In this document: positions 1 to 64,000 of the stretch, in pieces
Layout of the letters: each line of letters opens with the position of its first letter
Position numbering within the stretch: position 1 is the first letter of the stretch
NCBI GenBank assembly: GCA_003023725.1
Contig: PXYT01000003.1
Coordinates: 1 to 64,000 of the forward strand
Direction: 5' to 3'
Source: Sulfobacillus benefaciens
GTDB lineage: Bacteria; Bacillota; Sulfobacillia; Sulfobacillales; Sulfobacillaceae
DNA length: 64,000 nucleotides
Position numbers and translations under genes: made by a program
Notes under the pieces: generated by a model
What the model saw: only the letters and a program-made list of their open reading frames with translations
Database searches by the model: none
What the model was told of the DNA's origin: nothing

Positions 1-424
1 TCCCAGGTCATCAAGGCTTCCCGAATACCTTTCAGAACAGGGGAAATGAGATCCCCTGGGGCGACCGTCCTATGGATCCGCCCATTCCCCCAAAACCGAT
101 CCCCGCGTGTGATGGCGTGTTAGGCGGACGTTCCGCCAGCCATCGCCAAGTGATGCCCGATTTTGCTCACCCCCAACAGGGAGGCAGGGGACAAGACGGT
201 CCAGACTCATGCAGCCAGCGTGGTGCGTTGAGACTTACGCAGTTGCCCATGTGTGCCAAAAAAGTGTACAATCGAGTCGATTTTAATCATCCGTGTGCCT
301 CCTATCTTATCGGAAATCGAAGAGCGAAGTCCTCTTCGATAAAACACTTCGACAGAGGAGGCACTTTCTCCTTTGCGTAGACAATTTTTCCTATTCAGAT
401 AATACTGACAATAAAACTGGGGAT
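1..424 (-). other. Left-edge stretch, possibly the degraded 3' end of the GH1 pseudogene
   Basis: No convincing intact gene is visible. The first 60 bases, read on the minus strand, encode a segment ending in VLKGIREAL. This resembles the NLIREALS end of the intact GH1 enzyme next door. It may therefore be the scrambled 3' end of the same pseudogene, with unrelated or rearranged sequence between. A plus-strand frame of about 100 codons crosses this stretch but has no recognisable content. The assignment is weak. Confidence 0.3.
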
Positions 425-1490
425 AAGTCAGGGCTGCGCCATTTTCGGTAATGATGAGGGGAACACGACCGTAATCCTGGTGGACGCGCGCGAGGAGATC
501 GGTTAATCCGAATGGATCGACAGGCCATCCCGTTGCCGTGACGGATTCCTGCGGACGTATCACGGTCGACGCGTGATCTGCTGTACCGGGGTCGGAGCAG
601 ATCCGGTAGGAAGCGAAATAATTCACTCCTAAAAATCCATGGGACGGCCCATGACGAACAAATCGCCGTCCTTCACTCATCATCGCCGGTCCCGGGAAAA
701 ATTTCATCCAGAACAGCGGGATAGGTGTCGGTGAAAAGGAGGCCCAAAAACCACCGGTTTTGAAACACATCGTGCAGCCCGTGAGTTTCTAAATCTTGTT
801 CGGTTCGGAGGCGGCATACACCGGATGGAGAATTCACGGCAATGCCCACTCGCCCGTGTCCGCCGGAATGGCAGGAGTTCACGGTCAATTCGTGGGAAAG
901 GAGCAAATGATGCACCACCCGGCGCACTTTATCCGCCAATTTTATCCCGGTGCGTGACGGGCTGCAGGTATCCCGCCACCGAGGTAACCCAAGGTTCGTT
1001 GTGAGTTACCCAACGGTGAACGCGGTCGCCTAGGCGTCCGACCGCTGTTGCGGCATAGTCTCAAAAATAGTAGACGGTGCCGGGGGGTTAACCATCCGCC
1101 GGTCTCTCGCAGGGAGTCGGGAAGATCCCAGTGATATAACGTTACCAGAGGATGAATACCGGCTTGCAGCAAGGTGTCCACCAGACGGTCGCAAAAGTCC
1201 AATCCTTCGGCATTGACTCGGTTCTTGCCCGTCGAAATTATCCGAGGCCAGGACACCGAAAAGCGATAGTCTTGAATACCGGAGTTATGGCATCAATTTG
1301 ATGTTTTCCTCGAATCGGTGGCAGTGAGCACAACTGATGCCCCCGTTGGTTTGGGGGGATTGGTCGTCCAGGGTTCGGGAAAACGTGTCCTAAATGGATG
1401 GATCCCGCCCATCCTCGCTGATCGCTCCCTCGATTTGATATGCTGCCGTGGTAACGCCCCCGCCAAAAGCCGGGGCAAAACTTTCTGACA
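425..1490 (-). pseudogene. Decayed GH1 beta-glucosidase (tandem paralogue of the downstream intact gene)
   Basis: Minus-strand fragments in several frames together follow a GH1 glycosidase from near its N-terminus to its catalytic nucleophile. In order they are [58 protein letters not shown] and LIITENGAA. An in-frame TAG replaces the tryptophan codon after DGRDPSI, a TAA follows EENIKLMP, and later fragments lie in shifted frames, so no full protein can be made. Homology stops soon after the ITENG motif. Each fragment aligns in order with the intact GH1 enzyme that starts about 1.5 kb further right, which indicates a tandem duplication followed by decay of this copy. Ends are approximate. 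Confidence 0.85.
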
Positions 1491-1658
1491 AGTGACTGTA
1501 TGAATAAGAATTCTTTCTGGGTCTCTTGGCTCTCATGCCGGTTCATAACGACAGTATCCGCAACTGATCGTAGCAAATTGAGCCGGAGTGCAAAGATCTC
1601 AGTTCAAAAGACCATTCTCGTTCCTGCCGATTATGCCCTCTGCTCGGGATTCTTGTCC

Positions 1659-1687
1659 AGGCCTTGTCCGGGCTTAGGACAAGGCCT
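1659..1687 (-). terminator. Hairpin overlapping the GH1 stop codon
   Basis: A perfect 11-bp stem (1659-1669 with 1677-1687) closes a 7-base loop and contains the stop codon of the GH1 gene. There is no clear T tract after it on the minus strand, so it may stabilise the transcript end rather than act as a textbook intrinsic terminator. Confidence 0.5.
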
Positions 1688-3017
1688 CCCGGATGAGATT
1701 ACGGTACCACAAGGCGCTGTCTTTTAAGATTCGCTCCTGGGTTCGGTAATTCACATGGATAATGCCGAAGCGCTTGGCATAGCCAAAGGCCCATTCAAAA
1801 TTATCCATAAGCGACCAGAGGTAATACCCCTTGACATCCGCCCCTTGGCCGAGGGCGTCCGCCACGGCTTCTATGTGATCGGAAAGATAGGCAATCCGCT
1901 CGTTGTCATGGACCATGCCCTCTTCGATTAGGTCGTCATAGGCCGCCCCATTTTCGGTGATAACGAGGGGGATGGGCCCGTATTCGCGGTTTAGCCGCAT
2001 AAGCAGATCGGTCAGTCCCCGTGGTATCACGGGCCAGCCCATGGCCGTAGTCCTGTCCCTGGGGGTAACATGGGGAACCGGCCAGGCAGGCTGATGGCGC
2101 TGGGGAGCGGACACCACTTGAGCCGAGTAATAATTGACGCCCAGAAAATCGAGAGGCTGTCGGATAATCTCCATCTCGGCCGGGGTATGTTGAGGAACCG
2201 CACCCAAAATAAGCGCCAGTTCTTCGGGATAGCGCCCCAAAAACACAGGATCGAGAAACCAGCGGTTATTAAACACATCTTGGAGCGAAGCGGCTTTTCG
2301 GCTTTCTTCGGAGTTGTTATCCGGATAGACCGGGCTGAGATTCAGGGTAATACCGATTTGAAGGTCTGCCCGGAGGGCGCGTAGGGCCATTGTGGCCTTG
2401 CCATGAGAAAGCAGTGCATAGTGGGCCGCATTCACCGCTGCCGAAGGACTGGTCAGGCCGGGTGCATGCTCTCCGGACAAATGTCCTAAGTAGGCTGTGC
2501 ACCAGGGTTCGTTATGGGTAATCCACTGCTTGACCCGGTCGCCCAGTGCAGCAGCCAGGGTTTGGGCATAATGGCCAAAAGCCTCGGCAGTGTCGGGGTT
2601 TTGCCACCCGCCCTGCTGCTGCAAAGCCAGCGGCAGATCCCAGTGATAGAGGGTCAGGATAGGCGTAATGCCATGATCCAGCAAAGTATCTACGAGGCGA
2701 TCGTAAAAAGCGAGCCCTTTGACGTTGAGGTCTTTTCTGCCTTGGGGGAAGATACGGGGCCAAGACACGGAAAACCGGTAATGCGTGACTCCAAGACTTT
2801 TCATGAGTCCTATATCGTAGGAGTAGCGGTGGTAATGATCGCAAGCGACATCGCCGGTGTCTCCGTTGAGGACTTTACCCGGTGTGTGGCTGAAGGCGTC
2901 CCAAATCGATGGGCCGCGTCCATCATTGGTGGCGGCTCCTTCCACCTGATAGGCAGCGGTGGCCACGCCCCATTGGAATGTTGGAGGAAAATGGCTGAGC
3001 TTGTTTGCCAAAGTCAT
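1674..3017 (-). CDS. GH1 family beta-glucosidase
   Basis: Retaining glycosidase of family GH1, 447 residues, which is the usual length. It should hydrolyse beta-linked glucosides or related beta-glycosides in the cytoplasm, as no signal peptide is seen. Visible landmarks are LYHWDLP (about 123-129), the acid/base glutamate in THNEP (Glu170), the FLGVNYYS block (about 291-298), the nucleophile in ITENG (Glu355), and the WSLMDNFEW sugar-binding segment near residue 401. A GGAAGG-like ribosome site precedes the ATG. The neighbouring copy towards the left edge is a broken duplicate. Family assignment is firm; substrate (cellobiose, other beta-glucosides or beta-galactosides) cannot be read from sequence alone. 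Confidence 0.95.
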   Translation of the reverse strand: MTLANKLSHFPPTFQWGVATAAYQVEGAATNDGRGPSIWDAFSHTPGKVLNGDTGDVACDHYHRYSYDIGLMKSLGVTHYRFSVSWPRIFPQGRKDLNVKGLAFYDRLVDTLLDHGITPILTLYHWDLPLALQQQGGWQNPDTAEAFGHYAQTLAAALGDRVKQWITHNEPWCTAYLGHLSGEHAPGLTSPSAAVNAAHYALLSHGKATMALRALRADLQIGITLNLSPVYPDNNSEESRKAASLQDVFNNRWFLDPVFLGRYPEELALILGAVPQHTPAEMEIIRQPLDFLGVNYYSAQVVSAPQRHQPAWPVPHVTPRDRTTAMGWPVIPRGLTDLLMRLNREYGPIPLVITENGAAYDDLIEEGMVHDNERIAYLSDHIEAVADALGQGADVKGYYLWSLMDNFEWAFGYAKRFGIIHVNYRTQERILKDSALWYRNLIREALS

Positions 3018-3079
3018 GTTGTCGACATCCTTCCTGATGCTTGGTCTTTTCGCGGTGCTACTTCGCCAACGAGTTATTG

Positions 3080-3226
3080 TCAGTATGGACGGATCCTAAG
3101 ACGTTCTTCTTGGGTCACCGCAATTAGGCGTCCTGCATACATAATACACAGGCGATCAACCAATTCGGGCACCAGAGTGAAATCATGGCTCGTATAATGG
3201 GATGAAAACTCCGATTGTCTTTTGAT
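3080..3226 (-). pseudogene. 3' remnant of an oligopeptide-type ABC transporter ATPase
   Basis: A short minus-strand open frame encodes SHDFTLVPELVDRLCIMYAG followed by RLIAV and about a dozen further residues to a stop. This matches the H-loop region of Opp/Dpp-type ATPases (compare THDLSLVEQIAQTVSIMYAG in the intact ATPase gene near 46.4 kb). No Walker A, signature or Walker B motif is present upstream, and a stop codon closes the frame at its 5' side. It is a relic of an ABC operon that once adjoined the beta-glucosidase. Confidence 0.75.
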
Positions 3227-3625
3227 CTAATTACCAGCTGCCGGAAACAAATTAAGACATGGCACAACGAAATGGTCGCAGTCCGGGCTTTATACGCATC
3301 CGATGTTCATGTGCCGCTTTTTCTTGCCCAACGATATGTGGAAAAATTCACACTGGGATCATGAGACGCTTTTGATTTTGTTGGACGATTGTCCCGCAAT
3401 TAAATATTGAAAGCATTGTGCCGTGATGCAAGAGCCTTTTTCATCGGCCAGCAATTTTTTATGGATAGTGAGTAGCGTTCGCATAGATTCCTGTTAGGCA
3501 GACGGAAAAGTCTGACGGGGTTCCCGGTACGTAAGGGTTTCCGTCAAACCTGTGTTAAAAATTGCCCGGGTTAATTTTTGACCATTATCATGAGGTTGTA
3601 AGGGAAGCATGTTAGGGGGATTTTC
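3227..3625. other. Intergenic stretch without recognised features
   Basis: About 400 bases between the ABC remnant and the chemotaxis transducer. I see no coding potential. It should contain the promoter of the transducer gene; a run of G before the ATG at 3626 serves as its ribosome binding site. No confident promoter hexamers were picked. Confidence 0.5.
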
Positions 3626-5188
3626 ATGAGCATTTCGCACGACATCAAGTCGGATGAGCACGTGAGTGAGTTGCCGGAATCGGTGCAAGCGACTTTGCAA
3701 TCAATGGAAGAAGTCATGAAGGATGTAGCATCCAGGGCGGCAACCAATCAAAGAGACCTTATGCAGGTTGACCAAGTGGTGAGCAATCTGAATGGCATGG
3801 TCACCGAGACGAATCAGACCGTGGAACAGTCGGTGGAAGGCATTAGCCAAATGGCCGAACGGCTCACCACAGTCGCTGCCCATGTCGAAGAAGTGGAGGC
3901 AGAAACCGGCGAGGTCGGACATGTTGCCGAATCATCCCGCAGTTATGCGCAGCGGGCTCTTAGTGATATTACAAGGATCCAAGAGGCGATTAGCGATCTG
4001 GATGAGAAAACACGAAAGGTACTGGGAATCAGCGGCGTAATCAAGGAAGTGGCAGACACCACCAATATGCTGGCTTTGAATGCGTCAATTGAGGCGGCTC
4101 GGGCGGGTGATTACGGACGGAGTTTCGCTGTGCTGGCTAAAGAGATTCGAAAGTTGGCGGATCAGACGCGCCAACAAGCTCAAAATATCGTGGAGGACTT
4201 GGATTCGGTGATGCGACAACTGGAAATCGCCCGCACTGTGAGTGCCGATGTGGGGGAATCGGTGGAAGCACTAAACCGTGTGGTGACGAGGTCGCACGAG
4301 TCTTTTACCGCAATTGGCCAGGTTATCTCGGATGCGGCGGGACAAATTGCTGAAACTGCCCATTTAGGTGAACAGCAACAAGACCATATGAGCCGCGTGG
4401 CCGACACGTTCGACACGTTGACAGGGGACTTTCATCAAGTAGCTGGACAGTTGAACCAGATTACAGACCATGTGAAACAAACGGCCCAGTCCATGGAATA
4501 CGGATATATGGAACTGGCGCATTACGAATATCAGGGGATGGTGCCGAAAGCGAGGCAGGCAGCCGAACTTGCGGCTGTAGAGGCTCAAGAGCTCATAGAG
4601 CGCAAAATTTCGGCTCAGACCACCTCGAAGACCGCCGTGCTATCACTGGGGTTGTATCGGCCCTTCGAACGTAACAGCATTAAAACTCTTGCCCGCTATT
4701 TTGATGTTTCAGCGGTGATGGACCGTGAATCCCTGGACCCGCCAAAGTATCAAGTGCCTTACGAGGGGGCGCTTGAAGACGATTTAAACCTGATGGTTCA
4801 GCGATACATCGAACAGGACCGTAGTTGGATTCTTTTCAGTGTGGTTGACCTTAACGGGTATGTGGTAGCTTGTGCCGATGTGGACCGTGTTGGATTAACA
4901 GGCGATCCTCGGCTTGATGATCGCAATCGTTTTAAGCGGCTTTTGCCTCACCCCTCATGGGTCCGGGGCGGCCGGACAGGATTAGGAGAAAGCGTGGAGT
5001 GGTTGCCGAATAATTTAAGCCGGGATGACTTTATCACACATGGTGTGGCACTAAAGCGTCCCGTCTCGCCCTTGCCTCCCTTGATTCAAACGTATATTCG
5101 CAACAATGTGACGGTCATGACCTTGCTATCGGCTCCTTTGTATGTTGAAGACGAACGCTTTGGGGCCATCATGGTGGCTTGGCAATAG
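3626..5188 (+). CDS. Soluble methyl-accepting chemotaxis-type transducer with C-terminal sensor domain
   Basis: 520 residues with no membrane segment or HAMP domain. The N-terminal two thirds are heptad-rich coiled coil, with the conserved MCP hairpin tip around residues 140-195 ([20 protein letters not shown], then [13 protein letters not shown]). This is where CheA/CheW dock in the family. The C-terminal third is globular; its segments [28 protein letters not shown] and [13 protein letters not shown] recall the domain found after the signalling module in many MCPs. Signalling region first and sensor last is the reverse of the classical order. No che genes are nearby, so its partners must lie elsewhere. 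It probably senses an intracellular cue; the ligand is unknown. A strong hairpin terminator follows. Confidence 0.85.
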
Positions 5189-5257
5189 AATTCACGGCCA
5201 TTGTGGACCCGTTCTCAGGCAAGACACTGAGCCAGCGATCCGAAATTGAAACGCTAT

Positions 5258-5291
5258 AGCGGCAGCGAAGGCTTAGACCTTCCCTGCCGCT
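5258..5291 (+). terminator. Intrinsic terminator after the transducer gene
   Basis: An 8-bp GC-rich stem (5258-5265 with 5284-5291), a small internal loop and an inner 4-bp stem are followed by a T-rich tail. It lies 70 bases after the stop codon. Confidence 0.75.
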
Positions 5292-5686
5292 TTCTTTCGC
5301 CCGGTGTTGGAGATGTGTTGAAAACTGCCCGGCTACCTTTTCTGATTCTCATTGGCTAGTTTGCTTGTCCCTGCTTATAATTTCCACAGCCCCGCCATGA
5401 TCATCCCCGCGTCTCGCCGACGTGGACATAAATCCGATACGGCAAGCCGTCATTTAACTGTGAGTCGACACTGTGCGTCAGAAACATTCTTCAGGAAATA
5501 ACAACAATTGCGTCATGTAATATAACGTGACTATTAAGGGGAAGATAGTGTCAGTACGGTGTAAAATTCTTAAGCTGGATCCTGACGGCAGGCGCACGGA
5601 TTGGGGTCGAGGGATTCTGGCACAGAACTTAAGCATTTAAGCATTACTCGTATTGGATTGTAACGGAATTTCACAGGAGGATATAA
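5292..5686. other. Non-coding stretch ahead of the acetate-transporter-like gene
   Basis: About 400 bases without a plausible ORF. It becomes AT-rich towards the gene start and should hold its promoter. A CAGGAGG ribosome site lies just upstream of the ATG at 5687. No operator or riboswitch was recognised. Confidence 0.45.
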
Positions 5687-6277
5687 ATGATGGTCACAGC
5701 TTTTCAATCTCCATTTTTGCCTATCGCCATTGGGTTTTTTGGACTAGGTACGAATTATTTTGTATGGGGTGGACAGGCGTTGTTTCGCCTTCCTAAAGCG
5801 AGCTCCGACGTGGATAAGACGATGGCCATGTGGGGAATCTTCATGGGGGGCTTGATGCAGTTCATTACCGGCATTTATTTGATGGTGGGTCTGAGCTGGT
5901 TTCCGGTCTATAGCTCCAAAGCTCCTTTGTATATGGCGGCGCTTGCCTTTACCGCATATGGTGTGCACTGGTTTGCGATCGGATGGCGGAGGTATATCGG
6001 CGCGTCCGACGGGGCGGAAGGCTGGATGGGTATCGCCTTTGCTGTAGTCTCTATTCTAGGCATGCTGGTGTTTTTCCAGGCAGGCGATATTCCCGTGGGG
6101 ATTTTGTTTTTGATACTGACCCTCATTTACCTAACTGAAATTCCTACCCGTCTGGCAGGATGGACCAGTGGTGGAAGACTGGTGGGGTTCTGGCAGTTTC
6201 TCGGGGCGATATGGCTGATGTATCTAACTTACGGAGTCGTATTTAATACCGCCCTGGCGGCACACTGGTGGGTTTAA
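5687..6277 (+). CDS. GPR1/FUN34/YaaH-like (acetate transporter family) membrane protein
   Basis: A 196-residue, very hydrophobic protein with about six membrane helices. The segments MAMWGIFMGGLMQFITGIYL and ALAFTAYGVHWF match the pattern of the acetate uptake family (compare MGIFYGGIAQIFAGLL and AFTSYGSFWL in E. coli YaaH/SatP). The NPAPLGL signature of the classical members is not seen at the N-terminus. Family members move acetate or related small acids, and some act as channels. In an acidophile, where undissociated acetate is toxic, release or controlled uptake of acetate is plausible, but that is inference. An AmiS/UreI-type channel is the main alternative, since it is also a small six-helix protein. 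The gene stands alone with a good CAGGAGG ribosome site. Confidence 0.7.
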   Translation: MMVTAFQSPFLPIAIGFFGLGTNYFVWGGQALFRLPKASSDVDKTMAMWGIFMGGLMQFITGIYLMVGLSWFPVYSSKAPLYMAALAFTAYGVHWFAIGWRRYIGASDGAEGWMGIAFAVVSILGMLVFFQAGDIPVGILFLILTLIYLTEIPTRLAGWTSGGRLVGFWQFLGAIWLMYLTYGVVFNTALAAHWWV

Positions 6278-6307
6278 ACAAAATCTAGAAAGCAATAACT
6301 ATGCTGA

Positions 6308-6361
6308 TCTGCCGCCCTGTTGAATCGTGGCCATGTTTGCCCGGATTATCAGGGCGGCAGA
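6308..6361. repeat. Perfect 12-bp inverted repeat with 30-base loop
   Basis: TCTGCCGCCCTG at 6308-6319 is exactly mirrored at 6350-6361. It lies 31 bases after the stop codon of the transporter-like gene and may work as a transcript-end hairpin, although no T run follows. Confidence 0.6.
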
Positions 6362-6555
6362 GCTTTGTGGGGAGTGCAGTCGTGATACGGCTGTTTCTCT
6401 CACTTTGAGTAAAGAACCAAAGAGTTGTTCAAGAATCCGGTGTTCGCGGCCAATCTTTTTTCCTAAACACAAGAATGGAGATACCGGCACGGGTATAATG
6501 TTCCTGTCGTGACTCGGGCATCGAACGATGCCGATAAAATTTTCTGTGATTTATA

Positions 6556-6564
6556 TGCTATAAT
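6556..6564 (+). promoter_or_regulatory. Extended -10 promoter element (TGCTATAAT)
   Basis: A perfect TATAAT preceded by TG one base upstream forms an extended -10. No good -35 is visible at 16-18 bases, which is common for this promoter class. It is oriented towards the CoA-disulfide reductase, implying a leader of close to 500 bases. Confidence 0.5.
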
Positions 6565-6624
6565 CACGATTTTATCGCAATCGTGCGACGATGGAATGGA
6601 GATTTAAAAGTCCTTGAAATATAC

Positions 6625-6640
6625 ATACCATACAGGGTAT
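6625..6640. promoter_or_regulatory. Candidate CsoR/CstR-family operator (ATACC-N6-GGTAT)
   Basis: The 16-base site has mirrored 5-base half-sites and the shape of operators bound by the CsoR/CstR/FrmR family. Persulfide-sensing CstR in Staphylococcus controls rhodanese and CoA-disulfide-reductase-like genes. No regulator gene of this family lies in the window, so the link is inferred from site shape and from the downstream gene. Confidence 0.35.
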
Positions 6641-7062
6641 ATTGTGGAAGCCATTCACTTGATGGGTTAGCCCGGGTAGGGGTGTACGGAGCCGGCGGAG
6701 AGAGTATCGAAGCGCTGTGAATAGTGACAGATTGTTATTGTCTGTGGACGCTTGGGCACATGATTCCCGGGCGTCGCGGCAACCAACAATTGCAGCGGCC
6801 ACCGTCTAATCCAGCATCTTTAAATATGTTAAATATGTTTCCTACTGCGGGCCAAACGCCGGAGCCGGATTTCGGGTCTCACCTGCGTGCCGGATTTAGT
6901 CCTCGTGTGTCTTCTTCATGTTCCTCATGATAAATGGTAGGGACCCCGGGGCAAGCGGCCGGTGAATTCGGCTCGCGGCTCAGCCAGGGAGTGGCTAAAG
7001 ATGTGAACAGCGGCTTGGCAGCAGATGTCACTTCCGCTCATGGCTTTAAGGAGGTCGGATCA

Positions 7063-8721
7063 TTGCGGCGGATTTTAATTATCGGAGGAGTGGCCGGAGG
7101 AGCCAGTGCAGCTACCCGTGCCCGACGCCTGGACGAACAGGCGGAAATTACCATTATTGAAAAAGGACCCTATGTGTCATTCGCCAACTGTGGACTCCCT
7201 TACTATATCAGCAGAGAAATCGAGTCTGTGGACGAATTATTGCTGGAAACACCTAACAGTTTTTACCACCGGTTTGGCGTGGAGGTGCTGACAGAACGGG
7301 AAGTGACATGGGTTGATGTGGAAGAACGGGTCGCAAAAAGTGTGTCGCGGGTTACCGGAGAATCGTCCCGGCACAGTTACGATGAATTAATTTTGGCTCC
7401 CGGAGCCCGTCCAATAGTCCCTGAGATTCAAGGGCAGGACATGCAAGGCGTGTTTCAGCTGCGTACCGTTCCGGATGCCGTCAGACTTCGGGAATTCATC
7501 GAATCGGCTTCGGCACACCATGCTGTGGTATTGGGAGCCGGATTCATAGGTCTCGAAATGGCGGAGGTTTTGAGTAAGAGGGGAATTGAAGTGACGTTGG
7601 TGGACCGGGCTTCCCAGATTTTGCCGCCGGTCGATAGCGAACTGGCACAATACTTTGGCGACAGAATTCAGAGTCAAGGGATCAACGTGCGACTTCAAGA
7701 CACCATCCGGGAAATATCGCGCAGGAAGGTATACCTTGGGTCCGGACAAGAGTTGGCTGCGGATCTCGTGGTGTTGGCATTGGGGGTGCGTCCTGACGTA
7801 CAACTGGCACGGGATATGGGATTGACGCTGGGAACAACGGGGGCTGTTTGGGTGGATTCGGGAATGCGCACATCTCACGATCACATCTACGCTGCCGGCG
7901 ATGCCGTGGAAAAAAGAGATTTGGTGACAGGACAACCTGCATGGTGGCCCCTCGCCGGAGTAGCCAACAAAGAAGGGCGGGTTGCGGGAACGAATGCCGC
8001 CGGGGGTGCAGCTACTTTGAAAGGGGCGTTGGGGACTGCCATCGTTCGGGTTGACCCATACAACGTTGCCGTTACGGGATTGACCGAACGGACCCTTCAG
8101 GCCAGAGATATTCCCTATCAGCTCATGTATACCGTAAAGGGAGACCATGCCAGCTATTATCCTGGGGCACAAGATCTGTTTACCAAGATTTTATTTGATC
8201 CCGAACAGGGCCGGGTTTTGGGAGCACAAATTGCGGGCCGAACAGGGGTAGACAAAAGAATTGACGTGCTGGCTACGGCAATTTCTGCGCACATGACAGT
8301 CGCGCAGCTGGGAGAACTGGATTTGGCCTATGCCCCGCCGTTCGGATCGGCCAAAGATTCGGTGATTATCACCGGAATGGCAGCGGAAAATCTGAGAAAT
8401 GGCCTGATTCATGGCATTACACCGCAGGAACTGTACCAGTGGTTACAACAATCTGTGAACGGTCCTATATTGCTGGATGTCAGGGATCCGCACGAAGTCC
8501 AGGAAATAGGAGGCATTGGCCAGTTTATCTCCATTCCCCTCGACAACTTGCGTCGCAATCTCGACCGAGTTTTGCCCGCACGGGACCAGGCGTTGGTTGT
8601 GTATTGCCGCAGCGGCCACCGGAGCTATGTCGCGGCCCGAATGTTGCAGCAACACGGCTACCCGAAAGTCTATAATTTGTTAGGTGGAATGACCGCATGG
8701 CAGGCCCATTTCGCCTCGTAA
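7063..8721 (+). CDS. CoA-disulfide reductase fused to a rhodanese domain (CoADR-Rhd)
   Basis: Flavoprotein of about 552 residues. It starts with the FAD-binding motif GGVAGG (about 8-13) and carries the single catalytic cysteine in FANCGLPY at residue 43, as in CoA-disulfide reductases. A second dinucleotide fold (GAGFIGLEMAE) and the dimerisation domain follow. The last 100 residues are a rhodanese domain with the active loop CRSGHRS (Cys515). Such fusions reduce CoA disulfide or CoA persulfide with NAD(P)H and handle sulfane sulfur, which fits a sulfur-metabolising cell. I chose the TTG at 7063 because AAGGAGG lies 8 bases before it; the longer frame to 6934 adds 43 residues with no family match. 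The gene is transcribed alone and ends at a strong hairpin. Confidence 0.92.
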   Translation: MRRILIIGGVAGGASAATRARRLDEQAEITIIEKGPYVSFANCGLPYYISREIESVDELLLETPNSFYHRFGVEVLTEREVTWVDVEERVAKSVSRVTGESSRHSYDELILAPGARPIVPEIQGQDMQGVFQLRTVPDAVRLREFIESASAHHAVVLGAGFIGLEMAEVLSKRGIEVTLVDRASQILPPVDSELAQYFGDRIQSQGINVRLQDTIREISRRKVYLGSGQELAADLVVLALGVRPDVQLARDMGLTLGTTGAVWVDSGMRTSHDHIYAAGDAVEKRDLVTGQPAWWPLAGVANKEGRVAGTNAAGGAATLKGALGTAIVRVDPYNVAVTGLTERTLQARDIPYQLMYTVKGDHASYYPGAQDLFTKILFDPEQGRVLGAQIAGRTGVDKRIDVLATAISAHMTVAQLGELDLAYAPPFGSAKDSVIITGMAAENLRNGLIHGITPQELYQWLQQSVNGPILLDVRDPHEVQEIGGIGQFISIPLDNLRRNLDRVLPARDQALVVYCRSGHRSYVAARMLQQHGYPKVYNLLGGMTAWQAHFAS

Positions 8722-8778
8722 GGGATCGAAGAATTGGTCTGGCGGTCGGAGCAATCCGCAAATCGTCTTAGAGGATGA

Positions 8779-8814
8779 GAGGACGAATCTGCCATCTGTT
8801 CCGGATTCGTCCTC
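8779..8814. terminator. Hairpin between convergent genes
   Basis: A perfect 11-bp stem (8779-8789 with 8804-8814) and 14-base loop lie between the end of the reductase gene and the end of the minus-strand peptidase gene. It probably serves both directions. Confidence 0.7.
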
Positions 8815-8869
8815 CACTCACTTTCTTATGGAATGAAGGAAGTGGCAAAGGATATGGAGAATAAGCTTA

Positions 8870-10081
8870 TCAGTCTTGGCGTCTAGGTAGGACTGTTTGC
8901 ACGATGTCCATGTAGCATCTTTGGGTCTCTTCCAGATCGGCCAGAGGAAAATGGGGTGCGATCGAAAGCAATTCCTCCAAAAAAGGTTGGTGGGAAGGGG
9001 GAAGATGGGGATACTGCCGTTTTAGCAGCATGAGGTGGGTGGCCATCGTCAATAATGACTCGATGTAGTCTTTGCCTTGCTGTAACGGATCTGCTTTTGC
9101 CAGCCGGCTCTCGTTGAGCGCCACATCTGATTGCGAACGTTCCAGAAAATAATACGGATTAGATACCAGGAGAGGGACCTCGCCGCTCTTCTTGAGTCCA
9201 ACCATCCTAAATGCCATCTCCAAGGTTTCATTGAATTGCCTCCACAAACTCGGAAGCCGTTGTGCCGCTCTGTCGGCCCACATACAGGGATTGAGGGGCC
9301 ACTTCAAAATCGGAAGTTCTGCCACGACACTCTGGGCATGAGAATAGTCAAAGCTGGCTCCGCCATAATCAATAGGAACCGGAATCTTGTGTTCGCGAAA
9401 GAAATCCAGTTCGCGTGACAGATGGGGAAGACCATAAACGGAAGGAGCCCATTGCCTGACATAAGGAATGGGGTTATATGCGCGAGTGCCTGAATGCGCC
9501 GCGATCAATTGGGACAGACGAGGAGCATGAGACGCCAGTTTGTCATGCAATAAAATATACCCTTCGGGAAATAACGCGTTGTGGACCGAAAACAAAAATT
9601 CGGGGTGATAGCGGTCCATGATGGTCATGACGGCTTGGGTTTCCAAGAGGGGTTCAGCGAATTCGTACGTGTTGTAGTGGATAGGAAACGTCCATTCCAC
9701 TTGCCACCTGGGACCGGGCCGGAAAAAATGCGAGACCAAGAACCCGACGTCCACGAGGGACGTGGCAGCCGTCCACCATTCTCCATTCCAACGTGCACCA
9801 TCGACATCCCAGATTGGAACCAATAACCATACCCCACGGGCTCCCGATTGTCGGCGTGCTTTTGCCATCTCTAACAACGACGGCAAAACCAAACTCATTA
9901 ACGGTTCGCCTGGGTGAGGAAATCCCAGAAATAGAGCAGATTCTGGCATACCTGCAATAGACAGCAAGTGGATGGGATTGCCTAAACGGGAATATCCCGT
10001 CACGCGATACGAAGTCCGAGGATTCTCTTGAGCAAATCGACGGCAAAACTCGTCCATCTCGCTCAGAGTCAAAAATGGCAT
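8870..10081 (-). CDS. M14-like zinc carboxypeptidase family protein
   Basis: A 403-residue protein. The pattern HPGE (His56, Glu59), a histidine in FSVHN (His167) and a glutamate in VVAELPI (Glu255) match the zinc-ligand and catalytic layout of M14 carboxypeptidases (HxxE, H, then E). The segment LVPIWDVDGARWNGEWW resembles the substrate-side loop of this family. No signal peptide is seen, so it probably acts in the cytoplasm on peptide or peptidoglycan-like substrates. Overall similarity to well-known members is low and the substrate cannot be stated. The start has an AAAGGTGA ribosome site. It lies 27 bases after the diguanylate cyclase gene, probably as one transcript. Confidence 0.7.
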   Translation of the reverse strand: MPFLTLSEMDEFCRRFAQENPRTSYRVTGYSRLGNPIHLLSIAGMPESALFLGFPHPGEPLMSLVLPSLLEMAKARRQSGARGVWLLVPIWDVDGARWNGEWWTAATSLVDVGFLVSHFFRPGPRWQVEWTFPIHYNTYEFAEPLLETQAVMTIMDRYHPEFLFSVHNALFPEGYILLHDKLASHAPRLSQLIAAHSGTRAYNPIPYVRQWAPSVYGLPHLSRELDFFREHKIPVPIDYGGASFDYSHAQSVVAELPILKWPLNPCMWADRAAQRLPSLWRQFNETLEMAFRMVGLKKSGEVPLLVSNPYYFLERSQSDVALNESRLAKADPLQQGKDYIESLLTMATHLMLLKRQYPHLPPSHQPFLEELLSIAPHFPLADLEETQRCYMDIVQTVLPRRQD

Positions 10082-10108
10082 GTGCCTGGTTTCACCTTTT
10101 CTTTCGGG

Positions 10109-10912
10109 TCAATTTCTTGAGGCGTCGAAGACGCGCCCTTTTCCGGCTGATTTGGCTTCGTATAAGGCTCTGTCAGCGCGCCTGGCGGCATCCCAGACGC
10201 TTTCACCCGGCTGCCCTTGTGCCACGCCGGCCGAAAAGGAAAATCCAACGACGGAATTGACGTTTGCCGAACGGCACATACGCAAAACGCGGGAGACGGC
10301 TATTTGTGCCTCTTCTGCCGTGGTGTGCGGAAACCACCAACCGATTTCCTCGCCTCCGAGCCGGCCGACAATGTCGTCATAACGAGCCTGTTCGCGCAAA
10401 ATGCGGCCCCAAGTCTTTAAGACAGCGTCCCCTGTGGCGTGACCCCATCGATCGTTATACTGCTTAAAATTATCCAAATCGCAATAGGCCACAACCCAAG
10501 GCCAGGACCCCCGGGTTGCCGCGCCTTCTTCAGTCATTTCCCAGAAGGCGGCCGGTCTTACGAGGCCGGTTAATCCGTCCAGAGTGGCCCGTTGTTGCCA
10601 TAATGGCACGAGCTGGTACCAGACAAGCCAGCGGAGGGCAATGAAGAGAACTGCCATGAGAAAAAAGTCGATGCCAAAAGCTATCCACAAGGGGCCGCGG
10701 AATCGTAGCGGAATTCTGCCGATCCCCCATAGGGCAACGATTACCGCAATGACATTGATTGCGATTACGCCCACGGCAATGCGGCGGCGAACAGAACGCG
10801 TTTGACGTAAGCGCCACTGGCGCACCTGGGTGTTAATGGAAGGGATCTCCCTTCTGACTGTGAAATGATAGTGGTTCAATGAATTCGACAGAAAGAGGAC
10901 AAATTCCTGCAT
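10109..10912 (-). CDS. Membrane-anchored GGDEF diguanylate cyclase with GGEEI active site
   Basis: 267 residues: an N-terminal cytoplasmic stretch, two membrane helices (about 45-62 and 75-98) and a GGDEF domain from about residue 110. The domain has the LDGLTGL entry, the metal-binding YCDLDNFK block (Asp145) and an RYDD inhibitory-site motif five residues before the signature. The signature itself reads GGEEI (186-190), so the final aromatic is replaced by isoleucine. This may lower but need not abolish c-di-GMP synthesis. No sensory domain beyond the membrane part is present. The start at 10912 lacks a clear ribosome site and may be wrong. The gene is probably cotranscribed with the peptidase gene. 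Confidence 0.85.
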   Translation of the reverse strand: MQEFVLFLSNSLNHYHFTVRREIPSINTQVRQWRLRQTRSVRRRIAVGVIAINVIAVIVALWGIGRIPLRFRGPLWIAFGIDFFLMAVLFIALRWLVWYQLVPLWQQRATLDGLTGLVRPAAFWEMTEEGAATRGSWPWVVAYCDLDNFKQYNDRWGHATGDAVLKTWGRILREQARYDDIVGRLGGEEIGWWFPHTTAEEAQIAVSRVLRMCRSANVNSVVGFSFSAGVAQGQPGESVWDAARRADRALYEAKSAGKGRVFDASRN

Positions 10913-11170
10913 AAGAAACAGGATAGGGGCGGAACTTCATCACAAATTCGCGCAATTTCCGAGGAGTAGGAGCTGCCGTGCTCCTAGGAGAACGAAGCCG
11001 GACAGCCACAAAAGGAGGAGAAGGCGAATAACGGGCCCGCTTCATGCCCCGTTTTTGGATAAACTGTTAGCGTCAGCCGAAAATTCGGGCTGGTACCGTT
11101 TCGGATCATGACTTCCGGTGTGTTCATATCACGTCGGTGGAGCGCGGCGTTGATAGAAAATAGAAAACAG
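10913..11170. other. Intergenic stretch with hairpin at 10967-10986
   Basis: Non-coding DNA between the cyclase gene and the terminator of the alcohol dehydrogenase gene. TAGGAGC at 10967 is mirrored at 10980 around a 6-base loop. It could be a transcript end or part of the cyclase leader. No recognisable gene or riboswitch was found. Confidence 0.4.
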
Positions 11171-11211
11171 AAAAAAGAGGGGAGCCGTGCTCAAACTGCC
11201 GGCTCCTCTCT
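11171..11211 (-). terminator. Intrinsic terminator of the alcohol dehydrogenase gene
   Basis: On the minus strand a 12-bp GC-rich stem with one wobble pair is followed directly by a run of T. It lies 20 bases after the stop codon of the dehydrogenase. Confidence 0.85.
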
Positions 11212-11231
11212 TAGTTACGGCGGAGTCCTCG

Positions 11232-12242
11232 TTATTCAAAGGTCACGACAGAGCGAAAACGGACCTTGCCTTCTTCGACGCGGCGGTAGGCCTCGTGAAT
11301 TCTGTCAAACGGATAGACTTCCTCCATCACTTTGACCTTGCCTTGTGCTACTAGTTGTAACGCTTCGAATAGATCTTCCCGGTTATTTTGACTGGAACCG
11401 ATCAGGTGCCTACGCATGCCCAATAGGTCGTGAGCGGCCACTTCGATGGGACTGTCCGCTACACCCATGACCACCATGCGACCGTCCGGACGAAGGCCCA
11501 AAATTGCTTGTGACATATGCCGTCCGCTGTTGGTAGTGGCCAATATGACGTCCGCTCCACCATGTTCCATGAGAGTTTTGCCGATATCGTCTGCAGCTAC
11601 CACGACATCGTCCGCTCCGAGTTCCCGGGCCAATGGCGCTTTGTCCTCGGTGCCTGTTATGGCGATGGTCGTAAATCCGAGAGCTTTGGCGAATTGAATG
11701 CCAAGATGACCCAGACCGCCTATTCCCAGCACCGCTATGCGTTCACCGGGAGCAGGATGGGCTATTTTTAAGCCGCTGTAGACCGTAAAACCAGCGCAGA
11801 AGATCGGAGCGGCTTGCTCGTAAGTGATGTTATCCGGCAGCAGCATGCATCTGTCCGCGGGGGCTACCATATACTCTGCATCCCCGCCGTTGACAGTGAC
11901 TCCGGTGGCCTGTACGCTCGAACAAAATTGCGGTTTGCCTCTGTGACACCACTCGCACCTGCCGCAGTTGCGTTGATGCCAGGGTACGCCGACACGGTCT
12001 CCCGGGCGTAAATGAGTGACGGCACTGCCCGTTTTCACGACTTCTCCGACGGGCTCGTGGCCAGGAATCAGGGGAGGTGAAACCGGGAAATGTCCCCGAG
12101 TAATATGCACATCCGTGCCGCAGATTCCGGACGCACGGATCTTGATAAGAACATCAGTGCTCCCGGGTTCAGGAATCTCAACATCTCTAATGGTCCATGG
12201 GAGTTGCGCCTTTTCGAATACTGCTGCTTTCATTGTTGTCAT
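11232..12242 (-). CDS. Zinc-dependent alcohol dehydrogenase (MDR family)
   Basis: 336 residues. The catalytic zinc site is visible as Cys41, the GHE pair at 61-63 and Cys149. The structural zinc lobe has four cysteines at about 93, 96, 99 and 107. The nucleotide fold carries GIGGLGHLG (about 173-181). This is the AdhP/Adh-like NAD(P)-dependent alcohol dehydrogenase pattern for short-chain alcohols and aldehydes. The start was set at the ATG at 12242, where GAGGTGA lies 8 bases upstream; the frame extends another ten codons without support. The SDR gene lies upstream in the same direction, 87 bases away, possibly in one transcript. The true substrate is unknown. Confidence 0.9.
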   Translation of the reverse strand: MTTMKAAVFEKAQLPWTIRDVEIPEPGSTDVLIKIRASGICGTDVHITRGHFPVSPPLIPGHEPVGEVVKTGSAVTHLRPGDRVGVPWHQRNCGRCEWCHRGKPQFCSSVQATGVTVNGGDAEYMVAPADRCMLLPDNITYEQAAPIFCAGFTVYSGLKIAHPAPGERIAVLGIGGLGHLGIQFAKALGFTTIAITGTEDKAPLARELGADDVVVAADDIGKTLMEHGGADVILATTNSGRHMSQAILGLRPDGRMVVMGVADSPIEVAAHDLLGMRRHLIGSSQNNREDLFEALQLVAQGKVKVMEEVYPFDRIHEAYRRVEEGKVRFRSVVTFE

Positions 12243-12329
12243 GGCTATCACCTCGTCTAAAGTCACTCGCAATGTTTTCCGAGAAAATCAGAGATTTTGG
12301 CCTCTTGACCTGCTTGCCCCATCTGCCCT

Positions 12330-13094
12330 TTACCCGGGCAGAGCATGGGCGCCGCCGTCAACGGCAATGATTTCGCCATTGACGTACGTGTTCCAGCCTG
12401 ATCCCACAAAGAGTATAGTGCGCGCCACATCCTCCGCCTCCGGCGCCCCGCCCAAGGGATTTACCCGGGCTGCCGTCTCTTTGGCCTGTTCCGGCAACGT
12501 GTGCTTAAGACGGTCGGTCATAACAAGCCACGGTGCCACGACATTGCTTAGAATGCCGTATGGACCCAGTTCTTTCGCAATCGAACGGGTAAATCCGTGC
12601 AGACCGGATTTGGCCGCCGCATAGTGGCTGGATTTATTCATCCCATACAGGGCGATTTCCGAAGATATATTGACGATGCGACCCCATCTTTGTTGTCTCA
12701 TGTGGGGAAGGCAAGCTCTGACCATCAGGAACGATCCCGTGAGCCCAATGGCCAATGTCTGTGTCCACTGGTCCAGGCTGGCTTCCTCAAAAGGGAAAGA
12801 GGTCCATCCTCGAGTCATAGCGTTATTGATCAGGATGTCGACGCCTCCCTCCTCGGAAATTTCGTCCATAACACCCTGTACTGATGATTCGGAACCGACG
12901 TCAAGGTGCACTATATGGGCCTGAGCTCCGAACTCATTCACAATGCGGGCGGTCTGCCGTGCCCCTTCCTCATTGCTATGATATGTAACAATGATCCGAG
13001 CACCTTCCTGGGCGTAAAGTTTGGCCGTGGCCCGTCCAATGTCGCCCGAACTGCCCGTAATGAGGACGGTTTTGCCTTGCACGCCGATATCCAT
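12330..13094 (-). CDS. SDR family oxidoreductase
   Basis: 254-residue classical short-chain dehydrogenase. The nucleotide motif TGSSGDIG is at 13-20, NNA near 90, and the catalytic serine-tyrosine-lysine at about Ser144, Tyr158 and Lys162. The C-terminal VNGEIIAVDGG is typical of the FabG-like branch. It reduces or oxidises a carbonyl/hydroxyl pair with NAD(P)(H); a 3-oxoacyl or sugar-type substrate cannot be separated from sequence alone. It precedes the zinc alcohol dehydrogenase in the same direction. Confidence 0.88.
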   Translation of the reverse strand: MDIGVQGKTVLITGSSGDIGRATAKLYAQEGARIIVTYHSNEEGARQTARIVNEFGAQAHIVHLDVGSESSVQGVMDEISEEGGVDILINNAMTRGWTSFPFEEASLDQWTQTLAIGLTGSFLMVRACLPHMRQQRWGRIVNISSEIALYGMNKSSHYAAAKSGLHGFTRSIAKELGPYGILSNVVAPWLVMTDRLKHTLPEQAKETAARVNPLGGAPEAEDVARTILFVGSGWNTYVNGEIIAVDGGAHALPG

Positions 13095-13363
13095 GTTTGG
13101 GGCCCCCTTTAAGTTGTGATCGGCACACCGAGTTCGCAGCGCCGGCTCAGTGAGAGTACGATTCAGCGCATCATTACTCTTCTTGTAGAGAATTAAAGAA
13201 GTCTCAAGCGCTGCCCGGGACCGACAAATTCGGCTCCATGACGTAAGTGCTGAATCAATCAGGCTACTTATGTATCATAGACGACATGCTAGGGTTCGAT
13301 AAAGAGGGTCAGATCATACACTTCGGGTTTTCTTCTTGCGTAACGGATCACGTTGGCCGGGTT

Positions 13364-13879
13364 TCAAGAGGCAGGCCGAAAGCCTTCCAGCAGCGCTTTG
13401 GCTCTGCGCAGGATACCCCAATAATAGAAAAACCAGTATCCGAGAAAGAGGAAATAGACCAGCATGGTCAAAGGACCCTGAGATAACCGTGCTGGTCCGG
13501 ATCCGGGTGACGACACCTTAAGCGCAAGGCCGGAATTGGTGTCAAGGATCAGCCGAACCACTGTCAGGGCGATGACCGCGGCTCCCACATAAGGGTTGGT
13601 CCGGTACGTCAGAGCCTCCTGGGTTTTCTCAAAACGGGTCAGCCGCAAACTATACTGCGATGCAAGCCATGCGGCGCCCAAGCCCGCAAGGGCTGAGGCA
13701 TAAAGCATCCAGTTAGGCGTGGAGTTGAGTGCGACCACGGCCGCTAAGAGCGCTAAAATGACCATCCTTCCAATGAGCATCACCGCTCTGACGGGTTGAA
13801 CGGTCATCGTTCTCCTGGCCCGAAGTCCCAGAATCACCGCGATAATCAGAATGATGGGCAATAATTCCACAGACGACAT
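13364..13879 (-). CDS. Small multi-pass membrane protein, unknown function
   Basis: 171 residues with about four to five hydrophobic segments (around 5-18, 33-50, 58-70, 96-110 and 135-155) separated by short charged loops. The arrangement recalls the DUF1453/CcdC-like membrane proteins, but I see no diagnostic motif and do not assign it. A GGAGGAG ribosome site precedes the ATG. It stands alone between the SDR gene and a divergent IclR regulator. Confidence 0.6.
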   Translation of the reverse strand: MSSVELLPIILIIAVILGLRARRTMTVQPVRAVMLIGRMVILALLAAVVALNSTPNWMLYASALAGLGAAWLASQYSLRLTRFEKTQEALTYRTNPYVGAAVIALTVVRLILDTNSGLALKVSSPGSGPARLSQGPLTMLVYFLFLGYWFFYYWGILRRAKALLEGFRPAS

Positions 13880-14090
13880 AAACTCCTCCCTCGCCCCTTG
13901 TGCAGCGCGATCGTTTTGGTCCCATTTTTTTGAATCGCGTCGGGGAAAACCCTACCCGTCAATTCTAGCACGAATCCTAAGGCCCCGGATTTGGGGGATC
14001 GGCATGTTCCGCGCAGTCACTTTGGCTGTATCCGGATGCCTATCACCGGATAAGACAATGGAAAATTACCGGTATTTGAAATTGTGTGTA

Positions 14091-14118
14091 TTGAGAGGAA
14101 AATAATTCGCCGTATAAT
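14091..14118 (+). promoter_or_regulatory. Sigma-70-type promoter of the IclR gene (TTGAGA-N16-TATAAT)
   Basis: A -35 hexamer TTGAGA at 14091-14096 is spaced 16 bases from a perfect TATAAT at 14113-14118. Transcription would begin about 30 bases before the regulator's start codon. Confidence 0.65.
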
Positions 14119-14159
14119 CTAAATTAACAAGGCGGGTTCAATCAAACGGGGGCAAGCCG

Positions 14160-14954
14160 ATGGGTGACGCATGGACAATCAAGAGCCTTTCCCGTGGTCT
14201 GCAGTTGTTGGATTTAATGGCGGAACAACCGACGGGGACGACTGTCAAGTGGCTCAGTGCGGTATCGGATATTCCGATCAGCACCTGTTATCATCTCATC
14301 AATACTTTGGTTGAAAGCGGTTATGTGCAAAAAGACCGTGCCCGCCAGGTATACACCTTGTCGTATAAGGTATCGTATCTTCACAATCAGTTGCAATCAA
14401 GCCGCATGATTCCCCAGGAGTTACGGGCCCTGGCGCAAAAGGTGTGCCGGGCAGTTAACGAAACCAGCTACGTAGCCAAATGGGAATCCGGCGAGATTAT
14501 CATCCACTATATTGCCGAGGGTGATCAAGCGCTCAAAGTGCGATCGTTGTATGCGGGCTACCGAGAACACGCATTTGTTCATGCTCTGGGCAAAGCCATT
14601 TTGGCGCACGTCTCACCAAAGGCATTTCATACGTATTTTCTTCATCATTCTCCACAGCCACGGACTCCGTATTCCCGTGTTCAGTGGGACGAAATTCAGC
14701 GCGAGAGACTACTAACCCGGGAAAGAGGTTACAGCTTGGATGAAGAGGAATGGGAAGAAGGCATTTGTTGCATTGGTGTGCCGATCTTTGATTATACCAG
14801 CCATGTCTGGGGATCTGTGGCTATATCTCTTCCCCGCCAGCGCTACGACCGCTTGCCGCCGTCCGTGATTTCAGACTTGCGTTACGAAGCCCAGATGGTG
14901 TCGAGACGGCTGGGGTTTCAAGGAGAACCGCAGAGAACCCGAAATCAGGCGTAG
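14160..14954 (+). CDS. IclR family transcriptional regulator
   Basis: 264 residues with an N-terminal winged helix-turn-helix (about 1-65, including SIPISTCYHLINTLVESG-like spacing) and a C-terminal IclR effector domain with HALGKAILA and ERGYSLDEEEWEEGICCIGVP. These regulators usually control an adjacent catabolic operon and bind a small metabolite. Here the 2-oxoacid dehydrogenase genes begin about 170 bases downstream in the same direction and are the obvious target. Start chosen at the ATG after GGGGGCAAG. Confidence 0.92.
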   Translation: MGDAWTIKSLSRGLQLLDLMAEQPTGTTVKWLSAVSDIPISTCYHLINTLVESGYVQKDRARQVYTLSYKVSYLHNQLQSSRMIPQELRALAQKVCRAVNETSYVAKWESGEIIIHYIAEGDQALKVRSLYAGYREHAFVHALGKAILAHVSPKAFHTYFLHHSPQPRTPYSRVQWDEIQRERLLTRERGYSLDEEEWEEGICCIGVPIFDYTSHVWGSVAISLPRQRYDRLPPSVISDLRYEAQMVSRRLGFQGEPQRTRNQA

Positions 14955-15039
14955 TAACGCCTATTTTTGCGGTGGAATATGAGCTAGGAATACAAAAGAG
15001 AGATACTCTGTCAGCGTCGGTTGTTCTTGGTCTCGATTC

Positions 15040-15066
15040 CGAGTCGTGCAACAGAACAGTGACTCG
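15040..15066. promoter_or_regulatory. Inverted repeat CGAGTC-N15-GACTCG upstream of the E1 operon
   Basis: Mirrored 6-base arms lie 59 bases before the E1alpha start codon and just downstream of the IclR gene. The position suits an operator for the adjacent regulator, but arms this short can arise by chance. Confidence 0.3.
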
Positions 15067-15124
15067 TCCGCTTCGTTTCAGGGGGGCCGATTCCTATGGG
15101 TTTATGCCTTAAAGGAGGTGCGTT

Positions 15125-16105
15125 ATGGATAATCTGGTGACGATGTACCGTACCATGTGTTTAATCCGCCGTTATGAAGATCAACTGGCGGAAATTTATA
15201 CCGAGGGAAAGACGCCTCTGTTTAGCATAGCCGCCGGCACCATTCCCGGAGAAATGCATTTGGCCGCCGGTCAGGAACCTGTGGCGGTCGGCGTGATTAG
15301 CCATCTCAAACAGGATGACGTGGTGACAGCACCCCACAGACCTCATCACTTCGCCATTGCCAAAGGGGTCGATCTCCGCCTTATGACCGCCGAAATCTTT
15401 GGGCGCCGGACCGGGTTGTCACGGGGGAAGGGAGGGCACATGCATCTTTTTGATCCCCAGACCCACTTTAGTTGCTCAGGGATCGTCGGGGCTGGTTTTC
15501 CCCCAGCGGTGGGGGCGGCTCTGGCTTTTTCCAGACAAGGACGGGACAATGTGGCCGTGGCTTTTGCTGGCGAGGGAGCCGCCAACCAAGGCACTTTTCA
15601 TGAAAGCCTCAATTTGGCGGCGCTGTGGAAAGTTCCGGTGGTCTTTGTAATCGAAGATAACCATTATGCCATCTCAGTCCCGAAAGAGCAGTCCACGGCT
15701 GTGGCCCATAACAGCGATCGTGCCCAAGCCTACGGCATTCCCGGTGTCTATGTCGCGGGAAACGACGTGCTGGCTATTTCGGAGGCAGCCGAAGAGGCGA
15801 TAAACCGAGCCCGGCAAGGACAAGGCCCGACGTTGCTGGAAATTGAAACCACGCGTCTTTACGGACATTTCCAGGGAGATGCCGAAGCTTATTTGCATGC
15901 CGGAGAGAAGGAATCATGGCGTCAACTCGATCCGATTGCCCGGTTTCGGTCCTATCTTCTGGAACATCACACTCTGAGCGAGGATGAGGACCAAACTATT
16001 CAAAGGGAAGTTGAGGAACGTGTCGAGGATGCGGTGAAATTTGCCCGGGAATCCCTGGAACCCGATGTTGGTGAAGCCTATCGCGACGTCTTCGTGGAAT
16101 CCTAA
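15125..16105 (+). CDS. 2-oxoacid (acetoin/pyruvate-type) dehydrogenase E1 component, alpha subunit
   Basis: 326 residues, close to AcoA-type E1alpha chains. The thiamine diphosphate motif begins at GEGAANQG (about 149-156) and ends with the asparagine in EDNHYAIS. HRPHHFAIAKG and RGKGGHMH are typical of the acetoin/pyruvate branch. The chain decarboxylates a 2-oxoacid or cleaves acetoin, passing the acyl group to the lipoyl arm of E2. A strong AAAGGAGG ribosome site precedes the ATG. The E1beta and E2 genes follow in the same operon; E3 is not in this window. Acetoin, pyruvate and branched-chain oxoacids remain possible substrates. Confidence 0.9.
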   Translation: MDNLVTMYRTMCLIRRYEDQLAEIYTEGKTPLFSIAAGTIPGEMHLAAGQEPVAVGVISHLKQDDVVTAPHRPHHFAIAKGVDLRLMTAEIFGRRTGLSRGKGGHMHLFDPQTHFSCSGIVGAGFPPAVGAALAFSRQGRDNVAVAFAGEGAANQGTFHESLNLAALWKVPVVFVIEDNHYAISVPKEQSTAVAHNSDRAQAYGIPGVYVAGNDVLAISEAAEEAINRARQGQGPTLLEIETTRLYGHFQGDAEAYLHAGEKESWRQLDPIARFRSYLLEHHTLSEDEDQTIQREVEERVEDAVKFARESLEPDVGEAYRDVFVES

Positions 16106-16126
16106 CCAGACAGGAGGAAGTATAAC

Positions 16127-17146
16127 ATGGCAACAACCACACCCGTGCGTAAACTGACAATGGCCAGAGCCATCAGTGAAGCCATTGCGCAAGAGATGGA
16201 GCGCGATCCTAACGTTTTGGTATGGGGAGAGGATGTCGGGGCCTATGGGGGTATTTTTGGAGCGACCCAGGGACTCCTTGAACGTTTCGGTTCGGCGCGG
16301 ATCATCGACACCCCCATTTCCGAAAGTGCGTTTATCGGCGCCGCTATCGGCGCCAGTGCCGAAGGATTGAGACCAATTGTGGAACTGATGTTTGTCGATT
16401 TTTTTGGTGTGGCCATGGATCAAATTTATAACCACTTGGCCAAAAATCATTATATGTCGGGTGGCAGCGTGCGCCATCCGGTGGTATTGATGACAGCCAT
16501 TGGAGGCGGATACAGCGATGCGGCCCAGCATAGTCAGAGCTTATATGGACTGTTCGCGCATCTGCCGGGGTTAAAGGTGATCGTGCCTTCAAACGCCTAT
16601 GACGCCAAGGGCATGATGACGGCGGCCATTCGCGACGATAACCCGGTTATGTATTTCTTTCACAAAGGGCTATTAGGTCTGGGGTGGATGCCTTCCGATG
16701 ATTTAGCCGAGGTTCATGTGCCCGAGACTCCTTATACAGTGCCGTTGGGACAAGCCGAGGTGGTGGCGGAGGGCGGGGATATCAGTGTGATTGCCATCGG
16801 AGCTATGGTTCCTAAGGCCTTGCGGGCACGGCAGCGTCTGGAACCTCAGGGTGTCTCGGTCGAAGTGATTGATCTGAGGACACTGGTTCCCTTGGACCGT
16901 CAGACGATTGTTGACAGTGTCAGAAAGACTCACCGCGCTCTTATTGTGGATGAGGACTACCGCTCATTCGGGATGAGCGCGGAAGTTGCGGCTGTTATTG
17001 CCGAAGAGGCCCTGGAATATCTGGATACCCCGGTTAGGCGCTTGGCTGTGCCGGATGTCCCCATTCCCTATAGCCGGGTCCTGGAACAAGCGGTTATTCC
17101 GTCCGTGGATAAGATTGTCGAGGCGATTCAACTACTAACCAGGTGA
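16127..17146 (+). CDS. 2-oxoacid (acetoin/pyruvate-type) dehydrogenase E1 component, beta subunit
   Basis: 339 residues, the usual size of E1beta. The N-terminal half contains the cofactor-contact segment GEDVGAYGGIFGAT and the block SEGLRPIVELMFVDF (with A in place of the first S). The C-terminal transketolase domain has VIDLRTLVPLDRQTI and LIVDEDYRSFGM. It forms the alpha2beta2 E1 with the upstream product. An AGGAGGAAG ribosome site lies 21 bases after the E1alpha stop, and its own stop overlaps the E2 frame region, consistent with coupled translation. Confidence 0.93.
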   Translation: MATTTPVRKLTMARAISEAIAQEMERDPNVLVWGEDVGAYGGIFGATQGLLERFGSARIIDTPISESAFIGAAIGASAEGLRPIVELMFVDFFGVAMDQIYNHLAKNHYMSGGSVRHPVVLMTAIGGGYSDAAQHSQSLYGLFAHLPGLKVIVPSNAYDAKGMMTAAIRDDNPVMYFFHKGLLGLGWMPSDDLAEVHVPETPYTVPLGQAEVVAEGGDISVIAIGAMVPKALRARQRLEPQGVSVEVIDLRTLVPLDRQTIVDSVRKTHRALIVDEDYRSFGMSAEVAAVIAEEALEYLDTPVRRLAVPDVPIPYSRVLEQAVIPSVDKIVEAIQLLTR

Positions 17147-17160
17147 GGAGAGCGGACACG

Positions 17161-18177
17161 GTGGAACAGGATTTTGCTTTACGGGTGGACTTTAGCGACA
17201 AGTCGGATTCAGAAGCGGTGCTGGTGCACTGGTTCTACGAGCCGGGAGCTTATGTTCGTCAGGGGGAGATTGTGGCCGAAGCTATGGTGGACAAAGTGAC
17301 ATTGTCGGTGGAGTCCCCTCAAAACGGCTATCTTAAACCCTTAGTGGGGGAGAATGACACGTTTCCCTCAGGCCATATTATTGCCTATATTGGCGCGGAA
17401 GCCGTATCTCCCGAACCTCTTGCCCGCGATTTGGAGAAATCATCCCGTGGATCCTCTTCGGACAACTTTGTGCCGGCTTCCCCTCGCGTCAGAAAATATG
17501 CGAAAGATCAGCACGTCGATCTCAACGAACTGGCCCGCACTGTTTCGCATCGACCATTAACTCCAGATGACGTCGACGCTTTTCTGTCGCGTGGGGAAAC
17601 TTCGCGTCGCCAGCCTTATTCGGCCTTCCGCAAGCAGTTGATTCACAATTTGACGGACCCCGAGGGACTTCCCACGACTCTCCATAGGCGTATCCACCAA
17701 GGTTCCAACACGTGGTCTCCTCTGGTTCGGATAGCGTGGGCAGTCGATCAGGCTCTTATACGCCATCCGGAAATCCACGGGTGGGCCGACAGTGAGGGAT
17801 TTACTCCGGCTCAGGAATTGCGTCTGGGAATTGCCATGGCAACGTCCGAGGGACTAATGGTTCCTGTGGTAGTGGGCTCACGGGACGGTGCCGGCTGGGA
17901 CCAGGCTCTTGATGCGCTGCGCCGTGCCGCAAGAGAAGGCATTTGGAACCAATGGGAGATGTCCCGACCCTCATTCGTTATCAGCAATTTAGGGCCCTGG
18001 GGAATAGAATATTTCACCCCTCGTCTCATGGTGCCGACAGTGGCGATTTTAGGGGTGGGCCATGGAGACGAGGACGCTTTTCCGGTGTCGCTGACCTTCG
18101 ATCACCGTGCCCTCGATGGTGCCCAGGCCGCGGCTTTCTTGGTCACACTTGACGAAGTCATGCGTTCCTCCATGTAA
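17161..18177 (+). CDS. 2-oxoacid dehydrogenase E2 component, short form
   Basis: 338 residues. An N-terminal lipoyl domain has its lysine in MVDKVTL (Lys45). A peripheral subunit-binding domain follows at about 100-137 (SPRVRKYAKD to LTPDDVDAFL). The catalytic domain ends with the FDHRALDG active-site motif (His315, Asp319). The catalytic domain is only about 180 residues and the whole protein is clearly shorter than the roughly 400 or more residues common in the family, yet it keeps the key residues. I chose the GTG at 17161, about ten bases after GAGGAG; another GTG at 17143 overlaps the E1beta stop. Confidence 0.85.
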   Translation: MEQDFALRVDFSDKSDSEAVLVHWFYEPGAYVRQGEIVAEAMVDKVTLSVESPQNGYLKPLVGENDTFPSGHIIAYIGAEAVSPEPLARDLEKSSRGSSSDNFVPASPRVRKYAKDQHVDLNELARTVSHRPLTPDDVDAFLSRGETSRRQPYSAFRKQLIHNLTDPEGLPTTLHRRIHQGSNTWSPLVRIAWAVDQALIRHPEIHGWADSEGFTPAQELRLGIAMATSEGLMVPVVVGSRDGAGWDQALDALRRAAREGIWNQWEMSRPSFVISNLGPWGIEYFTPRLMVPTVAILGVGHGDEDAFPVSLTFDHRALDGAQAAAFLVTLDEVMRSSM

Positions 18178-18195
18178 CACAGGTCATGTGAAATC

Positions 18196-18252
18196 CCGGA
18201 AGAGGTCCAAGTGCGCCGGCTATTTCTAACCGGCGTTCCCGATCTCTTCCGG
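18196..18252. terminator. Two-tier hairpin between convergent E2 and LacI genes
   Basis: CCGGAAGAG at 18196-18204 pairs with CTCTTCCGG at 18244-18252 and encloses an inner CGCCGG/CCGGCG hairpin (18214-18219 with 18230-18235). It lies between convergent gene ends and probably stops transcripts from both sides. Confidence 0.65.
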
Positions 18253-18270
18253 CACTATGGTTCGATTTGT

Positions 18271-19257
18271 TCAACACGATTCACGGAAAATTAGCTCTCC
18301 GGGAAGAACGATAGGCGTGGTCTCGACCGTTTCCCCTCGTATTTGTTTGCGTAAAATGTCTACCGCCGTTCGTCCTATGGATTCCATTGGCTGACGAATT
18401 GTGGTCAGTGACGGGGTCACATACCGGGCCGCGTGAATATCGTCGAATCCTACTAAATGAACGTCATCAGGACACCCAAGACCGCGCTCATAAATGGCTT
18501 TCATGGCTCCTAATGCGGCTAAGTCGTTTACGGCAAAGACGCCATCCAAGTCCGGAACACGTGAAAAAAGTTTATTCATAGCCGAGTACCCTGCTTGATA
18601 GGTAAAATCGGCATATTCGATACGCTCTAAGACAGCGGGCAAATCTTGGTCCCGAAGAGCGTCGCAATACCCGTTGAGACGTTGCTGAGCGCTCCAGATA
18701 TGGGCTGGTCCAGCAATAAAGGCAGGGGGGTATCGGCAATGTTTTAAAAGAAGGCGAACCGCGGTTTTTGCACCGTCGTAATGATTCACCGAAATCTGTG
18801 GACCCGCAAAATGGGTTACCAATCGGTCCAGAATGATTACGGGTCCCTGCGGTTTCATGGATTCGATAACTTGAGCCGTTCCGGGCGTGCCAAATAATAT
18901 TAGCCCATCCACTCTCAGTTCCTGCATGGCCCGCACGATTTTGGCTTCTCGTTGGGCCTCACCGCGGGAGTCCATAACTAAGAGTGTATAGTCGTGACGA
19001 TAAGCAGCATCATTAATGGCCTGAACAATACGCATGAATAGAGAATTGTCCATGTCCGGGACAAGTACTCCAATTGTCCTGGTGATGCCGCCTACCATGG
19101 CCCGGGCTTGTCGATTGGGGATGTAGCCCAATTCATCCATGGCTTGTTCGATTTTTTCCAAAGTACCGGATTTGACGTAACCGGTTCGGTTTAGGGCTCG
19201 GGAAACCGTGGCCACGCCAACCCCCGCACGTCGTGCAACATCTTTAATCGTTGCCAC
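18271..19257 (-). CDS. LacI family repressor of the ribose-type ABC operon
   Basis: 328 residues. The N-terminal helix-turn-helix reads MATIKDVARRAGVGVATVSR with the hinge helix LGYIPNRQARAMVGG; the rest is a sugar-binding periplasmic-type core. It starts at a GTG immediately after the permease stop codon (TAA then GTG), so translation is almost certainly coupled. As the last gene of the binding protein-ATPase-permease operon, it most likely responds to the sugar carried by that importer. A matching operator lies upstream of the binding-protein gene. Confidence 0.93.
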   Translation of the reverse strand: MATIKDVARRAGVGVATVSRALNRTGYVKSGTLEKIEQAMDELGYIPNRQARAMVGGITRTIGVLVPDMDNSLFMRIVQAINDAAYRHDYTLLVMDSRGEAQREAKIVRAMQELRVDGLILFGTPGTAQVIESMKPQGPVIILDRLVTHFAGPQISVNHYDGAKTAVRLLLKHCRYPPAFIAGPAHIWSAQQRLNGYCDALRDQDLPAVLERIEYADFTYQAGYSAMNKLFSRVPDLDGVFAVNDLAALGAMKAIYERGLGCPDDVHLVGFDDIHAARYVTPSLTTIRQPMESIGRTAVDILRKQIRGETVETTPIVLPGELIFRESC

Positions 19258-20211
19258 TTATTTCACCACACCCCGTGACCGGGCCTGAAAACCTGCGATA
19301 ATTAAAATGACGGCCACGAAAATATATTCATAGAGAGAGGGTAATCCCAGTAGAACGATTAGGTCGTCAATCAAGCCGATAATTAAGGCGCCAATCGCTG
19401 CGCCGACAACGGAACCGCGACCTCCAGAAAATGGAATGCCTCCTAAAATAACTGCAGCGATGGCTTGAAGAGAATAGCCGCTTCCGGTCGTGGGGTATAT
19501 TGATCCTTGCCAGGCAGCAATCATTATTCCTGCCGATGCGGCAAGCATGGCTGAAATGATAAAGACGAGCACTTTTAATGAATCAATACGTAAGCCCACC
19601 GTCTTGGCGGCGGCTTCGTTGGATCCAAGGCTCTTAATCCAAGTGCCCAACGGTGTCATGGACAGCATGATTTGGCCTACTATAATAAGCAATAGCGTAA
19701 TGACCACGAGATTGGATACGCCAAATGTATTCCCGGCAAGCGCCGAAAAGTTAAAAGTACCGTTGTTGGGACTAATGTAATTGCCGCCATTAAAGAGCAG
19801 CGCAACACCTTTTAAACCCCAATAAATGCCAAGAGTCACGATAAAGGACGGGATTCGTCCTTTAGTTACCAAGAGTCCCACGACTAGACCGACAAAGGCT
19901 CCTGCCAGAATTGTTGCCGGTAACGCAACCAAGGCAGAAACGCCGTGCAAGACCGTTAAAAACGCCACCAGCATTCCAGCAAATGCCATGACACTTTGAA
20001 CTCCCAAGTCAATCATGCCAGTCATAATCACAAGAGACTCGCCGACTGTCAGAACGATTAGAAAACTACTGCTAACCAATAACGCGCCAATGTTTCGCGT
20101 AGAGAGAAAGGACGGAGCGACCAAGGTTGAAAGAATCAGAGCCAGAACCAAAAAAATAATAGGTCGTTTGACACTTCCCGGCTCGCCGAACAGATGTTGG
20201 CTAAGGAACAT
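19258..20211 (-). CDS. Ribose-type (RbsC-like) ABC sugar permease
   Basis: About 317 residues with roughly eight to ten membrane helices and the branched-chain/ribose permease signature region (LGSNEAAAKTVGLRID, then AIAAVILGGIPFSGGRGSV). It forms the membrane channel of a CUT2-class importer. The start was placed at the ATG at 20211, where GAGGAGG precedes it and where it overlaps the ATPase gene by 11 bases; the longer frame only duplicates coding sequence of the ATPase. It probably works as a homodimer with the adjacent ATPase and lipoprotein. Confidence 0.92.
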   Translation of the reverse strand: MFLSQHLFGEPGSVKRPIIFLVLALILSTLVAPSFLSTRNIGALLVSSSFLIVLTVGESLVIMTGMIDLGVQSVMAFAGMLVAFLTVLHGVSALVALPATILAGAFVGLVVGLLVTKGRIPSFIVTLGIYWGLKGVALLFNGGNYISPNNGTFNFSALAGNTFGVSNLVVITLLLIIVGQIMLSMTPLGTWIKSLGSNEAAAKTVGLRIDSLKVLVFIISAMLAASAGIMIAAWQGSIYPTTGSGYSLQAIAAVILGGIPFSGGRGSVVGAAIGALIIGLIDDLIVLLGLPSLYEYIFVAVILIIAGFQARSRGVVK

Positions 20212-20986
20212 GTTTGACCTCCTCTTCCAAAGTGCGGTCAAACATGGCGTGAACCAAATCCTCCAGACTGATATCGCGGTTGTCCATGATTTGTTTGATC
20301 TTTCCATGTGCGAATACAACGATACGATCCGCCACTGTTAGGACGTCTTCTAACCGATGGCTAACCAGAAGTACCGATCTGCCCTCATTCTTTAACCGTA
20401 GAATTAACTTGAGCACTTCATCAATCTTGGCCACGGAAATGGCTGCTGTTGGTTCATCCATAATGATCAATTCCCGGGAAAAGAGTAGTGCCCGGGCGAT
20501 CGCGACCAATTGCTGCTCTCCTCCCGACAATGTGCCAACCGGGTCCGTAGGCCCGGCGCTGGCGTTCAGTTCCTCCAGGACCTTACGGGCTCGAGCAATC
20601 ATGACACGACGATTGTTGAAGATAGATCCGATTGTTATTTCTTCTCCCAAGAACAAATTTTGCCATAGAGGCAAGTCGGGAGCCAGAGACAAATTTTGAT
20701 AGATCATTTCGATCTTTAAGTCCCGTCGCGATGATCGTGGTGATTTGACCGCGACGGGCTGGCCTTTATAGAGAATTTGCCCTGAATCCATCACATTGTA
20801 ACCGGTTAATAGGCTCAAGAATGTCGACTTACCCGCAGCATTGTCGCCGACTAGTCCGACAACTTCACCGGCAAAGATGTCTAGGCTGACATCATCGACC
20901 GCATGTACCGGACCAAAGTACTTCTTGAGATTTCGTAACGACAAAAGAGGAGGTTCTACTGGTGATGACATATAAGATGAACTCAT
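20201..20986 (-). CDS. Single-domain ATPase of the ribose-type ABC importer
   Basis: About 261 residues with one nucleotide-binding domain: Walker A GDNAAGKST, signature LSGGEQQ, Walker B LIIMDEPTAA and the H-loop LLVSHR. Ribose-type importers usually have a double-length ATPase (RbsA, about 500 residues); this one resembles the single-domain FrcA-type proteins instead. The start at 20986 has AAGGAG about ten bases upstream; the frame is open for 13 more codons. It lies between the binding-protein and permease genes. Confidence 0.9.
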   Translation of the reverse strand: MSSSYMSSPVEPPLLSLRNLKKYFGPVHAVDDVSLDIFAGEVVGLVGDNAAGKSTFLSLLTGYNVMDSGQILYKGQPVAVKSPRSSRRDLKIEMIYQNLSLAPDLPLWQNLFLGEEITIGSIFNNRRVMIARARKVLEELNASAGPTDPVGTLSGGEQQLVAIARALLFSRELIIMDEPTAAISVAKIDEVLKLILRLKNEGRSVLLVSHRLEDVLTVADRIVVFAHGKIKQIMDNRDISLEDLVHAMFDRTLEEEVKHVP

Positions 20987-21036
20987 GACTCGATAACTCC
21001 TTGTGAGATAGTCCGCTGGTTGCAAGAAAGTGGTTA

Positions 21037-22104
21037 TTAGGACGCACTAACCTTATGTGATTGTGCGTGGCCATAAGGCAGTGGTGGAACAACACGTGGT
21101 GTTCCCCATCCCGCAATCTGCGAAACATTTTTCTTAGTCACTAGCGTCATGGGAATGATCACGTCTCCATGAGGGAAACGTTTCGGCGGCATGATGTGAT
21201 ACTGTAGAATATTATCTATGGCTTCTACTGCCCAGTAGGCCTCAACAAATGGTGAATGTGTCACGGTATCCAACTGGGTTCCATTGGCCACCGCCGTTAG
21301 ACTTTGGGGCTGAGCATCTGCCCCCACCACATAAGTTGTCTTACCGGCTTTAATGCCCGCGTTTTTCAGGGCCGTTAATGCACCCAAAGCCATCGCATCA
21401 TTGGACGCCACAACTAACTGTACGTTGCTGTCTTTAGCAAGAAATTCGGACATTATGCTTTGAGCCGTGCTGGTTTCAAAGTTAGCGCTTTGATTCAGAA
21501 CTATTTTGACCTTGCCGTCAGCAATGTAAGGATGAAGGGCCTTCATGGCGCCGGCGAGACGATCAATAGCAGTACTCGATCCCAAAGTGCCCTGTAAAAT
21601 AACAACGTGCCAGGGTGTTGGAACATGTTTGCTCGCAAGGTATTGCAAGGCATACTGGGTTTGGAGATAGCCAAGGTCTTTATCGTTGTCTCCAATAAAC
21701 ACATCACGTCCGGATGGACTATTAACATCACGATCGATGGCAACCACGGGAACACCCTGATGCATTGCTTGAATTGCTGCCGTGGTTACTGAACCATTGA
21801 CAGGATTTAGAATGATGCCTTTTGCGTTGTTTGCGACCGCCTCTTTGATATCAGTAATTTCCTGAGAGGCGGAACCGTTGGCATCAACGATTTTGAGATT
21901 CAGATTAGGATAGTATTGTGCTGCCTGTTTAATGGCTTGAGCCATGGGAGCAAAATAGGGAGCGGCATATCCGGTAAAAATGAAATAAACCAATGATTTA
22001 TGATGGGCTGGCTGACTGCTAGTGGTTGATGTGCTGCCGCAGGCTGCCAGTAAGGTGGATGACATCAATGCCATTAGTCCCAAGACGGTTTTTCGGGCAC
22101 TCAT
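21037..22104 (-). CDS. Sugar ABC transporter substrate-binding lipoprotein (RbsB type)
   Basis: 355 residues. The signal peptide ends in the lipobox LLAAC with Cys22, followed by a Ser/Thr-rich linker, so the mature protein is a lipoprotein on the outer face of the membrane. The core is a type I periplasmic binding fold (VYFIFTGYAAPYFAPM, then ILNPVNG, VVAIDRDV, ASNDAMALGAL). It delivers a monosaccharide, class CUT2, to the permease. TAAGGAGG lies just upstream of the ATG and the LacI-type operator sits 22 bases before the start codon. The sugar is not identifiable from sequence. Confidence 0.93.
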   Translation of the reverse strand: MSARKTVLGLMALMSSTLLAACGSTSTTSSQPAHHKSLVYFIFTGYAAPYFAPMAQAIKQAAQYYPNLNLKIVDANGSASQEITDIKEAVANNAKGIILNPVNGSVTTAAIQAMHQGVPVVAIDRDVNSPSGRDVFIGDNDKDLGYLQTQYALQYLASKHVPTPWHVVILQGTLGSSTAIDRLAGAMKALHPYIADGKVKIVLNQSANFETSTAQSIMSEFLAKDSNVQLVVASNDAMALGALTALKNAGIKAGKTTYVVGADAQPQSLTAVANGTQLDTVTHSPFVEAYWAVEAIDNILQYHIMPPKRFPHGDVIIPMTLVTKKNVSQIAGWGTPRVVPPLPYGHAQSHKVSAS

Positions 22105-22125
22105 TAAGATCCCTCCTTAATCATG

Positions 22126-22139
22126 TGGATACGTTTCCA
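22126..22139. promoter_or_regulatory. LacI-type operator of the ribose-type ABC operon
   Basis: The 14-base site TGGATACGTTTCCA is a near palindrome with the central CG of LacI/GalR operators. It lies directly upstream of the binding-protein gene, whose operon ends with a LacI repressor gene, so autoregulated repression is likely. Confidence 0.75.
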
Positions 22140-22279
22140 TATTCATAAATTTTATGAAAGAAGTCAATATTGCATTTAAAATCGTGCGACAATTAGGCTT
22201 CTTATTTTTTATAATCGGATCAATGAATTTAGTAGATCACAGTGGGCCGTAAAAGGAGTTAGTCAGTGTAATTGAGGTC

Positions 22280-23932
22280 GTGAACGTCATGGGGAGGGTG
22301 GGTTTAGGAATGCAGACGGAACGATATACTCGGCAATATCGAGAATTCCGGTGGAACATTCCGCCGCGCTTTAATATAGCGGAAGCTATCCTGGAAAGGA
22401 ATCGCGGCGATAACATAGCAATTATCGATGTGTCGGAGAATTTCGATGTTAAGTCCTACTCGTTTTCCGATTTGCGCCGTCTGGCGCACCGCCTGGCCAA
22501 TATCTTCAGGCATTTAGGCGTGGACGCCGGGGATCGGATCGGCATTTTACTATCCCAAAGTGTAGAGCTGGTTGTCTCCCATTTGGCCGCCTATCTCACA
22601 GGAGCGATTGCCGTGCCGTTATTTACCCTCTTTGGGGACGAAGCCGTGACTTACCGCATTAATGACGCGGGGTGTACCGTGCTGATTGCGGACGGCCAGG
22701 ATTGGGAGCGGATACGCTCTGTTCGTTCCCAATGGCCTCACGTTCGATCTGTGATTTTGACGGGAGCGCCTTCGCCGGCAGATGACGGCGTGATTTCCTG
22801 GGCCCAGATGGACAAAGCTTCTGATGAATTTCGGATGAGGCCCACGAAGGCCGATGACCCGGCTTTGATTATATATACCTCGGGTACAACGGGTTCTCCC
22901 AAGGGAGCAGTCCACGCCCACCGAGTGCTTTTGGGCCACATGCCCGGTGTTCTCATGTCCCATCAGGGCTTCCCCCAGCCTGGCGATCTAATGTGGACTC
23001 CCGCCGACTGGGCGTGGATTGGCGGTTTGCTTGACGTCTTGCTGCCGAGTTTGTATCAAGGAATAGGCGTGGTGGCTTTTCGCCCCCGCAAGTTTGACCC
23101 GGAGCGTGCGCTCGAACTGATGCGGCGGTTTCATCTTCGCAATATTTTCTTTCCGCCGACGGCCCTGCGTCTATTGCGCCAGTCCATTCCGGGACCGAAG
23201 GCTTACAAAGACGTGCATTTGCGTACTCTGGCCAGTGGAGGTGAAGCCTTGAGCCCGGAACTGTGGGATTGGATCCGCTCGGCCTTTGGTATAGTTCCTG
23301 CCGAATTTTATGGGCAGACCGAAGCAAATTTGCTGCTCTCCAACCAGCCTGATGCTTTTCCTCCACAAATTGGGTCCATGGGACGGCCTGTTTATGGCCA
23401 TCATCTCCGCCTTCTTAACGATAGGGGGGACGAAGCCGGAGTGGGGGAAACGGGAGAAATTATGGTGGAGTTACCCGACCCCGTAGCCTTCTTGAAGTAT
23501 TGGAACAAAACTGAAGCCACGGACCTTAAGACGTCCGGAGGGAAGGTGCACACGGGAGATTTGGCCCGGCGGGACGAGTGGGGGAACTTTTATTTTGTTG
23601 GCAGGGCCGATGACATCATTAATTCCTCAGGGTACCGGATGGGACCGACAGAAATTGAAGCCGCCATTTTGAGTCATCCGCAGGTTGCGATGGCTGCGGT
23701 AATCGGCAAACCGGATCCGATTCGGGGACAAATTGTCAAGGCTTTTGTCGTTCCGGTGTCCCAATCGCTGGATAGGGATCAAGTGACAAAAGAAGTTCAG
23801 GATCTGGTACGAAAGAAACTGGGGGCACACGAGTACCCCAGAGAGGTTGCCTTTGTCGAATCCCTGCCCATGACGACAACGGGAAAGATACAAAGACGGA
23901 TCTTGCGTGAACGGGAAAAACCGCAACCGTAA
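22280..23932 (+). CDS. AMP-dependent acyl-CoA synthetase (acetyl-CoA synthetase/medium-chain type)
   Basis: Up to 550 residues. The adenylate-forming signature IYTSGTTGSPKGAVHAH lies about one third in, then WTPADWAWIGG, EFYGQTEAN, the hinge aspartate in FVGRADDIINSSGYR, and the catalytic lysine in TTTGKIQRR near the end. It activates a short- or medium-chain carboxylate with ATP and CoA. It is divergent from the sugar ABC operon and upstream of cytochrome bd, without an obvious functional link to either. The GTG at 22280, the ATG at 22289 and the ATG at 22310 (after GGGAGGG) are all possible starts; the family-conserved region begins about residue 18. Confidence 0.9.
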   Translation: MNVMGRVGLGMQTERYTRQYREFRWNIPPRFNIAEAILERNRGDNIAIIDVSENFDVKSYSFSDLRRLAHRLANIFRHLGVDAGDRIGILLSQSVELVVSHLAAYLTGAIAVPLFTLFGDEAVTYRINDAGCTVLIADGQDWERIRSVRSQWPHVRSVILTGAPSPADDGVISWAQMDKASDEFRMRPTKADDPALIIYTSGTTGSPKGAVHAHRVLLGHMPGVLMSHQGFPQPGDLMWTPADWAWIGGLLDVLLPSLYQGIGVVAFRPRKFDPERALELMRRFHLRNIFFPPTALRLLRQSIPGPKAYKDVHLRTLASGGEALSPELWDWIRSAFGIVPAEFYGQTEANLLLSNQPDAFPPQIGSMGRPVYGHHLRLLNDRGDEAGVGETGEIMVELPDPVAFLKYWNKTEATDLKTSGGKVHTGDLARRDEWGNFYFVGRADDIINSSGYRMGPTEIEAAILSHPQVAMAAVIGKPDPIRGQIVKAFVVPVSQSLDRDQVTKEVQDLVRKKLGAHEYPREVAFVESLPMTTTGKIQRRILREREKPQP

Positions 23933-24179
23933 ACCAAACCTGGCGACGGGACTGGTTCTTTCGTAGGAATAACTGACGAAAAATTGCATTTATTAGTTAA
24001 ATTTAAGCAGCGGCATGGACCTATCCAAGGGAATGACGGTACGGGCCTCTATGTCTCACCGGCGGGGGGACAAAAGGCAGATAAACCGAGCCGAGTGTCC
24101 GTACCGCTAGTATTGTCTCTGCCTTATCCTGACGATAGAACGGTTTATTCGACATTGCGGGTTTGTCAGGAGGGGGAGT

Positions 24180-25580
24180 ATGGACCAGTTAGGGTTTGCT
24201 CGGCTACAATTCGCAATTACCACAATTTATCATTTTTTCTTTGTGCCCATTACCATCGGTCTGGCGTTTTTGCTGGCCATTATGGAAACGATTTACGTGC
24301 TATCGGGCAATGAGGACTACAAGCGTCTGATACAGTTTTGGGGACGCCTTTTTTTAATCAACTTTGCTGTGGGCGTGGTCACCGGTTTGCTGCAAGAATT
24401 TCAATTCGGAATGGACTGGGCGAATTATGCCCGGTTTGTAGGGGATGTTTTTGGAGCGCCCCTGGCGGTGGAAGCTCTTGTCGCATTCTTTATGGAGTCG
24501 ACATTTATCGGGATTTGGAATTTTGGCTGGGATCGGGTATCCAAGCGGGTGCATTTACTGGCGATTTGGCTTGTGGCGTTCGGTACTATGCTGTCGGGAT
24601 TTTGGATACTGACGGCGAACTCATTCATGCAAGAACCGGTTGGATATAAAATGGTGCACGGAACCGCCCAACTGGCGAGCTTTGGCGCTTTATTGACCAA
24701 TCCGCAGTTGTGGGTCGAATTTCCGCACACCATTTTAGCGTCTTATTTGAGCGCATCCTTCTTCGTTTTGGCGGTGAGCGCCTATCAATTGCTTCGCCAT
24801 CACTACTCGGATCTCTTCAAATTTTCCTTTCGTTTAGCCTCCATCGTGGCGTTAATTTCCGCAGTCTTGGTGATTTTCGCGGGAGACCTGCAGGCGTCCC
24901 ATCTCAGGACTTCACAACCCATGAAACTGGCCGCCGCGGAAGCTTTATGGAATACCACGTCTATGCACGCGCCTTGGAGTGTCTTTGCTATTGTGAATGG
25001 GCGCACGCAAAAGGACTATGTCCAGATTCAGATTCCGGATATGCTGACGATGCTTGCCTATAAGCGTCTTAGCGGATCCATCACGGGAATTCATCAAATT
25101 CAGGCCCAATATGCCCAAAAATACGGTCCAGGAAATTATATTCCACCGGTGGCTCCGGTTTACTATTCGTTTCGGCTGATGATTCTTGCCGGTACGTTGA
25201 TGTTGGCGATATCAGCTTATGCGGTGTATCTGCTGAAACGATCCCGGTTTTCCGAGAAAAGATGGTTTCTCAAAACCTTGGAGTGGAGCTTGATCTTGCC
25301 TTACCTGGCCAATACTGCGGGATGGGTCATGACAGAGGTGGGACGGCAACCATGGGTCGTCTACGGCCTATTGAGCACTGCGCGAGGCGTCTCGTCCACG
25401 CAAAGTGTGCCCATGGCCGACATTGTTCTCTCGCTGATCGTTTTTGCCGTCGTTTACGGTGCGATGGCCGTGGCTGCCGTTTATTTGTTCCGCCGTTACA
25501 TTCATTGGGGATTGGATCCCACGGCACAGCAGCCGGAATTGACCGATGAGGAGATGTTTTTGGGGGGATCTCACGTATAA
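24180..25580 (+). CDS. cydA: Cytochrome bd-type quinol oxidase subunit I
   Basis: 466 residues with about nine membrane helices. The N-terminus FARLQFAITTIYHFFF contains the haem-ligand histidine (His18), and VGRQPWVVYG is the conserved GRQPW quinol-site segment. The loop between helices 6 and 7 is short, as in cyanide-insensitive (CioA-like) and Gram-positive enzymes. With subunit II it oxidises quinol and reduces oxygen to water with high affinity. CAGGAGGGGG precedes the ATG, and the subunit II gene follows after 23 bases. No cydCD genes are in the window. Confidence 0.95.
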   Translation: MDQLGFARLQFAITTIYHFFFVPITIGLAFLLAIMETIYVLSGNEDYKRLIQFWGRLFLINFAVGVVTGLLQEFQFGMDWANYARFVGDVFGAPLAVEALVAFFMESTFIGIWNFGWDRVSKRVHLLAIWLVAFGTMLSGFWILTANSFMQEPVGYKMVHGTAQLASFGALLTNPQLWVEFPHTILASYLSASFFVLAVSAYQLLRHHYSDLFKFSFRLASIVALISAVLVIFAGDLQASHLRTSQPMKLAAAEALWNTTSMHAPWSVFAIVNGRTQKDYVQIQIPDMLTMLAYKRLSGSITGIHQIQAQYAQKYGPGNYIPPVAPVYYSFRLMILAGTLMLAISAYAVYLLKRSRFSEKRWFLKTLEWSLILPYLANTAGWVMTEVGRQPWVVYGLLSTARGVSSTQSVPMADIVLSLIVFAVVYGAMAVAAVYLFRRYIHWGLDPTAQQPELTDEEMFLGGSHV

Positions 25581-25603
25581 AGGAGTCGGAGAGGTGAAAT
25601 GAG

Positions 25604-26605
25604 ATGCTCAATATTTTCTGGTTTGTGCTGATAGCCATCTTATTTATCGGCTATTTCATCTTGGAAGGTTTTGATTATGGTGTGGGCATGCTCTACCCGG
25701 TAGTCGGCCAATCGGATCACGAGCGACGCATAGCCGTGAACACCATTGGGCCTATCTGGTCGGGAAACGAAGTCTGGTTAATCACGGCTGGCGGCGCGCT
25801 GTTTGCGGCGTTTCCGAAGTGGTATGCTACCTTGTTTAGCGGATTTTATGTGGCCTTGGTGCTGATGCTGGTCGGATTGATCTTTCGGGGAGTGGCGATC
25901 GAGTATCGTAGCAAAATAACGACCGCCCGTTGGCACAAAATATGGGATATTCTCTTGCGGCTAGGCAGCTTTTTGCCGGCGCTGCTGTGGGGTGTGGCTT
26001 TTGCCAACTTGATCAAAGGTGTGCCAATCAATCAGGCGATGAACGATGTGGGCGGATTTTGGAGCCTGATCTCACCCTATACCGTGTTGGGCGGCCTTCT
26101 CACATTGTTGCTGTTCTTGGCACAAGGGGCTTCGTTTCTCACCCTGAAGACGACCGGAGACATTCGCGAGCGGTCGTTAAAACTGGCAAAGCGACTCTTG
26201 CCCGTGGCTTTGGTGGTGGCCGTAGGATTTGGTGTGTGGACGGCCACTCTGCCCACCGTCAATCACCAGGGACTCTATTGGTTGTGCATAGCACTCGGGT
26301 GGGTCAGTCTGTTGGGGGCTCGCATGATCATCGCCAAACGGGAGAAATGGGCGTTTTTGCTGCAATCCTTAATGATTGCGCTGATGACGGCAGGGTTTTT
26401 CCTGGCGCTATTTCCCCGCGTTATGATTTCCACCATTGCTGCTCGGTATGATTTAACGATTTATAGTGCCGCCTCCAATCCGTATACTTTGCATGTGATG
26501 ACGATTGTGGCTCTGACTATGGTGCCAATCGTGCTGGCGTACCAAATTTGGACGTACTGGATTTTTCGCAAACGCTTGACTCTACAGGATCATCTGGAAT
26601 ATTAG
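25604..26605 (+). CDS. cydB: Cytochrome bd-type quinol oxidase subunit II
   Basis: 333 residues with about eight membrane helices. The N-terminal FEGFDYGVG-like segment (LEGFDYGVGML), IGPIWSGNEVWLITAGGALF and FRGVAIEYRSK are hallmark regions of CydB. It forms the heterodimer with subunit I and stabilises the haem site. The gene is the last of a two-gene operon; several hairpins follow its stop. Confidence 0.95.
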   Translation: MLNIFWFVLIAILFIGYFILEGFDYGVGMLYPVVGQSDHERRIAVNTIGPIWSGNEVWLITAGGALFAAFPKWYATLFSGFYVALVLMLVGLIFRGVAIEYRSKITTARWHKIWDILLRLGSFLPALLWGVAFANLIKGVPINQAMNDVGGFWSLISPYTVLGGLLTLLLFLAQGASFLTLKTTGDIRERSLKLAKRLLPVALVVAVGFGVWTATLPTVNHQGLYWLCIALGWVSLLGARMIIAKREKWAFLLQSLMIALMTAGFFLALFPRVMISTIAARYDLTIYSAASNPYTLHVMTIVALTMVPIVLAYQIWTYWIFRKRLTLQDHLEY

Positions 26606-26962
26606 AGGATTGTCCTTCTCTCTTAGTGTTGAGAAGGCGAGGGTATGAAGACTCCCCTGCAAAATCCAAACATACAGACGATACAAGAAAGACTGCGGCG
26701 TGCTGCTGTCTTTCTTGGTCATTTTCCGGCATTTTACAGCAGGCAGCGCCTTCCATAGGCCTATTATGACGGAAGGCGCCCTTCCATGCGAAAAAACGAA
26801 AAATTCACGCTCCCTTATTCGGGGTATTTTGTCTGACGGGTGAGCGTAGTCATTTTACCCAGCCGTATGGCATCGGCCTTGGGTCACGCGGTCCAAACCA
26901 AAGACCAACTATATGTCTCGGTATGTCTTCGCCCAATCCGTTCATGGAGGCTCATAAAAATG
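26606..26962. other. Convergent intergenic region with three hairpins
   Basis: Between cydB and the minus-strand methyltransferase gene lie hairpins at 26614-26637 (7-bp arms), 26685-26716 (9-bp arms AAGAAAGAC/GTCTTTCTT) and 26746-26779 (9-bp arms GCGCCTTCC/GGAAGGCGC). The last two are probably transcript ends. No coding sequence is convincing here. Confidence 0.55.
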
Positions 26963-28108
26963 TTAATTCTGGGTGAGTTCGGTAGGCACCAATACAACCG
27001 GAACGGGGGAATGCATACTGACATAGCGGGCAGTATTTTCTTGCCAGTAATCCGAGAGGATTTTGCGGTGCTTATTACCCATGACAATCATTTTGGCGTG
27101 CCGGTTCACCGCCAATTCCACCAGGGCAGGGCCTGGCATGCCTTCGAGTATTGTTACTTCCACATTGAACCGCTCGGGAGTTAACAGATTCCGGGCCGAA
27201 CTATGCTGCTGAAGCCAAAACAGGCGATCGGTTTGTTGGATTTGTTCGGCGTACAGCGATTCCGGCAGTACCGTGGCCAAATGAATGGTAGTGCCGCCGG
27301 CAACAAAATGATTGATCCCGGGTGCCGCTCGCAATGACGTCAAGGAGCCGTTGACGGCCCAAATCACGACCGCGGGGACAGCCCAAGTCTGAAGATGGCT
27401 GGGATCGGCCTCCTTGGTGCCGGTGAGAACAACGACCAGATCGCCCAGCCATTGGCGTATTGTCAGTTGTCTTAATCCCAATCGAAGAACTTCTTCCCGC
27501 ATCTCCTCCACCGTTGGGGCATGATCCCAAGAGGTGTTTACCCATGGAGAGGGGTCTTCCGAGGGACGGGCAATTTTTGCGGTAATGGCATCAAGAGCCT
27601 CACGTGCGCCTATTCCCTTCGCGGTACGAGGTTGTACCATGTCTAAAATGGTTAGCTGTCCCATGGGTTTTAGGACCCGCAACATCTCCTGTAATCCCGT
27701 GGCCCAGTCGGTCATGCCGTGCAATGAGAACTGGGCGGTCACCCGGTCAAACACACCGTCTTCAAACGGCAAATGTTCCCCCGAGCCTAACAGCCATTCG
27801 ATAGGTGCGGAGCCCGCTGTGGTGACGCCCTCACGGCAAACGGCCAGCATTTCCGGGGCGGGATCCATTCCGATGACTTGTCCGCTTTTTCCCAGACGGG
27901 ATGCAATAAGACGAGTCGCGATTCCGGTTTTGCAACCCACTTCCAGAATGCGCAGGCCTGGAGACAACTGCATGTGGTCCACGGCAACATGACGCCAGGC
28001 GTGTATTCCTCCCTGGGACAAGAGATTAGTCGAGTGCTCGTTATGAGGTGAAATAGCATAAGACAAAGAAGTCGAGGGGACAAAAGCCGGTTTTTCTTTC
28101 TCATTCAT
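26963..28108 (-). CDS. Fusion of a class I SAM methyltransferase and a UspA-like domain
   Basis: 381 residues. The N-terminal 220 residues are a UbiE/MenG-like methyltransferase: motif I ILEVGCKTG (about 54-62), the acidic IGMDPAPEML loop, LPFEDGVFDRVTAQFSLHG and VLKPMGQLTILD. The C-terminal 140 residues follow the universal stress protein fold: VIWAVNGSLTSLRA, then VTILEGMPGPALVELAVNRH, KMIVMGNKH and SPVPVVLVP. The usual UspA ATP motif G2xG9xG(S/T) is broken after the first glycine, so ATP binding is doubtful. I know of no common family with this order. Methyl acceptor and role are unknown. The gene is transcribed alone, convergent to cydAB. Confidence 0.82.
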   Translation of the reverse strand: MNEKEKPAFVPSTSLSYAISPHNEHSTNLLSQGGIHAWRHVAVDHMQLSPGLRILEVGCKTGIATRLIASRLGKSGQVIGMDPAPEMLAVCREGVTTAGSAPIEWLLGSGEHLPFEDGVFDRVTAQFSLHGMTDWATGLQEMLRVLKPMGQLTILDMVQPRTAKGIGAREALDAITAKIARPSEDPSPWVNTSWDHAPTVEEMREEVLRLGLRQLTIRQWLGDLVVVLTGTKEADPSHLQTWAVPAVVIWAVNGSLTSLRAAPGINHFVAGGTTIHLATVLPESLYAEQIQQTDRLFWLQQHSSARNLLTPERFNVEVTILEGMPGPALVELAVNRHAKMIVMGNKHRKILSDYWQENTARYVSMHSPVPVVLVPTELTQN

Positions 28109-28620
28109 GAGTTAGGCACTTCCTTTTGAACAACCCGGGTCCTTGTCATCCTCGTCAGCAGTCTTCAGTCTCTAAGGTACCGGATGAGAAATGGATAAAA
28201 AAGGGACACAATGCCTATTTAGGTATAGGCCAAATGACCTTATCTTGATCACAACCACAAATGGAAAACGTCTCGTGTCTGGTTTAAGCAAGAAGCCTTC
28301 AGGTAAGAGATGGTGTTGGGCGGGCAGCAGAAATTCCGGGGAAACGGTTTTAGGGGAATAGCATGCTACCGGATCCATGGATTCAAAGACGGATCCTCTC
28401 GGGAGCCCAGCGTTTGCTCTGAACCGGATTGATCACTGACCATTTGCGACTAGAGAGATGCTCAAACGAGACGTATTAAAGGGGGCCATATGGTCCTGCC
28501 CTTCACTCATGAATTTTTCTATTCTAAATTTGAATAAAGATGATATGAATCGCAGAGGTGGTTGTATTCCGGTATTGCGGCCTTGATTGCGAATGCCTAT
28601 CGGCTTTGACTGAGTCGACG
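28109..28620. other. Non-coding stretch between divergent genes
   Basis: About 500 bases upstream of both the methyltransferase fusion (minus) and the molybdoenzyme leader (plus). It is AT-richer around 28500-28560 and should carry promoters for both sides. I see no coding frame with protein-like composition. Confidence 0.4.
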
Positions 28621-28780
28621 CTGGATGGGGAACAGGCAGCCCATTAAGCCCCGCAGGATGTCCGGAAGATTGGGAAGTCGGGACTTGGGCTGTGGCCCCC
28701 CTTCAGGGGGGATGCGGCCAGGAAAGGCAAGGATCATCTCGAGGATTCCGGTTCTGGTGGCGCCATGACGGCGCTTTTTT
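28621..28780 (+). promoter_or_regulatory. Structured leader ending in a terminator upstream of the molybdoenzyme gene (candidate attenuator or riboswitch)
   Basis: The leader holds a 6-bp C/G hairpin with TTCA loop (28696-28701 with 28706-28711), outer TGGCC/GGCCA pairing (28693-28697 with 28716-28720) and a GGAAAGGCAAGG segment. At 28760-28774 a GCGCC/GGCGC stem is followed directly by six T. A terminator 56 bases before a start codon on the same strand is the layout of a transcription attenuator. Because the gene encodes a molybdopterin enzyme, a molybdenum-cofactor riboswitch is one candidate, but I could not match the class consensus. Confidence 0.45.
28760..28780 (+). terminator. Intrinsic terminator in the leader of the molybdoenzyme gene
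   Basis: A 5-bp GC stem with a 5-base loop is followed by TTTTTT. It points towards the downstream gene and can only be an upstream transcript end or an attenuator. Confidence 0.7.
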
Positions 28781-28835
28781 GACCGACGTGGCAGCCATTA
28801 AGGAAGAAAGATGTTTTTGAAGGGGGTCTCATTCG

Positions 28836-31800
28836 ATGAAGAGAGACCAAGAGGATTCGCAGACCGGATTCATGCTCCCCAAGGAACCAGAACTTAACCG
28901 GCACACGGCTAACCGAACGTTGACCAGAGAACATGAAATCTTGGGGATGTTTCGCCGCCGTGGTACGGTGGGATCCCTTCCGTCCTCTTCGTCGAATACG
29001 GGTATCCAGCGGCGGTATACAGTTTGTCTGGGCTGCCGCAATCATTGTGGAATCGCCGCAATGATATCCGAGGGAATTTTGGAACAGTTGAACACAAACC
29101 CCTATCATCCGGCCTCGCACCAACCTCACGCCTTGTACGAGACACCTCTTGGAGCGGCCGGGGTATGGCAGATGCCCTCGTCACCATGCCCGGAGATTTC
29201 CCACAGACGAGAGATAGTCTACGATCCCATGCGCGTGAATTTGCCTCTAAAACGCTTGGGGTCTCGGGGTAGCGGAGCCTGGGAGGTGATCAGTTGGGAA
29301 CAGCTGATTCAAGAAGTTGTCGAGGGCGGAAAACTTTTCGCCGGCATCGCCCGGGAAAAGGAGCGGTCGGTTCCGGGTTTTGCGTCTGTCTATGACCAAG
29401 GCATCAACCAAAATGTTCCTATGGATCCCCTGCATCCGGATATGGGACCTCGCACCAACGCCTTGGTGATCTACATAGGCGAAAAGGAGGAGGGTCCAAG
29501 ACAGTTTATTGACCGTTTTGCCCGGTCTTTCGGGACCGCGAACGTTTTTGAGTGGGGACAGATTAGGGATGAGAATCGGCAGGTAGCCCTGAGGCTGTCT
29601 TCGGGTACGGTCGGAACGGATTTCGCGGCCGAGAAGGCCCATGCCGAATTCATTCTGGGATTTGGATGGGATTCGGCGTCTGGGATCCGGGATTGTCCTC
29701 AAGAGATTCAGGAAGGTTACGACGGATTCGGCTCTCGCCGCGGTTTAAAACGGCATCAGGTAAACGTGCGCACCGAATCCCTTTCCGGTTCTCCAGATGA
29801 CTTCACTGGGGTCCGCCCCGGCGGGGATGGGGCTCTGGCCATGGGCATCATTCGATGGATTTTGGATAATCACGCATACGACGGTGATTATTTGATGATT
29901 CCCAGTGCCCGAGCGGCACAAAAAAATGAACAGCCGAATTTTACGAATGCTGCCTGGCTGGTTAACGTTGACGGCAAGAGCGCACGTAAGGGAAAATTTT
30001 TGACAGCCCGGGAGGCGGGACTGGTAGAGGATGAATCGCCCCAAGCCAAGGACTCGGTGGTTTTGGACTTTTCGTCTCAGGCTCTGATCCAGGCATCCTT
30101 GGCGGACAGAGCTTTGTTGACGGTATCTCCTGATTTCAACCAACCGCTGCGAATAAAAGGAATTCATTGCCGCACCGCATTTCAGGTTCTTTGGCAAGAA
30201 GCCCACGGCCATTCGCTCCAGGAGTATGCCCAGTATGCGGGCGTATCCGTGGAAGTGCTGGAGAGTCTGGCCCACGAATTTTCTCGGCATGGAAAGCAGG
30301 CAGTTGCCGAATTTTTCCGGGGGCCTGCGATGCACACCAATGGCGTTTATACAGCCCGTGCCATCTTCACCCTGAACTTGCTAATAGGCAACGTGGATTG
30401 GATTGGCGGACTCATAACGGGGGGCACTGGGGCAGATCTGCTTGGTCGGGAAAAGGAAGCCCGGTACCATCTGGACCACTGGCCCGGCGAAAATTCCCGT
30501 GTCCCCTATGGCGTAAACCTTTCGAGGACAGGAGTGTCTTACGAAAACACATCATATTTTGCTGAACGCATCAAACAGGGACAGTCCCCCTATCCGGCTT
30601 TGCGCCCATGGTTTCCCTTTAGCCGGGGATTGATTGAAGAAATGTTTGCGGGGTTATACCAAGGTTATCCTTATCACGGTCAAATTGTTGTGCAATACCG
30701 GACCGATCCTGAATGGAGTGCGCCGGCTATTGGCGGCGGAAATGAATCTCTTTGGGCCAAGCTGATGACAGATTTGGTGAAGGTTCCGTTGTTTATTGCA
30801 ATTGATACCCGGATTTCCGAAAGCTCGCGGTACGCAGATTATATCGTGCCGGATACGGTGGATTGGGAAGGATGGGGATTTTCCGACGTGCGGTCCTCCA
30901 TTCCCACAAAGGCCGTCGGAGTTCGTTCGCCGGTGGTGAAACCCCTAATCGGACGCACGCCCGAGAACGAGCCCATGAGCATGGAGCAATTTTTCATTGA
31001 TGTGGCCAAGCGCCTTCAACTACCGGGTTTTGGCCCGCATGCCTTTTTTGGCGGGGGAAAATTGGATAGCCGTGCGCAGTACTATCTCAAAATGCTCGCC
31101 AATTTGGCTTATGATTCTGGTTTTCTTCACGTCAGTCGGAATAGGGTGGTCTCTGCGGAACCGGTTCCGGACGGCAGACAAGAGGATATGGCGGCTACCG
31201 CACAGTGGCAGCAGCGCTATCCAGATGCCTTGAGAGAAGAAGAATGGGACAAGGTGGCCTATGTACTGGCGCGGGGCGGACGATTTGAAGATTATCTCGC
31301 TGGATATGAGCCCGGTTCCTTGGCCATGATCCACCGGCAGGAACTGCCGGTGGCGGAAACGTTATCCGGCCTGCGAATGCAAGAGAAATCCGTCAGTCAA
31401 TACTGGGCATTGTTTTATCCGCCCTCAACCCGGCAGGGGCGGATGTGGGTGACGCACCGTTTTGGAACAGCGCAGGCTTTGCAAATTTACAGCGCTGAAC
31501 AGGCCACCACACGCAATGCCTTGACCGGTGCACGATTTCTGGGAACGGGAAGTTATCAGCCACTGCAGAATATGACGGGGCAACATCTCGATCAGGCTGA
31601 TTTTGTTCAGGGATTTCCATTCATTTTGACCTCCCGCCGGAAAGCGTTGGGAGCGGATCGTCTGTGGACGGGGGACGAAGCATCCGAGATCTTTCCGCCT
31701 GTCGACATGAATCCGGATGACGCGGAAAGAAATGGATTGAAGGATGGAGAGAGGGTTCGGGTGATATCCGCGAGCTTTCCCAGGGGAGTGAGTGCGAAAA

Positions 31801-32081
31801 TCCGGCTATGGCCTGGCATCCGAGAGGGAGTGCTCTCCTTTGTTCAGGACGACAAGGACAGTCCGGAATCCTGGACCAGACAAGAGGCAGGGAATGGACA
31901 GAATTGGAAGATGGATGGAGGGCAATCTCGATTCAATGCCCTCATTCGCCGTGACGGATCGCTGGCGGCAGGACCCTTTTGGAGCATTGCGCTGGAAGAC
32001 CCTCTCGGAGGCGGATGTGCTCGGTATGAAACGCGGGTCAGAATTGAGCGACTGGACGGATACTCACCGCGGAATGGATAA
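28836..32081 (+). CDS. TtrA-like molybdopterin oxidoreductase (tetrathionate reductase catalytic-subunit family)
   Basis: 1081 residues. An N-terminal iron-sulfur motif CLGCRNHCG gives Cys64, Cys67 and Cys71, with a likely fourth ligand at Cys118. The molybdopterin domains follow. The segments PLKRLGSRGSGAWEVISWEQ, GRTPENEPMSMEQFFIDVAK and LPGFGPHAFF, and the C-terminal cofactor-binding domain (DMNPDDAERNGLKDGERV), resemble TtrA of the DMSO reductase superfamily. Such enzymes reduce tetrathionate or related sulfur or metalloid oxyanions. No twin-arginine signal peptide is visible, so this copy is probably cytoplasmic, unlike classical TtrA. No electron-transfer (TtrB) or membrane (TtrC) subunit lies nearby, so electron donor and substrate are open. 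Confidence 0.8.
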   Translation: MKRDQEDSQTGFMLPKEPELNRHTANRTLTREHEILGMFRRRGTVGSLPSSSSNTGIQRRYTVCLGCRNHCGIAAMISEGILEQLNTNPYHPASHQPHALYETPLGAAGVWQMPSSPCPEISHRREIVYDPMRVNLPLKRLGSRGSGAWEVISWEQLIQEVVEGGKLFAGIAREKERSVPGFASVYDQGINQNVPMDPLHPDMGPRTNALVIYIGEKEEGPRQFIDRFARSFGTANVFEWGQIRDENRQVALRLSSGTVGTDFAAEKAHAEFILGFGWDSASGIRDCPQEIQEGYDGFGSRRGLKRHQVNVRTESLSGSPDDFTGVRPGGDGALAMGIIRWILDNHAYDGDYLMIPSARAAQKNEQPNFTNAAWLVNVDGKSARKGKFLTAREAGLVEDESPQAKDSVVLDFSSQALIQASLADRALLTVSPDFNQPLRIKGIHCRTAFQVLWQEAHGHSLQEYAQYAGVSVEVLESLAHEFSRHGKQAVAEFFRGPAMHTNGVYTARAIFTLNLLIGNVDWIGGLITGGTGADLLGREKEARYHLDHWPGENSRVPYGVNLSRTGVSYENTSYFAERIKQGQSPYPALRPWFPFSRGLIEEMFAGLYQGYPYHGQIVVQYRTDPEWSAPAIGGGNESLWAKLMTDLVKVPLFIAIDTRISESSRYADYIVPDTVDWEGWGFSDVRSSIPTKAVGVRSPVVKPLIGRTPENEPMSMEQFFIDVAKRLQLPGFGPHAFFGGGKLDSRAQYYLKMLANLAYDSGFLHVSRNRVVSAEPVPDGRQEDMAATAQWQQRYPDALREEEWDKVAYVLARGGRFEDYLAGYEPGSLAMIHRQELPVAETLSGLRMQEKSVSQYWALFYPPSTRQGRMWVTHRFGTAQALQIYSAEQATTRNALTGARFLGTGSYQPLQNMTGQHLDQADFVQGFPFILTSRRKALGADRLWTGDEASEIFPPVDMNPDDAERNGLKDGERVRVISASFPRGVSAKIRLWPGIREGVLSFVQDDKDSPESWTRQEAGNGQNWKMDGGQSRFNALIRRDGSLAAGPFWSIALEDPLGGGCARYETRVRIERLDGYSPRNG

Positions 32082-32228
32082 AGGGCTCCTCCGTATTGGG
32101 GAGAGAATGAATTGCCCGGTGCCGGAGATTCGGCTGAAGAAATGGATTGAGAACAAAACAAGGACAGGCCCTGTTTCAACAACGAAGGACAGGGGGCGGC
32201 CAAACGGTGAACATTGGGGGGGATCAAA

Positions 32229-32927
32229 ATGATGACTGAGAATAAAGATCAAAAGCCTTTGATATCAGTCGCCTTACTGGTTTCGAGCGAATTGGAGGAC
32301 GAAGGATTATTAAAGGTGATCCGTGATCTCAACGATATGGTAAGTTGTTGTCACAGGATTGTCCACGATATTGCGGATGTGGAATCCATCGTTACATGCC
32401 AATGGGAACAGGTAGAAGTGGTGATTATGATGTTAACCAATACCATCGTGGAAGCCACGGTGAAGGTCTTTCATCAAAATCTCCCCGATGTACCCATTGT
32501 CGTCGTGGCCAAAGAGCCGCTTCACTGGAGCGCCATTGCGCGTTTATTGGACAACGGGGTCAAGGGATTAACCGGATCAATGCGTGCCTCAGTGATTGTG
32601 AGTATGGTTCGCTTAGCTTATTACCGGAGCGGTGGGGTGGACGCGGAATTGATGCGCCACCTGTTGGACGTCATAGAACAAGAGGGAGACGGGCAGCGCG
32701 TAGCGCGGCTCACGGCGCTTGACTATCAAATCTGGACTTTAATGGTGAACGGGTTTTCCAATCCGCAGATTTCACAATACTGTGGGATTTCGGTGTCCCA
32801 AACGAAACATCACGTGAACAATATTTTTAAACACCTGGGCGTCCATGACCGGGCCCACGCCATCATGCTGTATGATACACCCGAGCCCGTGGTACTGGAG
32901 CCATCGATTACGGGAAGCCAAAATTGA
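32229..32927 (+). CDS. LuxR-type regulator with degenerate receiver domain
   Basis: About 232 residues. The first 120 fold like a response-regulator receiver, but the position of the phospho-aspartate reads VVIMMLTNT, with no acidic residue, so phosphorylation control is unlikely. The C-terminal LuxR helix-turn-helix is clear (LTALDYQIWTLMVNGFSNPQ, then ISVSQTKHHVNNIFKHLGV). It follows the TtrA-like gene by about 150 bases in the same direction and is its probable regulator. The ATG at 32229, with GGGGGG upstream, is preferred over an in-frame TTG at 32214. Confidence 0.85.
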   Translation: MMTENKDQKPLISVALLVSSELEDEGLLKVIRDLNDMVSCCHRIVHDIADVESIVTCQWEQVEVVIMMLTNTIVEATVKVFHQNLPDVPIVVVAKEPLHWSAIARLLDNGVKGLTGSMRASVIVSMVRLAYYRSGGVDAELMRHLLDVIEQEGDGQRVARLTALDYQIWTLMVNGFSNPQISQYCGISVSQTKHHVNNIFKHLGVHDRAHAIMLYDTPEPVVLEPSITGSQN

Positions 32928-33355
32928 GAGGAACTGGGCAGGATTCACAGAGGCGGCCGACAGAAAAAGGGGAAATCTCTTGTTTATCCGATAGCGTGAA
33001 GGATCTTGAAGATCAGGCGCAGATGAGGTCCGGGTCGTGGGGAAGCAAGGAGGCGCTGGGACCGATGATGCTGGTCACTGCTTTATTATTTCTCGAAGCC
33101 GCACTCTTGATTGGCACCTTGGGGATCCTGATCTGGCAGGCTTGGCGTTACGTGGAACAACACCACTCTCGAGGCTGCGGACGGGTCGTCATTTTTCGGA
33201 TCCGGGGAAGAAAACTGGTTCTGCGGTGGCCCTTGACCGTCTGGCGGGTTGTTGGCCAGAAAAGGGCTTCAAGACGCCACCGCACGCCCTGGATCCGAAT
33301 CTTGTCCCGAGGACGGTCCCCAAAGACGCGGTCCCTTCGCCGCCGCGTCCGGTGA
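32924..33355 (+). CDS. Hypothetical small protein with one membrane segment
   Basis: A 143-codon frame whose TTG start overlaps the stop of the LuxR gene. It has one strongly hydrophobic segment (LGPMMLVTALLFLEAALLIG and on) followed by a very arginine-rich tail. I do not recognise a family. The basic tail resembles out-of-frame GC-rich DNA, and no ribosome site stands out, so it may not be a real gene. If real, a start near 33067 just before the membrane segment is possible. Confidence 0.3.
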   Translation: MRGTGQDSQRRPTEKGEISCLSDSVKDLEDQAQMRSGSWGSKEALGPMMLVTALLFLEAALLIGTLGILIWQAWRYVEQHHSRGCGRVVIFRIRGRKLVLRWPLTVWRVVGQKRASRRHRTPWIRILSRGRSPKTRSLRRRVR

Positions 33356-34080
33356 CTCGGATCAAACGGCGCCGTAGTAAAACAAGCCGGGACGATGGTA
33401 GGGGCGTACACCCGGCAAAAGTGGCTGCGCTCGTACTCTTGACAGCTCCAACCCTGGGGAATTGGGGCTGCTATTTTTGCGTTTGCCGATTTGAGATTAT
33501 CCAGGAGATTCCGGCAAGTCACGCTGACGAAATAAAATATGCCCAAATCTGCCATGCTGACCAATCACCTGTCTTCTCATCCTTGTTTGCTTGTTGGGAC
33601 ACTGCCCGCTGGGATGTTGCAGCCTTTCCGCGATGAGAGAAGTCCTAGTCTCAAAAATCCCACAATCTTGCATGACCGGATCCCACGCAAAGAATTTGGC
33701 ACTTGCTGCTATCTGACGCAGCCAAAGGAGTAGGATAGGGATTGAACCGGATGCCCATGCTGTAACAAGCACGCATGACTGGATGGACACGGGGGAAGGC
33801 TGAGGATTGGTTAGAGCCCGGTGTGCCAGGAAACGGGATGAGGGGGAGCCTATGTTCACCGGGAATCTTTGGGGATAAATTGCGTGTATGGCGGCAAGAA
33901 CCCTGATCGGGGCAGTTCCTGGAGACAGAGGATGGTGCGATGTGGTGCTGGCGGCGATCAGAGACATTCCCCAGCAAAGAGGAACCGGCTGCGCTGCACG
34001 AATGGATACCCTGCCAATAGAACGAATATTGTAAAATATAGCTATATTGAAATGACGAGTGTTTATATTCCTACGGAGAG
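33356..34080. other. Stretch of about 700 bases without a convincing gene
   Basis: Several open frames overlap here on both strands, none with recognisable motifs. A 48-codon frame from the ATG at 33888 to the TAA at 34034 has a fairly protein-like composition (LIGAVPGDRGWCDVVLAAI) but only a weak ribosome site. It could be a relic or a small protein. The AT-rich DNA from 34030 to 34080 should contain the promoter of the MFS gene. Confidence 0.35.
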
Positions 34081-35289
34081 ATGGCGGGACCGATCAGAAT
34101 GGTAAACCGACAGGTCACAGGTTCGAATTCTTCATGGATGCAGGTGTTGATTTGGGGCAGTGCCCACGCTATTAATGACGGCTATCCAACGTTATATCTT
34201 CCCCTTCTTCCTCTTCTCATGCTCAGGTGGCACTTTGGTGTGAGCCAGGCAGGTCTTCTTGCGGGGCTGCTTGCCCTGACCACTCAAGCCTTGCAGCCGT
34301 TTTTGGGGGCATGGGCTGATCGCCGGGGAGGCCCCTGGTTCGTCGTGGGCGGTCTCTTGATTGGCGCATTGGGTAATGCGCTGGGACTGGCCCTTTCTCC
34401 GGCCTACTGGATATTTGCCATTGCGCTGATGCTGGGAGGACTCGGCAATGCGTCTTTTCATCCTCACATGGCGGCGTTGGTGAGTTTACGGCACAAGGAT
34501 CACCCCGGGCGCAATATGAGCGGCTGGATGGTAAGCGGGATGCTTGGTCACATTTTGGCACCCTTGGCGGTGGTGGCTTTGTGGAAGTGGGGAGGAGCTC
34601 CCAGCGTGGCCATTCTGGCCGTTCCGGGATTGCTGGCCGCTTTGGCCCTGTATCCTTCGGCCAAAACAGTTCCGACACCCTCTCGCCCGGAAAAGAGGAC
34701 GAAGACGAAGATGAATTGGAAAGCATGGCCGGCTATGTGGAAGCGGGGCGGGGTGTTCTTGGGGATAGTGGCTCTACGCAGTATGGGTTCGGCCAGTCTT
34801 TTAACACTGCTTCCCATCGTCTGGGATCATCGCGGCGGCAGTTCGGCAGAAACGGGAGCCTTGTTAGCCGTAGTGTATGCGGGGGGCATGGTTGGAAATC
34901 TCTTGGGAGGATCTCTTTCTGATGCCCTGGGACCGCGGCTAGTTTTAGGAGGCTCGCTTTTGGGCTCCGGTCTGGCGGCTGCGCTGGGAGGAATGGCGAC
35001 TGCGGGAATTGGCTGGCCGTTTTGGCTGGCCGTTGGTATTTGGGGATTTCTGGTGAATGGGGCAGGAGCCGTCGTCATCGTCTATGGCCAGTCTCTGTTT
35101 CCGGGCAATCTTGGAATGGCGTCGGGACTGACCATGGGACTTGGAAGCACTATGGGGGCCTTTGGGGCATGGGCGGTGGGCGCGGTGGCACAATGGCATG
35201 GGCTGTCTATGGCTGTTGACGCGGCTGCATTGTGCCTGATATTGGCTACGGTTCCGGTGGGGTGGCTTCGCAAACCGGCTCTACAGTAA
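34081..35289 (+). CDS. MFS transporter, fosmidomycin-resistance (FSR) type
   Basis: 402 residues with about twelve membrane helices in two halves separated by a charged loop near residue 200. The first helix contains GSAHAINDGYPTLYLPLLPL, and NASFHPHMAALVS lies in helix 4; both are characteristic of the FSR-like branch of the major facilitator superfamily. Members export drugs or organic anions by proton antiport; the physiological substrate is unknown. The start may instead be the ATG at 34099. The gene appears to stand alone. Confidence 0.85.
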   Translation: MAGPIRMVNRQVTGSNSSWMQVLIWGSAHAINDGYPTLYLPLLPLLMLRWHFGVSQAGLLAGLLALTTQALQPFLGAWADRRGGPWFVVGGLLIGALGNALGLALSPAYWIFAIALMLGGLGNASFHPHMAALVSLRHKDHPGRNMSGWMVSGMLGHILAPLAVVALWKWGGAPSVAILAVPGLLAALALYPSAKTVPTPSRPEKRTKTKMNWKAWPAMWKRGGVFLGIVALRSMGSASLLTLLPIVWDHRGGSSAETGALLAVVYAGGMVGNLLGGSLSDALGPRLVLGGSLLGSGLAAALGGMATAGIGWPFWLAVGIWGFLVNGAGAVVIVYGQSLFPGNLGMASGLTMGLGSTMGAFGAWAVGAVAQWHGLSMAVDAAALCLILATVPVGWLRKPALQ

Positions 35290-35433
35290 AGGGTGTTCGC
35301 TGCCGCAAGATGCAGGAATACAGGACGCGCAGGCGCGTGAAAAAGTTACGATTCCCCTGGGGCCTTACCACGAGTCTTCGCAGTTGTGCCTTCCCAGGCA
35401 AGAAAAAAGTCGCTGACGGGGTCCTCGCCATGA

Positions 35434-36237
35434 CTAGATGGCGGGCGGAAATTTCTTCCGGCTGCGAGCGTATGTCAGAAAAATGGCCAAAAGAATCAGC
35501 ACGATGACCACAGGTGCAATGACCGGGTTTAAAGATGAATGGCGGGAAGGCCATAACACAAAAAGAAGCGGAGCACCAAACCAAATCAGGTTAATCAACC
35601 AGCTGGGACGGGAACCGGATTTTTCTTCTCCCCAATGCCAGACAATAGGGGACTTGGCGGGAGTCCACCATCCCTGCAAGACAGTTCCCGGTTGGGGCGC
35701 GTGAAGAGGACCGTCAGTGAGTTTGGCTCGAAATAGAGAAAAGGATGAACTTACGATACGGGCTGTGCCGTCTTGTGTATGGAGCGTCACAAGCCACCAG
35801 TGGCGTTCTGGGGAAGAACGACTCAGGGATTTCCGAGCTGTGGAGTAAGGCGTAAGAGTTTCCGTAGACTGAACGATTCCACGAAGCGGCAGCCACGAGC
35901 CAGCAGGGTACAGGAGATATTGCACGGACCATAATAACCAGAGGACGACCGCTATACTGACGCCTATGATCCAGGCCTTGTTAGGCCAATAAGCGTGCTC
36001 GGCGAGAATCCATGCCCATACAAGAAGGGTCATCTGAACCCACCGCCACACATCCCCTGGGTGCCTCGGAGCGAACAGCAAATGGCGAAACACTTCATGA
36101 GCCTTCCACGCTTGCGGATGTGTGGAAGTGGTATCGGCCGATTGGCTGACAGACCAGGCAATTTGCCGAAATTGGCCGATCACAAAAGCGAGAAATCCTA
36201 CCAGACCTAACAGAACAACGGCTGCAAAGACAATCAC
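35434..36237 (-). CDS. Membrane protein of unknown function
   Basis: 267 residues. Membrane helices are predicted at about 3-22, 65-82, 88-108, 213-228 and 237-256. Between the third and fourth lies a soluble stretch of about 100 residues rich in Trp, Ser and Thr (RHWWLVTLHTQDGTARIVSS is typical) that may form a beta-rich domain. I do not recognise the family. It is convergent with the MFS gene, with 144 bases between them. Confidence 0.6.
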   Translation of the reverse strand: MIVFAAVVLLGLVGFLAFVIGQFRQIAWSVSQSADTTSTHPQAWKAHEVFRHLLFAPRHPGDVWRWVQMTLLVWAWILAEHAYWPNKAWIIGVSIAVVLWLLWSVQYLLYPAGSWLPLRGIVQSTETLTPYSTARKSLSRSSPERHWWLVTLHTQDGTARIVSSSFSLFRAKLTDGPLHAPQPGTVLQGWWTPAKSPIVWHWGEEKSGSRPSWLINLIWFGAPLLFVLWPSRHSSLNPVIAPVVIVLILLAIFLTYARSRKKFPPAI

Positions 36238-37467
36238 TGCAGCATCACCCCTCCAATTTTATGATAGCAAATTGGTGGTGGGCATGATAGGCAAAACATA
36301 CCAAAAACACCCGCCAAATTTACCTGTTCATGGCGGGTCGTGCGGATTTCTCCGAATTCAGGTGCTCCTCAGATCAACTTACGCTACGGATCGGCCCATC
36401 TTCGGGTCTCACGCTGTGAACCCGGCACATCTTAGAGTGGAAAATATCGCTTTCGCCCAGCATACACCAATAGCCATGTGGACCAAGCGATGGGTCCCTG
36501 CCAAATTTTTATTCCTTGGCAACCTCTCGGCTCTAAATTGATTCTGTGAGCTGGGGACAATTCCGGCAGCGGGAGAGCAGATGAAGGAGCGATTGCGGCC
36601 GTGAGCGGACTGATTCGTTTTGGGTGTGGTTTGGTGAACCACCATTGGCCGCTTTGAATCACCGTATGAACAGACGAGGAAACGATAAACGAACGCAGGG
36701 CGACATAAGGGGTGATGCCGACTGGATATGTGTTTGAGCCAACTGGAAATGGATCGGCTTGCTCTTCTCTCCAGACCGAGTCTATCCGGGAAATGGGCCG
36801 GAATCACTCGGCAGTTAGCCAGACCTGGCCGCCCGCCGGTCTGTGGGTGCTGAGAGCGTTCTCCCGGAGTCGGAAAGAAGCGGCCGGAGGTCTGACGGGA
36901 TTTGACGGTGTGTATAAATGATGCAAACTCTGAGATAGGACCGCCGGGAGAAAGGGTCCCCAAGCATTATGAACAGGCTGTACTGTTGATCGACAGGGGT
37001 ATCTTCCGTTAACGTTTCGCCCAGGCTGGCAACAAGAGCGATCTTTTTGGAATTTGGCGTGACAGCTTGGTCGTTGAGCACCGCGAAACTCTCCCGCCAG
37101 AGGTGTTTTGGGTCTCGAAGACCGTCCCCTGGATCCTCTTTGACTACATGTCGGTAGCCCCCGAACGATTGAACGTCATTGTCAGACGCCCGTTTGATCC
37201 TCTCTTGGCGCTACGCGCCCAGAGAGGGGGGAATGCGCAGGATTTACGTTCGATTTATCCTATTTATGATGTGAAGATTGGATTATCGAACCGACCTCCA
37301 AATCCGGAAACGAGCGGCACAGGCCGAACAGTCCGTGCGGAAGGAACCGGACTTTTGCACTCATCACTTTCGCACTTGTGAAGGACTAGGATATGATAAC
37401 AATAATACGGCTCGGTATAGATTGAGCGAGATGGAGCCCGTCTATACTCTTCTGAGGAGGATCCGGT
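36238..37467. other. About 1.2 kb without a recognisable gene
   Basis: Frames of up to 184 codons exist here on both strands, but their composition (rich in Arg, Ser, Pro) and lack of motifs and ribosome sites argue against coding. Structure is present: a hairpin at 36309-36338 and another at 37199-37227 (7-bp CCTCTCT/AGAGAGG arms around GCGC pairs). The right end holds the promoter of the IclR gene. Confidence 0.4.
36300..36338 (-). terminator. Terminator-like hairpin reading leftwards
   Basis: ACCCGCCA at 36309-36316 pairs with TGGCGGGT at 36331-36338. On the minus strand the stem is followed by GTGTTTTTGG. It would end a minus-strand transcript arriving from the gene-poor region to the right, where no gene is recognised. 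Confidence 0.5.
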
Positions 37468-38292
37468 ATGGAAGGCTTAGTGAAATCTGCAGATCGTGTG
37501 GTTACCGTGTTGTCGGCAGTTGCCGAGATTCCTGGAGGGCTTTCATTTACCGAGCTGCTAAATAAGACCGGTATTCCTAAAAGCAGCCTGCACGGCATTA
37601 TCCAGACCTTGGTTGCCGATTCGATGATCACGTATGATGAGTTGACTCGGGTCTATTATTTTGGGCCGCGTCTGTGGGAACTGGCTATGAAATATTATGA
37701 CCGTCTTCATTTGGTCCCTTTGGCATGGCCCTATATCGAACAATTGCGGGATACATGCGGACAGACGGTGCAGATGGCTGTTCTGGATGGTCAGGATGTG
37801 CTTTATGTGGCTAAGGCCGAGTCCCACCGTCCTTTGCAGATGGCCTCCTATGTGGGCAGTCGGCTGCCGGCTTACGCCACCGGGCTGGGAAAGGCGCTTT
37901 TAGCCACTCTGACGGATTCCCGGCTCAGAACCATTTTTCCTCAAGAACCATGGCCCGCTTTTACCAAGAATACCATTACGCGTTATGACGAGTTGATACA
38001 GAAGTTGAAACACATTCGCGAACAGGGATTTGCCGAAGACATGGGGGAATATTCCCCTGATATCCGATGTATTGCCTATCCCGTGCTGGGGTTGGAAAAT
38101 CGTGGAGTGGCTGCAGTCAGTGTGTCAGTGTCGGCCGACGAATTTTCCAGCGTCAAGATTCACGATCTTGTCCGTGTTTTGCGTAAGCAGTGTCATCTTA
38201 TGGCCCGGCGGTTGGGCAGCACTGACCCGGAGGCATGGCGCCAGTCTGCCGACACGGATTCCTCGCGCGCTGTTCGCGAGAAGCTGCTTTGA
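37468..38292 (+). CDS. IclR family transcriptional regulator
   Basis: 274 residues. The N-terminal helix-turn-helix (SFTELLNKTGIPKSSLHGII, about 26-45) is followed by the IclR effector domain with YATGLGKALLA and the EYSPDIRCIAYPVLG block that forms part of the ligand pocket. GAGGAGG precedes the ATG. It heads the glycosidase, transporter and rhamnose block on the same strand, which starts about 165 bases further on, and is the only regulator within it. Control of that block by a sugar-derived metabolite is a reasonable inference. Confidence 0.92.
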   Translation: MEGLVKSADRVVTVLSAVAEIPGGLSFTELLNKTGIPKSSLHGIIQTLVADSMITYDELTRVYYFGPRLWELAMKYYDRLHLVPLAWPYIEQLRDTCGQTVQMAVLDGQDVLYVAKAESHRPLQMASYVGSRLPAYATGLGKALLATLTDSRLRTIFPQEPWPAFTKNTITRYDELIQKLKHIREQGFAEDMGEYSPDIRCIAYPVLGLENRGVAAVSVSVSADEFSSVKIHDLVRVLRKQCHLMARRLGSTDPEAWRQSADTDSSRAVREKLL

Positions 38293-38457
38293 AAAACCTG
38301 AGACATTGAACCAATGTTCATCATGCAGAACACCCATGAATTCCTTCGATGGAGTAAAAAAATGGAAAGAGCATAACCTTGGCTGCAAGTTGTCACCACA
38401 GGTCTCTGGCGTCGGGGAAAAGACGACGGAGAAGTCATAGGGAAGGGGCACCGTATC

Positions 38458-40695
38458 ATGCCGATTGAAGTGGACCTGGATAATAGGATTTTCCATTTGT
38501 GCAGCCGAAACGCCAGCTATGTGATGACCGTAACCCGGGAAGGATATCTTGCCCATCTTTACTGGGGAAAGCGCCTAACTGCGTCTTCTTCCCTGTTAAG
38601 GGTTCTGGCACCCATTTCCCGGCCGTTTTCTCCGACTTCGGAGCACAATTCGTTATGGTCATTGGACCTTCTTCCTCAGGAATATCCGGGCTTTGGACAC
38701 GGCGATATGCGGGCACCGGCTTATCAGGTCCTTCTGTCCGATGGCACAACCGTTGTGGACCCGCGGTACCGGGGGTACCGTATCATGGCCGGTAAACCCG
38801 CTCTGAGTGCTCTTCCCCATATTCGGGCATCCTCGTCGGAAGATGCGGAGAGTCTCGAGATGGAATTGGAAGACGTCTACTCCCGGCTCCATATAATCCT
38901 CAGCTACACGGTACTGAACAAACTCGACGTGGTTGTGCGTTCCGTGAAGTTTGTGAATCATTCGGCGAATCCTATGCGACTTTTGCGAGCCTTGTCGGTC
39001 ACGGTGGATTTTCCGGAACAGCCATGGGAAATCATTTCACTGCCCGGAGCCTGGGGACGTGAGCGATGGGTCCAGAGAATCTCTTTGGGGCAGGGAATGG
39101 TATCCCAGGAAAGCCGCCGGGGCACATCGAGTCATCAGGCCAATCCGTTTTGGGCCATGGTCAATCCCGGCACGACCGAGGAGAGCGGAAAGGTATTTGC
39201 GTTCAATTTGGTTTATAGTGGTAATTTCCTGGCTTTTTCCGACCTGGACCAGTATGGTCAGGTTCGAAGTGGGATGGGGATCAATCCATTTGATTTTTCG
39301 TGGCACTTGGAGCCGGAAGAAACATTCCAGACTCCCGAAGCGGTGTTGGTCTACTCGGACCAGGGATTGGATCACATGTCTCGAACCTTTCATGATTTGT
39401 ACCGCGAACACTTATACCAGGGACCATGGAAACAGCGAGACAGACCGATTCTCATCAACAACTGGGAAGCAACCTACTTCTCTTTTACGGAAGAAAAACT
39501 GCTGGACATTGCCTTAACGGCATCCGGATTGGGAATTGAGCTGTTTGTGCTCGATGACGGCTGGTTTGGCAACCGCAACAATGATCGACAGGCACTCGGC
39601 GACTACGACGTCAACCGCGACAAACTGCCGCATGGTCTGGGCGCATTGGCCGAAAAAGTGAACCAACAAGGGCTGGACTTTGGTTTATGGGTAGAGCCCG
39701 AAATGGTTTCGCCGGATAGCGAGTTGTATCGCCGGCATCCGGATTGGTGTTTGCATGTCTCAGGGCGATCTTCATCGTGGGGCCGAAACCAGCTTGTGCT
39801 CGATCTCTCCCGCTTGGATGTGCAAAACTGGATCATTGAAACTTTGTCAAAGGTGTTTCGGCGTGCCAACATTTCTTATGTGAAATGGGACATGAACCGC
39901 AGCTTAACCGAAACCGGTTCAAGCGCGCTTCCTCGGGAGCGGCAACAGGAAACGGCGCACCGCTATGTTTTGGGTCTGTACCACATTCTCGACGAGTTGA
40001 CACATCTTTTTCCCCACGTTTTATTTGAGGGTTGTTCGGGTGGCGGGGGGCGGTTTGATCCCGGCATTTTATACTACATGCCGCAAATTTGGACGAGTGA
40101 CACGACGGATGCGGCAGAACGAGCGAAAATCCAGTATGGCACCAGTTTAGTCTATCCGCCGGTAGCCATGACAGCTCATGTTTCGCAGATTCCCAATCAC
40201 CAAGTTGGCCGGATTACTCCTTTGGCAGCCCGGCACTGGATAGCGATGTCGGCTAATTTTGGCTATGAGTTGGATCTAGCCGATCTCACGTCGGAGGAAC
40301 AGATCCGGGTGGCGAACTACGTTCGGTTCTATAAGAGCACATTGCGCAAGTTGGTTCAATGGGGGGAATTCTCACGCTTACAGGATCCTTTCAACACAAA
40401 TGGTGTGTCATGGATGTTTTCCGATCGCGAGCAGAACGAAATGGTGGTCGTTTATCTCTGCTTGAAGACTGAAAGCAATCCCAACCGAACGTGGATTAAG
40501 CTGCGTCACCTGGATTCCCGTTCCCGATACCGCGTCCGGGGCTGTACGCTAAAACCGGAAGAGGAAGGGGCATGGGAAGCAATAGCGGGCGATGAGCTCA
40601 TGAATGTGGGGTTGGGTGTTTGGCCCCGCCAGGACTATTTTACTCAAAGTTGGCATCTGGTACGGGAAAAAGGCGGCGAAGGCGGTGGATTCTGA
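38458..40695 (+). CDS. GH36 alpha-galactosidase
   Basis: 745 residues, the standard length of bacterial GH36 enzymes. The nucleophile aspartate lies in YVKWDMNRSL (Asp478) and the acid/base aspartate in TSDTTDAAER (Asp548), the positions known for the Geobacillus enzyme. FEGCSGGGGRFDPG, the LDDGWFGNRNNDRQALGDY block and GLWVEPEMVSPDS are also family hallmarks. It removes terminal alpha-galactose from melibiose, raffinose or galactomannan oligosaccharides. No signal peptide, so substrates must be imported. The trehalase gene follows after 52 bases. Confidence 0.96.
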   Translation: MPIEVDLDNRIFHLCSRNASYVMTVTREGYLAHLYWGKRLTASSSLLRVLAPISRPFSPTSEHNSLWSLDLLPQEYPGFGHGDMRAPAYQVLLSDGTTVVDPRYRGYRIMAGKPALSALPHIRASSSEDAESLEMELEDVYSRLHIILSYTVLNKLDVVVRSVKFVNHSANPMRLLRALSVTVDFPEQPWEIISLPGAWGRERWVQRISLGQGMVSQESRRGTSSHQANPFWAMVNPGTTEESGKVFAFNLVYSGNFLAFSDLDQYGQVRSGMGINPFDFSWHLEPEETFQTPEAVLVYSDQGLDHMSRTFHDLYREHLYQGPWKQRDRPILINNWEATYFSFTEEKLLDIALTASGLGIELFVLDDGWFGNRNNDRQALGDYDVNRDKLPHGLGALAEKVNQQGLDFGLWVEPEMVSPDSELYRRHPDWCLHVSGRSSSWGRNQLVLDLSRLDVQNWIIETLSKVFRRANISYVKWDMNRSLTETGSSALPRERQQETAHRYVLGLYHILDELTHLFPHVLFEGCSGGGGRFDPGILYYMPQIWTSDTTDAAERAKIQYGTSLVYPPVAMTAHVSQIPNHQVGRITPLAARHWIAMSANFGYELDLADLTSEEQIRVANYVRFYKSTLRKLVQWGEFSRLQDPFNTNGVSWMFSDREQNEMVVVYLCLKTESNPNRTWIKLRHLDSRSRYRVRGCTLKPEEEGAWEAIAGDELMNVGLGVWPRQDYFTQSWHLVREKGGEGGGF

Positions 40696-40747
40696 AAATT
40701 TTTCCAGCCAGGTTGTGACAAACGTACAAAGCGAAGGAGTCCGGGTG

Positions 40748-41956
40748 ATGCATAATTTCAGTGACGAGGAAAGAGATATGGTATTGCAGTTATATGAGCG
40801 CATCGCGTCGTGGTGGCCCCAGGATCAGAAACATGGCAACCGGCGTGAAGACACCTGGATATCGCTGCCTCGGCCTTATATCACGCCTGGCGGACAGGAA
40901 TCGGCCTTTCCGGAACTTTATTACTGGGACTCCTATTTTATTGTGCGGGGACTTCTGGCTCAAGATTACATCACCATGGCGAAGGATCAAATCGAAAATC
41001 TATTGGATTTGGTGGCGCGTTTCGGCTTCGTGCCCAACGGCAACCGGACCTTTTATCTAACGCGCTCCCAACCACCCCTTCTCACGGCTATGGTGAAGGC
41101 GTATTATGCCTATACCAAAAACCGCCGATGGCTAAAAGAGGCCTTTGAATGGCTCGTCACGGAATTGGCGTACTGGCTTCAAGGTCCCCATGTGCCCCGC
41201 GGAACCTTGGCTCGTTGGTTCGACTCCGGGGACCCGGGGTTATCCGGAGAACTGGCCAGTGAGGCCGAGTCGGGATGGGACTTCACCGCGCGTTTTGGCG
41301 GTGATGCCAGACTGTGGTATGCCGTGGACCTTAATGCCCTGGTGTACGGAATGATGATGGACCTGAGTTTCTTCGCGCAAGAACTGGATCAGAGCCAAGA
41401 TGTTCTGCAATACCGCCAGCAAGCGAAAGTATTTTTAGACCAAATGAACCGCGTGTTGTGGGACCATGCCCTGGGGCAGTATCGCGACCGGAACTTTGAA
41501 GACCATCGGTTTAGCCCGGTGTCGTCGCTGGCGTCCTTTTATCCCCTGTGGACCCATGCGGCAACCCCATCGCAGGCTGCTATGCTGACGGCACATTTAG
41601 GCGGATTTGAGCGGCCATTTGGACTGGTGGCCACAGACCGTGTCTATCCCAGTCCACATCCGACCTTGGCGTTTGTGCAATGGGGAGATCCCGTCGTGTG
41701 GGCTCCTCTCCAACTGATAACGGCGGAGGGGCTTAAGTATTACGGTTTTGCCGCCTATGCCCAGGAAATAGCCCAGATTTATCTGCGATTGGTTTTGCGA
41801 CGGTACCGGCAAACCGGTAAACTCTACGAAAAATACCATGGGGACACAGGGACCGAGGACGTGCCTCTGGAACGGTATCCCAATAGCCCTTTCCATGGAT
41901 GGACTGCCGGAGTTTTTGCTGTGTTTGCGAAAGAGATGCTGTCTGTCCCAGCCTAA
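40748..41956 (+). CDS. GH37 trehalase
   Basis: About 402 residues. The first GH37 signature is recognisable in PGGQESAFPELYYWDSYFIV and the second in FVQWGDPVVWAPLQL. EAESGWDFTARF contains the region of the catalytic acid. It hydrolyses trehalose to two glucoses. It is shorter than E. coli TreA/TreF (about 550), lacking an N-terminal extension, and has no signal peptide, so it is cytoplasmic. The ATG at 40748 has AAGGAG upstream; the open frame reaches back into the alpha-galactosidase gene. GH37 is uncommon in Gram-positive bacteria, where phosphotrehalase (GH13) prevails. Confidence 0.88.
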   Translation: MHNFSDEERDMVLQLYERIASWWPQDQKHGNRREDTWISLPRPYITPGGQESAFPELYYWDSYFIVRGLLAQDYITMAKDQIENLLDLVARFGFVPNGNRTFYLTRSQPPLLTAMVKAYYAYTKNRRWLKEAFEWLVTELAYWLQGPHVPRGTLARWFDSGDPGLSGELASEAESGWDFTARFGGDARLWYAVDLNALVYGMMMDLSFFAQELDQSQDVLQYRQQAKVFLDQMNRVLWDHALGQYRDRNFEDHRFSPVSSLASFYPLWTHAATPSQAAMLTAHLGGFERPFGLVATDRVYPSPHPTLAFVQWGDPVVWAPLQLITAEGLKYYGFAAYAQEIAQIYLRLVLRRYRQTGKLYEKYHGDTGTEDVPLERYPNSPFHGWTAGVFAVFAKEMLSVPA

Positions 41957-42031
41957 TCAATCGAGAGGATTTTTTGTGATGCATCGTCGGATAAAAGACG
42001 AGAATAGGTTGTAGGATTATTTTGATTGTTA

Positions 42032-42060
42032 TTGATTTTGGTGCGGATTGGAACTAGGAT
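42032..42060 (+). promoter_or_regulatory. Candidate promoter of the Opp-type transporter operon
   Basis: TTGATT at 42032-42037 is spaced 17 bases from TAGGAT at 42055-42060, within an AT-rich stretch 90 bases before the binding-protein start. Confidence 0.45.
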
Positions 42061-42149
42061 AATATTAGTTTATCACCTTGGGAACTGAGGTTCATATATG
42101 AGAACTCAAACAGCCGCTATGACTACCTTGTAAAAGGAGGGTTTTGGCC

Positions 42150-43790
42150 ATGAAAGGATTATCTCGGATTGCGGTGGCCGGTGTCGCTGCGATAGTGGGA
42201 ACAGCTGGGCTGAGTGCTTGTGGAGCCGCTGCGAGTCAAAAGGCAGCTGCGGCTCCGTTAGTCGTGTTGCCTAGTCCTATTGGATCATATTCCAGAAATT
42301 TCAATCCATTTTCTCCCACGGATTTACCGGGAACAACCGGATTAGTCTATCAGGATTTGTTTTATTTCAATCCACTGAAAAGTCAGACTTATCCGATGCT
42401 GGGAACCAGTTTTGCCTGGTCTGGTCACGGAACCGTTCTAACGGTGCATTTGCGAAAGAACGTGAAATGGACCAATGGCCAGCCCTTTAATGCTGATGAT
42501 GTTGTCTATACGTTTGATTTGTTAAAACGCTATCCGGCACTTGACACTAATGGTATTTGGAAAGTTCTGTCGAAAGTCAAGGCCGTGAATTCGGATGTGG
42601 TAACATTCATTTTCAAAGCACCCAACGTACCGTACCAATGGTATGTTCTCGGTGAAACGCCTATCATTGACCAAGCATTGTGGAAACAGGTTTCGGACCC
42701 GGTCAAATACGGCAACCCTAATCCGGTGGGAACAGGACCCTATTTACTGAAATCGTTTTCGCCGCAAGTCTACTCGTTTAGCGCCAATGCTTCCTATTGG
42801 GGCGGAAAACCCAAGGTGCCAACCGTGGAATATCCGGCCTACACGAGTAACTCCAGCGCTGATTTAGCACTGTCACGCGGAAAAATTGATTGGGCGGGTC
42901 TGTTCATTCCCAACGCGCAGAAGGTTTACGTGAAACCCAATCCCAAACAGAACCATTATTGGTTTCCCCCGAATTACATCGTTATTCTGTATACCAACCT
43001 CAAGAATCCGCTTTTGGCACAATTACCTGTTAGGCAAGCAATCAGTCTAGCAATTAACCGGGAAAAGATAGATAAGGTCGGAGAATATGGTTACGAAAAT
43101 CCTTCCAGTCCGACGGGGCTTATTTTGCCGAACAATAAGGCATGGTTGAACCCCAGTTTACCGCCACAGGATGTATCCTTTTCCTATAACCCGGCCAAAG
43201 CCGTTTCCATTCTGAAAAGCGCGGGGTATAAGAAGAATGCTCAGGGAATCTTTACCAGTCCTTCGGGCCAACCCTTGAGTTTTACTCTCAATGTTGTGAG
43301 TTCCGCGACCGACTGGGTATCCGATGCGTCCATCATGCAGAGCGAGCTCCACAATGTGGGTATTAAGTTGACGGTTAACCAGGAACAATACGGGGCTTTT
43401 TACGGTGCGCTCAAGAGCGGGACCTATCAACTGGCCATTTGGGGTTCTAGCCCCGGGCCCACACCGTATTATTTGTATAATGCGCTGCTTTCCCCATCGT
43501 CTATCGGGAACTATGAGCACTGGAATTCATCGGCAACGAACGCTGCTTTGGCTCAGTATTCTGCCAGCAGCAATCTTTCCGTGCAGAAACATGCCATGTA
43601 CGCGATCGAGCACACAATGGCTACTCAACTGCCATCGATACCATTAGTGAACGGTCCAAACTGGTACGAGTACAATACGAGTCAATATACGGGATGGCCG
43701 ACTCCGTCCAATCCTTATAGCAATGTCACTCCTGCCAGTGCGTTTGGAACAACTGTCGTACTCATGCATTTGCATCCGGTTGCGAAATAA
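42150..43790 (+). CDS. ABC transporter substrate-binding lipoprotein, family 5 (OppA/DppA type)
   Basis: 546 residues. A signal peptide ends in the lipobox LSAC (Cys24). The core follows the SBP_bac_5 fold, with the marker region VKWTNGQPFNADDVVYTFDL near residue 110 and VRQAISLAINREKI near 300. AAGGAGGG precedes the ATG at 42150. Family 5 proteins bind peptides, nickel or, in several thermophiles and archaea, oligosaccharides. Here the operon is flanked by GH36, GH37 and GH78 glycosidases, so an oligosaccharide or glycoside ligand is more likely than a peptide. Confidence 0.93.
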   Translation: MKGLSRIAVAGVAAIVGTAGLSACGAAASQKAAAAPLVVLPSPIGSYSRNFNPFSPTDLPGTTGLVYQDLFYFNPLKSQTYPMLGTSFAWSGHGTVLTVHLRKNVKWTNGQPFNADDVVYTFDLLKRYPALDTNGIWKVLSKVKAVNSDVVTFIFKAPNVPYQWYVLGETPIIDQALWKQVSDPVKYGNPNPVGTGPYLLKSFSPQVYSFSANASYWGGKPKVPTVEYPAYTSNSSADLALSRGKIDWAGLFIPNAQKVYVKPNPKQNHYWFPPNYIVILYTNLKNPLLAQLPVRQAISLAINREKIDKVGEYGYENPSSPTGLILPNNKAWLNPSLPPQDVSFSYNPAKAVSILKSAGYKKNAQGIFTSPSGQPLSFTLNVVSSATDWVSDASIMQSELHNVGIKLTVNQEQYGAFYGALKSGTYQLAIWGSSPGPTPYYLYNALLSPSSIGNYEHWNSSATNAALAQYSASSNLSVQKHAMYAIEHTMATQLPSIPLVNGPNWYEYNTSQYTGWPTPSNPYSNVTPASAFGTTVVLMHLHPVAK

Positions 43791-43813
43791 TTGATGGGGG
43801 GTAAGCTTGCGCA

Positions 43814-44791
43814 ATGAAATTTGTGGCACAACGTTTTCTCTTTCTGTTGCTATCCGTGTGGGCAGCCATAACCATAAATTTTTTTCTTCCGAGAATGATG
43901 CCAGGCAACCCAGCGGAAGTGATGCTAGCACGTTACCAGGGTAAACTTAATCCACAAGCTCTGCACGCTCTTGCCCTCCAATTCGGGATTTCGCATCAAC
44001 CGCTTTGGGTTCAGTACTGGAGTTATCTCATTAGTCTGTTGCATGGCAACTTGGGGGTTTCGGTCTCGTATTATCCTACCCCTGTCACTACGGTGATTGC
44101 TCAAAGTTTGCCATGGACTCTGGCTCTTGCAGGAACCGCGACGGTGATTAGCGTTGTGGCGGGTACGTGGCTGGGGGTTATATCGGCATGGCATCGAGGC
44201 ACCATAGTAGACGACATACTTCCTATTGCCACAACGGTATCTTCCGCTATCCCCTATTTTTGGATGGCATTGCTTTTATTGTATCTATTTGGCTTTCTCT
44301 TGGGTTGGTTTCCACTGGGGCACGCATATTCGACCATTATGGTACCATCATGGTCCGCCGGGTTTGTTGGCAATTTGTTGGCTCATGCCATTTTGCCTCT
44401 ATCGACCATTCTAATCAGTTCTCTGGGAGGGTGGCTGATGTCCATGCGAAACAATATGCTTCACATTTTGGATGATGATTTTATGACTTTTGGAGAAGCG
44501 CGGGGATTGTCTTCGAGGCGACTGGTCTATATTTATGCGGCACGCAACGCGATTTTACCGAACCTGACTGGGTTCTCAATGGCCTTAGGGTTTGTGGTAA
44601 GCGGAGCACTATTGACGGAGATCGTGTTTTCCTATCCGGGACTCGGATATCAACTGTTTACGGCCGTCGAAAACGAAGATTATCCCCTGATGCAAGGGCT
44701 GTTTCTCATAATCGCGTTGGCCGTTCTGCTCGCGAATTTTATTACCGAACTTATTTATGCCCGTCTCGATCCCCGAGTTAGAGAGGAATAA
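43814..44791 (+). CDS. ABC transporter permease, DppB/OppB type
   Basis: 325 residues with six membrane helices. The N-terminus (FLFLLLSVWAAITINFFLPR, then MMPGNPAEVM) and the inner EAA-like loop EARGLSSRRLVYIYAARNAI identify it. It pairs with the DppC-type permease whose gene follows after only four bases. Confidence 0.94.
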   Translation: MKFVAQRFLFLLLSVWAAITINFFLPRMMPGNPAEVMLARYQGKLNPQALHALALQFGISHQPLWVQYWSYLISLLHGNLGVSVSYYPTPVTTVIAQSLPWTLALAGTATVISVVAGTWLGVISAWHRGTIVDDILPIATTVSSAIPYFWMALLLLYLFGFLLGWFPLGHAYSTIMVPSWSAGFVGNLLAHAILPLSTILISSLGGWLMSMRNNMLHILDDDFMTFGEARGLSSRRLVYIYAARNAILPNLTGFSMALGFVVSGALLTEIVFSYPGLGYQLFTAVENEDYPLMQGLFLIIALAVLLANFITELIYARLDPRVREE

Positions 44792-44795
44792 TCAA

Positions 44796-45734
44796 ATGAT
44801 TAGGCCTGTACGAGAGAAATTTCCTCTGTCATTACGGTCTTTAAGAAAAGTGGACGAAGTCAAAAGACCGTCGAGTATATGGAGCCGAATGTTGGGCAAC
44901 ACAAAATTCAGATGGGGACTCACCATTTTCATGCTATTTGTCTTAATGGCCATTCTGGCTCCGGTGATTTCTCCTTATAGCCCTACTCTCACAAGTTTTA
45001 CGCCTCTGGACCCACCAAGCCTAAAGCATTTGCTAGGCACCACGGCCAATGGTCAGGACGTTCTCTCTCAGGTCATCTGGGGGACACGCATTTCTTTGGG
45101 CGTAGGTGTCGGGGCCGGGGCGCTGTCCATTGTTATTTCGATAGCGATAGGACTGTTGGCCGGCTATAAGGGCGGCTTGGCCGACAAGATTCTTACAACT
45201 GTTACGAATATCGTTTTGGTTATTCCCGGTTTACCTTTGATCATAGTTGTTGCAGCGTATGTTCGGGCTACGGGACCACTGACAATTGCATTGGTTATAG
45301 GTTTAACCGGATGGGCGTGGGGCGCCAGGGTTTTGCGGTCACAAAGCCTTTCGTTGGCCAGTCGAGATTATGTTACCGCGGCCAAGTTGCAGGGAAATAG
45401 CGACGCCTATATCATACGTCAAGAGATTTTGCCCAACATGATATCCCTTATCGTCGCTAACTTCGTGTACTCCGTGTTATCGGCAATTCTGGCAGAGGCT
45501 GCGCTGGAATTTCTGGGCTTCGGCAACGTGAGCGACGTTAGCTGGGGAACCATGTTGTATTGGGCCAATAACGGGCAGGCATTGTTAAGCGGCGCGTGGT
45601 GGTGGTTCGTTCCTCCCGGCTTGGCGATCGCCATGGTGGGAGCAAGTTTGGCCTTAATGAATTATGGAGTGGACGAAATTGCCAATCCCAAACTTTCGGT
45701 ACACCGAAAAAGGAGGGCAAATAAACGGTCATGA
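44796..45734 (+). CDS. ABC transporter permease, DppC/OppC type
   Basis: About 312 residues, six membrane helices. LGTTANGQDVLSQVIWGTRI and the cytoplasmic loop DYVTAAKLQGNSDAYIIRQE are characteristic. The ATG at 44796 has GAGAGGAAT upstream; the frame extends into the end of the previous gene. The stop overlaps the start of the next ATPase gene (ATGA). Confidence 0.94.
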   Translation: MIRPVREKFPLSLRSLRKVDEVKRPSSIWSRMLGNTKFRWGLTIFMLFVLMAILAPVISPYSPTLTSFTPLDPPSLKHLLGTTANGQDVLSQVIWGTRISLGVGVGAGALSIVISIAIGLLAGYKGGLADKILTTVTNIVLVIPGLPLIIVVAAYVRATGPLTIALVIGLTGWAWGARVLRSQSLSLASRDYVTAAKLQGNSDAYIIRQEILPNMISLIVANFVYSVLSAILAEAALEFLGFGNVSDVSWGTMLYWANNGQALLSGAWWWFVPPGLAIAMVGASLALMNYGVDEIANPKLSVHRKRRANKRS

Positions 45735-46723
45735 TAGAAAGCGGTCACGTTCTTAACGTCTCTCATCTCACCGTAGACTATGGTAATGAAAACACTCCGG
45801 CGCTTGCATTACGCGATGTCAGTCTTTCCGTCGATCCTGGTGAATTTGTTGGACTGGTGGGCGAATCGGGTTCAGGAAAGTCGACCTTGGCCTATGCTAT
45901 TTTGCGGTTGTTGCATGGGGGGCGCGTGGTTGAAGGGTCGATTGAGGTCTCGGGACAAAACGTGTATGAACTGGATTCCAACCATTTGCGAAAATTTCGC
46001 TGGGAAACGGTGTCTATGGTATTTCAAGGGGCTATGAATTCTCTCAACCCTGTGCTTACGGTCGAACAACATATATTCGAGACTATTCGGGCACATGATG
46101 AGTCTGTAACCCTGACGGCCTTGCGATCTCGAACCGACGAACTGCTGGATATGGTCGAAATCGACAAACGGCGGGCACAACACTATCCGCACCAATTGTC
46201 TGGGGGAATGAAACAAAGGGTTGTCATCGCGCTGGCTATCGCTCTTAATCCCAAATTAGTGATTATGGATGAGCCGACCACGGCTCTCGATGTGGTGGTG
46301 CAGCGGGCGATTTTGGACCGGATCGGCGAGATTCAAAAAAGACAGCGTTTCGCGGTGCTATTTATTACGCATGATTTAAGTCTAGTCGAACAAATTGCAC
46401 AAACTGTATCGATTATGTATGCGGGAAAAATCGTCGAAACAACTCCCGTTGAACAATTGCTGACGGGAACCTTACACCATCCCTATACTCGGGGTTTGTT
46501 GAACGCTATTCCAGAATTGCTCGAAGACAACGTTGCCATCAGCAGTATCCCCGGGCATCCTCCGGAAATAACGCGACTTCCTTCGGGGTGTGCATTCCAT
46601 CCGCGCTGTTTGTACGCGAAGGATGAGTGCCGTATGTCTCCACCTATTCTCAAGCTATACGCGGGGTCATGGATTGCTTGTGAGCGGTTGCCGGAATTGG
46701 AGGAATTATACAGTGATCAATAA
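45731..46723 (+). CDS. ABC transporter ATPase, DppD/OppD type
   Basis: 330 residues. Walker A GESGSGKST, signature LSGGMKQR, Walker B LVIMDEPTTALD, H-loop ITHDLSLVEQ. The C-terminal oligopeptide-transporter extension carries LPSGCAFHPRCLYAKDEC with the cysteines that bind an iron-sulfur cluster in some homologues. It overlaps both neighbours by a few bases, showing translational coupling. Confidence 0.95.
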   Translation: MIESGHVLNVSHLTVDYGNENTPALALRDVSLSVDPGEFVGLVGESGSGKSTLAYAILRLLHGGRVVEGSIEVSGQNVYELDSNHLRKFRWETVSMVFQGAMNSLNPVLTVEQHIFETIRAHDESVTLTALRSRTDELLDMVEIDKRRAQHYPHQLSGGMKQRVVIALAIALNPKLVIMDEPTTALDVVVQRAILDRIGEIQKRQRFAVLFITHDLSLVEQIAQTVSIMYAGKIVETTPVEQLLTGTLHHPYTRGLLNAIPELLEDNVAISSIPGHPPEITRLPSGCAFHPRCLYAKDECRMSPPILKLYAGSWIACERLPELEELYSDQ

Positions 46724-47714
46724 CCCGGAAATAGGAACCCACTATGACGAGGAGTCTGTGTTAGAAGTCGAAGATTTAACGGTGACGTTTGCCATGGGAA
46801 GCCCATGGCGCAGAAAAGTGTTGGTGCCGGTGAATCACGTGAGCTTTTCGTTGAAGAAGGACGAGGCACTGGGATTGGTAGGGGAGTCGGGAAGTGGGAA
46901 AAGCTCTATTGCCAAAGCCCTGACACGTATTTACACTCCCACCAGCGGTGAAATGTATTTTCACGGGACCAATGTTGCGTTTATTCGCGGAAGTGAATTG
47001 AGGAAATATCGGCAAAAGGTGCAAATGGTCTTTCAAGATCCATATAGTGCCCTGAATCCCCTAAAGACTGTTCATCAGCAAGTCCAAAGACCGTTGCGCC
47101 TTATCGGAAATACCCAATACAGCGTGGATAGTTTGTTGGAAGCGGTCGGCTTGTCTCGCGACCTACAATATAAACTCCCTCACGAGCTGTCGGGGGGACA
47201 GCGTCAGCGGGTTGTTATAGCCCGGGCAATGGCGCTTAACCCTGAGATCATCGTGGCTGATGAGCCCATTTCTATGCTTGATGTCTCCATTCGTGCCAGT
47301 ATCTTGTCCTTAATGAATGACCTCCGAAGGCGATATCACGTCGGTTATCTTTACATCACTCATGATCTGGCATCGGCGCGGTTTTTTTCCGATCGGATTA
47401 TGGTCATGTATGGCGGACATCTCGTCGAAATTGCTCGATCTGCGGAATTAATCCGGCGCCCCTTTCATCCTTACACCCAGTTGCTGCTGGCCGCAACTCC
47501 GAGTAAACGCCAACAAAAATCCGCGTTACCTCAAACCGGTTACAGCACGCCAAATTTATGGTCGACGGCAAAAGGCTGTCCCTTCGCTCCGAGGTGTCTT
47601 TATGTTCGGGGCGAATGTACCATTAACCGTCCTCCGTGGACGTGGGTTAGCTCAACACATGGCGTGGCCTGTTTTGCCAACGAGTTATTTAGGCAGCCCG
47701 GGAGTCAAATGTAA
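46713..47714 (+). CDS. ABC transporter ATPase, DppF/OppF type
   Basis: 333 residues. Walker A GESGSGKSS, signature LSGGQRQR, Walker B IIVADEPISMLD, H-loop ITHDLASARFF. The C-terminal extension has GCPFAPRCLYVRGEC. The GTG at 46713 follows GGAGGAAT and overlaps the previous gene by 11 bases; the open frame runs further upstream only because of that overlap. It completes the five-gene importer. Confidence 0.94.
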   Translation: MINNPEIGTHYDEESVLEVEDLTVTFAMGSPWRRKVLVPVNHVSFSLKKDEALGLVGESGSGKSSIAKALTRIYTPTSGEMYFHGTNVAFIRGSELRKYRQKVQMVFQDPYSALNPLKTVHQQVQRPLRLIGNTQYSVDSLLEAVGLSRDLQYKLPHELSGGQRQRVVIARAMALNPEIIVADEPISMLDVSIRASILSLMNDLRRRYHVGYLYITHDLASARFFSDRIMVMYGGHLVEIARSAELIRRPFHPYTQLLLAATPSKRQQKSALPQTGYSTPNLWSTAKGCPFAPRCLYVRGECTINRPPWTWVSSTHGVACFANELFRQPGSQM

Positions 47715-47761
47715 AAACGAAAGTCGAACAGACGACGAATCGATTGGAGGGGACAGCGCTG

Positions 47762-50467
47762 ATGCCGGATGTTCAGTGGACGGATTTGAGAATCGTTAAT
47801 TTGAGAGCGGAATATTTGCCGGAGCCGCTTGGGATCGATGCATTGCGTCCAAGACTGAGTTGGCAAATCCGGGGTCAGGGGCGTAACCGCTGCCAAAGTG
47901 CCTACCAGTTGATTGTGTCCTTGGCGTCTGCCCATTCTTCGGTTATCTGGGACACGGGAAAGGTGTTGTCATCCCGAACAACCCACGTTGAGTACCAGGG
48001 ATCTCCTTTGAGGTCCAGGCAACGATACGCATGGCGAGTCCGGATATGGGACGAGCAGGGACGTATATCACCGTTTGTGTCATCGTGGTGGGAAACGGGA
48101 CTGTCGAACCGGCAAGAGTGGGCGGCAAAATGGATTGGGACGGCAGAAGATGATGACGAACAGGGAGCCGGTGAAGACGGATGCTCAGAAGCTTGCCCAA
48201 ATGAAATGGAGCTATCCCCCGCGATATTCTTTCGCAAGGTTTTTGAGCTGAGGAAACCTCTGCGCATGGCCAGGTTATACGCGTCCGCCCGTGGGCTCTA
48301 TATGCCCTTTGTCAATGGGCGACGGCTGGAACGACGGCTTTTAACGCCCGGGTGGACCGATTACGCCAAGCGGATCACCTACCAAACCTACGACATCACG
48401 CCTTATCTCCACGACGGAACAAATGTGGTGGCAATGATTCTGGGAGAGGGATGGTACAGCGGTTCTGTGGGTTTTCGGGCGGACAAACCTCGTCATCATT
48501 ATGGACGCCGTCCTCTCCTCATCGCTCAAATTGAATGGGTCTATGAGGACGGCAGCTGTGACCATGTGGTAACCGATTCAACCTGGCGATATCACGACGG
48601 CCCCATTCGGTATTCGGATTTTTTGATGGGAGAATGTTACGACGCCCGCCGGGAGATGGCCGGTTGGGCTTGTTCGGGATTTGACGAGGAAAATTGGAAG
48701 AGCGCCGAAGAACCCCTAGTGCCTTGGGTTCCTCTTTCCGGGGAAAAGACTTTTCCCGTGGTTATTACCGCCGAACGTCGTCCGCAGCGTTTCATTCAGC
48801 TTTCACCCCTACGCCAAATCGCCGATTTTGGTCAGAATATGACGGGATGGGTTCGCCTAGAAGTCCGGGGTGAAAGAGGCACCGTAATTACGCTGCGTTT
48901 TGGGGAAATGCTGACGGAAAATCAGGAACTCTACGTAGGCAATTTCCGGTCTGCAAAAAATACCGACACTCTCGTTCTGCGGGGAGAGGGACAAGAGATT
49001 TGGGAACCGCATTTTACTATTCATGGCTTTCGTTACGTCGAAATATCCTCGAATCACGACGACGTGCGTTTTGACAATATCACTGCGTGTGTGATTCACA
49101 ATGACTTGCCTTGGACGGGGAAATTTGAGTGTTCCAGCGAACTGGTAAATCAGTTGCAGCGAAATATCCAGTGGAGTGAGCGCAGCAATTTCGTGAGTAT
49201 TCCCACGGATTGTCCGCAACGTGACGAACGGCTAGGCTGGCTCGCTGATGCTCATATTTTCGCCAGAACCGCCATGTACAACATGGACGTGTCCAGCTTC
49301 TTTACGAAATGGCTGGACGATGTTCAGGATGCGCAATCGCCCGACGGAGCGTTTCCAGTCGTGGCACCGAGACTCGTCGACGAGGGGGACGGAGCGCCGG
49401 GGTGGGGTGACGCTGGAATTATCATCCCTTGGACCATGTATCTGGTCTATGGTGACAGGAGAATACTGGAAACGTTCTATCCGTCCATGGTGAAGTGGGT
49501 GCAACATATCGGCGAGGTGAATCCCCGGTACTTGTGGATAAATCGGAGGAGTCACGATTTTGGAGATTGGCTGTCTGTGGGAGAGCAGACACCAAAAGAT
49601 CTTCTCGCCACCGCCTTTTGGGCCTATGACGTGTGCTTGCTTGCCCGAATGGCTAAAAGATTAGGAAAAATCCATGATGCCAGGGCCTATGGGTCCTTGT
49701 TCCGCCGCATCCGCCAGGCTTTCATTGAAGCCTTTGTCGAGGACAGTGGAGAAATTGCCGGAAACACACAGAGCGCTTATGCTTTGGCGCTCTTTATGCA
49801 TTTACTTCCGGTCTCTTTACGCCAGTCAGCCGCCGACAAATTGGTGACGAATATTCGAGGGCACGGAGGACATTTGTCCACTGGATTTCTTGGAGTTAGC
49901 TATCTTTGCCCCGCACTCAGCATGACCGGTCGCGATGAGGTGGCCTATCGGCTGCTCTTGAACACGACATTTCCCTCGTGGGGATATCCGGTGGTTCAAG
50001 GTGCGACGACGATGTGGGAGCGCTGGGACGGATGGACTCGCGAGACGGGTTTTCATCCTTCGGATATGAATTCCTTCAATCATTACGCCTTGGGGTCTAT
50101 CGGAGAATGGTTATATCAATTTGTCGCCGGAATTGATGCCGATCCCCGGCACCCTGGGTACGAGCATATTCTGATCCGCCCGCATATCAACCCCTCTTTG
50201 GATTGGGTGGAGGCATCCTACGATTCCATTCGCGGCACAATCGCGGTGTCTTGGAACGTTCAGAAAAATGGGGTGACCCTCGATGTCACCATTCCGGTTA
50301 ACACCACGGCAACGATTTATTTTCCCTTATCCCAAGATCAGCAGATTTTCGAGAATGACGTGGAGGTCGAAGAAGTTAAAGGGGTTCGGGGATATCGCCG
50401 TTCTCCCGGATTTGGCGTCATTGACACCGGATCCGGCAGATATCATTTTGTTTCGAGAGGGAGGTAG
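47762..50467 (+). CDS. GH78 alpha-L-rhamnosidase
   Basis: 901 residues, the usual multidomain architecture. N-terminal beta-sandwich domains (GIDALRPRLSWQIRGQGRNR region), a carbohydrate-binding-like domain (VNGRRLERRLLTPGWTDYAK), then the (alpha/alpha)6 catalytic domain beginning near IPTDCPQRDERLGWLADAH, which contains the general acid glutamate. WGYPVVQGATTMWERWDGW and the C-terminal beta domain follow. It releases L-rhamnose from rhamnosides such as flavonoid glycosides or pectin side chains. No signal peptide, so it acts on imported glycosides. GGAGGGG precedes the ATG at 47762, 47 bases after the transporter operon; the MBL-fold gene starts five bases after its stop. Confidence 0.95.
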   Translation: MPDVQWTDLRIVNLRAEYLPEPLGIDALRPRLSWQIRGQGRNRCQSAYQLIVSLASAHSSVIWDTGKVLSSRTTHVEYQGSPLRSRQRYAWRVRIWDEQGRISPFVSSWWETGLSNRQEWAAKWIGTAEDDDEQGAGEDGCSEACPNEMELSPAIFFRKVFELRKPLRMARLYASARGLYMPFVNGRRLERRLLTPGWTDYAKRITYQTYDITPYLHDGTNVVAMILGEGWYSGSVGFRADKPRHHYGRRPLLIAQIEWVYEDGSCDHVVTDSTWRYHDGPIRYSDFLMGECYDARREMAGWACSGFDEENWKSAEEPLVPWVPLSGEKTFPVVITAERRPQRFIQLSPLRQIADFGQNMTGWVRLEVRGERGTVITLRFGEMLTENQELYVGNFRSAKNTDTLVLRGEGQEIWEPHFTIHGFRYVEISSNHDDVRFDNITACVIHNDLPWTGKFECSSELVNQLQRNIQWSERSNFVSIPTDCPQRDERLGWLADAHIFARTAMYNMDVSSFFTKWLDDVQDAQSPDGAFPVVAPRLVDEGDGAPGWGDAGIIIPWTMYLVYGDRRILETFYPSMVKWVQHIGEVNPRYLWINRRSHDFGDWLSVGEQTPKDLLATAFWAYDVCLLARMAKRLGKIHDARAYGSLFRRIRQAFIEAFVEDSGEIAGNTQSAYALALFMHLLPVSLRQSAADKLVTNIRGHGGHLSTGFLGVSYLCPALSMTGRDEVAYRLLLNTTFPSWGYPVVQGATTMWERWDGWTRETGFHPSDMNSFNHYALGSIGEWLYQFVAGIDADPRHPGYEHILIRPHINPSLDWVEASYDSIRGTIAVSWNVQKNGVTLDVTIPVNTTATIYFPLSQDQQIFENDVEVEEVKGVRGYRRSPGFGVIDTGSGRYHFVSRGR

Positions 50468-50472
50468 CATCA

Positions 50473-51267
50473 ATGTATGAAATCTGGGTTGAAGAAGTGG
50501 CGGACTTAGGCCAGGTTCCAGGTCCTGAGATTTTTTGGATGTCCCGCTTTGGCGAGTGGCTGCCCCTGAAAATTTATTTGCTGCTCATTCAGGGTCAGGG
50601 TCGAACCATTTTGGTGAATACCGGGCCGCCCTTGGACTATGTGGAGCATATGAACGATGTGTGGCGTGAAGAATTAGGTGAGCCAACCCACATGAGTGTC
50701 TCACCGGAACAGCATATTGAAGCCGTGCTGGCGCGTCACGGCCTTAGCTGTCAGTCGGTGGACACGGTGGTGCTGACGCCGCTTCAGGCCTATGCCGACG
50801 GAAATGTTGACAAATTTCCTCATGCGCAGATCTGTATCTCGCGAAGGGGGTGGATTGATTTGTTTGCCCCCCGGTTCTTCGATGCCCGCCGGCACATGGC
50901 TGTTCCCGACCGCTTATTGCAATATCTCGTGTTTAAAGCCTGGCCTGAACGCCGGGTCCGCTTACTGGAGGATGAGGAGGAGATTGCCCCCGGTGTACGC
51001 AGCATCTGGGTGGGGACCCATCACCGCAGTTCCCTGGCGGTCTTGGTGGCAACAGCTCGAGGTGTGGTGGCTTATAGCGATGCCGTGTTTTATTACGAAA
51101 ATTTAGAACGGGATCATCCGCTCGGAATTCAGGAAAGTATGGAAGAGTGCCGTATCGCTTATGCGCGGCTGCGCCGCGACGCCGACATTGTGGTCTCGCC
51201 CTATGACCCCTCTAATACCCTACGGTTTCCGGGAGGAGCCGTCGTGCTCGCTCCAGGGGAATCCTAA
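50473..51267 (+). CDS. MBL-fold protein without metal ligands, possible rhamnonolactonase-position gene
   Basis: 264 residues that follow the outline of the AiiA/AttM-like metallo-beta-lactamase fold: ILVNTGPP in place of the VDTG strand, [12 protein letters not shown] at the position of the HxHxDH metal motif, [28 protein letters not shown] and VVSPYDPS. The four ligands of the HxHxDH motif are replaced by non-ligands and the final histidine by tyrosine. Only one His and one Asp of the later sites remain. Classical binuclear zinc hydrolysis is therefore unlikely. It lies between rhamnosidase and rhamnose-pathway dehydrogenase genes, with five bases to the former. A lactonase, a sugar-binding or a structural role is possible; no function is assigned. 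Confidence 0.75.
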
Positions 51268-51310
51268 GCGATCATTAACTACTCGAGAACTTTATGAGAG
51301 GATGATTGGA

Positions 51311-52306
51311 ATGAAAACGTTAACTTGGACGGCGAAAGAGACCATGTCTATGATCAGTCGGCCCGATCCGGCCAAAAGACCGGGGTGGGCTGTGTTGCGT
51401 GTGTCAAGTGTTGGGATTTGCGGTTCGGAGATTGCGGGATATCTGGGCCTCAACGAATTACGCAAGCCGCCCCTGGTGATGGGGCATGAGTTTTCGGGAG
51501 TGATTGAAGAGATTGAAGATGGATTGGGTCCGAACCAACCGGGTGATCGGGTCACAGTGAATCCCTTGGTCAGTTGTGGAACCTGCCGGCATTGCAGGAG
51601 AGGGAACCGCCAGCGTTGTCAACAGCGCCGGATCATTGGCATCGACTACCCCGGAGCCTATGCGGAACGAGTGTTGGTGCCGGCCTCCCAATGTTATCCG
51701 GTGCATAACGCCCTGGGAGGCGCTTTGGTGGAACCGCTGGCCTGTGCTGTCAGGGCCGTGGGACGGGCGCAGGTGGAGAAGGAGGGATCCGCGCTGGTGG
51801 TCGGAGCGGGCATTATTGGTCTCATGACGGCCCGCCTTCTCCGTTTATCAGGTGTCGAGGAAATTGCTCTGGTGGACACCAACCCAGGGCGTTTACGTCT
51901 GGGTGAATTATGGGGAGCCACGACGACAGAACCGGATTTGGATAGGCTCCTGCAAAATGGCAGAGGCGGCAGCTTCGATACCGTGGTGGATGCGGTGGGA
52001 TTTTCGTCGACGCGCCGCCAGAGTCTTAAGGCACTGGCCAGGGGAGGGACGGCCGTATGGATTGGACTGCATGAATCTTCCACCGAGTTTGATGGAAATG
52101 CTTTGGTTCGGGATGAGGTTTCCATTCGCGGCAGTTTTTGTTACCGGGATGATGAATTCGTTCAGGCGCTGGATTTAATCAACCAGGGGACCATACTGCC
52201 CGAAACACATTCTTGGCTCGACGTGAGACCTATGGAAGAAGGGGATCAAGCCTTTAAGGAGCTGGTCCGGGGTTCTCCCTACGCGAAAATTGTTTTGAGC
52301 TGGTAA
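51311..52306 (+). CDS. MDR-family zinc dehydrogenase, probable 2-keto-3-deoxy-L-rhamnonate 4-dehydrogenase
   Basis: 331 residues. Catalytic zinc site GICGSE and GHEFSG, structural cysteines in [17 protein letters not shown], nucleotide motif [10 protein letters not shown]. Sorbitol/threonine-dehydrogenase-like branch. In the diketo-hydrolase route of L-rhamnose breakdown, 2-keto-3-deoxy-L-rhamnonate is oxidised at C4; to my knowledge an MDR-type enzyme for this step has been described from Sulfobacillus. Context (rhamnosidase before, FAH hydrolase, SDR and rhamnonate dehydratase after) points to that role. The ATG at 51311 lies ten bases after GAGAGG; the upstream frame overlaps the MBL gene. 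Confidence 0.85.
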
Positions 52307-52481
52307 ACCCCTCAGTTTGGTAGGCGAAGGCTCCCGAATTTTGGTACGGTAGGAATGAAAGCCGCACATCAAAAATGCTGCTCCCGGCCATATGGGGGAG
52401 TGCCGTTGGGGCTAACCCCTACCCGCGAAGCGCATTCGAATAAAGAGTTCCACGAAAAAATTAAGGCAGGAGATGATGAGT

Positions 52482-53375
52482 ATGAAACTGGCCAGCGCCA
52501 TTGTGAACGGGAGGGAGGAAGCTCTGTGGGTTTCTTCGGGGGGATATGTTCCCATATCCCGGTTACGCGAATATTTCGGCGGTGAGGGGGAACCCGTGAT
52601 TATGAGCCGGATTCTATCCGATGCCGCTCTTCAGGATCAATTGCGGGAGTTTACGCAGCGAGCCACCGAGGCGGGTGTGAGTCTGAACACGTCCGTCGAC
52701 AGACTATTGGCCCCGGTTCCGTCGCCGGGGAAAATCATTTGCGTCGGGTTGAACTACCGTTCTCATGCCAAGGAATCGCAAATGGAGATTCCCGCGTCTC
52801 CGGTACTGTTCAACAAATATAACAACACGGTATGCGGCCCCGGTACGGTCATTGATCCCCCGGACGATTCCGGACAGTTGGACTATGAAGCCGAATTGGT
52901 GGTGATTATCGGCAAAAAGGGTTCCCATATCCCGCACGAACAGGCTTTGGATTACGTGGCCGGGTATTGTAATGGAAATGATGTGTCGGCGCGCGACCTT
53001 CAATTTCGCACGGGGCAGTGGCTTTTAGGGAAATCATGCGACCAATTTGCGCCTATGGGTCCTCATATGGTGACGGCGGATGAGATATCCGATCCCGACA
53101 ATCTGGAGATTACAGGATGGCGGAATGATGAAATGGTACAGCATGCCAACACCCGGGACATGATTTTTTCGTGCCGCGATCTGATCAGCTACATCTCCCG
53201 TTACATCACCTTGACACCGGGGGATGTCATCTTTACGGGAACACCGGAAGGCGTCATCTTAGGCAAGCCGCCCGAATCCCGAAGATGGCTCGAGCCTGGA
53301 GAAACGATTTCGGTTGAAATTCAGGGCCTGGGCCGGCTGACCAATGAAATCGGCATTCCTGGAAGAAGAGGGTAG
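52482..53375 (+). CDS. FAH-family hydrolase, probable 2,4-diketo-3-deoxy-L-rhamnonate hydrolase
   Basis: 297 residues. An N-terminal small domain is followed by the fumarylacetoacetate hydrolase fold. It has the metal-binding glutamates in DYEAELVV, GYCNGNDVSARDLQ, and the C-terminal GDVIFTGTPEGV. The entry helix segment ICVGLNYRSHAKES is typical. FAH enzymes split C-C bonds of 1,3-diketo acids; with a 2,4-diketo-3-deoxy-L-rhamnonate substrate the products are pyruvate and L-lactate. The lactate-oxidation genes a few kilobases downstream support this. The ATG at 52482 is nine bases after AGGAG; two other ATG codons lie just upstream. Confidence 0.88.
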   Translation: MKLASAIVNGREEALWVSSGGYVPISRLREYFGGEGEPVIMSRILSDAALQDQLREFTQRATEAGVSLNTSVDRLLAPVPSPGKIICVGLNYRSHAKESQMEIPASPVLFNKYNNTVCGPGTVIDPPDDSGQLDYEAELVVIIGKKGSHIPHEQALDYVAGYCNGNDVSARDLQFRTGQWLLGKSCDQFAPMGPHMVTADEISDPDNLEITGWRNDEMVQHANTRDMIFSCRDLISYISRYITLTPGDVIFTGTPEGVILGKPPESRRWLEPGETISVEIQGLGRLTNEIGIPGRRG

Positions 53376-53425
53376 CTCTGGGGAGGGTAATCTGACTGAA
53401 CCGAAGCGAGAGGGGGAAGATCAAC

Positions 53426-54190
53426 ATGGCACTGTTGAACGGAAAAGTGGCCCTGATCACCGGGGCCACACGCGGGATTGGCCGAGCCATAGCCGTCCGG
53501 CTGGCCGAGGAAGGAGCCGGAGTTGTTGTCGATCATCCCGGGGAGGACGCCCAGGCACAAGCAGTAGTATCCGAAATCCGTGAAAAAGGCGGAACGGCGA
53601 TAGCCATCCGGGCGGATGTCTCAGACTCGCATGAGGTCGAGCACCTCTTTGCCGAAGCCCTGCACCATTATCAAACCGTGGATATTCTGGTCAATAATGC
53701 GGGAATTTGCCCGTTCGTGGAGTGGTTTGAGTTAACGGAAGCTCTGTGGGATCAGGTTTATGCCGTGAACTTAAAAGGAGCATTTCTTTGCTCCAGGCAA
53801 GCCTCGAAGATCATGAGGGATCACGGACATGGCGGTCGGATTATCAGCCTCAGTTCGATTTCCGCATTAGTGGGAGGAAAGTTTCAGACGCACTATACGC
53901 CGACGAAGGCAGGAGTGCGTTCGTTGATGCAGTCTTTGGCCATTGTGCTGGGGCCGTATGGTATCACCTGCAATTCGATTTTACCGGGAAGCATTTTGAC
54001 CGATATCAACCGCGATCACTATGCCGATCCAGCCATTTGGCAGCGAGATGTCGGGCGAATTCCTCTGGGTCGTTTAGGAAATCCCGAAGACATTGCCGGG
54101 GTAGCGGCTTTTTTGGCATCGGACGACGCCCGCTACGTCAACGGGGCCGACATCCTGGTGGATGGAGGACTGTTCGTCAATCTCCAGTGA
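53426..54190 (+). CDS. SDR dehydrogenase, probable L-rhamnose 1-dehydrogenase
   Basis: 254 residues. TGATRGIG nucleotide motif (about 14-21), NNAG near 91, catalytic SSIS-x-Tyr-xxx-Lys around HYTPTKAG (Tyr near 156), and the C-terminal VNGADILVDGG. Oxidation of L-rhamnose to L-rhamnono-lactone by SDR enzymes is the first step of the non-phosphorylated pathway; the flanking FAH and rhamnonate dehydratase genes favour this substrate. It sits 50 bases after the FAH gene and 45 before the dehydratase gene. Confidence 0.85.
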   Translation: MALLNGKVALITGATRGIGRAIAVRLAEEGAGVVVDHPGEDAQAQAVVSEIREKGGTAIAIRADVSDSHEVEHLFAEALHHYQTVDILVNNAGICPFVEWFELTEALWDQVYAVNLKGAFLCSRQASKIMRDHGHGGRIISLSSISALVGGKFQTHYTPTKAGVRSLMQSLAIVLGPYGITCNSILPGSILTDINRDHYADPAIWQRDVGRIPLGRLGNPEDIAGVAAFLASDDARYVNGADILVDGGLFVNLQ

Positions 54191-54235
54191 TATCCATTTC
54201 TCTGCCCAGGCTTTTGGGAAAGGGGACCGAAGAGC

Positions 54236-55417
54236 ATGAAGCAAGCGGTGAAGATTGTCCAATTACGCACTTACACAGTGGCTCGGGAGGGAAGCGATTA
54301 CCATGCACAAGAGGCTGGTCACTGGATTGTGGGTGAGATTGCTACCCCCATGTCCCGCTACCCCGAATATCGCCAGTCCCGGTCATCCTGGGGCCTCGAT
54401 GTCTTGGGCACAGTCGTGGTGGAGGTGGAGGCGAGCGACGGAACCACCGGATTCGGTGTCAGCACTGGCGGTCCCCTGGCGGCATGGATTGTGTCTCACC
54501 ATCTATCCCGCTTTATTGTGGGACAAAGTCCCTGGAACATCGAAAAAATGTGGGATCAAATGTATCGGGCCACGTTCTACTATGGACGCAAGGGTATCGT
54601 CCTGAATGCAATTTCAGCGGTGGATCTGGCTTTGTGGGATTTGCTGGGGCACATTCGGCAAGAACCCGTCTACGCGATGCTGGGGGGAGCAGTGAAAGAA
54701 GAGATTCCTTGTTATGCGACCGGCCCCCGCCCGGATGTGGCCAAGGCTTTCGGATTCATCGGCGGGAAGCTGCCTCTGCCCTATGGCCCGGCTTCGGGAG
54801 ACGAGGGGTTGGAAAGGAATGTGGCTTTGTTTCGGCAGGCCAGAGAGCAAGTCGGCGAGGAATTTTGGTTGATGGCAGATTGCTGGATGGCTTTGGACTT
54901 GCCCTACGCCGTGGAACTGAGCCGACGTCTCGCCCCTTATCACCTGAAATGGATTGAAGAATGTTTTCCGCCGGACGATTTTTGGGCCTATCAGTCGTTC
55001 AGAAAAATTTTGGGCTCGCAGATACTGGTCAGCACGGGAGAGCATGAAGCCACGCGCTGGGGCTTTAAGCAGTTATTGGAGAGTCGTGCCGCTGATTTTA
55101 TTCAGCCCGACGTGAGTTGGTGCGGCGGTATTACGGAACTCACTAAAATTGCCGATCTGGCGGATGCCTTCGGAGTGTGGGTGATTCCCCACGGATCGAG
55201 TGTTTACAGTTATCATTTTGTCATGACCCGTACGAATAGTCCTTTTGCTGAGTTTCTCATGATGCACAAGGATGCCACGGAGATTGTTCCCATGTTCTCG
55301 CCGCTGCTGGCTGGTGAGCCAGTGCCTCAAAAAGGGAGGATACGGTTATCGGATTCCCCCGGCTTCGGTGTGGAATTAAACCGATCTGTGCTCAACCCTG
55401 CGGGCCCCTTGCCCTGA
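54236..55417 (+). CDS. rhmD: L-rhamnonate dehydratase (enolase superfamily)
   Basis: 393 residues. N-terminal capping domain with WGLDVLGTVVVEVEASDG and STGGPLAAWIVSHHLSRFI, then the barrel with metal ligands in LMADCWMALD, WIEECFPPDD and STGEHEATRWGF. The general acid/base histidine is in IPHGSSVYSYHF. These blocks are specific to the rhamnonate dehydratase group. It needs magnesium and converts L-rhamnonate to 2-keto-3-deoxy-L-rhamnonate. AAAGGGGA precedes the ATG. The lut genes begin about 170 bases after its stop. Confidence 0.93.
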   Translation: MKQAVKIVQLRTYTVAREGSDYHAQEAGHWIVGEIATPMSRYPEYRQSRSSWGLDVLGTVVVEVEASDGTTGFGVSTGGPLAAWIVSHHLSRFIVGQSPWNIEKMWDQMYRATFYYGRKGIVLNAISAVDLALWDLLGHIRQEPVYAMLGGAVKEEIPCYATGPRPDVAKAFGFIGGKLPLPYGPASGDEGLERNVALFRQAREQVGEEFWLMADCWMALDLPYAVELSRRLAPYHLKWIEECFPPDDFWAYQSFRKILGSQILVSTGEHEATRWGFKQLLESRAADFIQPDVSWCGGITELTKIADLADAFGVWVIPHGSSVYSYHFVMTRTNSPFAEFLMMHKDATEIVPMFSPLLAGEPVPQKGRIRLSDSPGFGVELNRSVLNPAGPLP

Positions 55418-55587
55418 TTATATCAAACGCGCCGTAAAACCCCTTGCTAAGACGTCGGGAGTGTCAATACGGCTCATGAATCCCAGAGGATCTACAAGAG
55501 AACGTCTGATTCCCGCCTCGTATAGGCGCAAAGTGCGGTAGTAGACTGTCCCAAAAATTGTTACGCTTTAGAGGAAATTGATGATCG

Positions 55588-56472
55588 ATGAGGATTCAAC
55601 ATGCAGGAGAGACATTCAGGAAAGAAGATGAAATTCCAGTGAAAGTGCAATTGTTTGTAAGCTGTCTAGCGGATATGGTGCGCCCTGAGGCGGCTATTGC
55701 CGCCGTGCATGTGTTGGAGAAGCGGGGGGTCGGAGTGGAATTCCCTGAGGGCCAGACTTGTTGTGGCCAGTTCAGTTACAATGCGGGATATCAGCATGAA
55801 GCAGCCGTCATGGCACGGCATTTTGTTCGCGTCTTCGAGTCCGGAACACAGGAAGATCCCACCGATATTCTGGCATTGTCCGGATCTTGCGCCGCGACGG
55901 TGATGCACACCTATCCCGGGTTGTTATATGAAGATGCCCTGCAGCAAGGGGAGCCGGAGACAAAGGCCAGAGAATGGAAGAAACGTGCGGAGGCGGTGGC
56001 GGGGAGAGTGCATGAATGGAGTATGTGGCTTGGGGAGCATGCTGACCAACCAATGGCACCAAACGGCTCCCCCTTGCCGGTGGCCTACCATTTGGGATGT
56101 CACATGCGCCGTTTGCTGCCGGAGTCGCGGAAGGCTCAAGATCTTCTCAGGGCCCTGGGCATCGACGCCCGGGAACCGGAAAATGCCGAGGAGTGTTGCG
56201 GTTTTGGCGGTACCTACAGTTTTACCGAGCCGGTTGTTTCCACAGCTCTGGCGGATGATAAGCTTGCAAACGTTCAAAATCTGGTGCAAGACGCCGGGGC
56301 TGTGTGTTTGACCGGTGCGGATTTGGGTTGCCTGCTTCACCTCGAAGGGCGGTTGAGACGGCAAGAGTCGTCCCTTCCGGTCTGCCACGTTGCGGAACTT
56401 GTGGAATTGGCAGACCAAAACCGACTGACACCGGATCAGGTGCGGCAACTCGAACAGGGAGGGGGAAAATAA
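55588..56472 (+). CDS. lutA: L-lactate oxidation iron-sulfur protein LutA/LldE
   Basis: Up to 294 residues, with two cysteine-rich CCG domains: CLADMVRPEA, GQTCCGQ, LSGSCAATV, YHLGCHMRRLLP, ECCGFGG and GADLGCLLHLEGRL. LutA carries electrons in the three-protein L-lactate dehydrogenase complex. The ATG at 55588 has a distant GAGG; the family-conserved region begins with KVQLFVSC at about residue 18, so a GTG at 55639 is an alternative start. The next gene starts directly at its stop. Confidence 0.92.
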   Translation: MRIQHAGETFRKEDEIPVKVQLFVSCLADMVRPEAAIAAVHVLEKRGVGVEFPEGQTCCGQFSYNAGYQHEAAVMARHFVRVFESGTQEDPTDILALSGSCAATVMHTYPGLLYEDALQQGEPETKAREWKKRAEAVAGRVHEWSMWLGEHADQPMAPNGSPLPVAYHLGCHMRRLLPESRKAQDLLRALGIDAREPENAEECCGFGGTYSFTEPVVSTALADDKLANVQNLVQDAGAVCLTGADLGCLLHLEGRLRRQESSLPVCHVAELVELADQNRLTPDQVRQLEQGGGK

Positions 56473-57924
56473 ATGGCGGGTCAATTGCCATACGACAACA
56501 GACCGTGGCCCGAGAGACGGGATGCCGCTCTTCAAAATCAAACCATGCGGCACACCATCGGGTTCGTGACCCGACGTTTTACTCTCATCAAAGGAGAAAT
56601 CTACCGCACGAGCCCGGATCTCGAGGCTTCCCGGAAGACGGCCGTAGGACAAAAAAGGCAAGCGATTCGGGATTTGCCCCAACTTCTGGAGCAATTCCGT
56701 AACCAAGTGGAACGGCGGGGCGCCCACACCTATCTCGCTGCCCAGGCCCAGGATGCGGTGGACATTGCTTTGAATATTGCCAGAAGCCACCAGGCAGAGC
56801 TGGTCATAAAAAGCAAGTCCATGGTAACGGAAGAAATCGAACTTAATCAGGCCTTTGAAAAAGCCGGGATACCCGTTCGTGAAACCGATTTGGGTGAATA
56901 CATCATCCAATTGGCGAAAGAACGGCCGTCCCACATTTTGGCTCCCGCGGCTCACCGTAACCGCCATCAAGTCGAAGAATTATTTCAGGCTGATGCTTCC
57001 AGGGAGAAAATTAGCCCTCCGCAAAGTGATGAGATTGAGGATTTAACCCGTTATGCGCGCTCACGCCTGCGACAGGAATTTTTGCGTGCGGACATGGGCG
57101 TCACCGGCGGGAATTTTTTGGTGGCAGAAACGGGAACCCTTGTCCTCATTACCAATGAAGGAAACGCAGATATGGTGACCTCCTTGCCTCCGGTGCTGGT
57201 GTCTATTGTAGGCGTCGAAAAAATTGTGCGGGACTGGGCATCATTGACCGAGATCATTCAGCAGCCGGCAATGAGCGGCATTGGCCGTCATCTGTCCTCC
57301 TACACCACGATGATTCAGGGCCCCAAGTCTCCGGGGTCTGTGGAAGGACCCAGGGAGTGGCATGTGATTTTGGTGGACAATGGCCGCATGGCCCTTCGCG
57401 ATACCGAATTCGAAGATGTGCTCAGTTGTATTCGGTGCGGGGCGTGTTTGAATGCCTGCCCAGTGTTTCGTGAGGTCGGCGGCCATGCCTACGGCAGTGT
57501 CTACCCGGGTCCTATCGGTATTGTAGAAACGCCGTTGTTAACGGATTTTCAGGTTTTGCCGGAATTACCCTCGGCACTATGCACATTGTGCCATGCTTGT
57601 CAGGAAGCTTGTCCTATGGATATTGCCTTACCGGACCACATCATATCCCTGCGGCATACCATCGTCAAACGCCACTTGAATTCGAGTACCGTGAACTGGA
57701 CTCTCCGAACATGGGCCCGTTTCTGGAGTACCCCTGGGGGATACCGTCGCTCCATTAGTCTGGCCCGGGTGATGCAACGTTTAAGCGGAAAGAAACGCAA
57801 CGCTCAAGGCCTCTTTCCCGGCATATTTGCGGGATGGGGGCAAACCCGGGAAATTCCCCAGGTTGCGCCCAAGACCTTTCATGAGTGGTGGCAAGAATGG
57901 AAAGAGAGAGCTGAGGAGAAATGA
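56473..57924 (+). CDS. lutB: L-lactate oxidation iron-sulfur protein LutB/LldF
   Basis: 483 residues, standard length. An N-terminal LUD domain (residues about 60-300, with AETGTLVLITNEGNADMVTS) is followed by two 4Fe-4S motifs in CIRCGACLNACPVF and CTLCHACQEACPMDI and a C-terminal domain. It is the large subunit of the LutABC complex that converts L-lactate to pyruvate. GGGAGGGGG precedes the ATG, which abuts the lutA stop. Confidence 0.95.
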   Translation: MAGQLPYDNRPWPERRDAALQNQTMRHTIGFVTRRFTLIKGEIYRTSPDLEASRKTAVGQKRQAIRDLPQLLEQFRNQVERRGAHTYLAAQAQDAVDIALNIARSHQAELVIKSKSMVTEEIELNQAFEKAGIPVRETDLGEYIIQLAKERPSHILAPAAHRNRHQVEELFQADASREKISPPQSDEIEDLTRYARSRLRQEFLRADMGVTGGNFLVAETGTLVLITNEGNADMVTSLPPVLVSIVGVEKIVRDWASLTEIIQQPAMSGIGRHLSSYTTMIQGPKSPGSVEGPREWHVILVDNGRMALRDTEFEDVLSCIRCGACLNACPVFREVGGHAYGSVYPGPIGIVETPLLTDFQVLPELPSALCTLCHACQEACPMDIALPDHIISLRHTIVKRHLNSSTVNWTLRTWARFWSTPGGYRRSISLARVMQRLSGKKRNAQGLFPGIFAGWGQTREIPQVAPKTFHEWWQEWKERAEEK

Positions 57925-57927
57925 GGC

Positions 57928-58509
57928 ATGGCTGTGGATGAAGGGATATTGCGACGTTTTGAGGAGGAATGGCAAGGTAACGCCGGAAAGATTTTTCATA
58001 TTGTCCAGGCGGAAGAACTGCAAACGGTTTTGACTGATTTGGCGGACGCGAATGGCGTCTCGGATCAAAATCCCATTGTCGTTTCGGGGCTTTCGGAAAA
58101 ATGGGCTCAGTGGATTCGAACATGGAACATGAAACAAGTTTATATCTGGAACCCGGAGGATGAAGCCGAAGAATTCCGGCATCGTTGTGCCGACGCCTCT
58201 GTGGGGATAACGGGCTGTGCCTGGGCTGCCGCGGACGCCGGCAGTGTTTGTCTTTACAGCCAAAAAGACAGCAGTTTGCTGCCCAGCCTTCTGCCGCCGG
58301 TTCATGTTGTCATGATATCCGCGGCTCAGATAGTTTCCACCTTTCGTGAGGGCATGGACCGATTGTATCGCGATGCGCGCCAAGGGGGAGAATGGCCGGC
58401 ACTCGTGAAGATTGTGGCAGGTCCCAGCATGACAGCGGATATTGAAGGACAGCTGATTTTAGGCGTGCATGGTCCCCGTGATGTTTATGCCGTCATCGTC
58501 GACAATTAA
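57928..58509 (+). CDS. lutC: L-lactate oxidation protein LutC/LldG
   Basis: 193 residues, a stand-alone LUD domain with GITGCAWAAADAGSVCLYS, LPPVHVVMISAAQIV and GPSMTADIEGQLILGVHGP. It is the third component of the lactate-oxidation complex. It begins three bases after the lutB stop, with GAGGAG within the end of lutB. It is the last gene of the + strand block and is followed by structured non-coding DNA and a terminator. Confidence 0.94.
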   Translation: MAVDEGILRRFEEEWQGNAGKIFHIVQAEELQTVLTDLADANGVSDQNPIVVSGLSEKWAQWIRTWNMKQVYIWNPEDEAEEFRHRCADASVGITGCAWAAADAGSVCLYSQKDSSLLPSLLPPVHVVMISAAQIVSTFREGMDRLYRDARQGGEWPALVKIVAGPSMTADIEGQLILGVHGPRDVYAVIVDN

Positions 58510-58805
58510 GTGCGGTGTGGCCATAGGCTTACCCAACAACAAAGGCAGACGCTTTTTTGGGGGACGGACTTTCATCAGTCTCATGGGTTCGTGGTGTGGA
58601 TGTGGTCCAAGGTTCCGAGCCCGTCATGTTAAGGCGGGTGGGGTAATCTGTGTGCAAGGCCGAGAGAGGGCCTGCTCCGCAAGGGGAATCCAAGAGCCTT
58701 GGGAACAAGGAGCGGAGATGGGCTGCCGGCCCGATATCTTTCGTTGGGACGCCCTAACGCCAGCACGGCCCTGAGGCAAAACAACGGCGTCAGGACGCCT
58801 TTTTT
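58510..58805 (+). other. Structured non-coding stretch after lutC, candidate RNA
   Basis: The 296 bases hold a series of hairpins. GGCC at 58658-58661 is mirrored at 58669-58672. CTCCGC (58675-58680) pairs with GCGGAG (58712-58717) and encloses CCAAG/CTTGG (58690-58694 with 58698-58702). A GGGC/GCCC pair near 58720 and the final terminator follow. This may be a long 3' untranslated region or a separate small RNA; no known class was recognised. Confidence 0.4.
58786..58805 (+). terminator. Intrinsic terminator ending the lut block or its downstream RNA
   Basis: GGCGT pairs with ACGCC around the loop CAGG, followed by six T. Confidence 0.8.
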
Positions 58806-58829
58806 GGCTTTAATAAGGGGCATGTGGCT

Positions 58830-59783
58830 TTACCCGGGGCGGCGCCCCCAACTCTGCGAATTAATCGTGTTGCGGGGATGTCCCTCCAGGGCCGCAACCA
58901 CATTGCCGACAGCGTCTTCGGTCATGGATAGCCGGGTTTCCCATGTTTGTGTTCCGGCATGCGGAGAAAGAATAACGTTATCCATGCCAATTAACTCCGG
59001 GGGGATTTGGGGTTCATTCTCATATACGTCAAGGGCTGCTCCGCCGATTTGCTTTGACATCAAAGCTTGAATAAGGGCCTTTTCGTCGACACAGGCCCCG
59101 CGACCGATGTTAATGAGAACCGCTGTTGCCTTCATCTGAGTGAGAGCCTCTGCGTCAATAAGATGATACGTTTCGGCCGTTAAGGGCGTGACCAGGACCA
59201 CAATGTCGGCTTCATTCAGCAACGACGGCAGAGAACGATAGCCACGATGGTTATCCAGCGGGCCGGAACGGCGATGATAAACAAAAGGAATGTTCAGCGC
59301 ATGTAATAGGCTGCCCAGCCGACGCCCGATACGTCCATAGCCAATAAGGCCAATGATACGGCTCGAGGCATCGTGTGACAGGACCGGAGGAGGGAATTCG
59401 GCAGAGCCCGGTTGCAATGCGGTATGGCGTATGGCCCGGTCCTGTTTGACGATGTGGCGTATGGAGGCAAGAATAAGTCCCAGACCCAGTTCTGCCGTCG
59501 CTTGGACAACTGCGCCGGGAGTATGGGTAACGAGGATCCCCAATTCCGAAGCGGCTTCGATGTCAATGTAGTCGTAACCCACTCCGTAGGCGGAAATGAC
59601 CATTAGTTGAGGCATACACACGAGGAGTTCCTTGGAAACGGGCAGATTGGGCGTGGCAATGAGCCCGTTGATATCGTCAGGATTGTCAGGAAGAGGTCCC
59701 GTTGTCCATTGGATGGGGCCAAGACGGACTTGGCCCCATCCAATGAATTCTTCGGCAGCATGACACTTGTATAAATCAGGCAA
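58830..59783 (-). CDS. D-2-hydroxyacid dehydrogenase family protein
   Basis: 317 residues. Nucleotide-binding region GYGRIGRRLGSLLHAL, catalytic arginine and glutamate region NIGRGACVDEKALIQAL, and the catalytic histidine in SPHAGTQTWETRLSM. The family reduces 2-oxo acids such as glyoxylate, hydroxypyruvate or 2-ketogluconate with NAD(P)H. It begins at a TTG supported by AAAGGGGT, 14 bases after the MFS transporter gene, and is the last gene of a LacI-controlled operon, which suggests use of an imported hydroxy or keto acid. Substrate not assigned. Confidence 0.88.
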   Translation of the reverse strand: MPDLYKCHAAEEFIGWGQVRLGPIQWTTGPLPDNPDDINGLIATPNLPVSKELLVCMPQLMVISAYGVGYDYIDIEAASELGILVTHTPGAVVQATAELGLGLILASIRHIVKQDRAIRHTALQPGSAEFPPPVLSHDASSRIIGLIGYGRIGRRLGSLLHALNIPFVYHRRSGPLDNHRGYRSLPSLLNEADIVVLVTPLTAETYHLIDAEALTQMKATAVLINIGRGACVDEKALIQALMSKQIGGAALDVYENEPQIPPELIGMDNVILSPHAGTQTWETRLSMTEDAVGNVVAALEGHPRNTINSQSWGRRPG

Positions 59784-59797
59784 TTGTGCTACCCCTT

Positions 59798-61084
59798 TCA
59801 GGAAACATCGGAGGCGGTTCGAGAAACAGATGCCGCCGTTCTTTTGGTTTGCACCATGATGGTCAATATCCCAGAGATGATAAGGCTCAGGGACATGACC
59901 AAAAATCCGTCATTCGGTCGTCCGGTCGCTCCATTTAAGTATCCTACCACATAGGCTCCCACAAACGAACCCAATGCCCCCATGCTATTAATCAGAGCCA
60001 TGGATTCACCCGATGCGCTGCGTGGCAAGATATCCGGAATAATGGCGAAAAATGGGCCGTAAGGTGCATACATGAGTCCGCCGGCCAAGGCCAAGAGAAT
60101 CATGGCAGGCAGGAAATGGCTAACTCCGATCGAGAAGGATCCGTATAAGGCCGCTCCGCCCAAAAGCAGAAATGGCCAGACATAAACTTTCCGATTTAGT
60201 TGATGATCGGCTAAATAAGAAGCTCCGACCATCAAAATGATGGCTATGAGGTAAGGAATGGCGCTAATCAACCCAGTTTCGCCCAAACCTGCACCGGATG
60301 CTGCCTTGACGATTGACGGCAGCCAGATAACAAATCCGTAAACGCCCACACTCCACAAAAAATACTGTCCGGACAAGAGGACGACATTGCGTGATTTGAA
60401 TGCGTTCCAGTAGTTGAGCTGAGTGGGGAAGGCATGTTGTTCATCTCCCAACAGTTGCTTGAGATTCGATTTGGCTTCCTTAGGCAGCCATCGGGCTTGC
60501 TCGGGGTAATCATCAATAACGGCCCGCCAGATGAAAGCCATAATAATTGAAGGAATGCCCTCGAGGATAAACATCCATTGCCAGTTCAGAGCCTGAATCA
60601 GGAATCCTGACACGATGGACATCCAGAGCACGGTAATGGGATTGCCCAGGATGAGAAACGTATTGGCGCGAGCGCGTTCCGGTTTCAGAAACCAATGGGT
60701 GTTGAATACCAGCAGGGACGGGAACAAAACACTCTCGACCACCCCCAGCAGTAGGCGATCAACCATCAACAAGGAGACATTGGTGAGAAGCCCTGTGAGT
60801 GATGCCAGTATGCCCCAAAGAATCATGCCCCAAAACACGATACGTTTGGCGCTGCGTTTTTCGGCATAGTGAGCTCCCGGCACTTGAAAAAGAAAATATC
60901 CCAGAAAAAACAATGAACCCAATAACGCTGTCGCACCCGCTGTAATGTGCAGTGTCGAGGATAAACCTGCGGCTGCTCCAAATCCAAAATTAGCCCGGTC
61001 GATGAAGGCCAGACTGTACACGACAAAAATGACAGGTATTAGACGTGCCCAACGTTGGCGAGAACCGGTTGAAGTCATGGACAT
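59798..61084 (-). CDS. MFS transporter of the anion:cation symporter (ACS) type
   Basis: About 428 residues with twelve membrane helices. VYSLAFIDRANFGFG in the first helix and VPGAHYAEKRSAKR after the second are typical of the ACS group, which takes up organic anions such as sugar acids, phthalate or 4-hydroxyphenylacetate. The ATG at 61084 has AAAGGAG just upstream; the frame is open for eight further codons. It lies between the LacI and 2-hydroxyacid dehydrogenase genes in one operon, so the imported compound is probably a hydroxy or sugar acid. Confidence 0.9.
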   Translation of the reverse strand: MSMTSTGSRQRWARLIPVIFVVYSLAFIDRANFGFGAAAGLSSTLHITAGATALLGSLFFLGYFLFQVPGAHYAEKRSAKRIVFWGMILWGILASLTGLLTNVSLLMVDRLLLGVVESVLFPSLLVFNTHWFLKPERARANTFLILGNPITVLWMSIVSGFLIQALNWQWMFILEGIPSIIMAFIWRAVIDDYPEQARWLPKEAKSNLKQLLGDEQHAFPTQLNYWNAFKSRNVVLLSGQYFLWSVGVYGFVIWLPSIVKAASGAGLGETGLISAIPYLIAIILMVGASYLADHQLNRKVYVWPFLLLGGAALYGSFSIGVSHFLPAMILLALAGGLMYAPYGPFFAIIPDILPRSASGESMALINSMGALGSFVGAYVVGYLNGATGRPNDGFLVMSLSLIISGILTIMVQTKRTAASVSRTASDVS

Positions 61085-61097
61085 GTGCACTCCTTTC

Positions 61098-62144
61098 TCA
61101 AAGGTCATGGCTGGAGGGAAAACGACGAAGGGTCGATTGCCGTTCTATCAGCGATCCCGGCAGGCGTAAAATCTTGGCGGCTTGGGATTTTTCACCCTGG
61201 ATTTGGGCCATTAATCGTTCAGCAGCCTTTTGGCCTAATTCAAAGGTTGGCTGGGCGATGCTGGTAATTCCCCCTAAAACGTACGGAGCCCAGACGGGGT
61301 TATCGATGGCTAACAGACCTACCTGCTCAGGGACCTGGACATGTTGCTGATTTAAGACAGATACCACGAATAAAGTCGTCACCACATTTGCGCAGATAAT
61401 GACACCTTGCCCTGCCGAGGAATTTTGTTCCAGGAACTTATGAATGGCAGAGGTGAAGTTCTCCGGTTCTTGAGTGCTGCGGATGAACACTCTCAAAGTG
61501 GCGGTATCGTGTTGGTGTTGCCATACCGCGTTCTCTCTTTCGATTCGTGAGGTTATGTGTTCTGTGGGGTCCGTGACATAAAACACATGCTGGTAACCGC
61601 GCTGGAGGATGTGGTTAAAGGCCTTTTGGACAGCATCCCGATTATCCAGCAGTACCGTATCAAATGTTGGTTCGTAGTCCACGGTGCGGTCAATGAGGAC
61701 TAGGGGTACGTTTTCGGACACTAGCGATTGCATCGCTGGCGAAGGGCGATTGTCGCACGGTTGAAGGATGATCCCTTCCACCCGTTGACGGATAAGGCGC
61801 TCTATGGTTTCGGCTTCATACTTTTGGCTATTTTGGGCATTGGATACTAAGAGGCCGTATCCATGACGGTTTACGACTGATTCAATACCTTCTAATACGG
61901 CTAACGCGTGCTCGTTGCGCAGATCGGCAACCACCGCGCCGATTAACCCGCTTCGCTTCGTCTTTAAAGAGCGGGCCCAGGCATTAGGGCGGTAATCCAG
62001 TTCTTTAACGGCCTTAGCAATGCGGTTAGTGGTACTGGCCGACAAGTTTTGCAGCCGGCCGTTCAAATAACGGGATACGCTAGTGCGTGATACGCCCGCG
62101 CGCTGCGCAACGTCTGCAATGGTGATGACATTTTTGTCAGGCAT
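61098..62144 (-). CDS. LacI family repressor, first gene of the MFS/dehydrogenase operon
   Basis: 348 residues. N-terminal helix-turn-helix ITIADVAQRAGVSRTSVSRY with hinge LDYRPNAWARSLKT, then a PurR-like core. It is the first gene of an operon that continues with the MFS transporter and the hydroxyacid dehydrogenase. A 31-bp palindrome lies 18 bases upstream of its start codon, so it is very probably autoregulated. AAGGGG precedes the ATG. Confidence 0.93.
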   Translation of the reverse strand: MPDKNVITIADVAQRAGVSRTSVSRYLNGRLQNLSASTTNRIAKAVKELDYRPNAWARSLKTKRSGLIGAVVADLRNEHALAVLEGIESVVNRHGYGLLVSNAQNSQKYEAETIERLIRQRVEGIILQPCDNRPSPAMQSLVSENVPLVLIDRTVDYEPTFDTVLLDNRDAVQKAFNHILQRGYQHVFYVTDPTEHITSRIERENAVWQHQHDTATLRVFIRSTQEPENFTSAIHKFLEQNSSAGQGVIICANVVTTLFVVSVLNQQHVQVPEQVGLLAIDNPVWAPYVLGGITSIAQPTFELGQKAAERLMAQIQGEKSQAAKILRLPGSLIERQSTLRRFPSSHDL

Positions 62145-62161
62145 ATGACCAACCCCTTAAA

Positions 62162-62192
62162 AATGGAATCGGTTTCGGAAACCGATTCCATT
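62162..62192. promoter_or_regulatory. 31-bp palindromic operator upstream of the LacI-MFS operon
   Basis: Fifteen-base arms (AATGGAATCGGTTTC and its exact complement) flank a single central base. The core ATCGGTTTC/GAAACCGAT resembles LacI/GalR-family half-sites. It lies directly upstream of the repressor gene. Confidence 0.85.
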
Positions 62193-62444
62193 ATACCAAA
62201 TCTTCAAATAGAAACCATAGTTACGAAGATTTAGTCTACTAAATACCTTGGGGTTCCGAGAATATCATCCCTGCAAAAACTCATTCCAAGTCTTCTGCGT
62301 GTTGTGATGCGTGGTTTGCTTCCGCGGCTATTTCGCGTATCGACTGCTGAAAAGGACGCACTGGAGCACCATAGTTAACAGATTTCGCCTATCCAGTCTT
62401 GTCTACAGCGGGTTTTTAGGAAACATACAAAAATTGTGTAAATA

Positions 62445-62459
62445 TGAGAATAATTATCA
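62445..62459. promoter_or_regulatory. Fur-box-like 7-1-7 site
   Basis: TGAGAATAATTATCA differs at one position from the Bacillus Fur consensus TGATAAT-N-ATTATCA. It overlaps the position of the -35 of the promoter whose extended -10 is at 62464-62472. Confidence 0.5.
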
Positions 62460-62463
62460 TTAA

Positions 62464-62472
62464 TGTTATACT
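62464..62472 (+). promoter_or_regulatory. Extended -10 element (TGTTATACT)
   Basis: TATACT preceded by TG at the extended -10 spacing, five bases after the Fur-like site. It would drive transcription towards the dehydrogenase gene with a leader of about 270 bases. Confidence 0.45.
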
Positions 62473-62745
62473 CGAAAACGAAGTGGTATTTAGACTCACA
62501 GAATTGCCGCGGGCGAATCCCAAAAGGCGAACCGGTGGAGGAGCGGGCCCGTGATCTCGCTGCGACTCGTGCGGGGGTATTCGTTATAGGCTGTGGCTGT
62601 TTTCATGGCGGCGAATTCATGGTGCGTGCGCCCGTCGAAAAGAACTCGTTTCTTGCCAAGGGATAGAGGAGCCGGCGGATTTTGGAGAGAATAGGAAACA
62701 TTGTCCATTGAGAACAAGACTCAGAACCGGAGAAAGGGTGATGTT

Positions 62746-63663
62746 ATGACTTACGGACTGATTGGCCTGGGAGCCATGGGCCAAGCCATGGCAGAGCGAT
62801 GGCTTGAGGCCGGACATGACCTTGTCGTTTACAACCGGAGCCGCCGGAAAGCTGAGGCACTGGCGGACAAATTTCCTTCACGTGTTGTGGTTGCGGAATA
62901 TCCCAGGGAGGTTGCAATCCGTGCCAAGTATATCCTTTCCATGGTGGCGGACGATCGAGCTGTTCAAGACATTGCCGGAAATGACAAAGATACCGGTGGT
63001 CTCATTTCGGCGTTGGACTCTGAGCATGTGTGGGTGGATTCCAGTACCATAAGCCCAAAAACCAGTCAACATCTCTCGCGCATCGTATCCCGCCAAGGTA
63101 GTGTGCGACTGGAGGCTCCGGTTTCCGGAAGTGTTGATGCCGCCAGAGAAGGAAGATTGTTGATGTTCATCGGCGGGCCTCAAGAGACAGTAGGAAAGGT
63201 GCGTCCCATGTTAGAGCCTTTGGTATCGCACATTGAGTGGGTCGGTGAAGCGGGTCAGGCACTGGCGCTAAAACTCGGCATCAATCTGAATTTAGCTCTA
63301 CAGGTTGAGGGATTCGTTGAAGGCTTGATGGTAGCGGAAAGCGCAGGTTTGTCGCGTGAAAAGGTCGTGCAATACATGCTGGAGTCGGTCATTGCATCAC
63401 CTTCACTGAAATACCGGGTGCCGCTCGCCTTTAACCCGCCGGATCAACCGTGGTTCACTACCAACTTGATGCTCAAAGACCTGCGTTTGGCATTGGATCA
63501 GGCGGGAGATTATTTGGCTACCATACCGTTGACGACATTAACAGCCGATCTTTTGCGCCTGGCCGTTCGCAACGGTCACGGTCACGAAGATTTCGCGGCC
63601 CTGATCCCCTATATGAGTTCAATAGCTTCGTCGCCGAGCCATGATTCTTCAGGCACCCGGTAA
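62746..63663 (+). CDS. 3-hydroxyisobutyrate dehydrogenase/tartronate semialdehyde reductase family protein
   Basis: About 305 residues. N-terminal nucleotide fold GLIGLGAMGQAMAERWLEAG, substrate-loop region DSSTISPKTSQ, APVSGSVDAAREGRLLMFIG with the conserved glycine run, and the catalytic lysine in ALKLGINLNLA. The family oxidises or reduces 3-hydroxyacids and 2-hydroxy-3-oxo acids with NAD(P). Together with the hydroxyacid dehydrogenase and MFS anion importer on the other strand it could serve glycerate or sugar-acid use, but substrate is unknown. The ATG at 62746 follows AAAGGGTGA; the open frame begins at a TTG 45 bases earlier. Confidence 0.88.
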   Translation: MTYGLIGLGAMGQAMAERWLEAGHDLVVYNRSRRKAEALADKFPSRVVVAEYPREVAIRAKYILSMVADDRAVQDIAGNDKDTGGLISALDSEHVWVDSSTISPKTSQHLSRIVSRQGSVRLEAPVSGSVDAAREGRLLMFIGGPQETVGKVRPMLEPLVSHIEWVGEAGQALALKLGINLNLALQVEGFVEGLMVAESAGLSREKVVQYMLESVIASPSLKYRVPLAFNPPDQPWFTTNLMLKDLRLALDQAGDYLATIPLTTLTADLLRLAVRNGHGHEDFAALIPYMSSIASSPSHDSSGTR

Positions 63664-63688
63664 TGAAAAAGGCAAACCGTTCATGTTT

Positions 63689-63710
63689 CCCGGCCACAGG
63701 CCGGGCTTTG
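63689..63710 (+). terminator. Intrinsic terminator after the reductase gene
   Basis: CCCGGCC pairs perfectly with GGCCGGG around a 3-base loop, followed by CTTTG and more T. Confidence 0.75.
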
Positions 63711-63877
63711 TTCTTCACGGAACGTGAAGGCTGCACCATAGCGTAGCGCAAGGGATTGCCGTGTTTCTTTCCCGGATAAGAAACAGGGAGATTTGAGGTG
63801 TTCTTTTTCCCTTTCCTGACGGATCAACCTACAGATCGAACGGTATCGGCATGCTGCAAAAATCGCATATGTGGTGT

Positions 63878-64000
63878 CTATCGCGACGCTAAGGTGTCAT
63901 GGTGTGATTCTTTCCACGCCAAGAGTGTCCAAAGACCGGTTATGATTGTGAAGAGATACAGACCGTAATCCAATGTCAGAGGACTGGGGGCTCCCAGCAA
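63878..64000 (-). CDS. 3' end of a membrane protein gene (partial)
   Basis: The last 40 codons of a minus-strand frame run in from the right edge. They encode PLTLDYGLYLFTIITGLWTL, a membrane helix, then a short polar tail and a TAG stop. The protein-like composition and the clean frame support a real gene, but the family cannot be told from this fragment. Confidence 0.55.
   Translation of the reverse strand: MLGAPSPLTLDYGLYLFTIITGLWTLLAWKESHHDTLASR

Follow-up and report, generated by a model that had tools for sequence, protein, structure and literature searches.

Catalysis by proteins of the metallo-beta-lactamase (MBL) superfamily is normally the work of the metal site, and those that lack it are usually regarded as inactive. 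The sugar lactonases of the amidohydrolase type, LRA2 and those of cog3618, have a fold unrelated to that of MBL proteins; Hobbs et al. (2013, listed in PMC6336799) reportedly described an L-fucono-1,5-lactonase of cog3618. Sugar lactones also open spontaneously, so that the step may not need an enzyme. Among MBL-fold proteins, CPSF100 and INTS9 have been described as catalytically inactive, and CPSF100 lacks key HxHxDH residues and has no bound metal in the yeast structure (PMC4819959).

The Route III pathway of L-rhamnose oxidation ends in pyruvate and lactate (PMC6336799), and Bae et al. (2015, as cited in PMC5674754 and PMC6336799) characterised a KDRDH of the MDR type from Sulfobacillus thermosulfidooxidans. 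Here we compare these systems with a gene of Sulfobacillus benefaciens that encodes an MBL-fold lactonase-like protein, MBLX. MBLX most likely opens L-rhamnonolactone through a rebuilt, probably metal-free site, a reading in which we place slightly better than even confidence and in which we infer the substrate, the hydrolysis and the absence of metal alike.

The L-rhamnose gene cluster

The window, by which we mean the whole stretch of 64,000 nucleotides that was analysed, carries a group of candidate genes that, judged by sequence, is what one would expect of the Route III (diketo-hydrolase) pathway of L-rhamnose (Table 1). The MDR dehydrogenase is a candidate KDR dehydrogenase by analogy with the S. 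thermosulfidooxidans enzyme (PMC5674754), and the FAH-family protein, from its best match and by analogy, is the probable 2,4-diketo-3-deoxy-L-rhamnonate hydrolase. The L-rhamnose 1-dehydrogenase would form the lactone and the L-rhamnonate dehydratase would use the opened acid. The lactonase is the one step of the pathway without a standard gene, the other steps having candidates.

Upstream of the rhamnosidase, positions 37468-47714 hold on one strand the genes of an IclR regulator, a GH36 alpha-galactosidase-like protein, a trehalase-like hydrolase and a family-5 (oligopeptide-type) ABC importer. These genes possibly serve the uptake and breakdown of a rhamnose-containing glycan.

Table 1. 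Coordinates and supporting matches of the features of the window discussed here.
Feature	Position	Strand	Basis
IclR-family regulator	37468..38292	+	IclR_C 4.9e-46
Alpha-L-rhamnosidase (GH78)	47744..50467	+	Bac_rhamnosid6H 1.8e-123; TTG start from ORF list
MBLX, MBL-fold lactonase-like protein	50473..51267	+	264 aa ORF, ATG start to stop
Altered motif 2 of MBLX	50776..50802	+	codons 102-110, TPLQAYADG (metal-bearing relatives: HxHxDH)
Motif-3 loop of MBLX	51019..51033	+	codons 183-187, H-H-R-S-S
Motif-4 loop of MBLX	51079..51093	+	codons 203-207, D-A-V-F-Y
MBLX codon 244	51202..51204	+	Tyr replacing last metal His
MDR dehydrogenase	51311..52306	+	ADH_N/ADH_zinc_N; below equivalog cut-off
FAH-family protein	52473..53375	+	best match NF053535, 1.4e-67, 228 bits; equivalog cut-off 500
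L-rhamnose 1-dehydrogenase (SDR, Lra1 type)	53426..54190	+	NF053807, clearly the best match, 1.2e-103, 346 bits; below equivalog cut-off 400
L-rhamnonate dehydratase (enolase superfamily)	54236..55417	+	NF011968 2.5e-188, 625.9 bits; cut-off 393 exceeded
LutABC-type L-lactate oxidation genes, three ORFs	55588-56472, 56473-57924, 57928-58509	+	CCG; LUD_dom + Fer4 + LutB_C; LUD_dom

An earlier, sequence-only reading of this DNA had placed MBLX where a rhamnonolactonase is missing and had seen neither an SMP-30 nor an amidohydrolase-type lactonase in the block. Both statements held, as profile searches found neither type there and no known rhamnonolactonase family in the cluster. A hidden standard lactonase was considered and in part rejected: SMP-30 (PF08450) and the PF10282 lactonase both gave no match in the whole genome, and Amidohydro_2 proteins are left as possible lactonases. 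Five proteins of the latter family are encoded in the genome, all outside the block, and three of them gave no match to NCBIfam at 1e-20. At least one further MBL relative (C98) is encoded on another contig, and the lactone could be a substrate of this protein or of the five Amidohydro_2 proteins. Two closely similar Amidohydro_2 proteins of this genome lie at L082:12709-13971 and L083:5944-6975, one of them on the window's contig beyond the end of the window.

Fold of MBLX

The MBLX of the window gave no match to Pfam, while a weak match to Lactamase_B was obtained for 19 of 26 members of its clade (best 8.5e-8). Against NCBIfam it matched AiiA (2e-10, 40.2 bits) and 4-pyridoxolactonase (5e-6, 26.5 bits), reaching neither equivalog cut-off (375 and 325, respectively).

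An AlphaFold2 model built from an alignment of 40 relatives had a pLDDT of 94.9. Its matches to lactonase structures spanned about 230-252 aligned residues: the P. poae AHL lactonase 8x78 (Z 31.0, 2.1 A, 249 residues), GcL and AaL (Z about 28.5), 4-pyridoxolactonase (Z 28.0) and AiiA 2a7m. The AiiA-like fold proposed earlier is thus borne out by whole-length matches (Z 27-31 to AHL lactonases and 4-pyridoxolactonase), including the superposition on AiiA that had been suggested as a check (Z 27.0). A second model took as its sole input the 26 clade members, among which there is no metal-bearing sequence; its pLDDT was 90.7 and its leading structure matches were unchanged, with less certainty at the motif-2 loop (block mean 76). 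A different fold is ruled out by these models from two alignments, one of them without metal-bearing relatives, and as modelled MBLX is a full-length AiiA-type metallo-beta-lactamase fold.

Replacement of the metal site

We compared the residues of the 26 aligned members of the MBLX clade with those of 14 paralogues, taken from relatives, in which every metal ligand is intact. Five of the seven metal ligands are replaced in MBLX, the HxHxDH motif having become PxQxYA and the last His a Tyr, so the canonical metal site is indeed lost. In motif 2, where the sequence-only reading had pointed to TPLQAYADG in place of HxHxDH, the protein reads T102-P-L-Q-A-Y-A-D-G110; P103, Q105, Y107 and A108 occur in 26/26 clade members and H, H, D and H in 14/14 paralogues. 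The Tyr that had been noted for the last metal His is Y244 (motif 5), again in 26/26 members, as against His in all 14 metal-intact paralogues. In motif 1, the Asp of 'DTG', present in 14/14 paralogues, is N49 in every clade member.

Two of the seven ligands alone are kept, in 26/26 members: H183 of motif 3, the single retained His ligand position, and D203 of motif 4, the retained bridging-Asp position. Next to them H184, R185 and S186 are clade-specific and invariant, and Y207 is likewise new in the clade. The earlier reading was silent on N49, on the two kept ligands and on the identity of all these states throughout the clade.

The clade-specific invariant residues are concentrated in the motif loops, 11 of 23 lying inside the five loops (hypergeometric p 2e-5, a simple count that ignores relatedness and uses loop limits chosen by the analyst). 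This concentration looks more like the exchange of one site for another than like erosion.

The retained H183 and D203 would also suit a lactonase that still holds one metal, with a new ligand set built around them, for which the new invariants H184, Q105, Y107 and Y244 are possible ligands. We consider this unlikely, as most ligands are gone at both metal positions and the motif-1 Asp is gone too.

Conservation and distribution of the clade

The 26 aligned members come from 22 genomes of two families of one order, and are separated from all other sequences in the tree by a branch with 100/100 support. The nearest metal-intact relatives in the tree are L054, L055 and L065, with weak support for their sister placement (85/54). 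Close pairs within the clade have dN/dS of about 0.06-0.15, and MBLX is under purifying selection.

The alignment of homologues, named in the sequence-only reading as a check on ligand loss, showed the loss to be common to all 26 orthologues, none of them keeping the ligands. In the draft genome G002, the MBLX copy (L033:938-1615) carries a TAA in frame, by which the matched frame is cut short on the 3' side, perhaps through a truncation or an error of assembly. The motif loss taken alone, and this stop codon in one other genome, are what a recent decay of the gene in the present strain would have in its favour. However, identical replacements in 26/26 members together with the low dN/dS are not the mark of decay; the comparison refutes a pseudogene, to which we give practically no weight. 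Nor does chance explain the pattern, given the fold, the synteny and the residue identity across two families.

A search of 154 genomes of the class confined the clade to these two families of one order, and it was not found in a sample of 398 genomes of the phylum, where three weak matches had retained HxHxDH. A plasmid search returned distant relatives alone, at about 30%, mostly annotated as N-acyl homoserine lactonase family. Further members could be sought with the signature TPLQAYA ... HHRSS ... YDP.

Linkage of MBLX to the pathway across genomes

Co-occurrence was scored in 121 genomes, namely the window's own and 120 relatives. Rhamnonate dehydratase was present in 25 of them, and MBLX in 23 of these 25 versus none of the 96 without the dehydratase (Fisher 9e-23 with relatedness ignored; since the genomes are related, the events counted are not independent). 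In both dehydratase genomes without MBLX, a contig end falls near its expected place: the G037 contig starts within the rhamnose dehydrogenase gene, which MBLX directly precedes in G036 of the same genus, and the G028 contig ends within the dehydratase gene. Around the dehydratase of G470, a member of the phylum, neither a rhamnose dehydrogenase nor a lactonase was seen, so that the contrast with this genome says little.

MBLX lies together with the rhamnose dehydrogenase and the dehydratase in 21/21 wide loci, and with the MDR dehydrogenase in 20 of the 21. No lactonase candidate was found among the recurring ORF families of these 21 related clusters. The other recurring ORFs included an IclR regulator (an ORF family found by clustering in 17/21 wide loci, of which the one member tested against Pfam is IclR) and an MFS-like transporter, besides ORFs that were unrelated or in reverse frame.

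In the window itself MBLX had been described as nearly fused to the rhamnosidase gene. The adjacency is real, with five bases between the rhamnosidase stop, which ends at 50467, and the MBLX ATG at 50473. It is not a conserved link, however: we found it in only two other genomes, and in most relatives MBLX is instead joined to the genes of the rhamnose dehydrogenase, the MDR dehydrogenase and the rhamnonate dehydratase. A functional tie between MBLX and the rhamnosidase was rejected on this count. In four genomes the end of MBLX and the beginning of the rhamnose dehydrogenase gene share 4 bp (ATGA or GTGA), an overlap of stop and start that couples MBLX to the enzyme that would make the lactone.

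Such an overlap would also suit a complex, in which MBLX would be a non-hydrolysing binder of the lactone or of some other rhamnose metabolite, serving as a sensor, a channelling partner or a subunit of the rhamnose dehydrogenase, while the lactone opened spontaneously. A precedent is CPSF100, an inactive MBL-fold member without the key HxHxDH residues that acts through a partner (PMC4819959). Yet it is in the catalytic loops that the clade-specific invariants are concentrated, and residues typical of catalysis are among the new ones; a sensor would, moreover, join a cluster that already has a regulator (IclR). We regard a binding role as improbable, and the evidence from sequence and gene context favours a lactone-handling enzyme.

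Related subfamilies

A second subfamily with the TPLQAYA motif, at 43-51% identity, was seen at L063:4046-6038, L064:3872-5870 and L040:10086-12068. Its genes adjoin that of a class-V aminotransferase-fold protein and have an SDR dehydrogenase near in all three loci; L063 and L064 also have a rhamnonate-dehydratase-like enzyme near. In its vicinity are large ORFs of 841-888 aa (L063:6159-8822 and L040:12999-15521), for which Pfam at 1e-5 had no match.

The closest metal-intact relatives, L054 (638-4780) and L055 (9657-13710), occupy the place expected for a sugar lactonase: their neighbours are a galactonate-dehydratase-like enzyme, an SDR dehydrogenase and an MFS transporter. The two loci may represent a second cluster for sugar oxidation, in which the lactonase would be an ordinary metal enzyme. 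Both they and the second subfamily would fit roles at a sugar-lactone step.

The company of the second subfamily, with an aminotransferase-fold protein besides the SDR and the rhamnonate-dehydratase-like enzyme, may also speak for a different reaction on a rhamnose-pathway compound, such as interconversion of the 1,5- and 1,4-lactones or another isomerisation; a metal-free His/Tyr/Arg site would suit acyl transfer within a sugar. The known pathway, however, requires no such step, and the hydrolysis step would then have no gene, which makes an isomerase quite improbable in our view.

Proposed role and mechanism

In the lactonase reading that we prefer, MBLX would be a dedicated lactone-handling enzyme, most simply an L-rhamnono-lactonase, of the order's oxidative Route III pathway. 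Its ancestor would have been a di-metal MBL-fold lactonase whose active site was rebuilt once, before the split of the two families. The rebuilding would have set a new fixed group of residues, N49, P103, Q105, Y107, A108 and Y244 (with H184, R185, S186 and Y207), around the retained H183 and D203. In the proposed reaction, D203 and a His partner (H183 or H184) would activate the water; R185 and/or a Tyr would take over from metal 1 in stabilising the oxyanion, and Y107 or Y244 from metal 2 in protonating the leaving alkoxide. The fullest form of this proposal, an MBL-fold enzyme family that has wholly given up its metals for a His/Asp/Tyr/Arg site and serves as the rhamnonolactonase throughout the order, is one we hold tentatively, at somewhat less than even confidence.

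The clade offers a natural test of whether the MBL fold can catalyse without metal, on the basis of its invariant replacement set, its kept fold and its tie to one metabolic step. MBLX is at the same time a candidate for the pathway step that lacks an assigned gene in these clusters.

Comparison with known systems

MBLX combines a known lactonase fold with a different site and a conserved metabolic context, from which its function is predicted. It resembles the AiiA/AttM-type lactonases (the AHL lactonases AiiA, AiiB, GcL and AaL, 8x78, and 4-pyridoxolactonase) in its fold over the whole length, in keeping the motif-3 His and the motif-4 Asp, and in the position of its gene at a lactone-forming step. 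It differs from them in sequence (16-21% identity), in having PxQxYA for HxHxDH, Tyr for the last His and Asn for the motif-1 Asp, and in falling below every NCBIfam equivalog cut-off.

With the L-rhamnono-gamma-lactonase LRA2 and the cog3618 amidohydrolase-type sugar lactonases MBLX would share the proposed reaction and the place in the pathway, but the block encodes no Amidohydro_2 protein. The SMP-30/gluconolactonase family is alike in the type of reaction proposed for MBLX; it has, however, an unrelated beta-propeller fold, and PF08450 is absent from the genome. CPSF100 and INTS9 share the MBL fold with MBLX, and in CPSF100 the loss of HxHxDH goes with a loss of activity. These are, in contrast, subunits from eukaryotic RNA processing, which work through a partner that is active, and not products of metabolic genes. 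Finally, the window matches the Route III pathway in having the rhamnose dehydrogenase, the rhamnonate dehydratase, an MDR-type dehydrogenase and an FAH-type hydrolase together, and departs from it at the lactonase step, which would here be filled by MBLX rather than by a known lactonase family.
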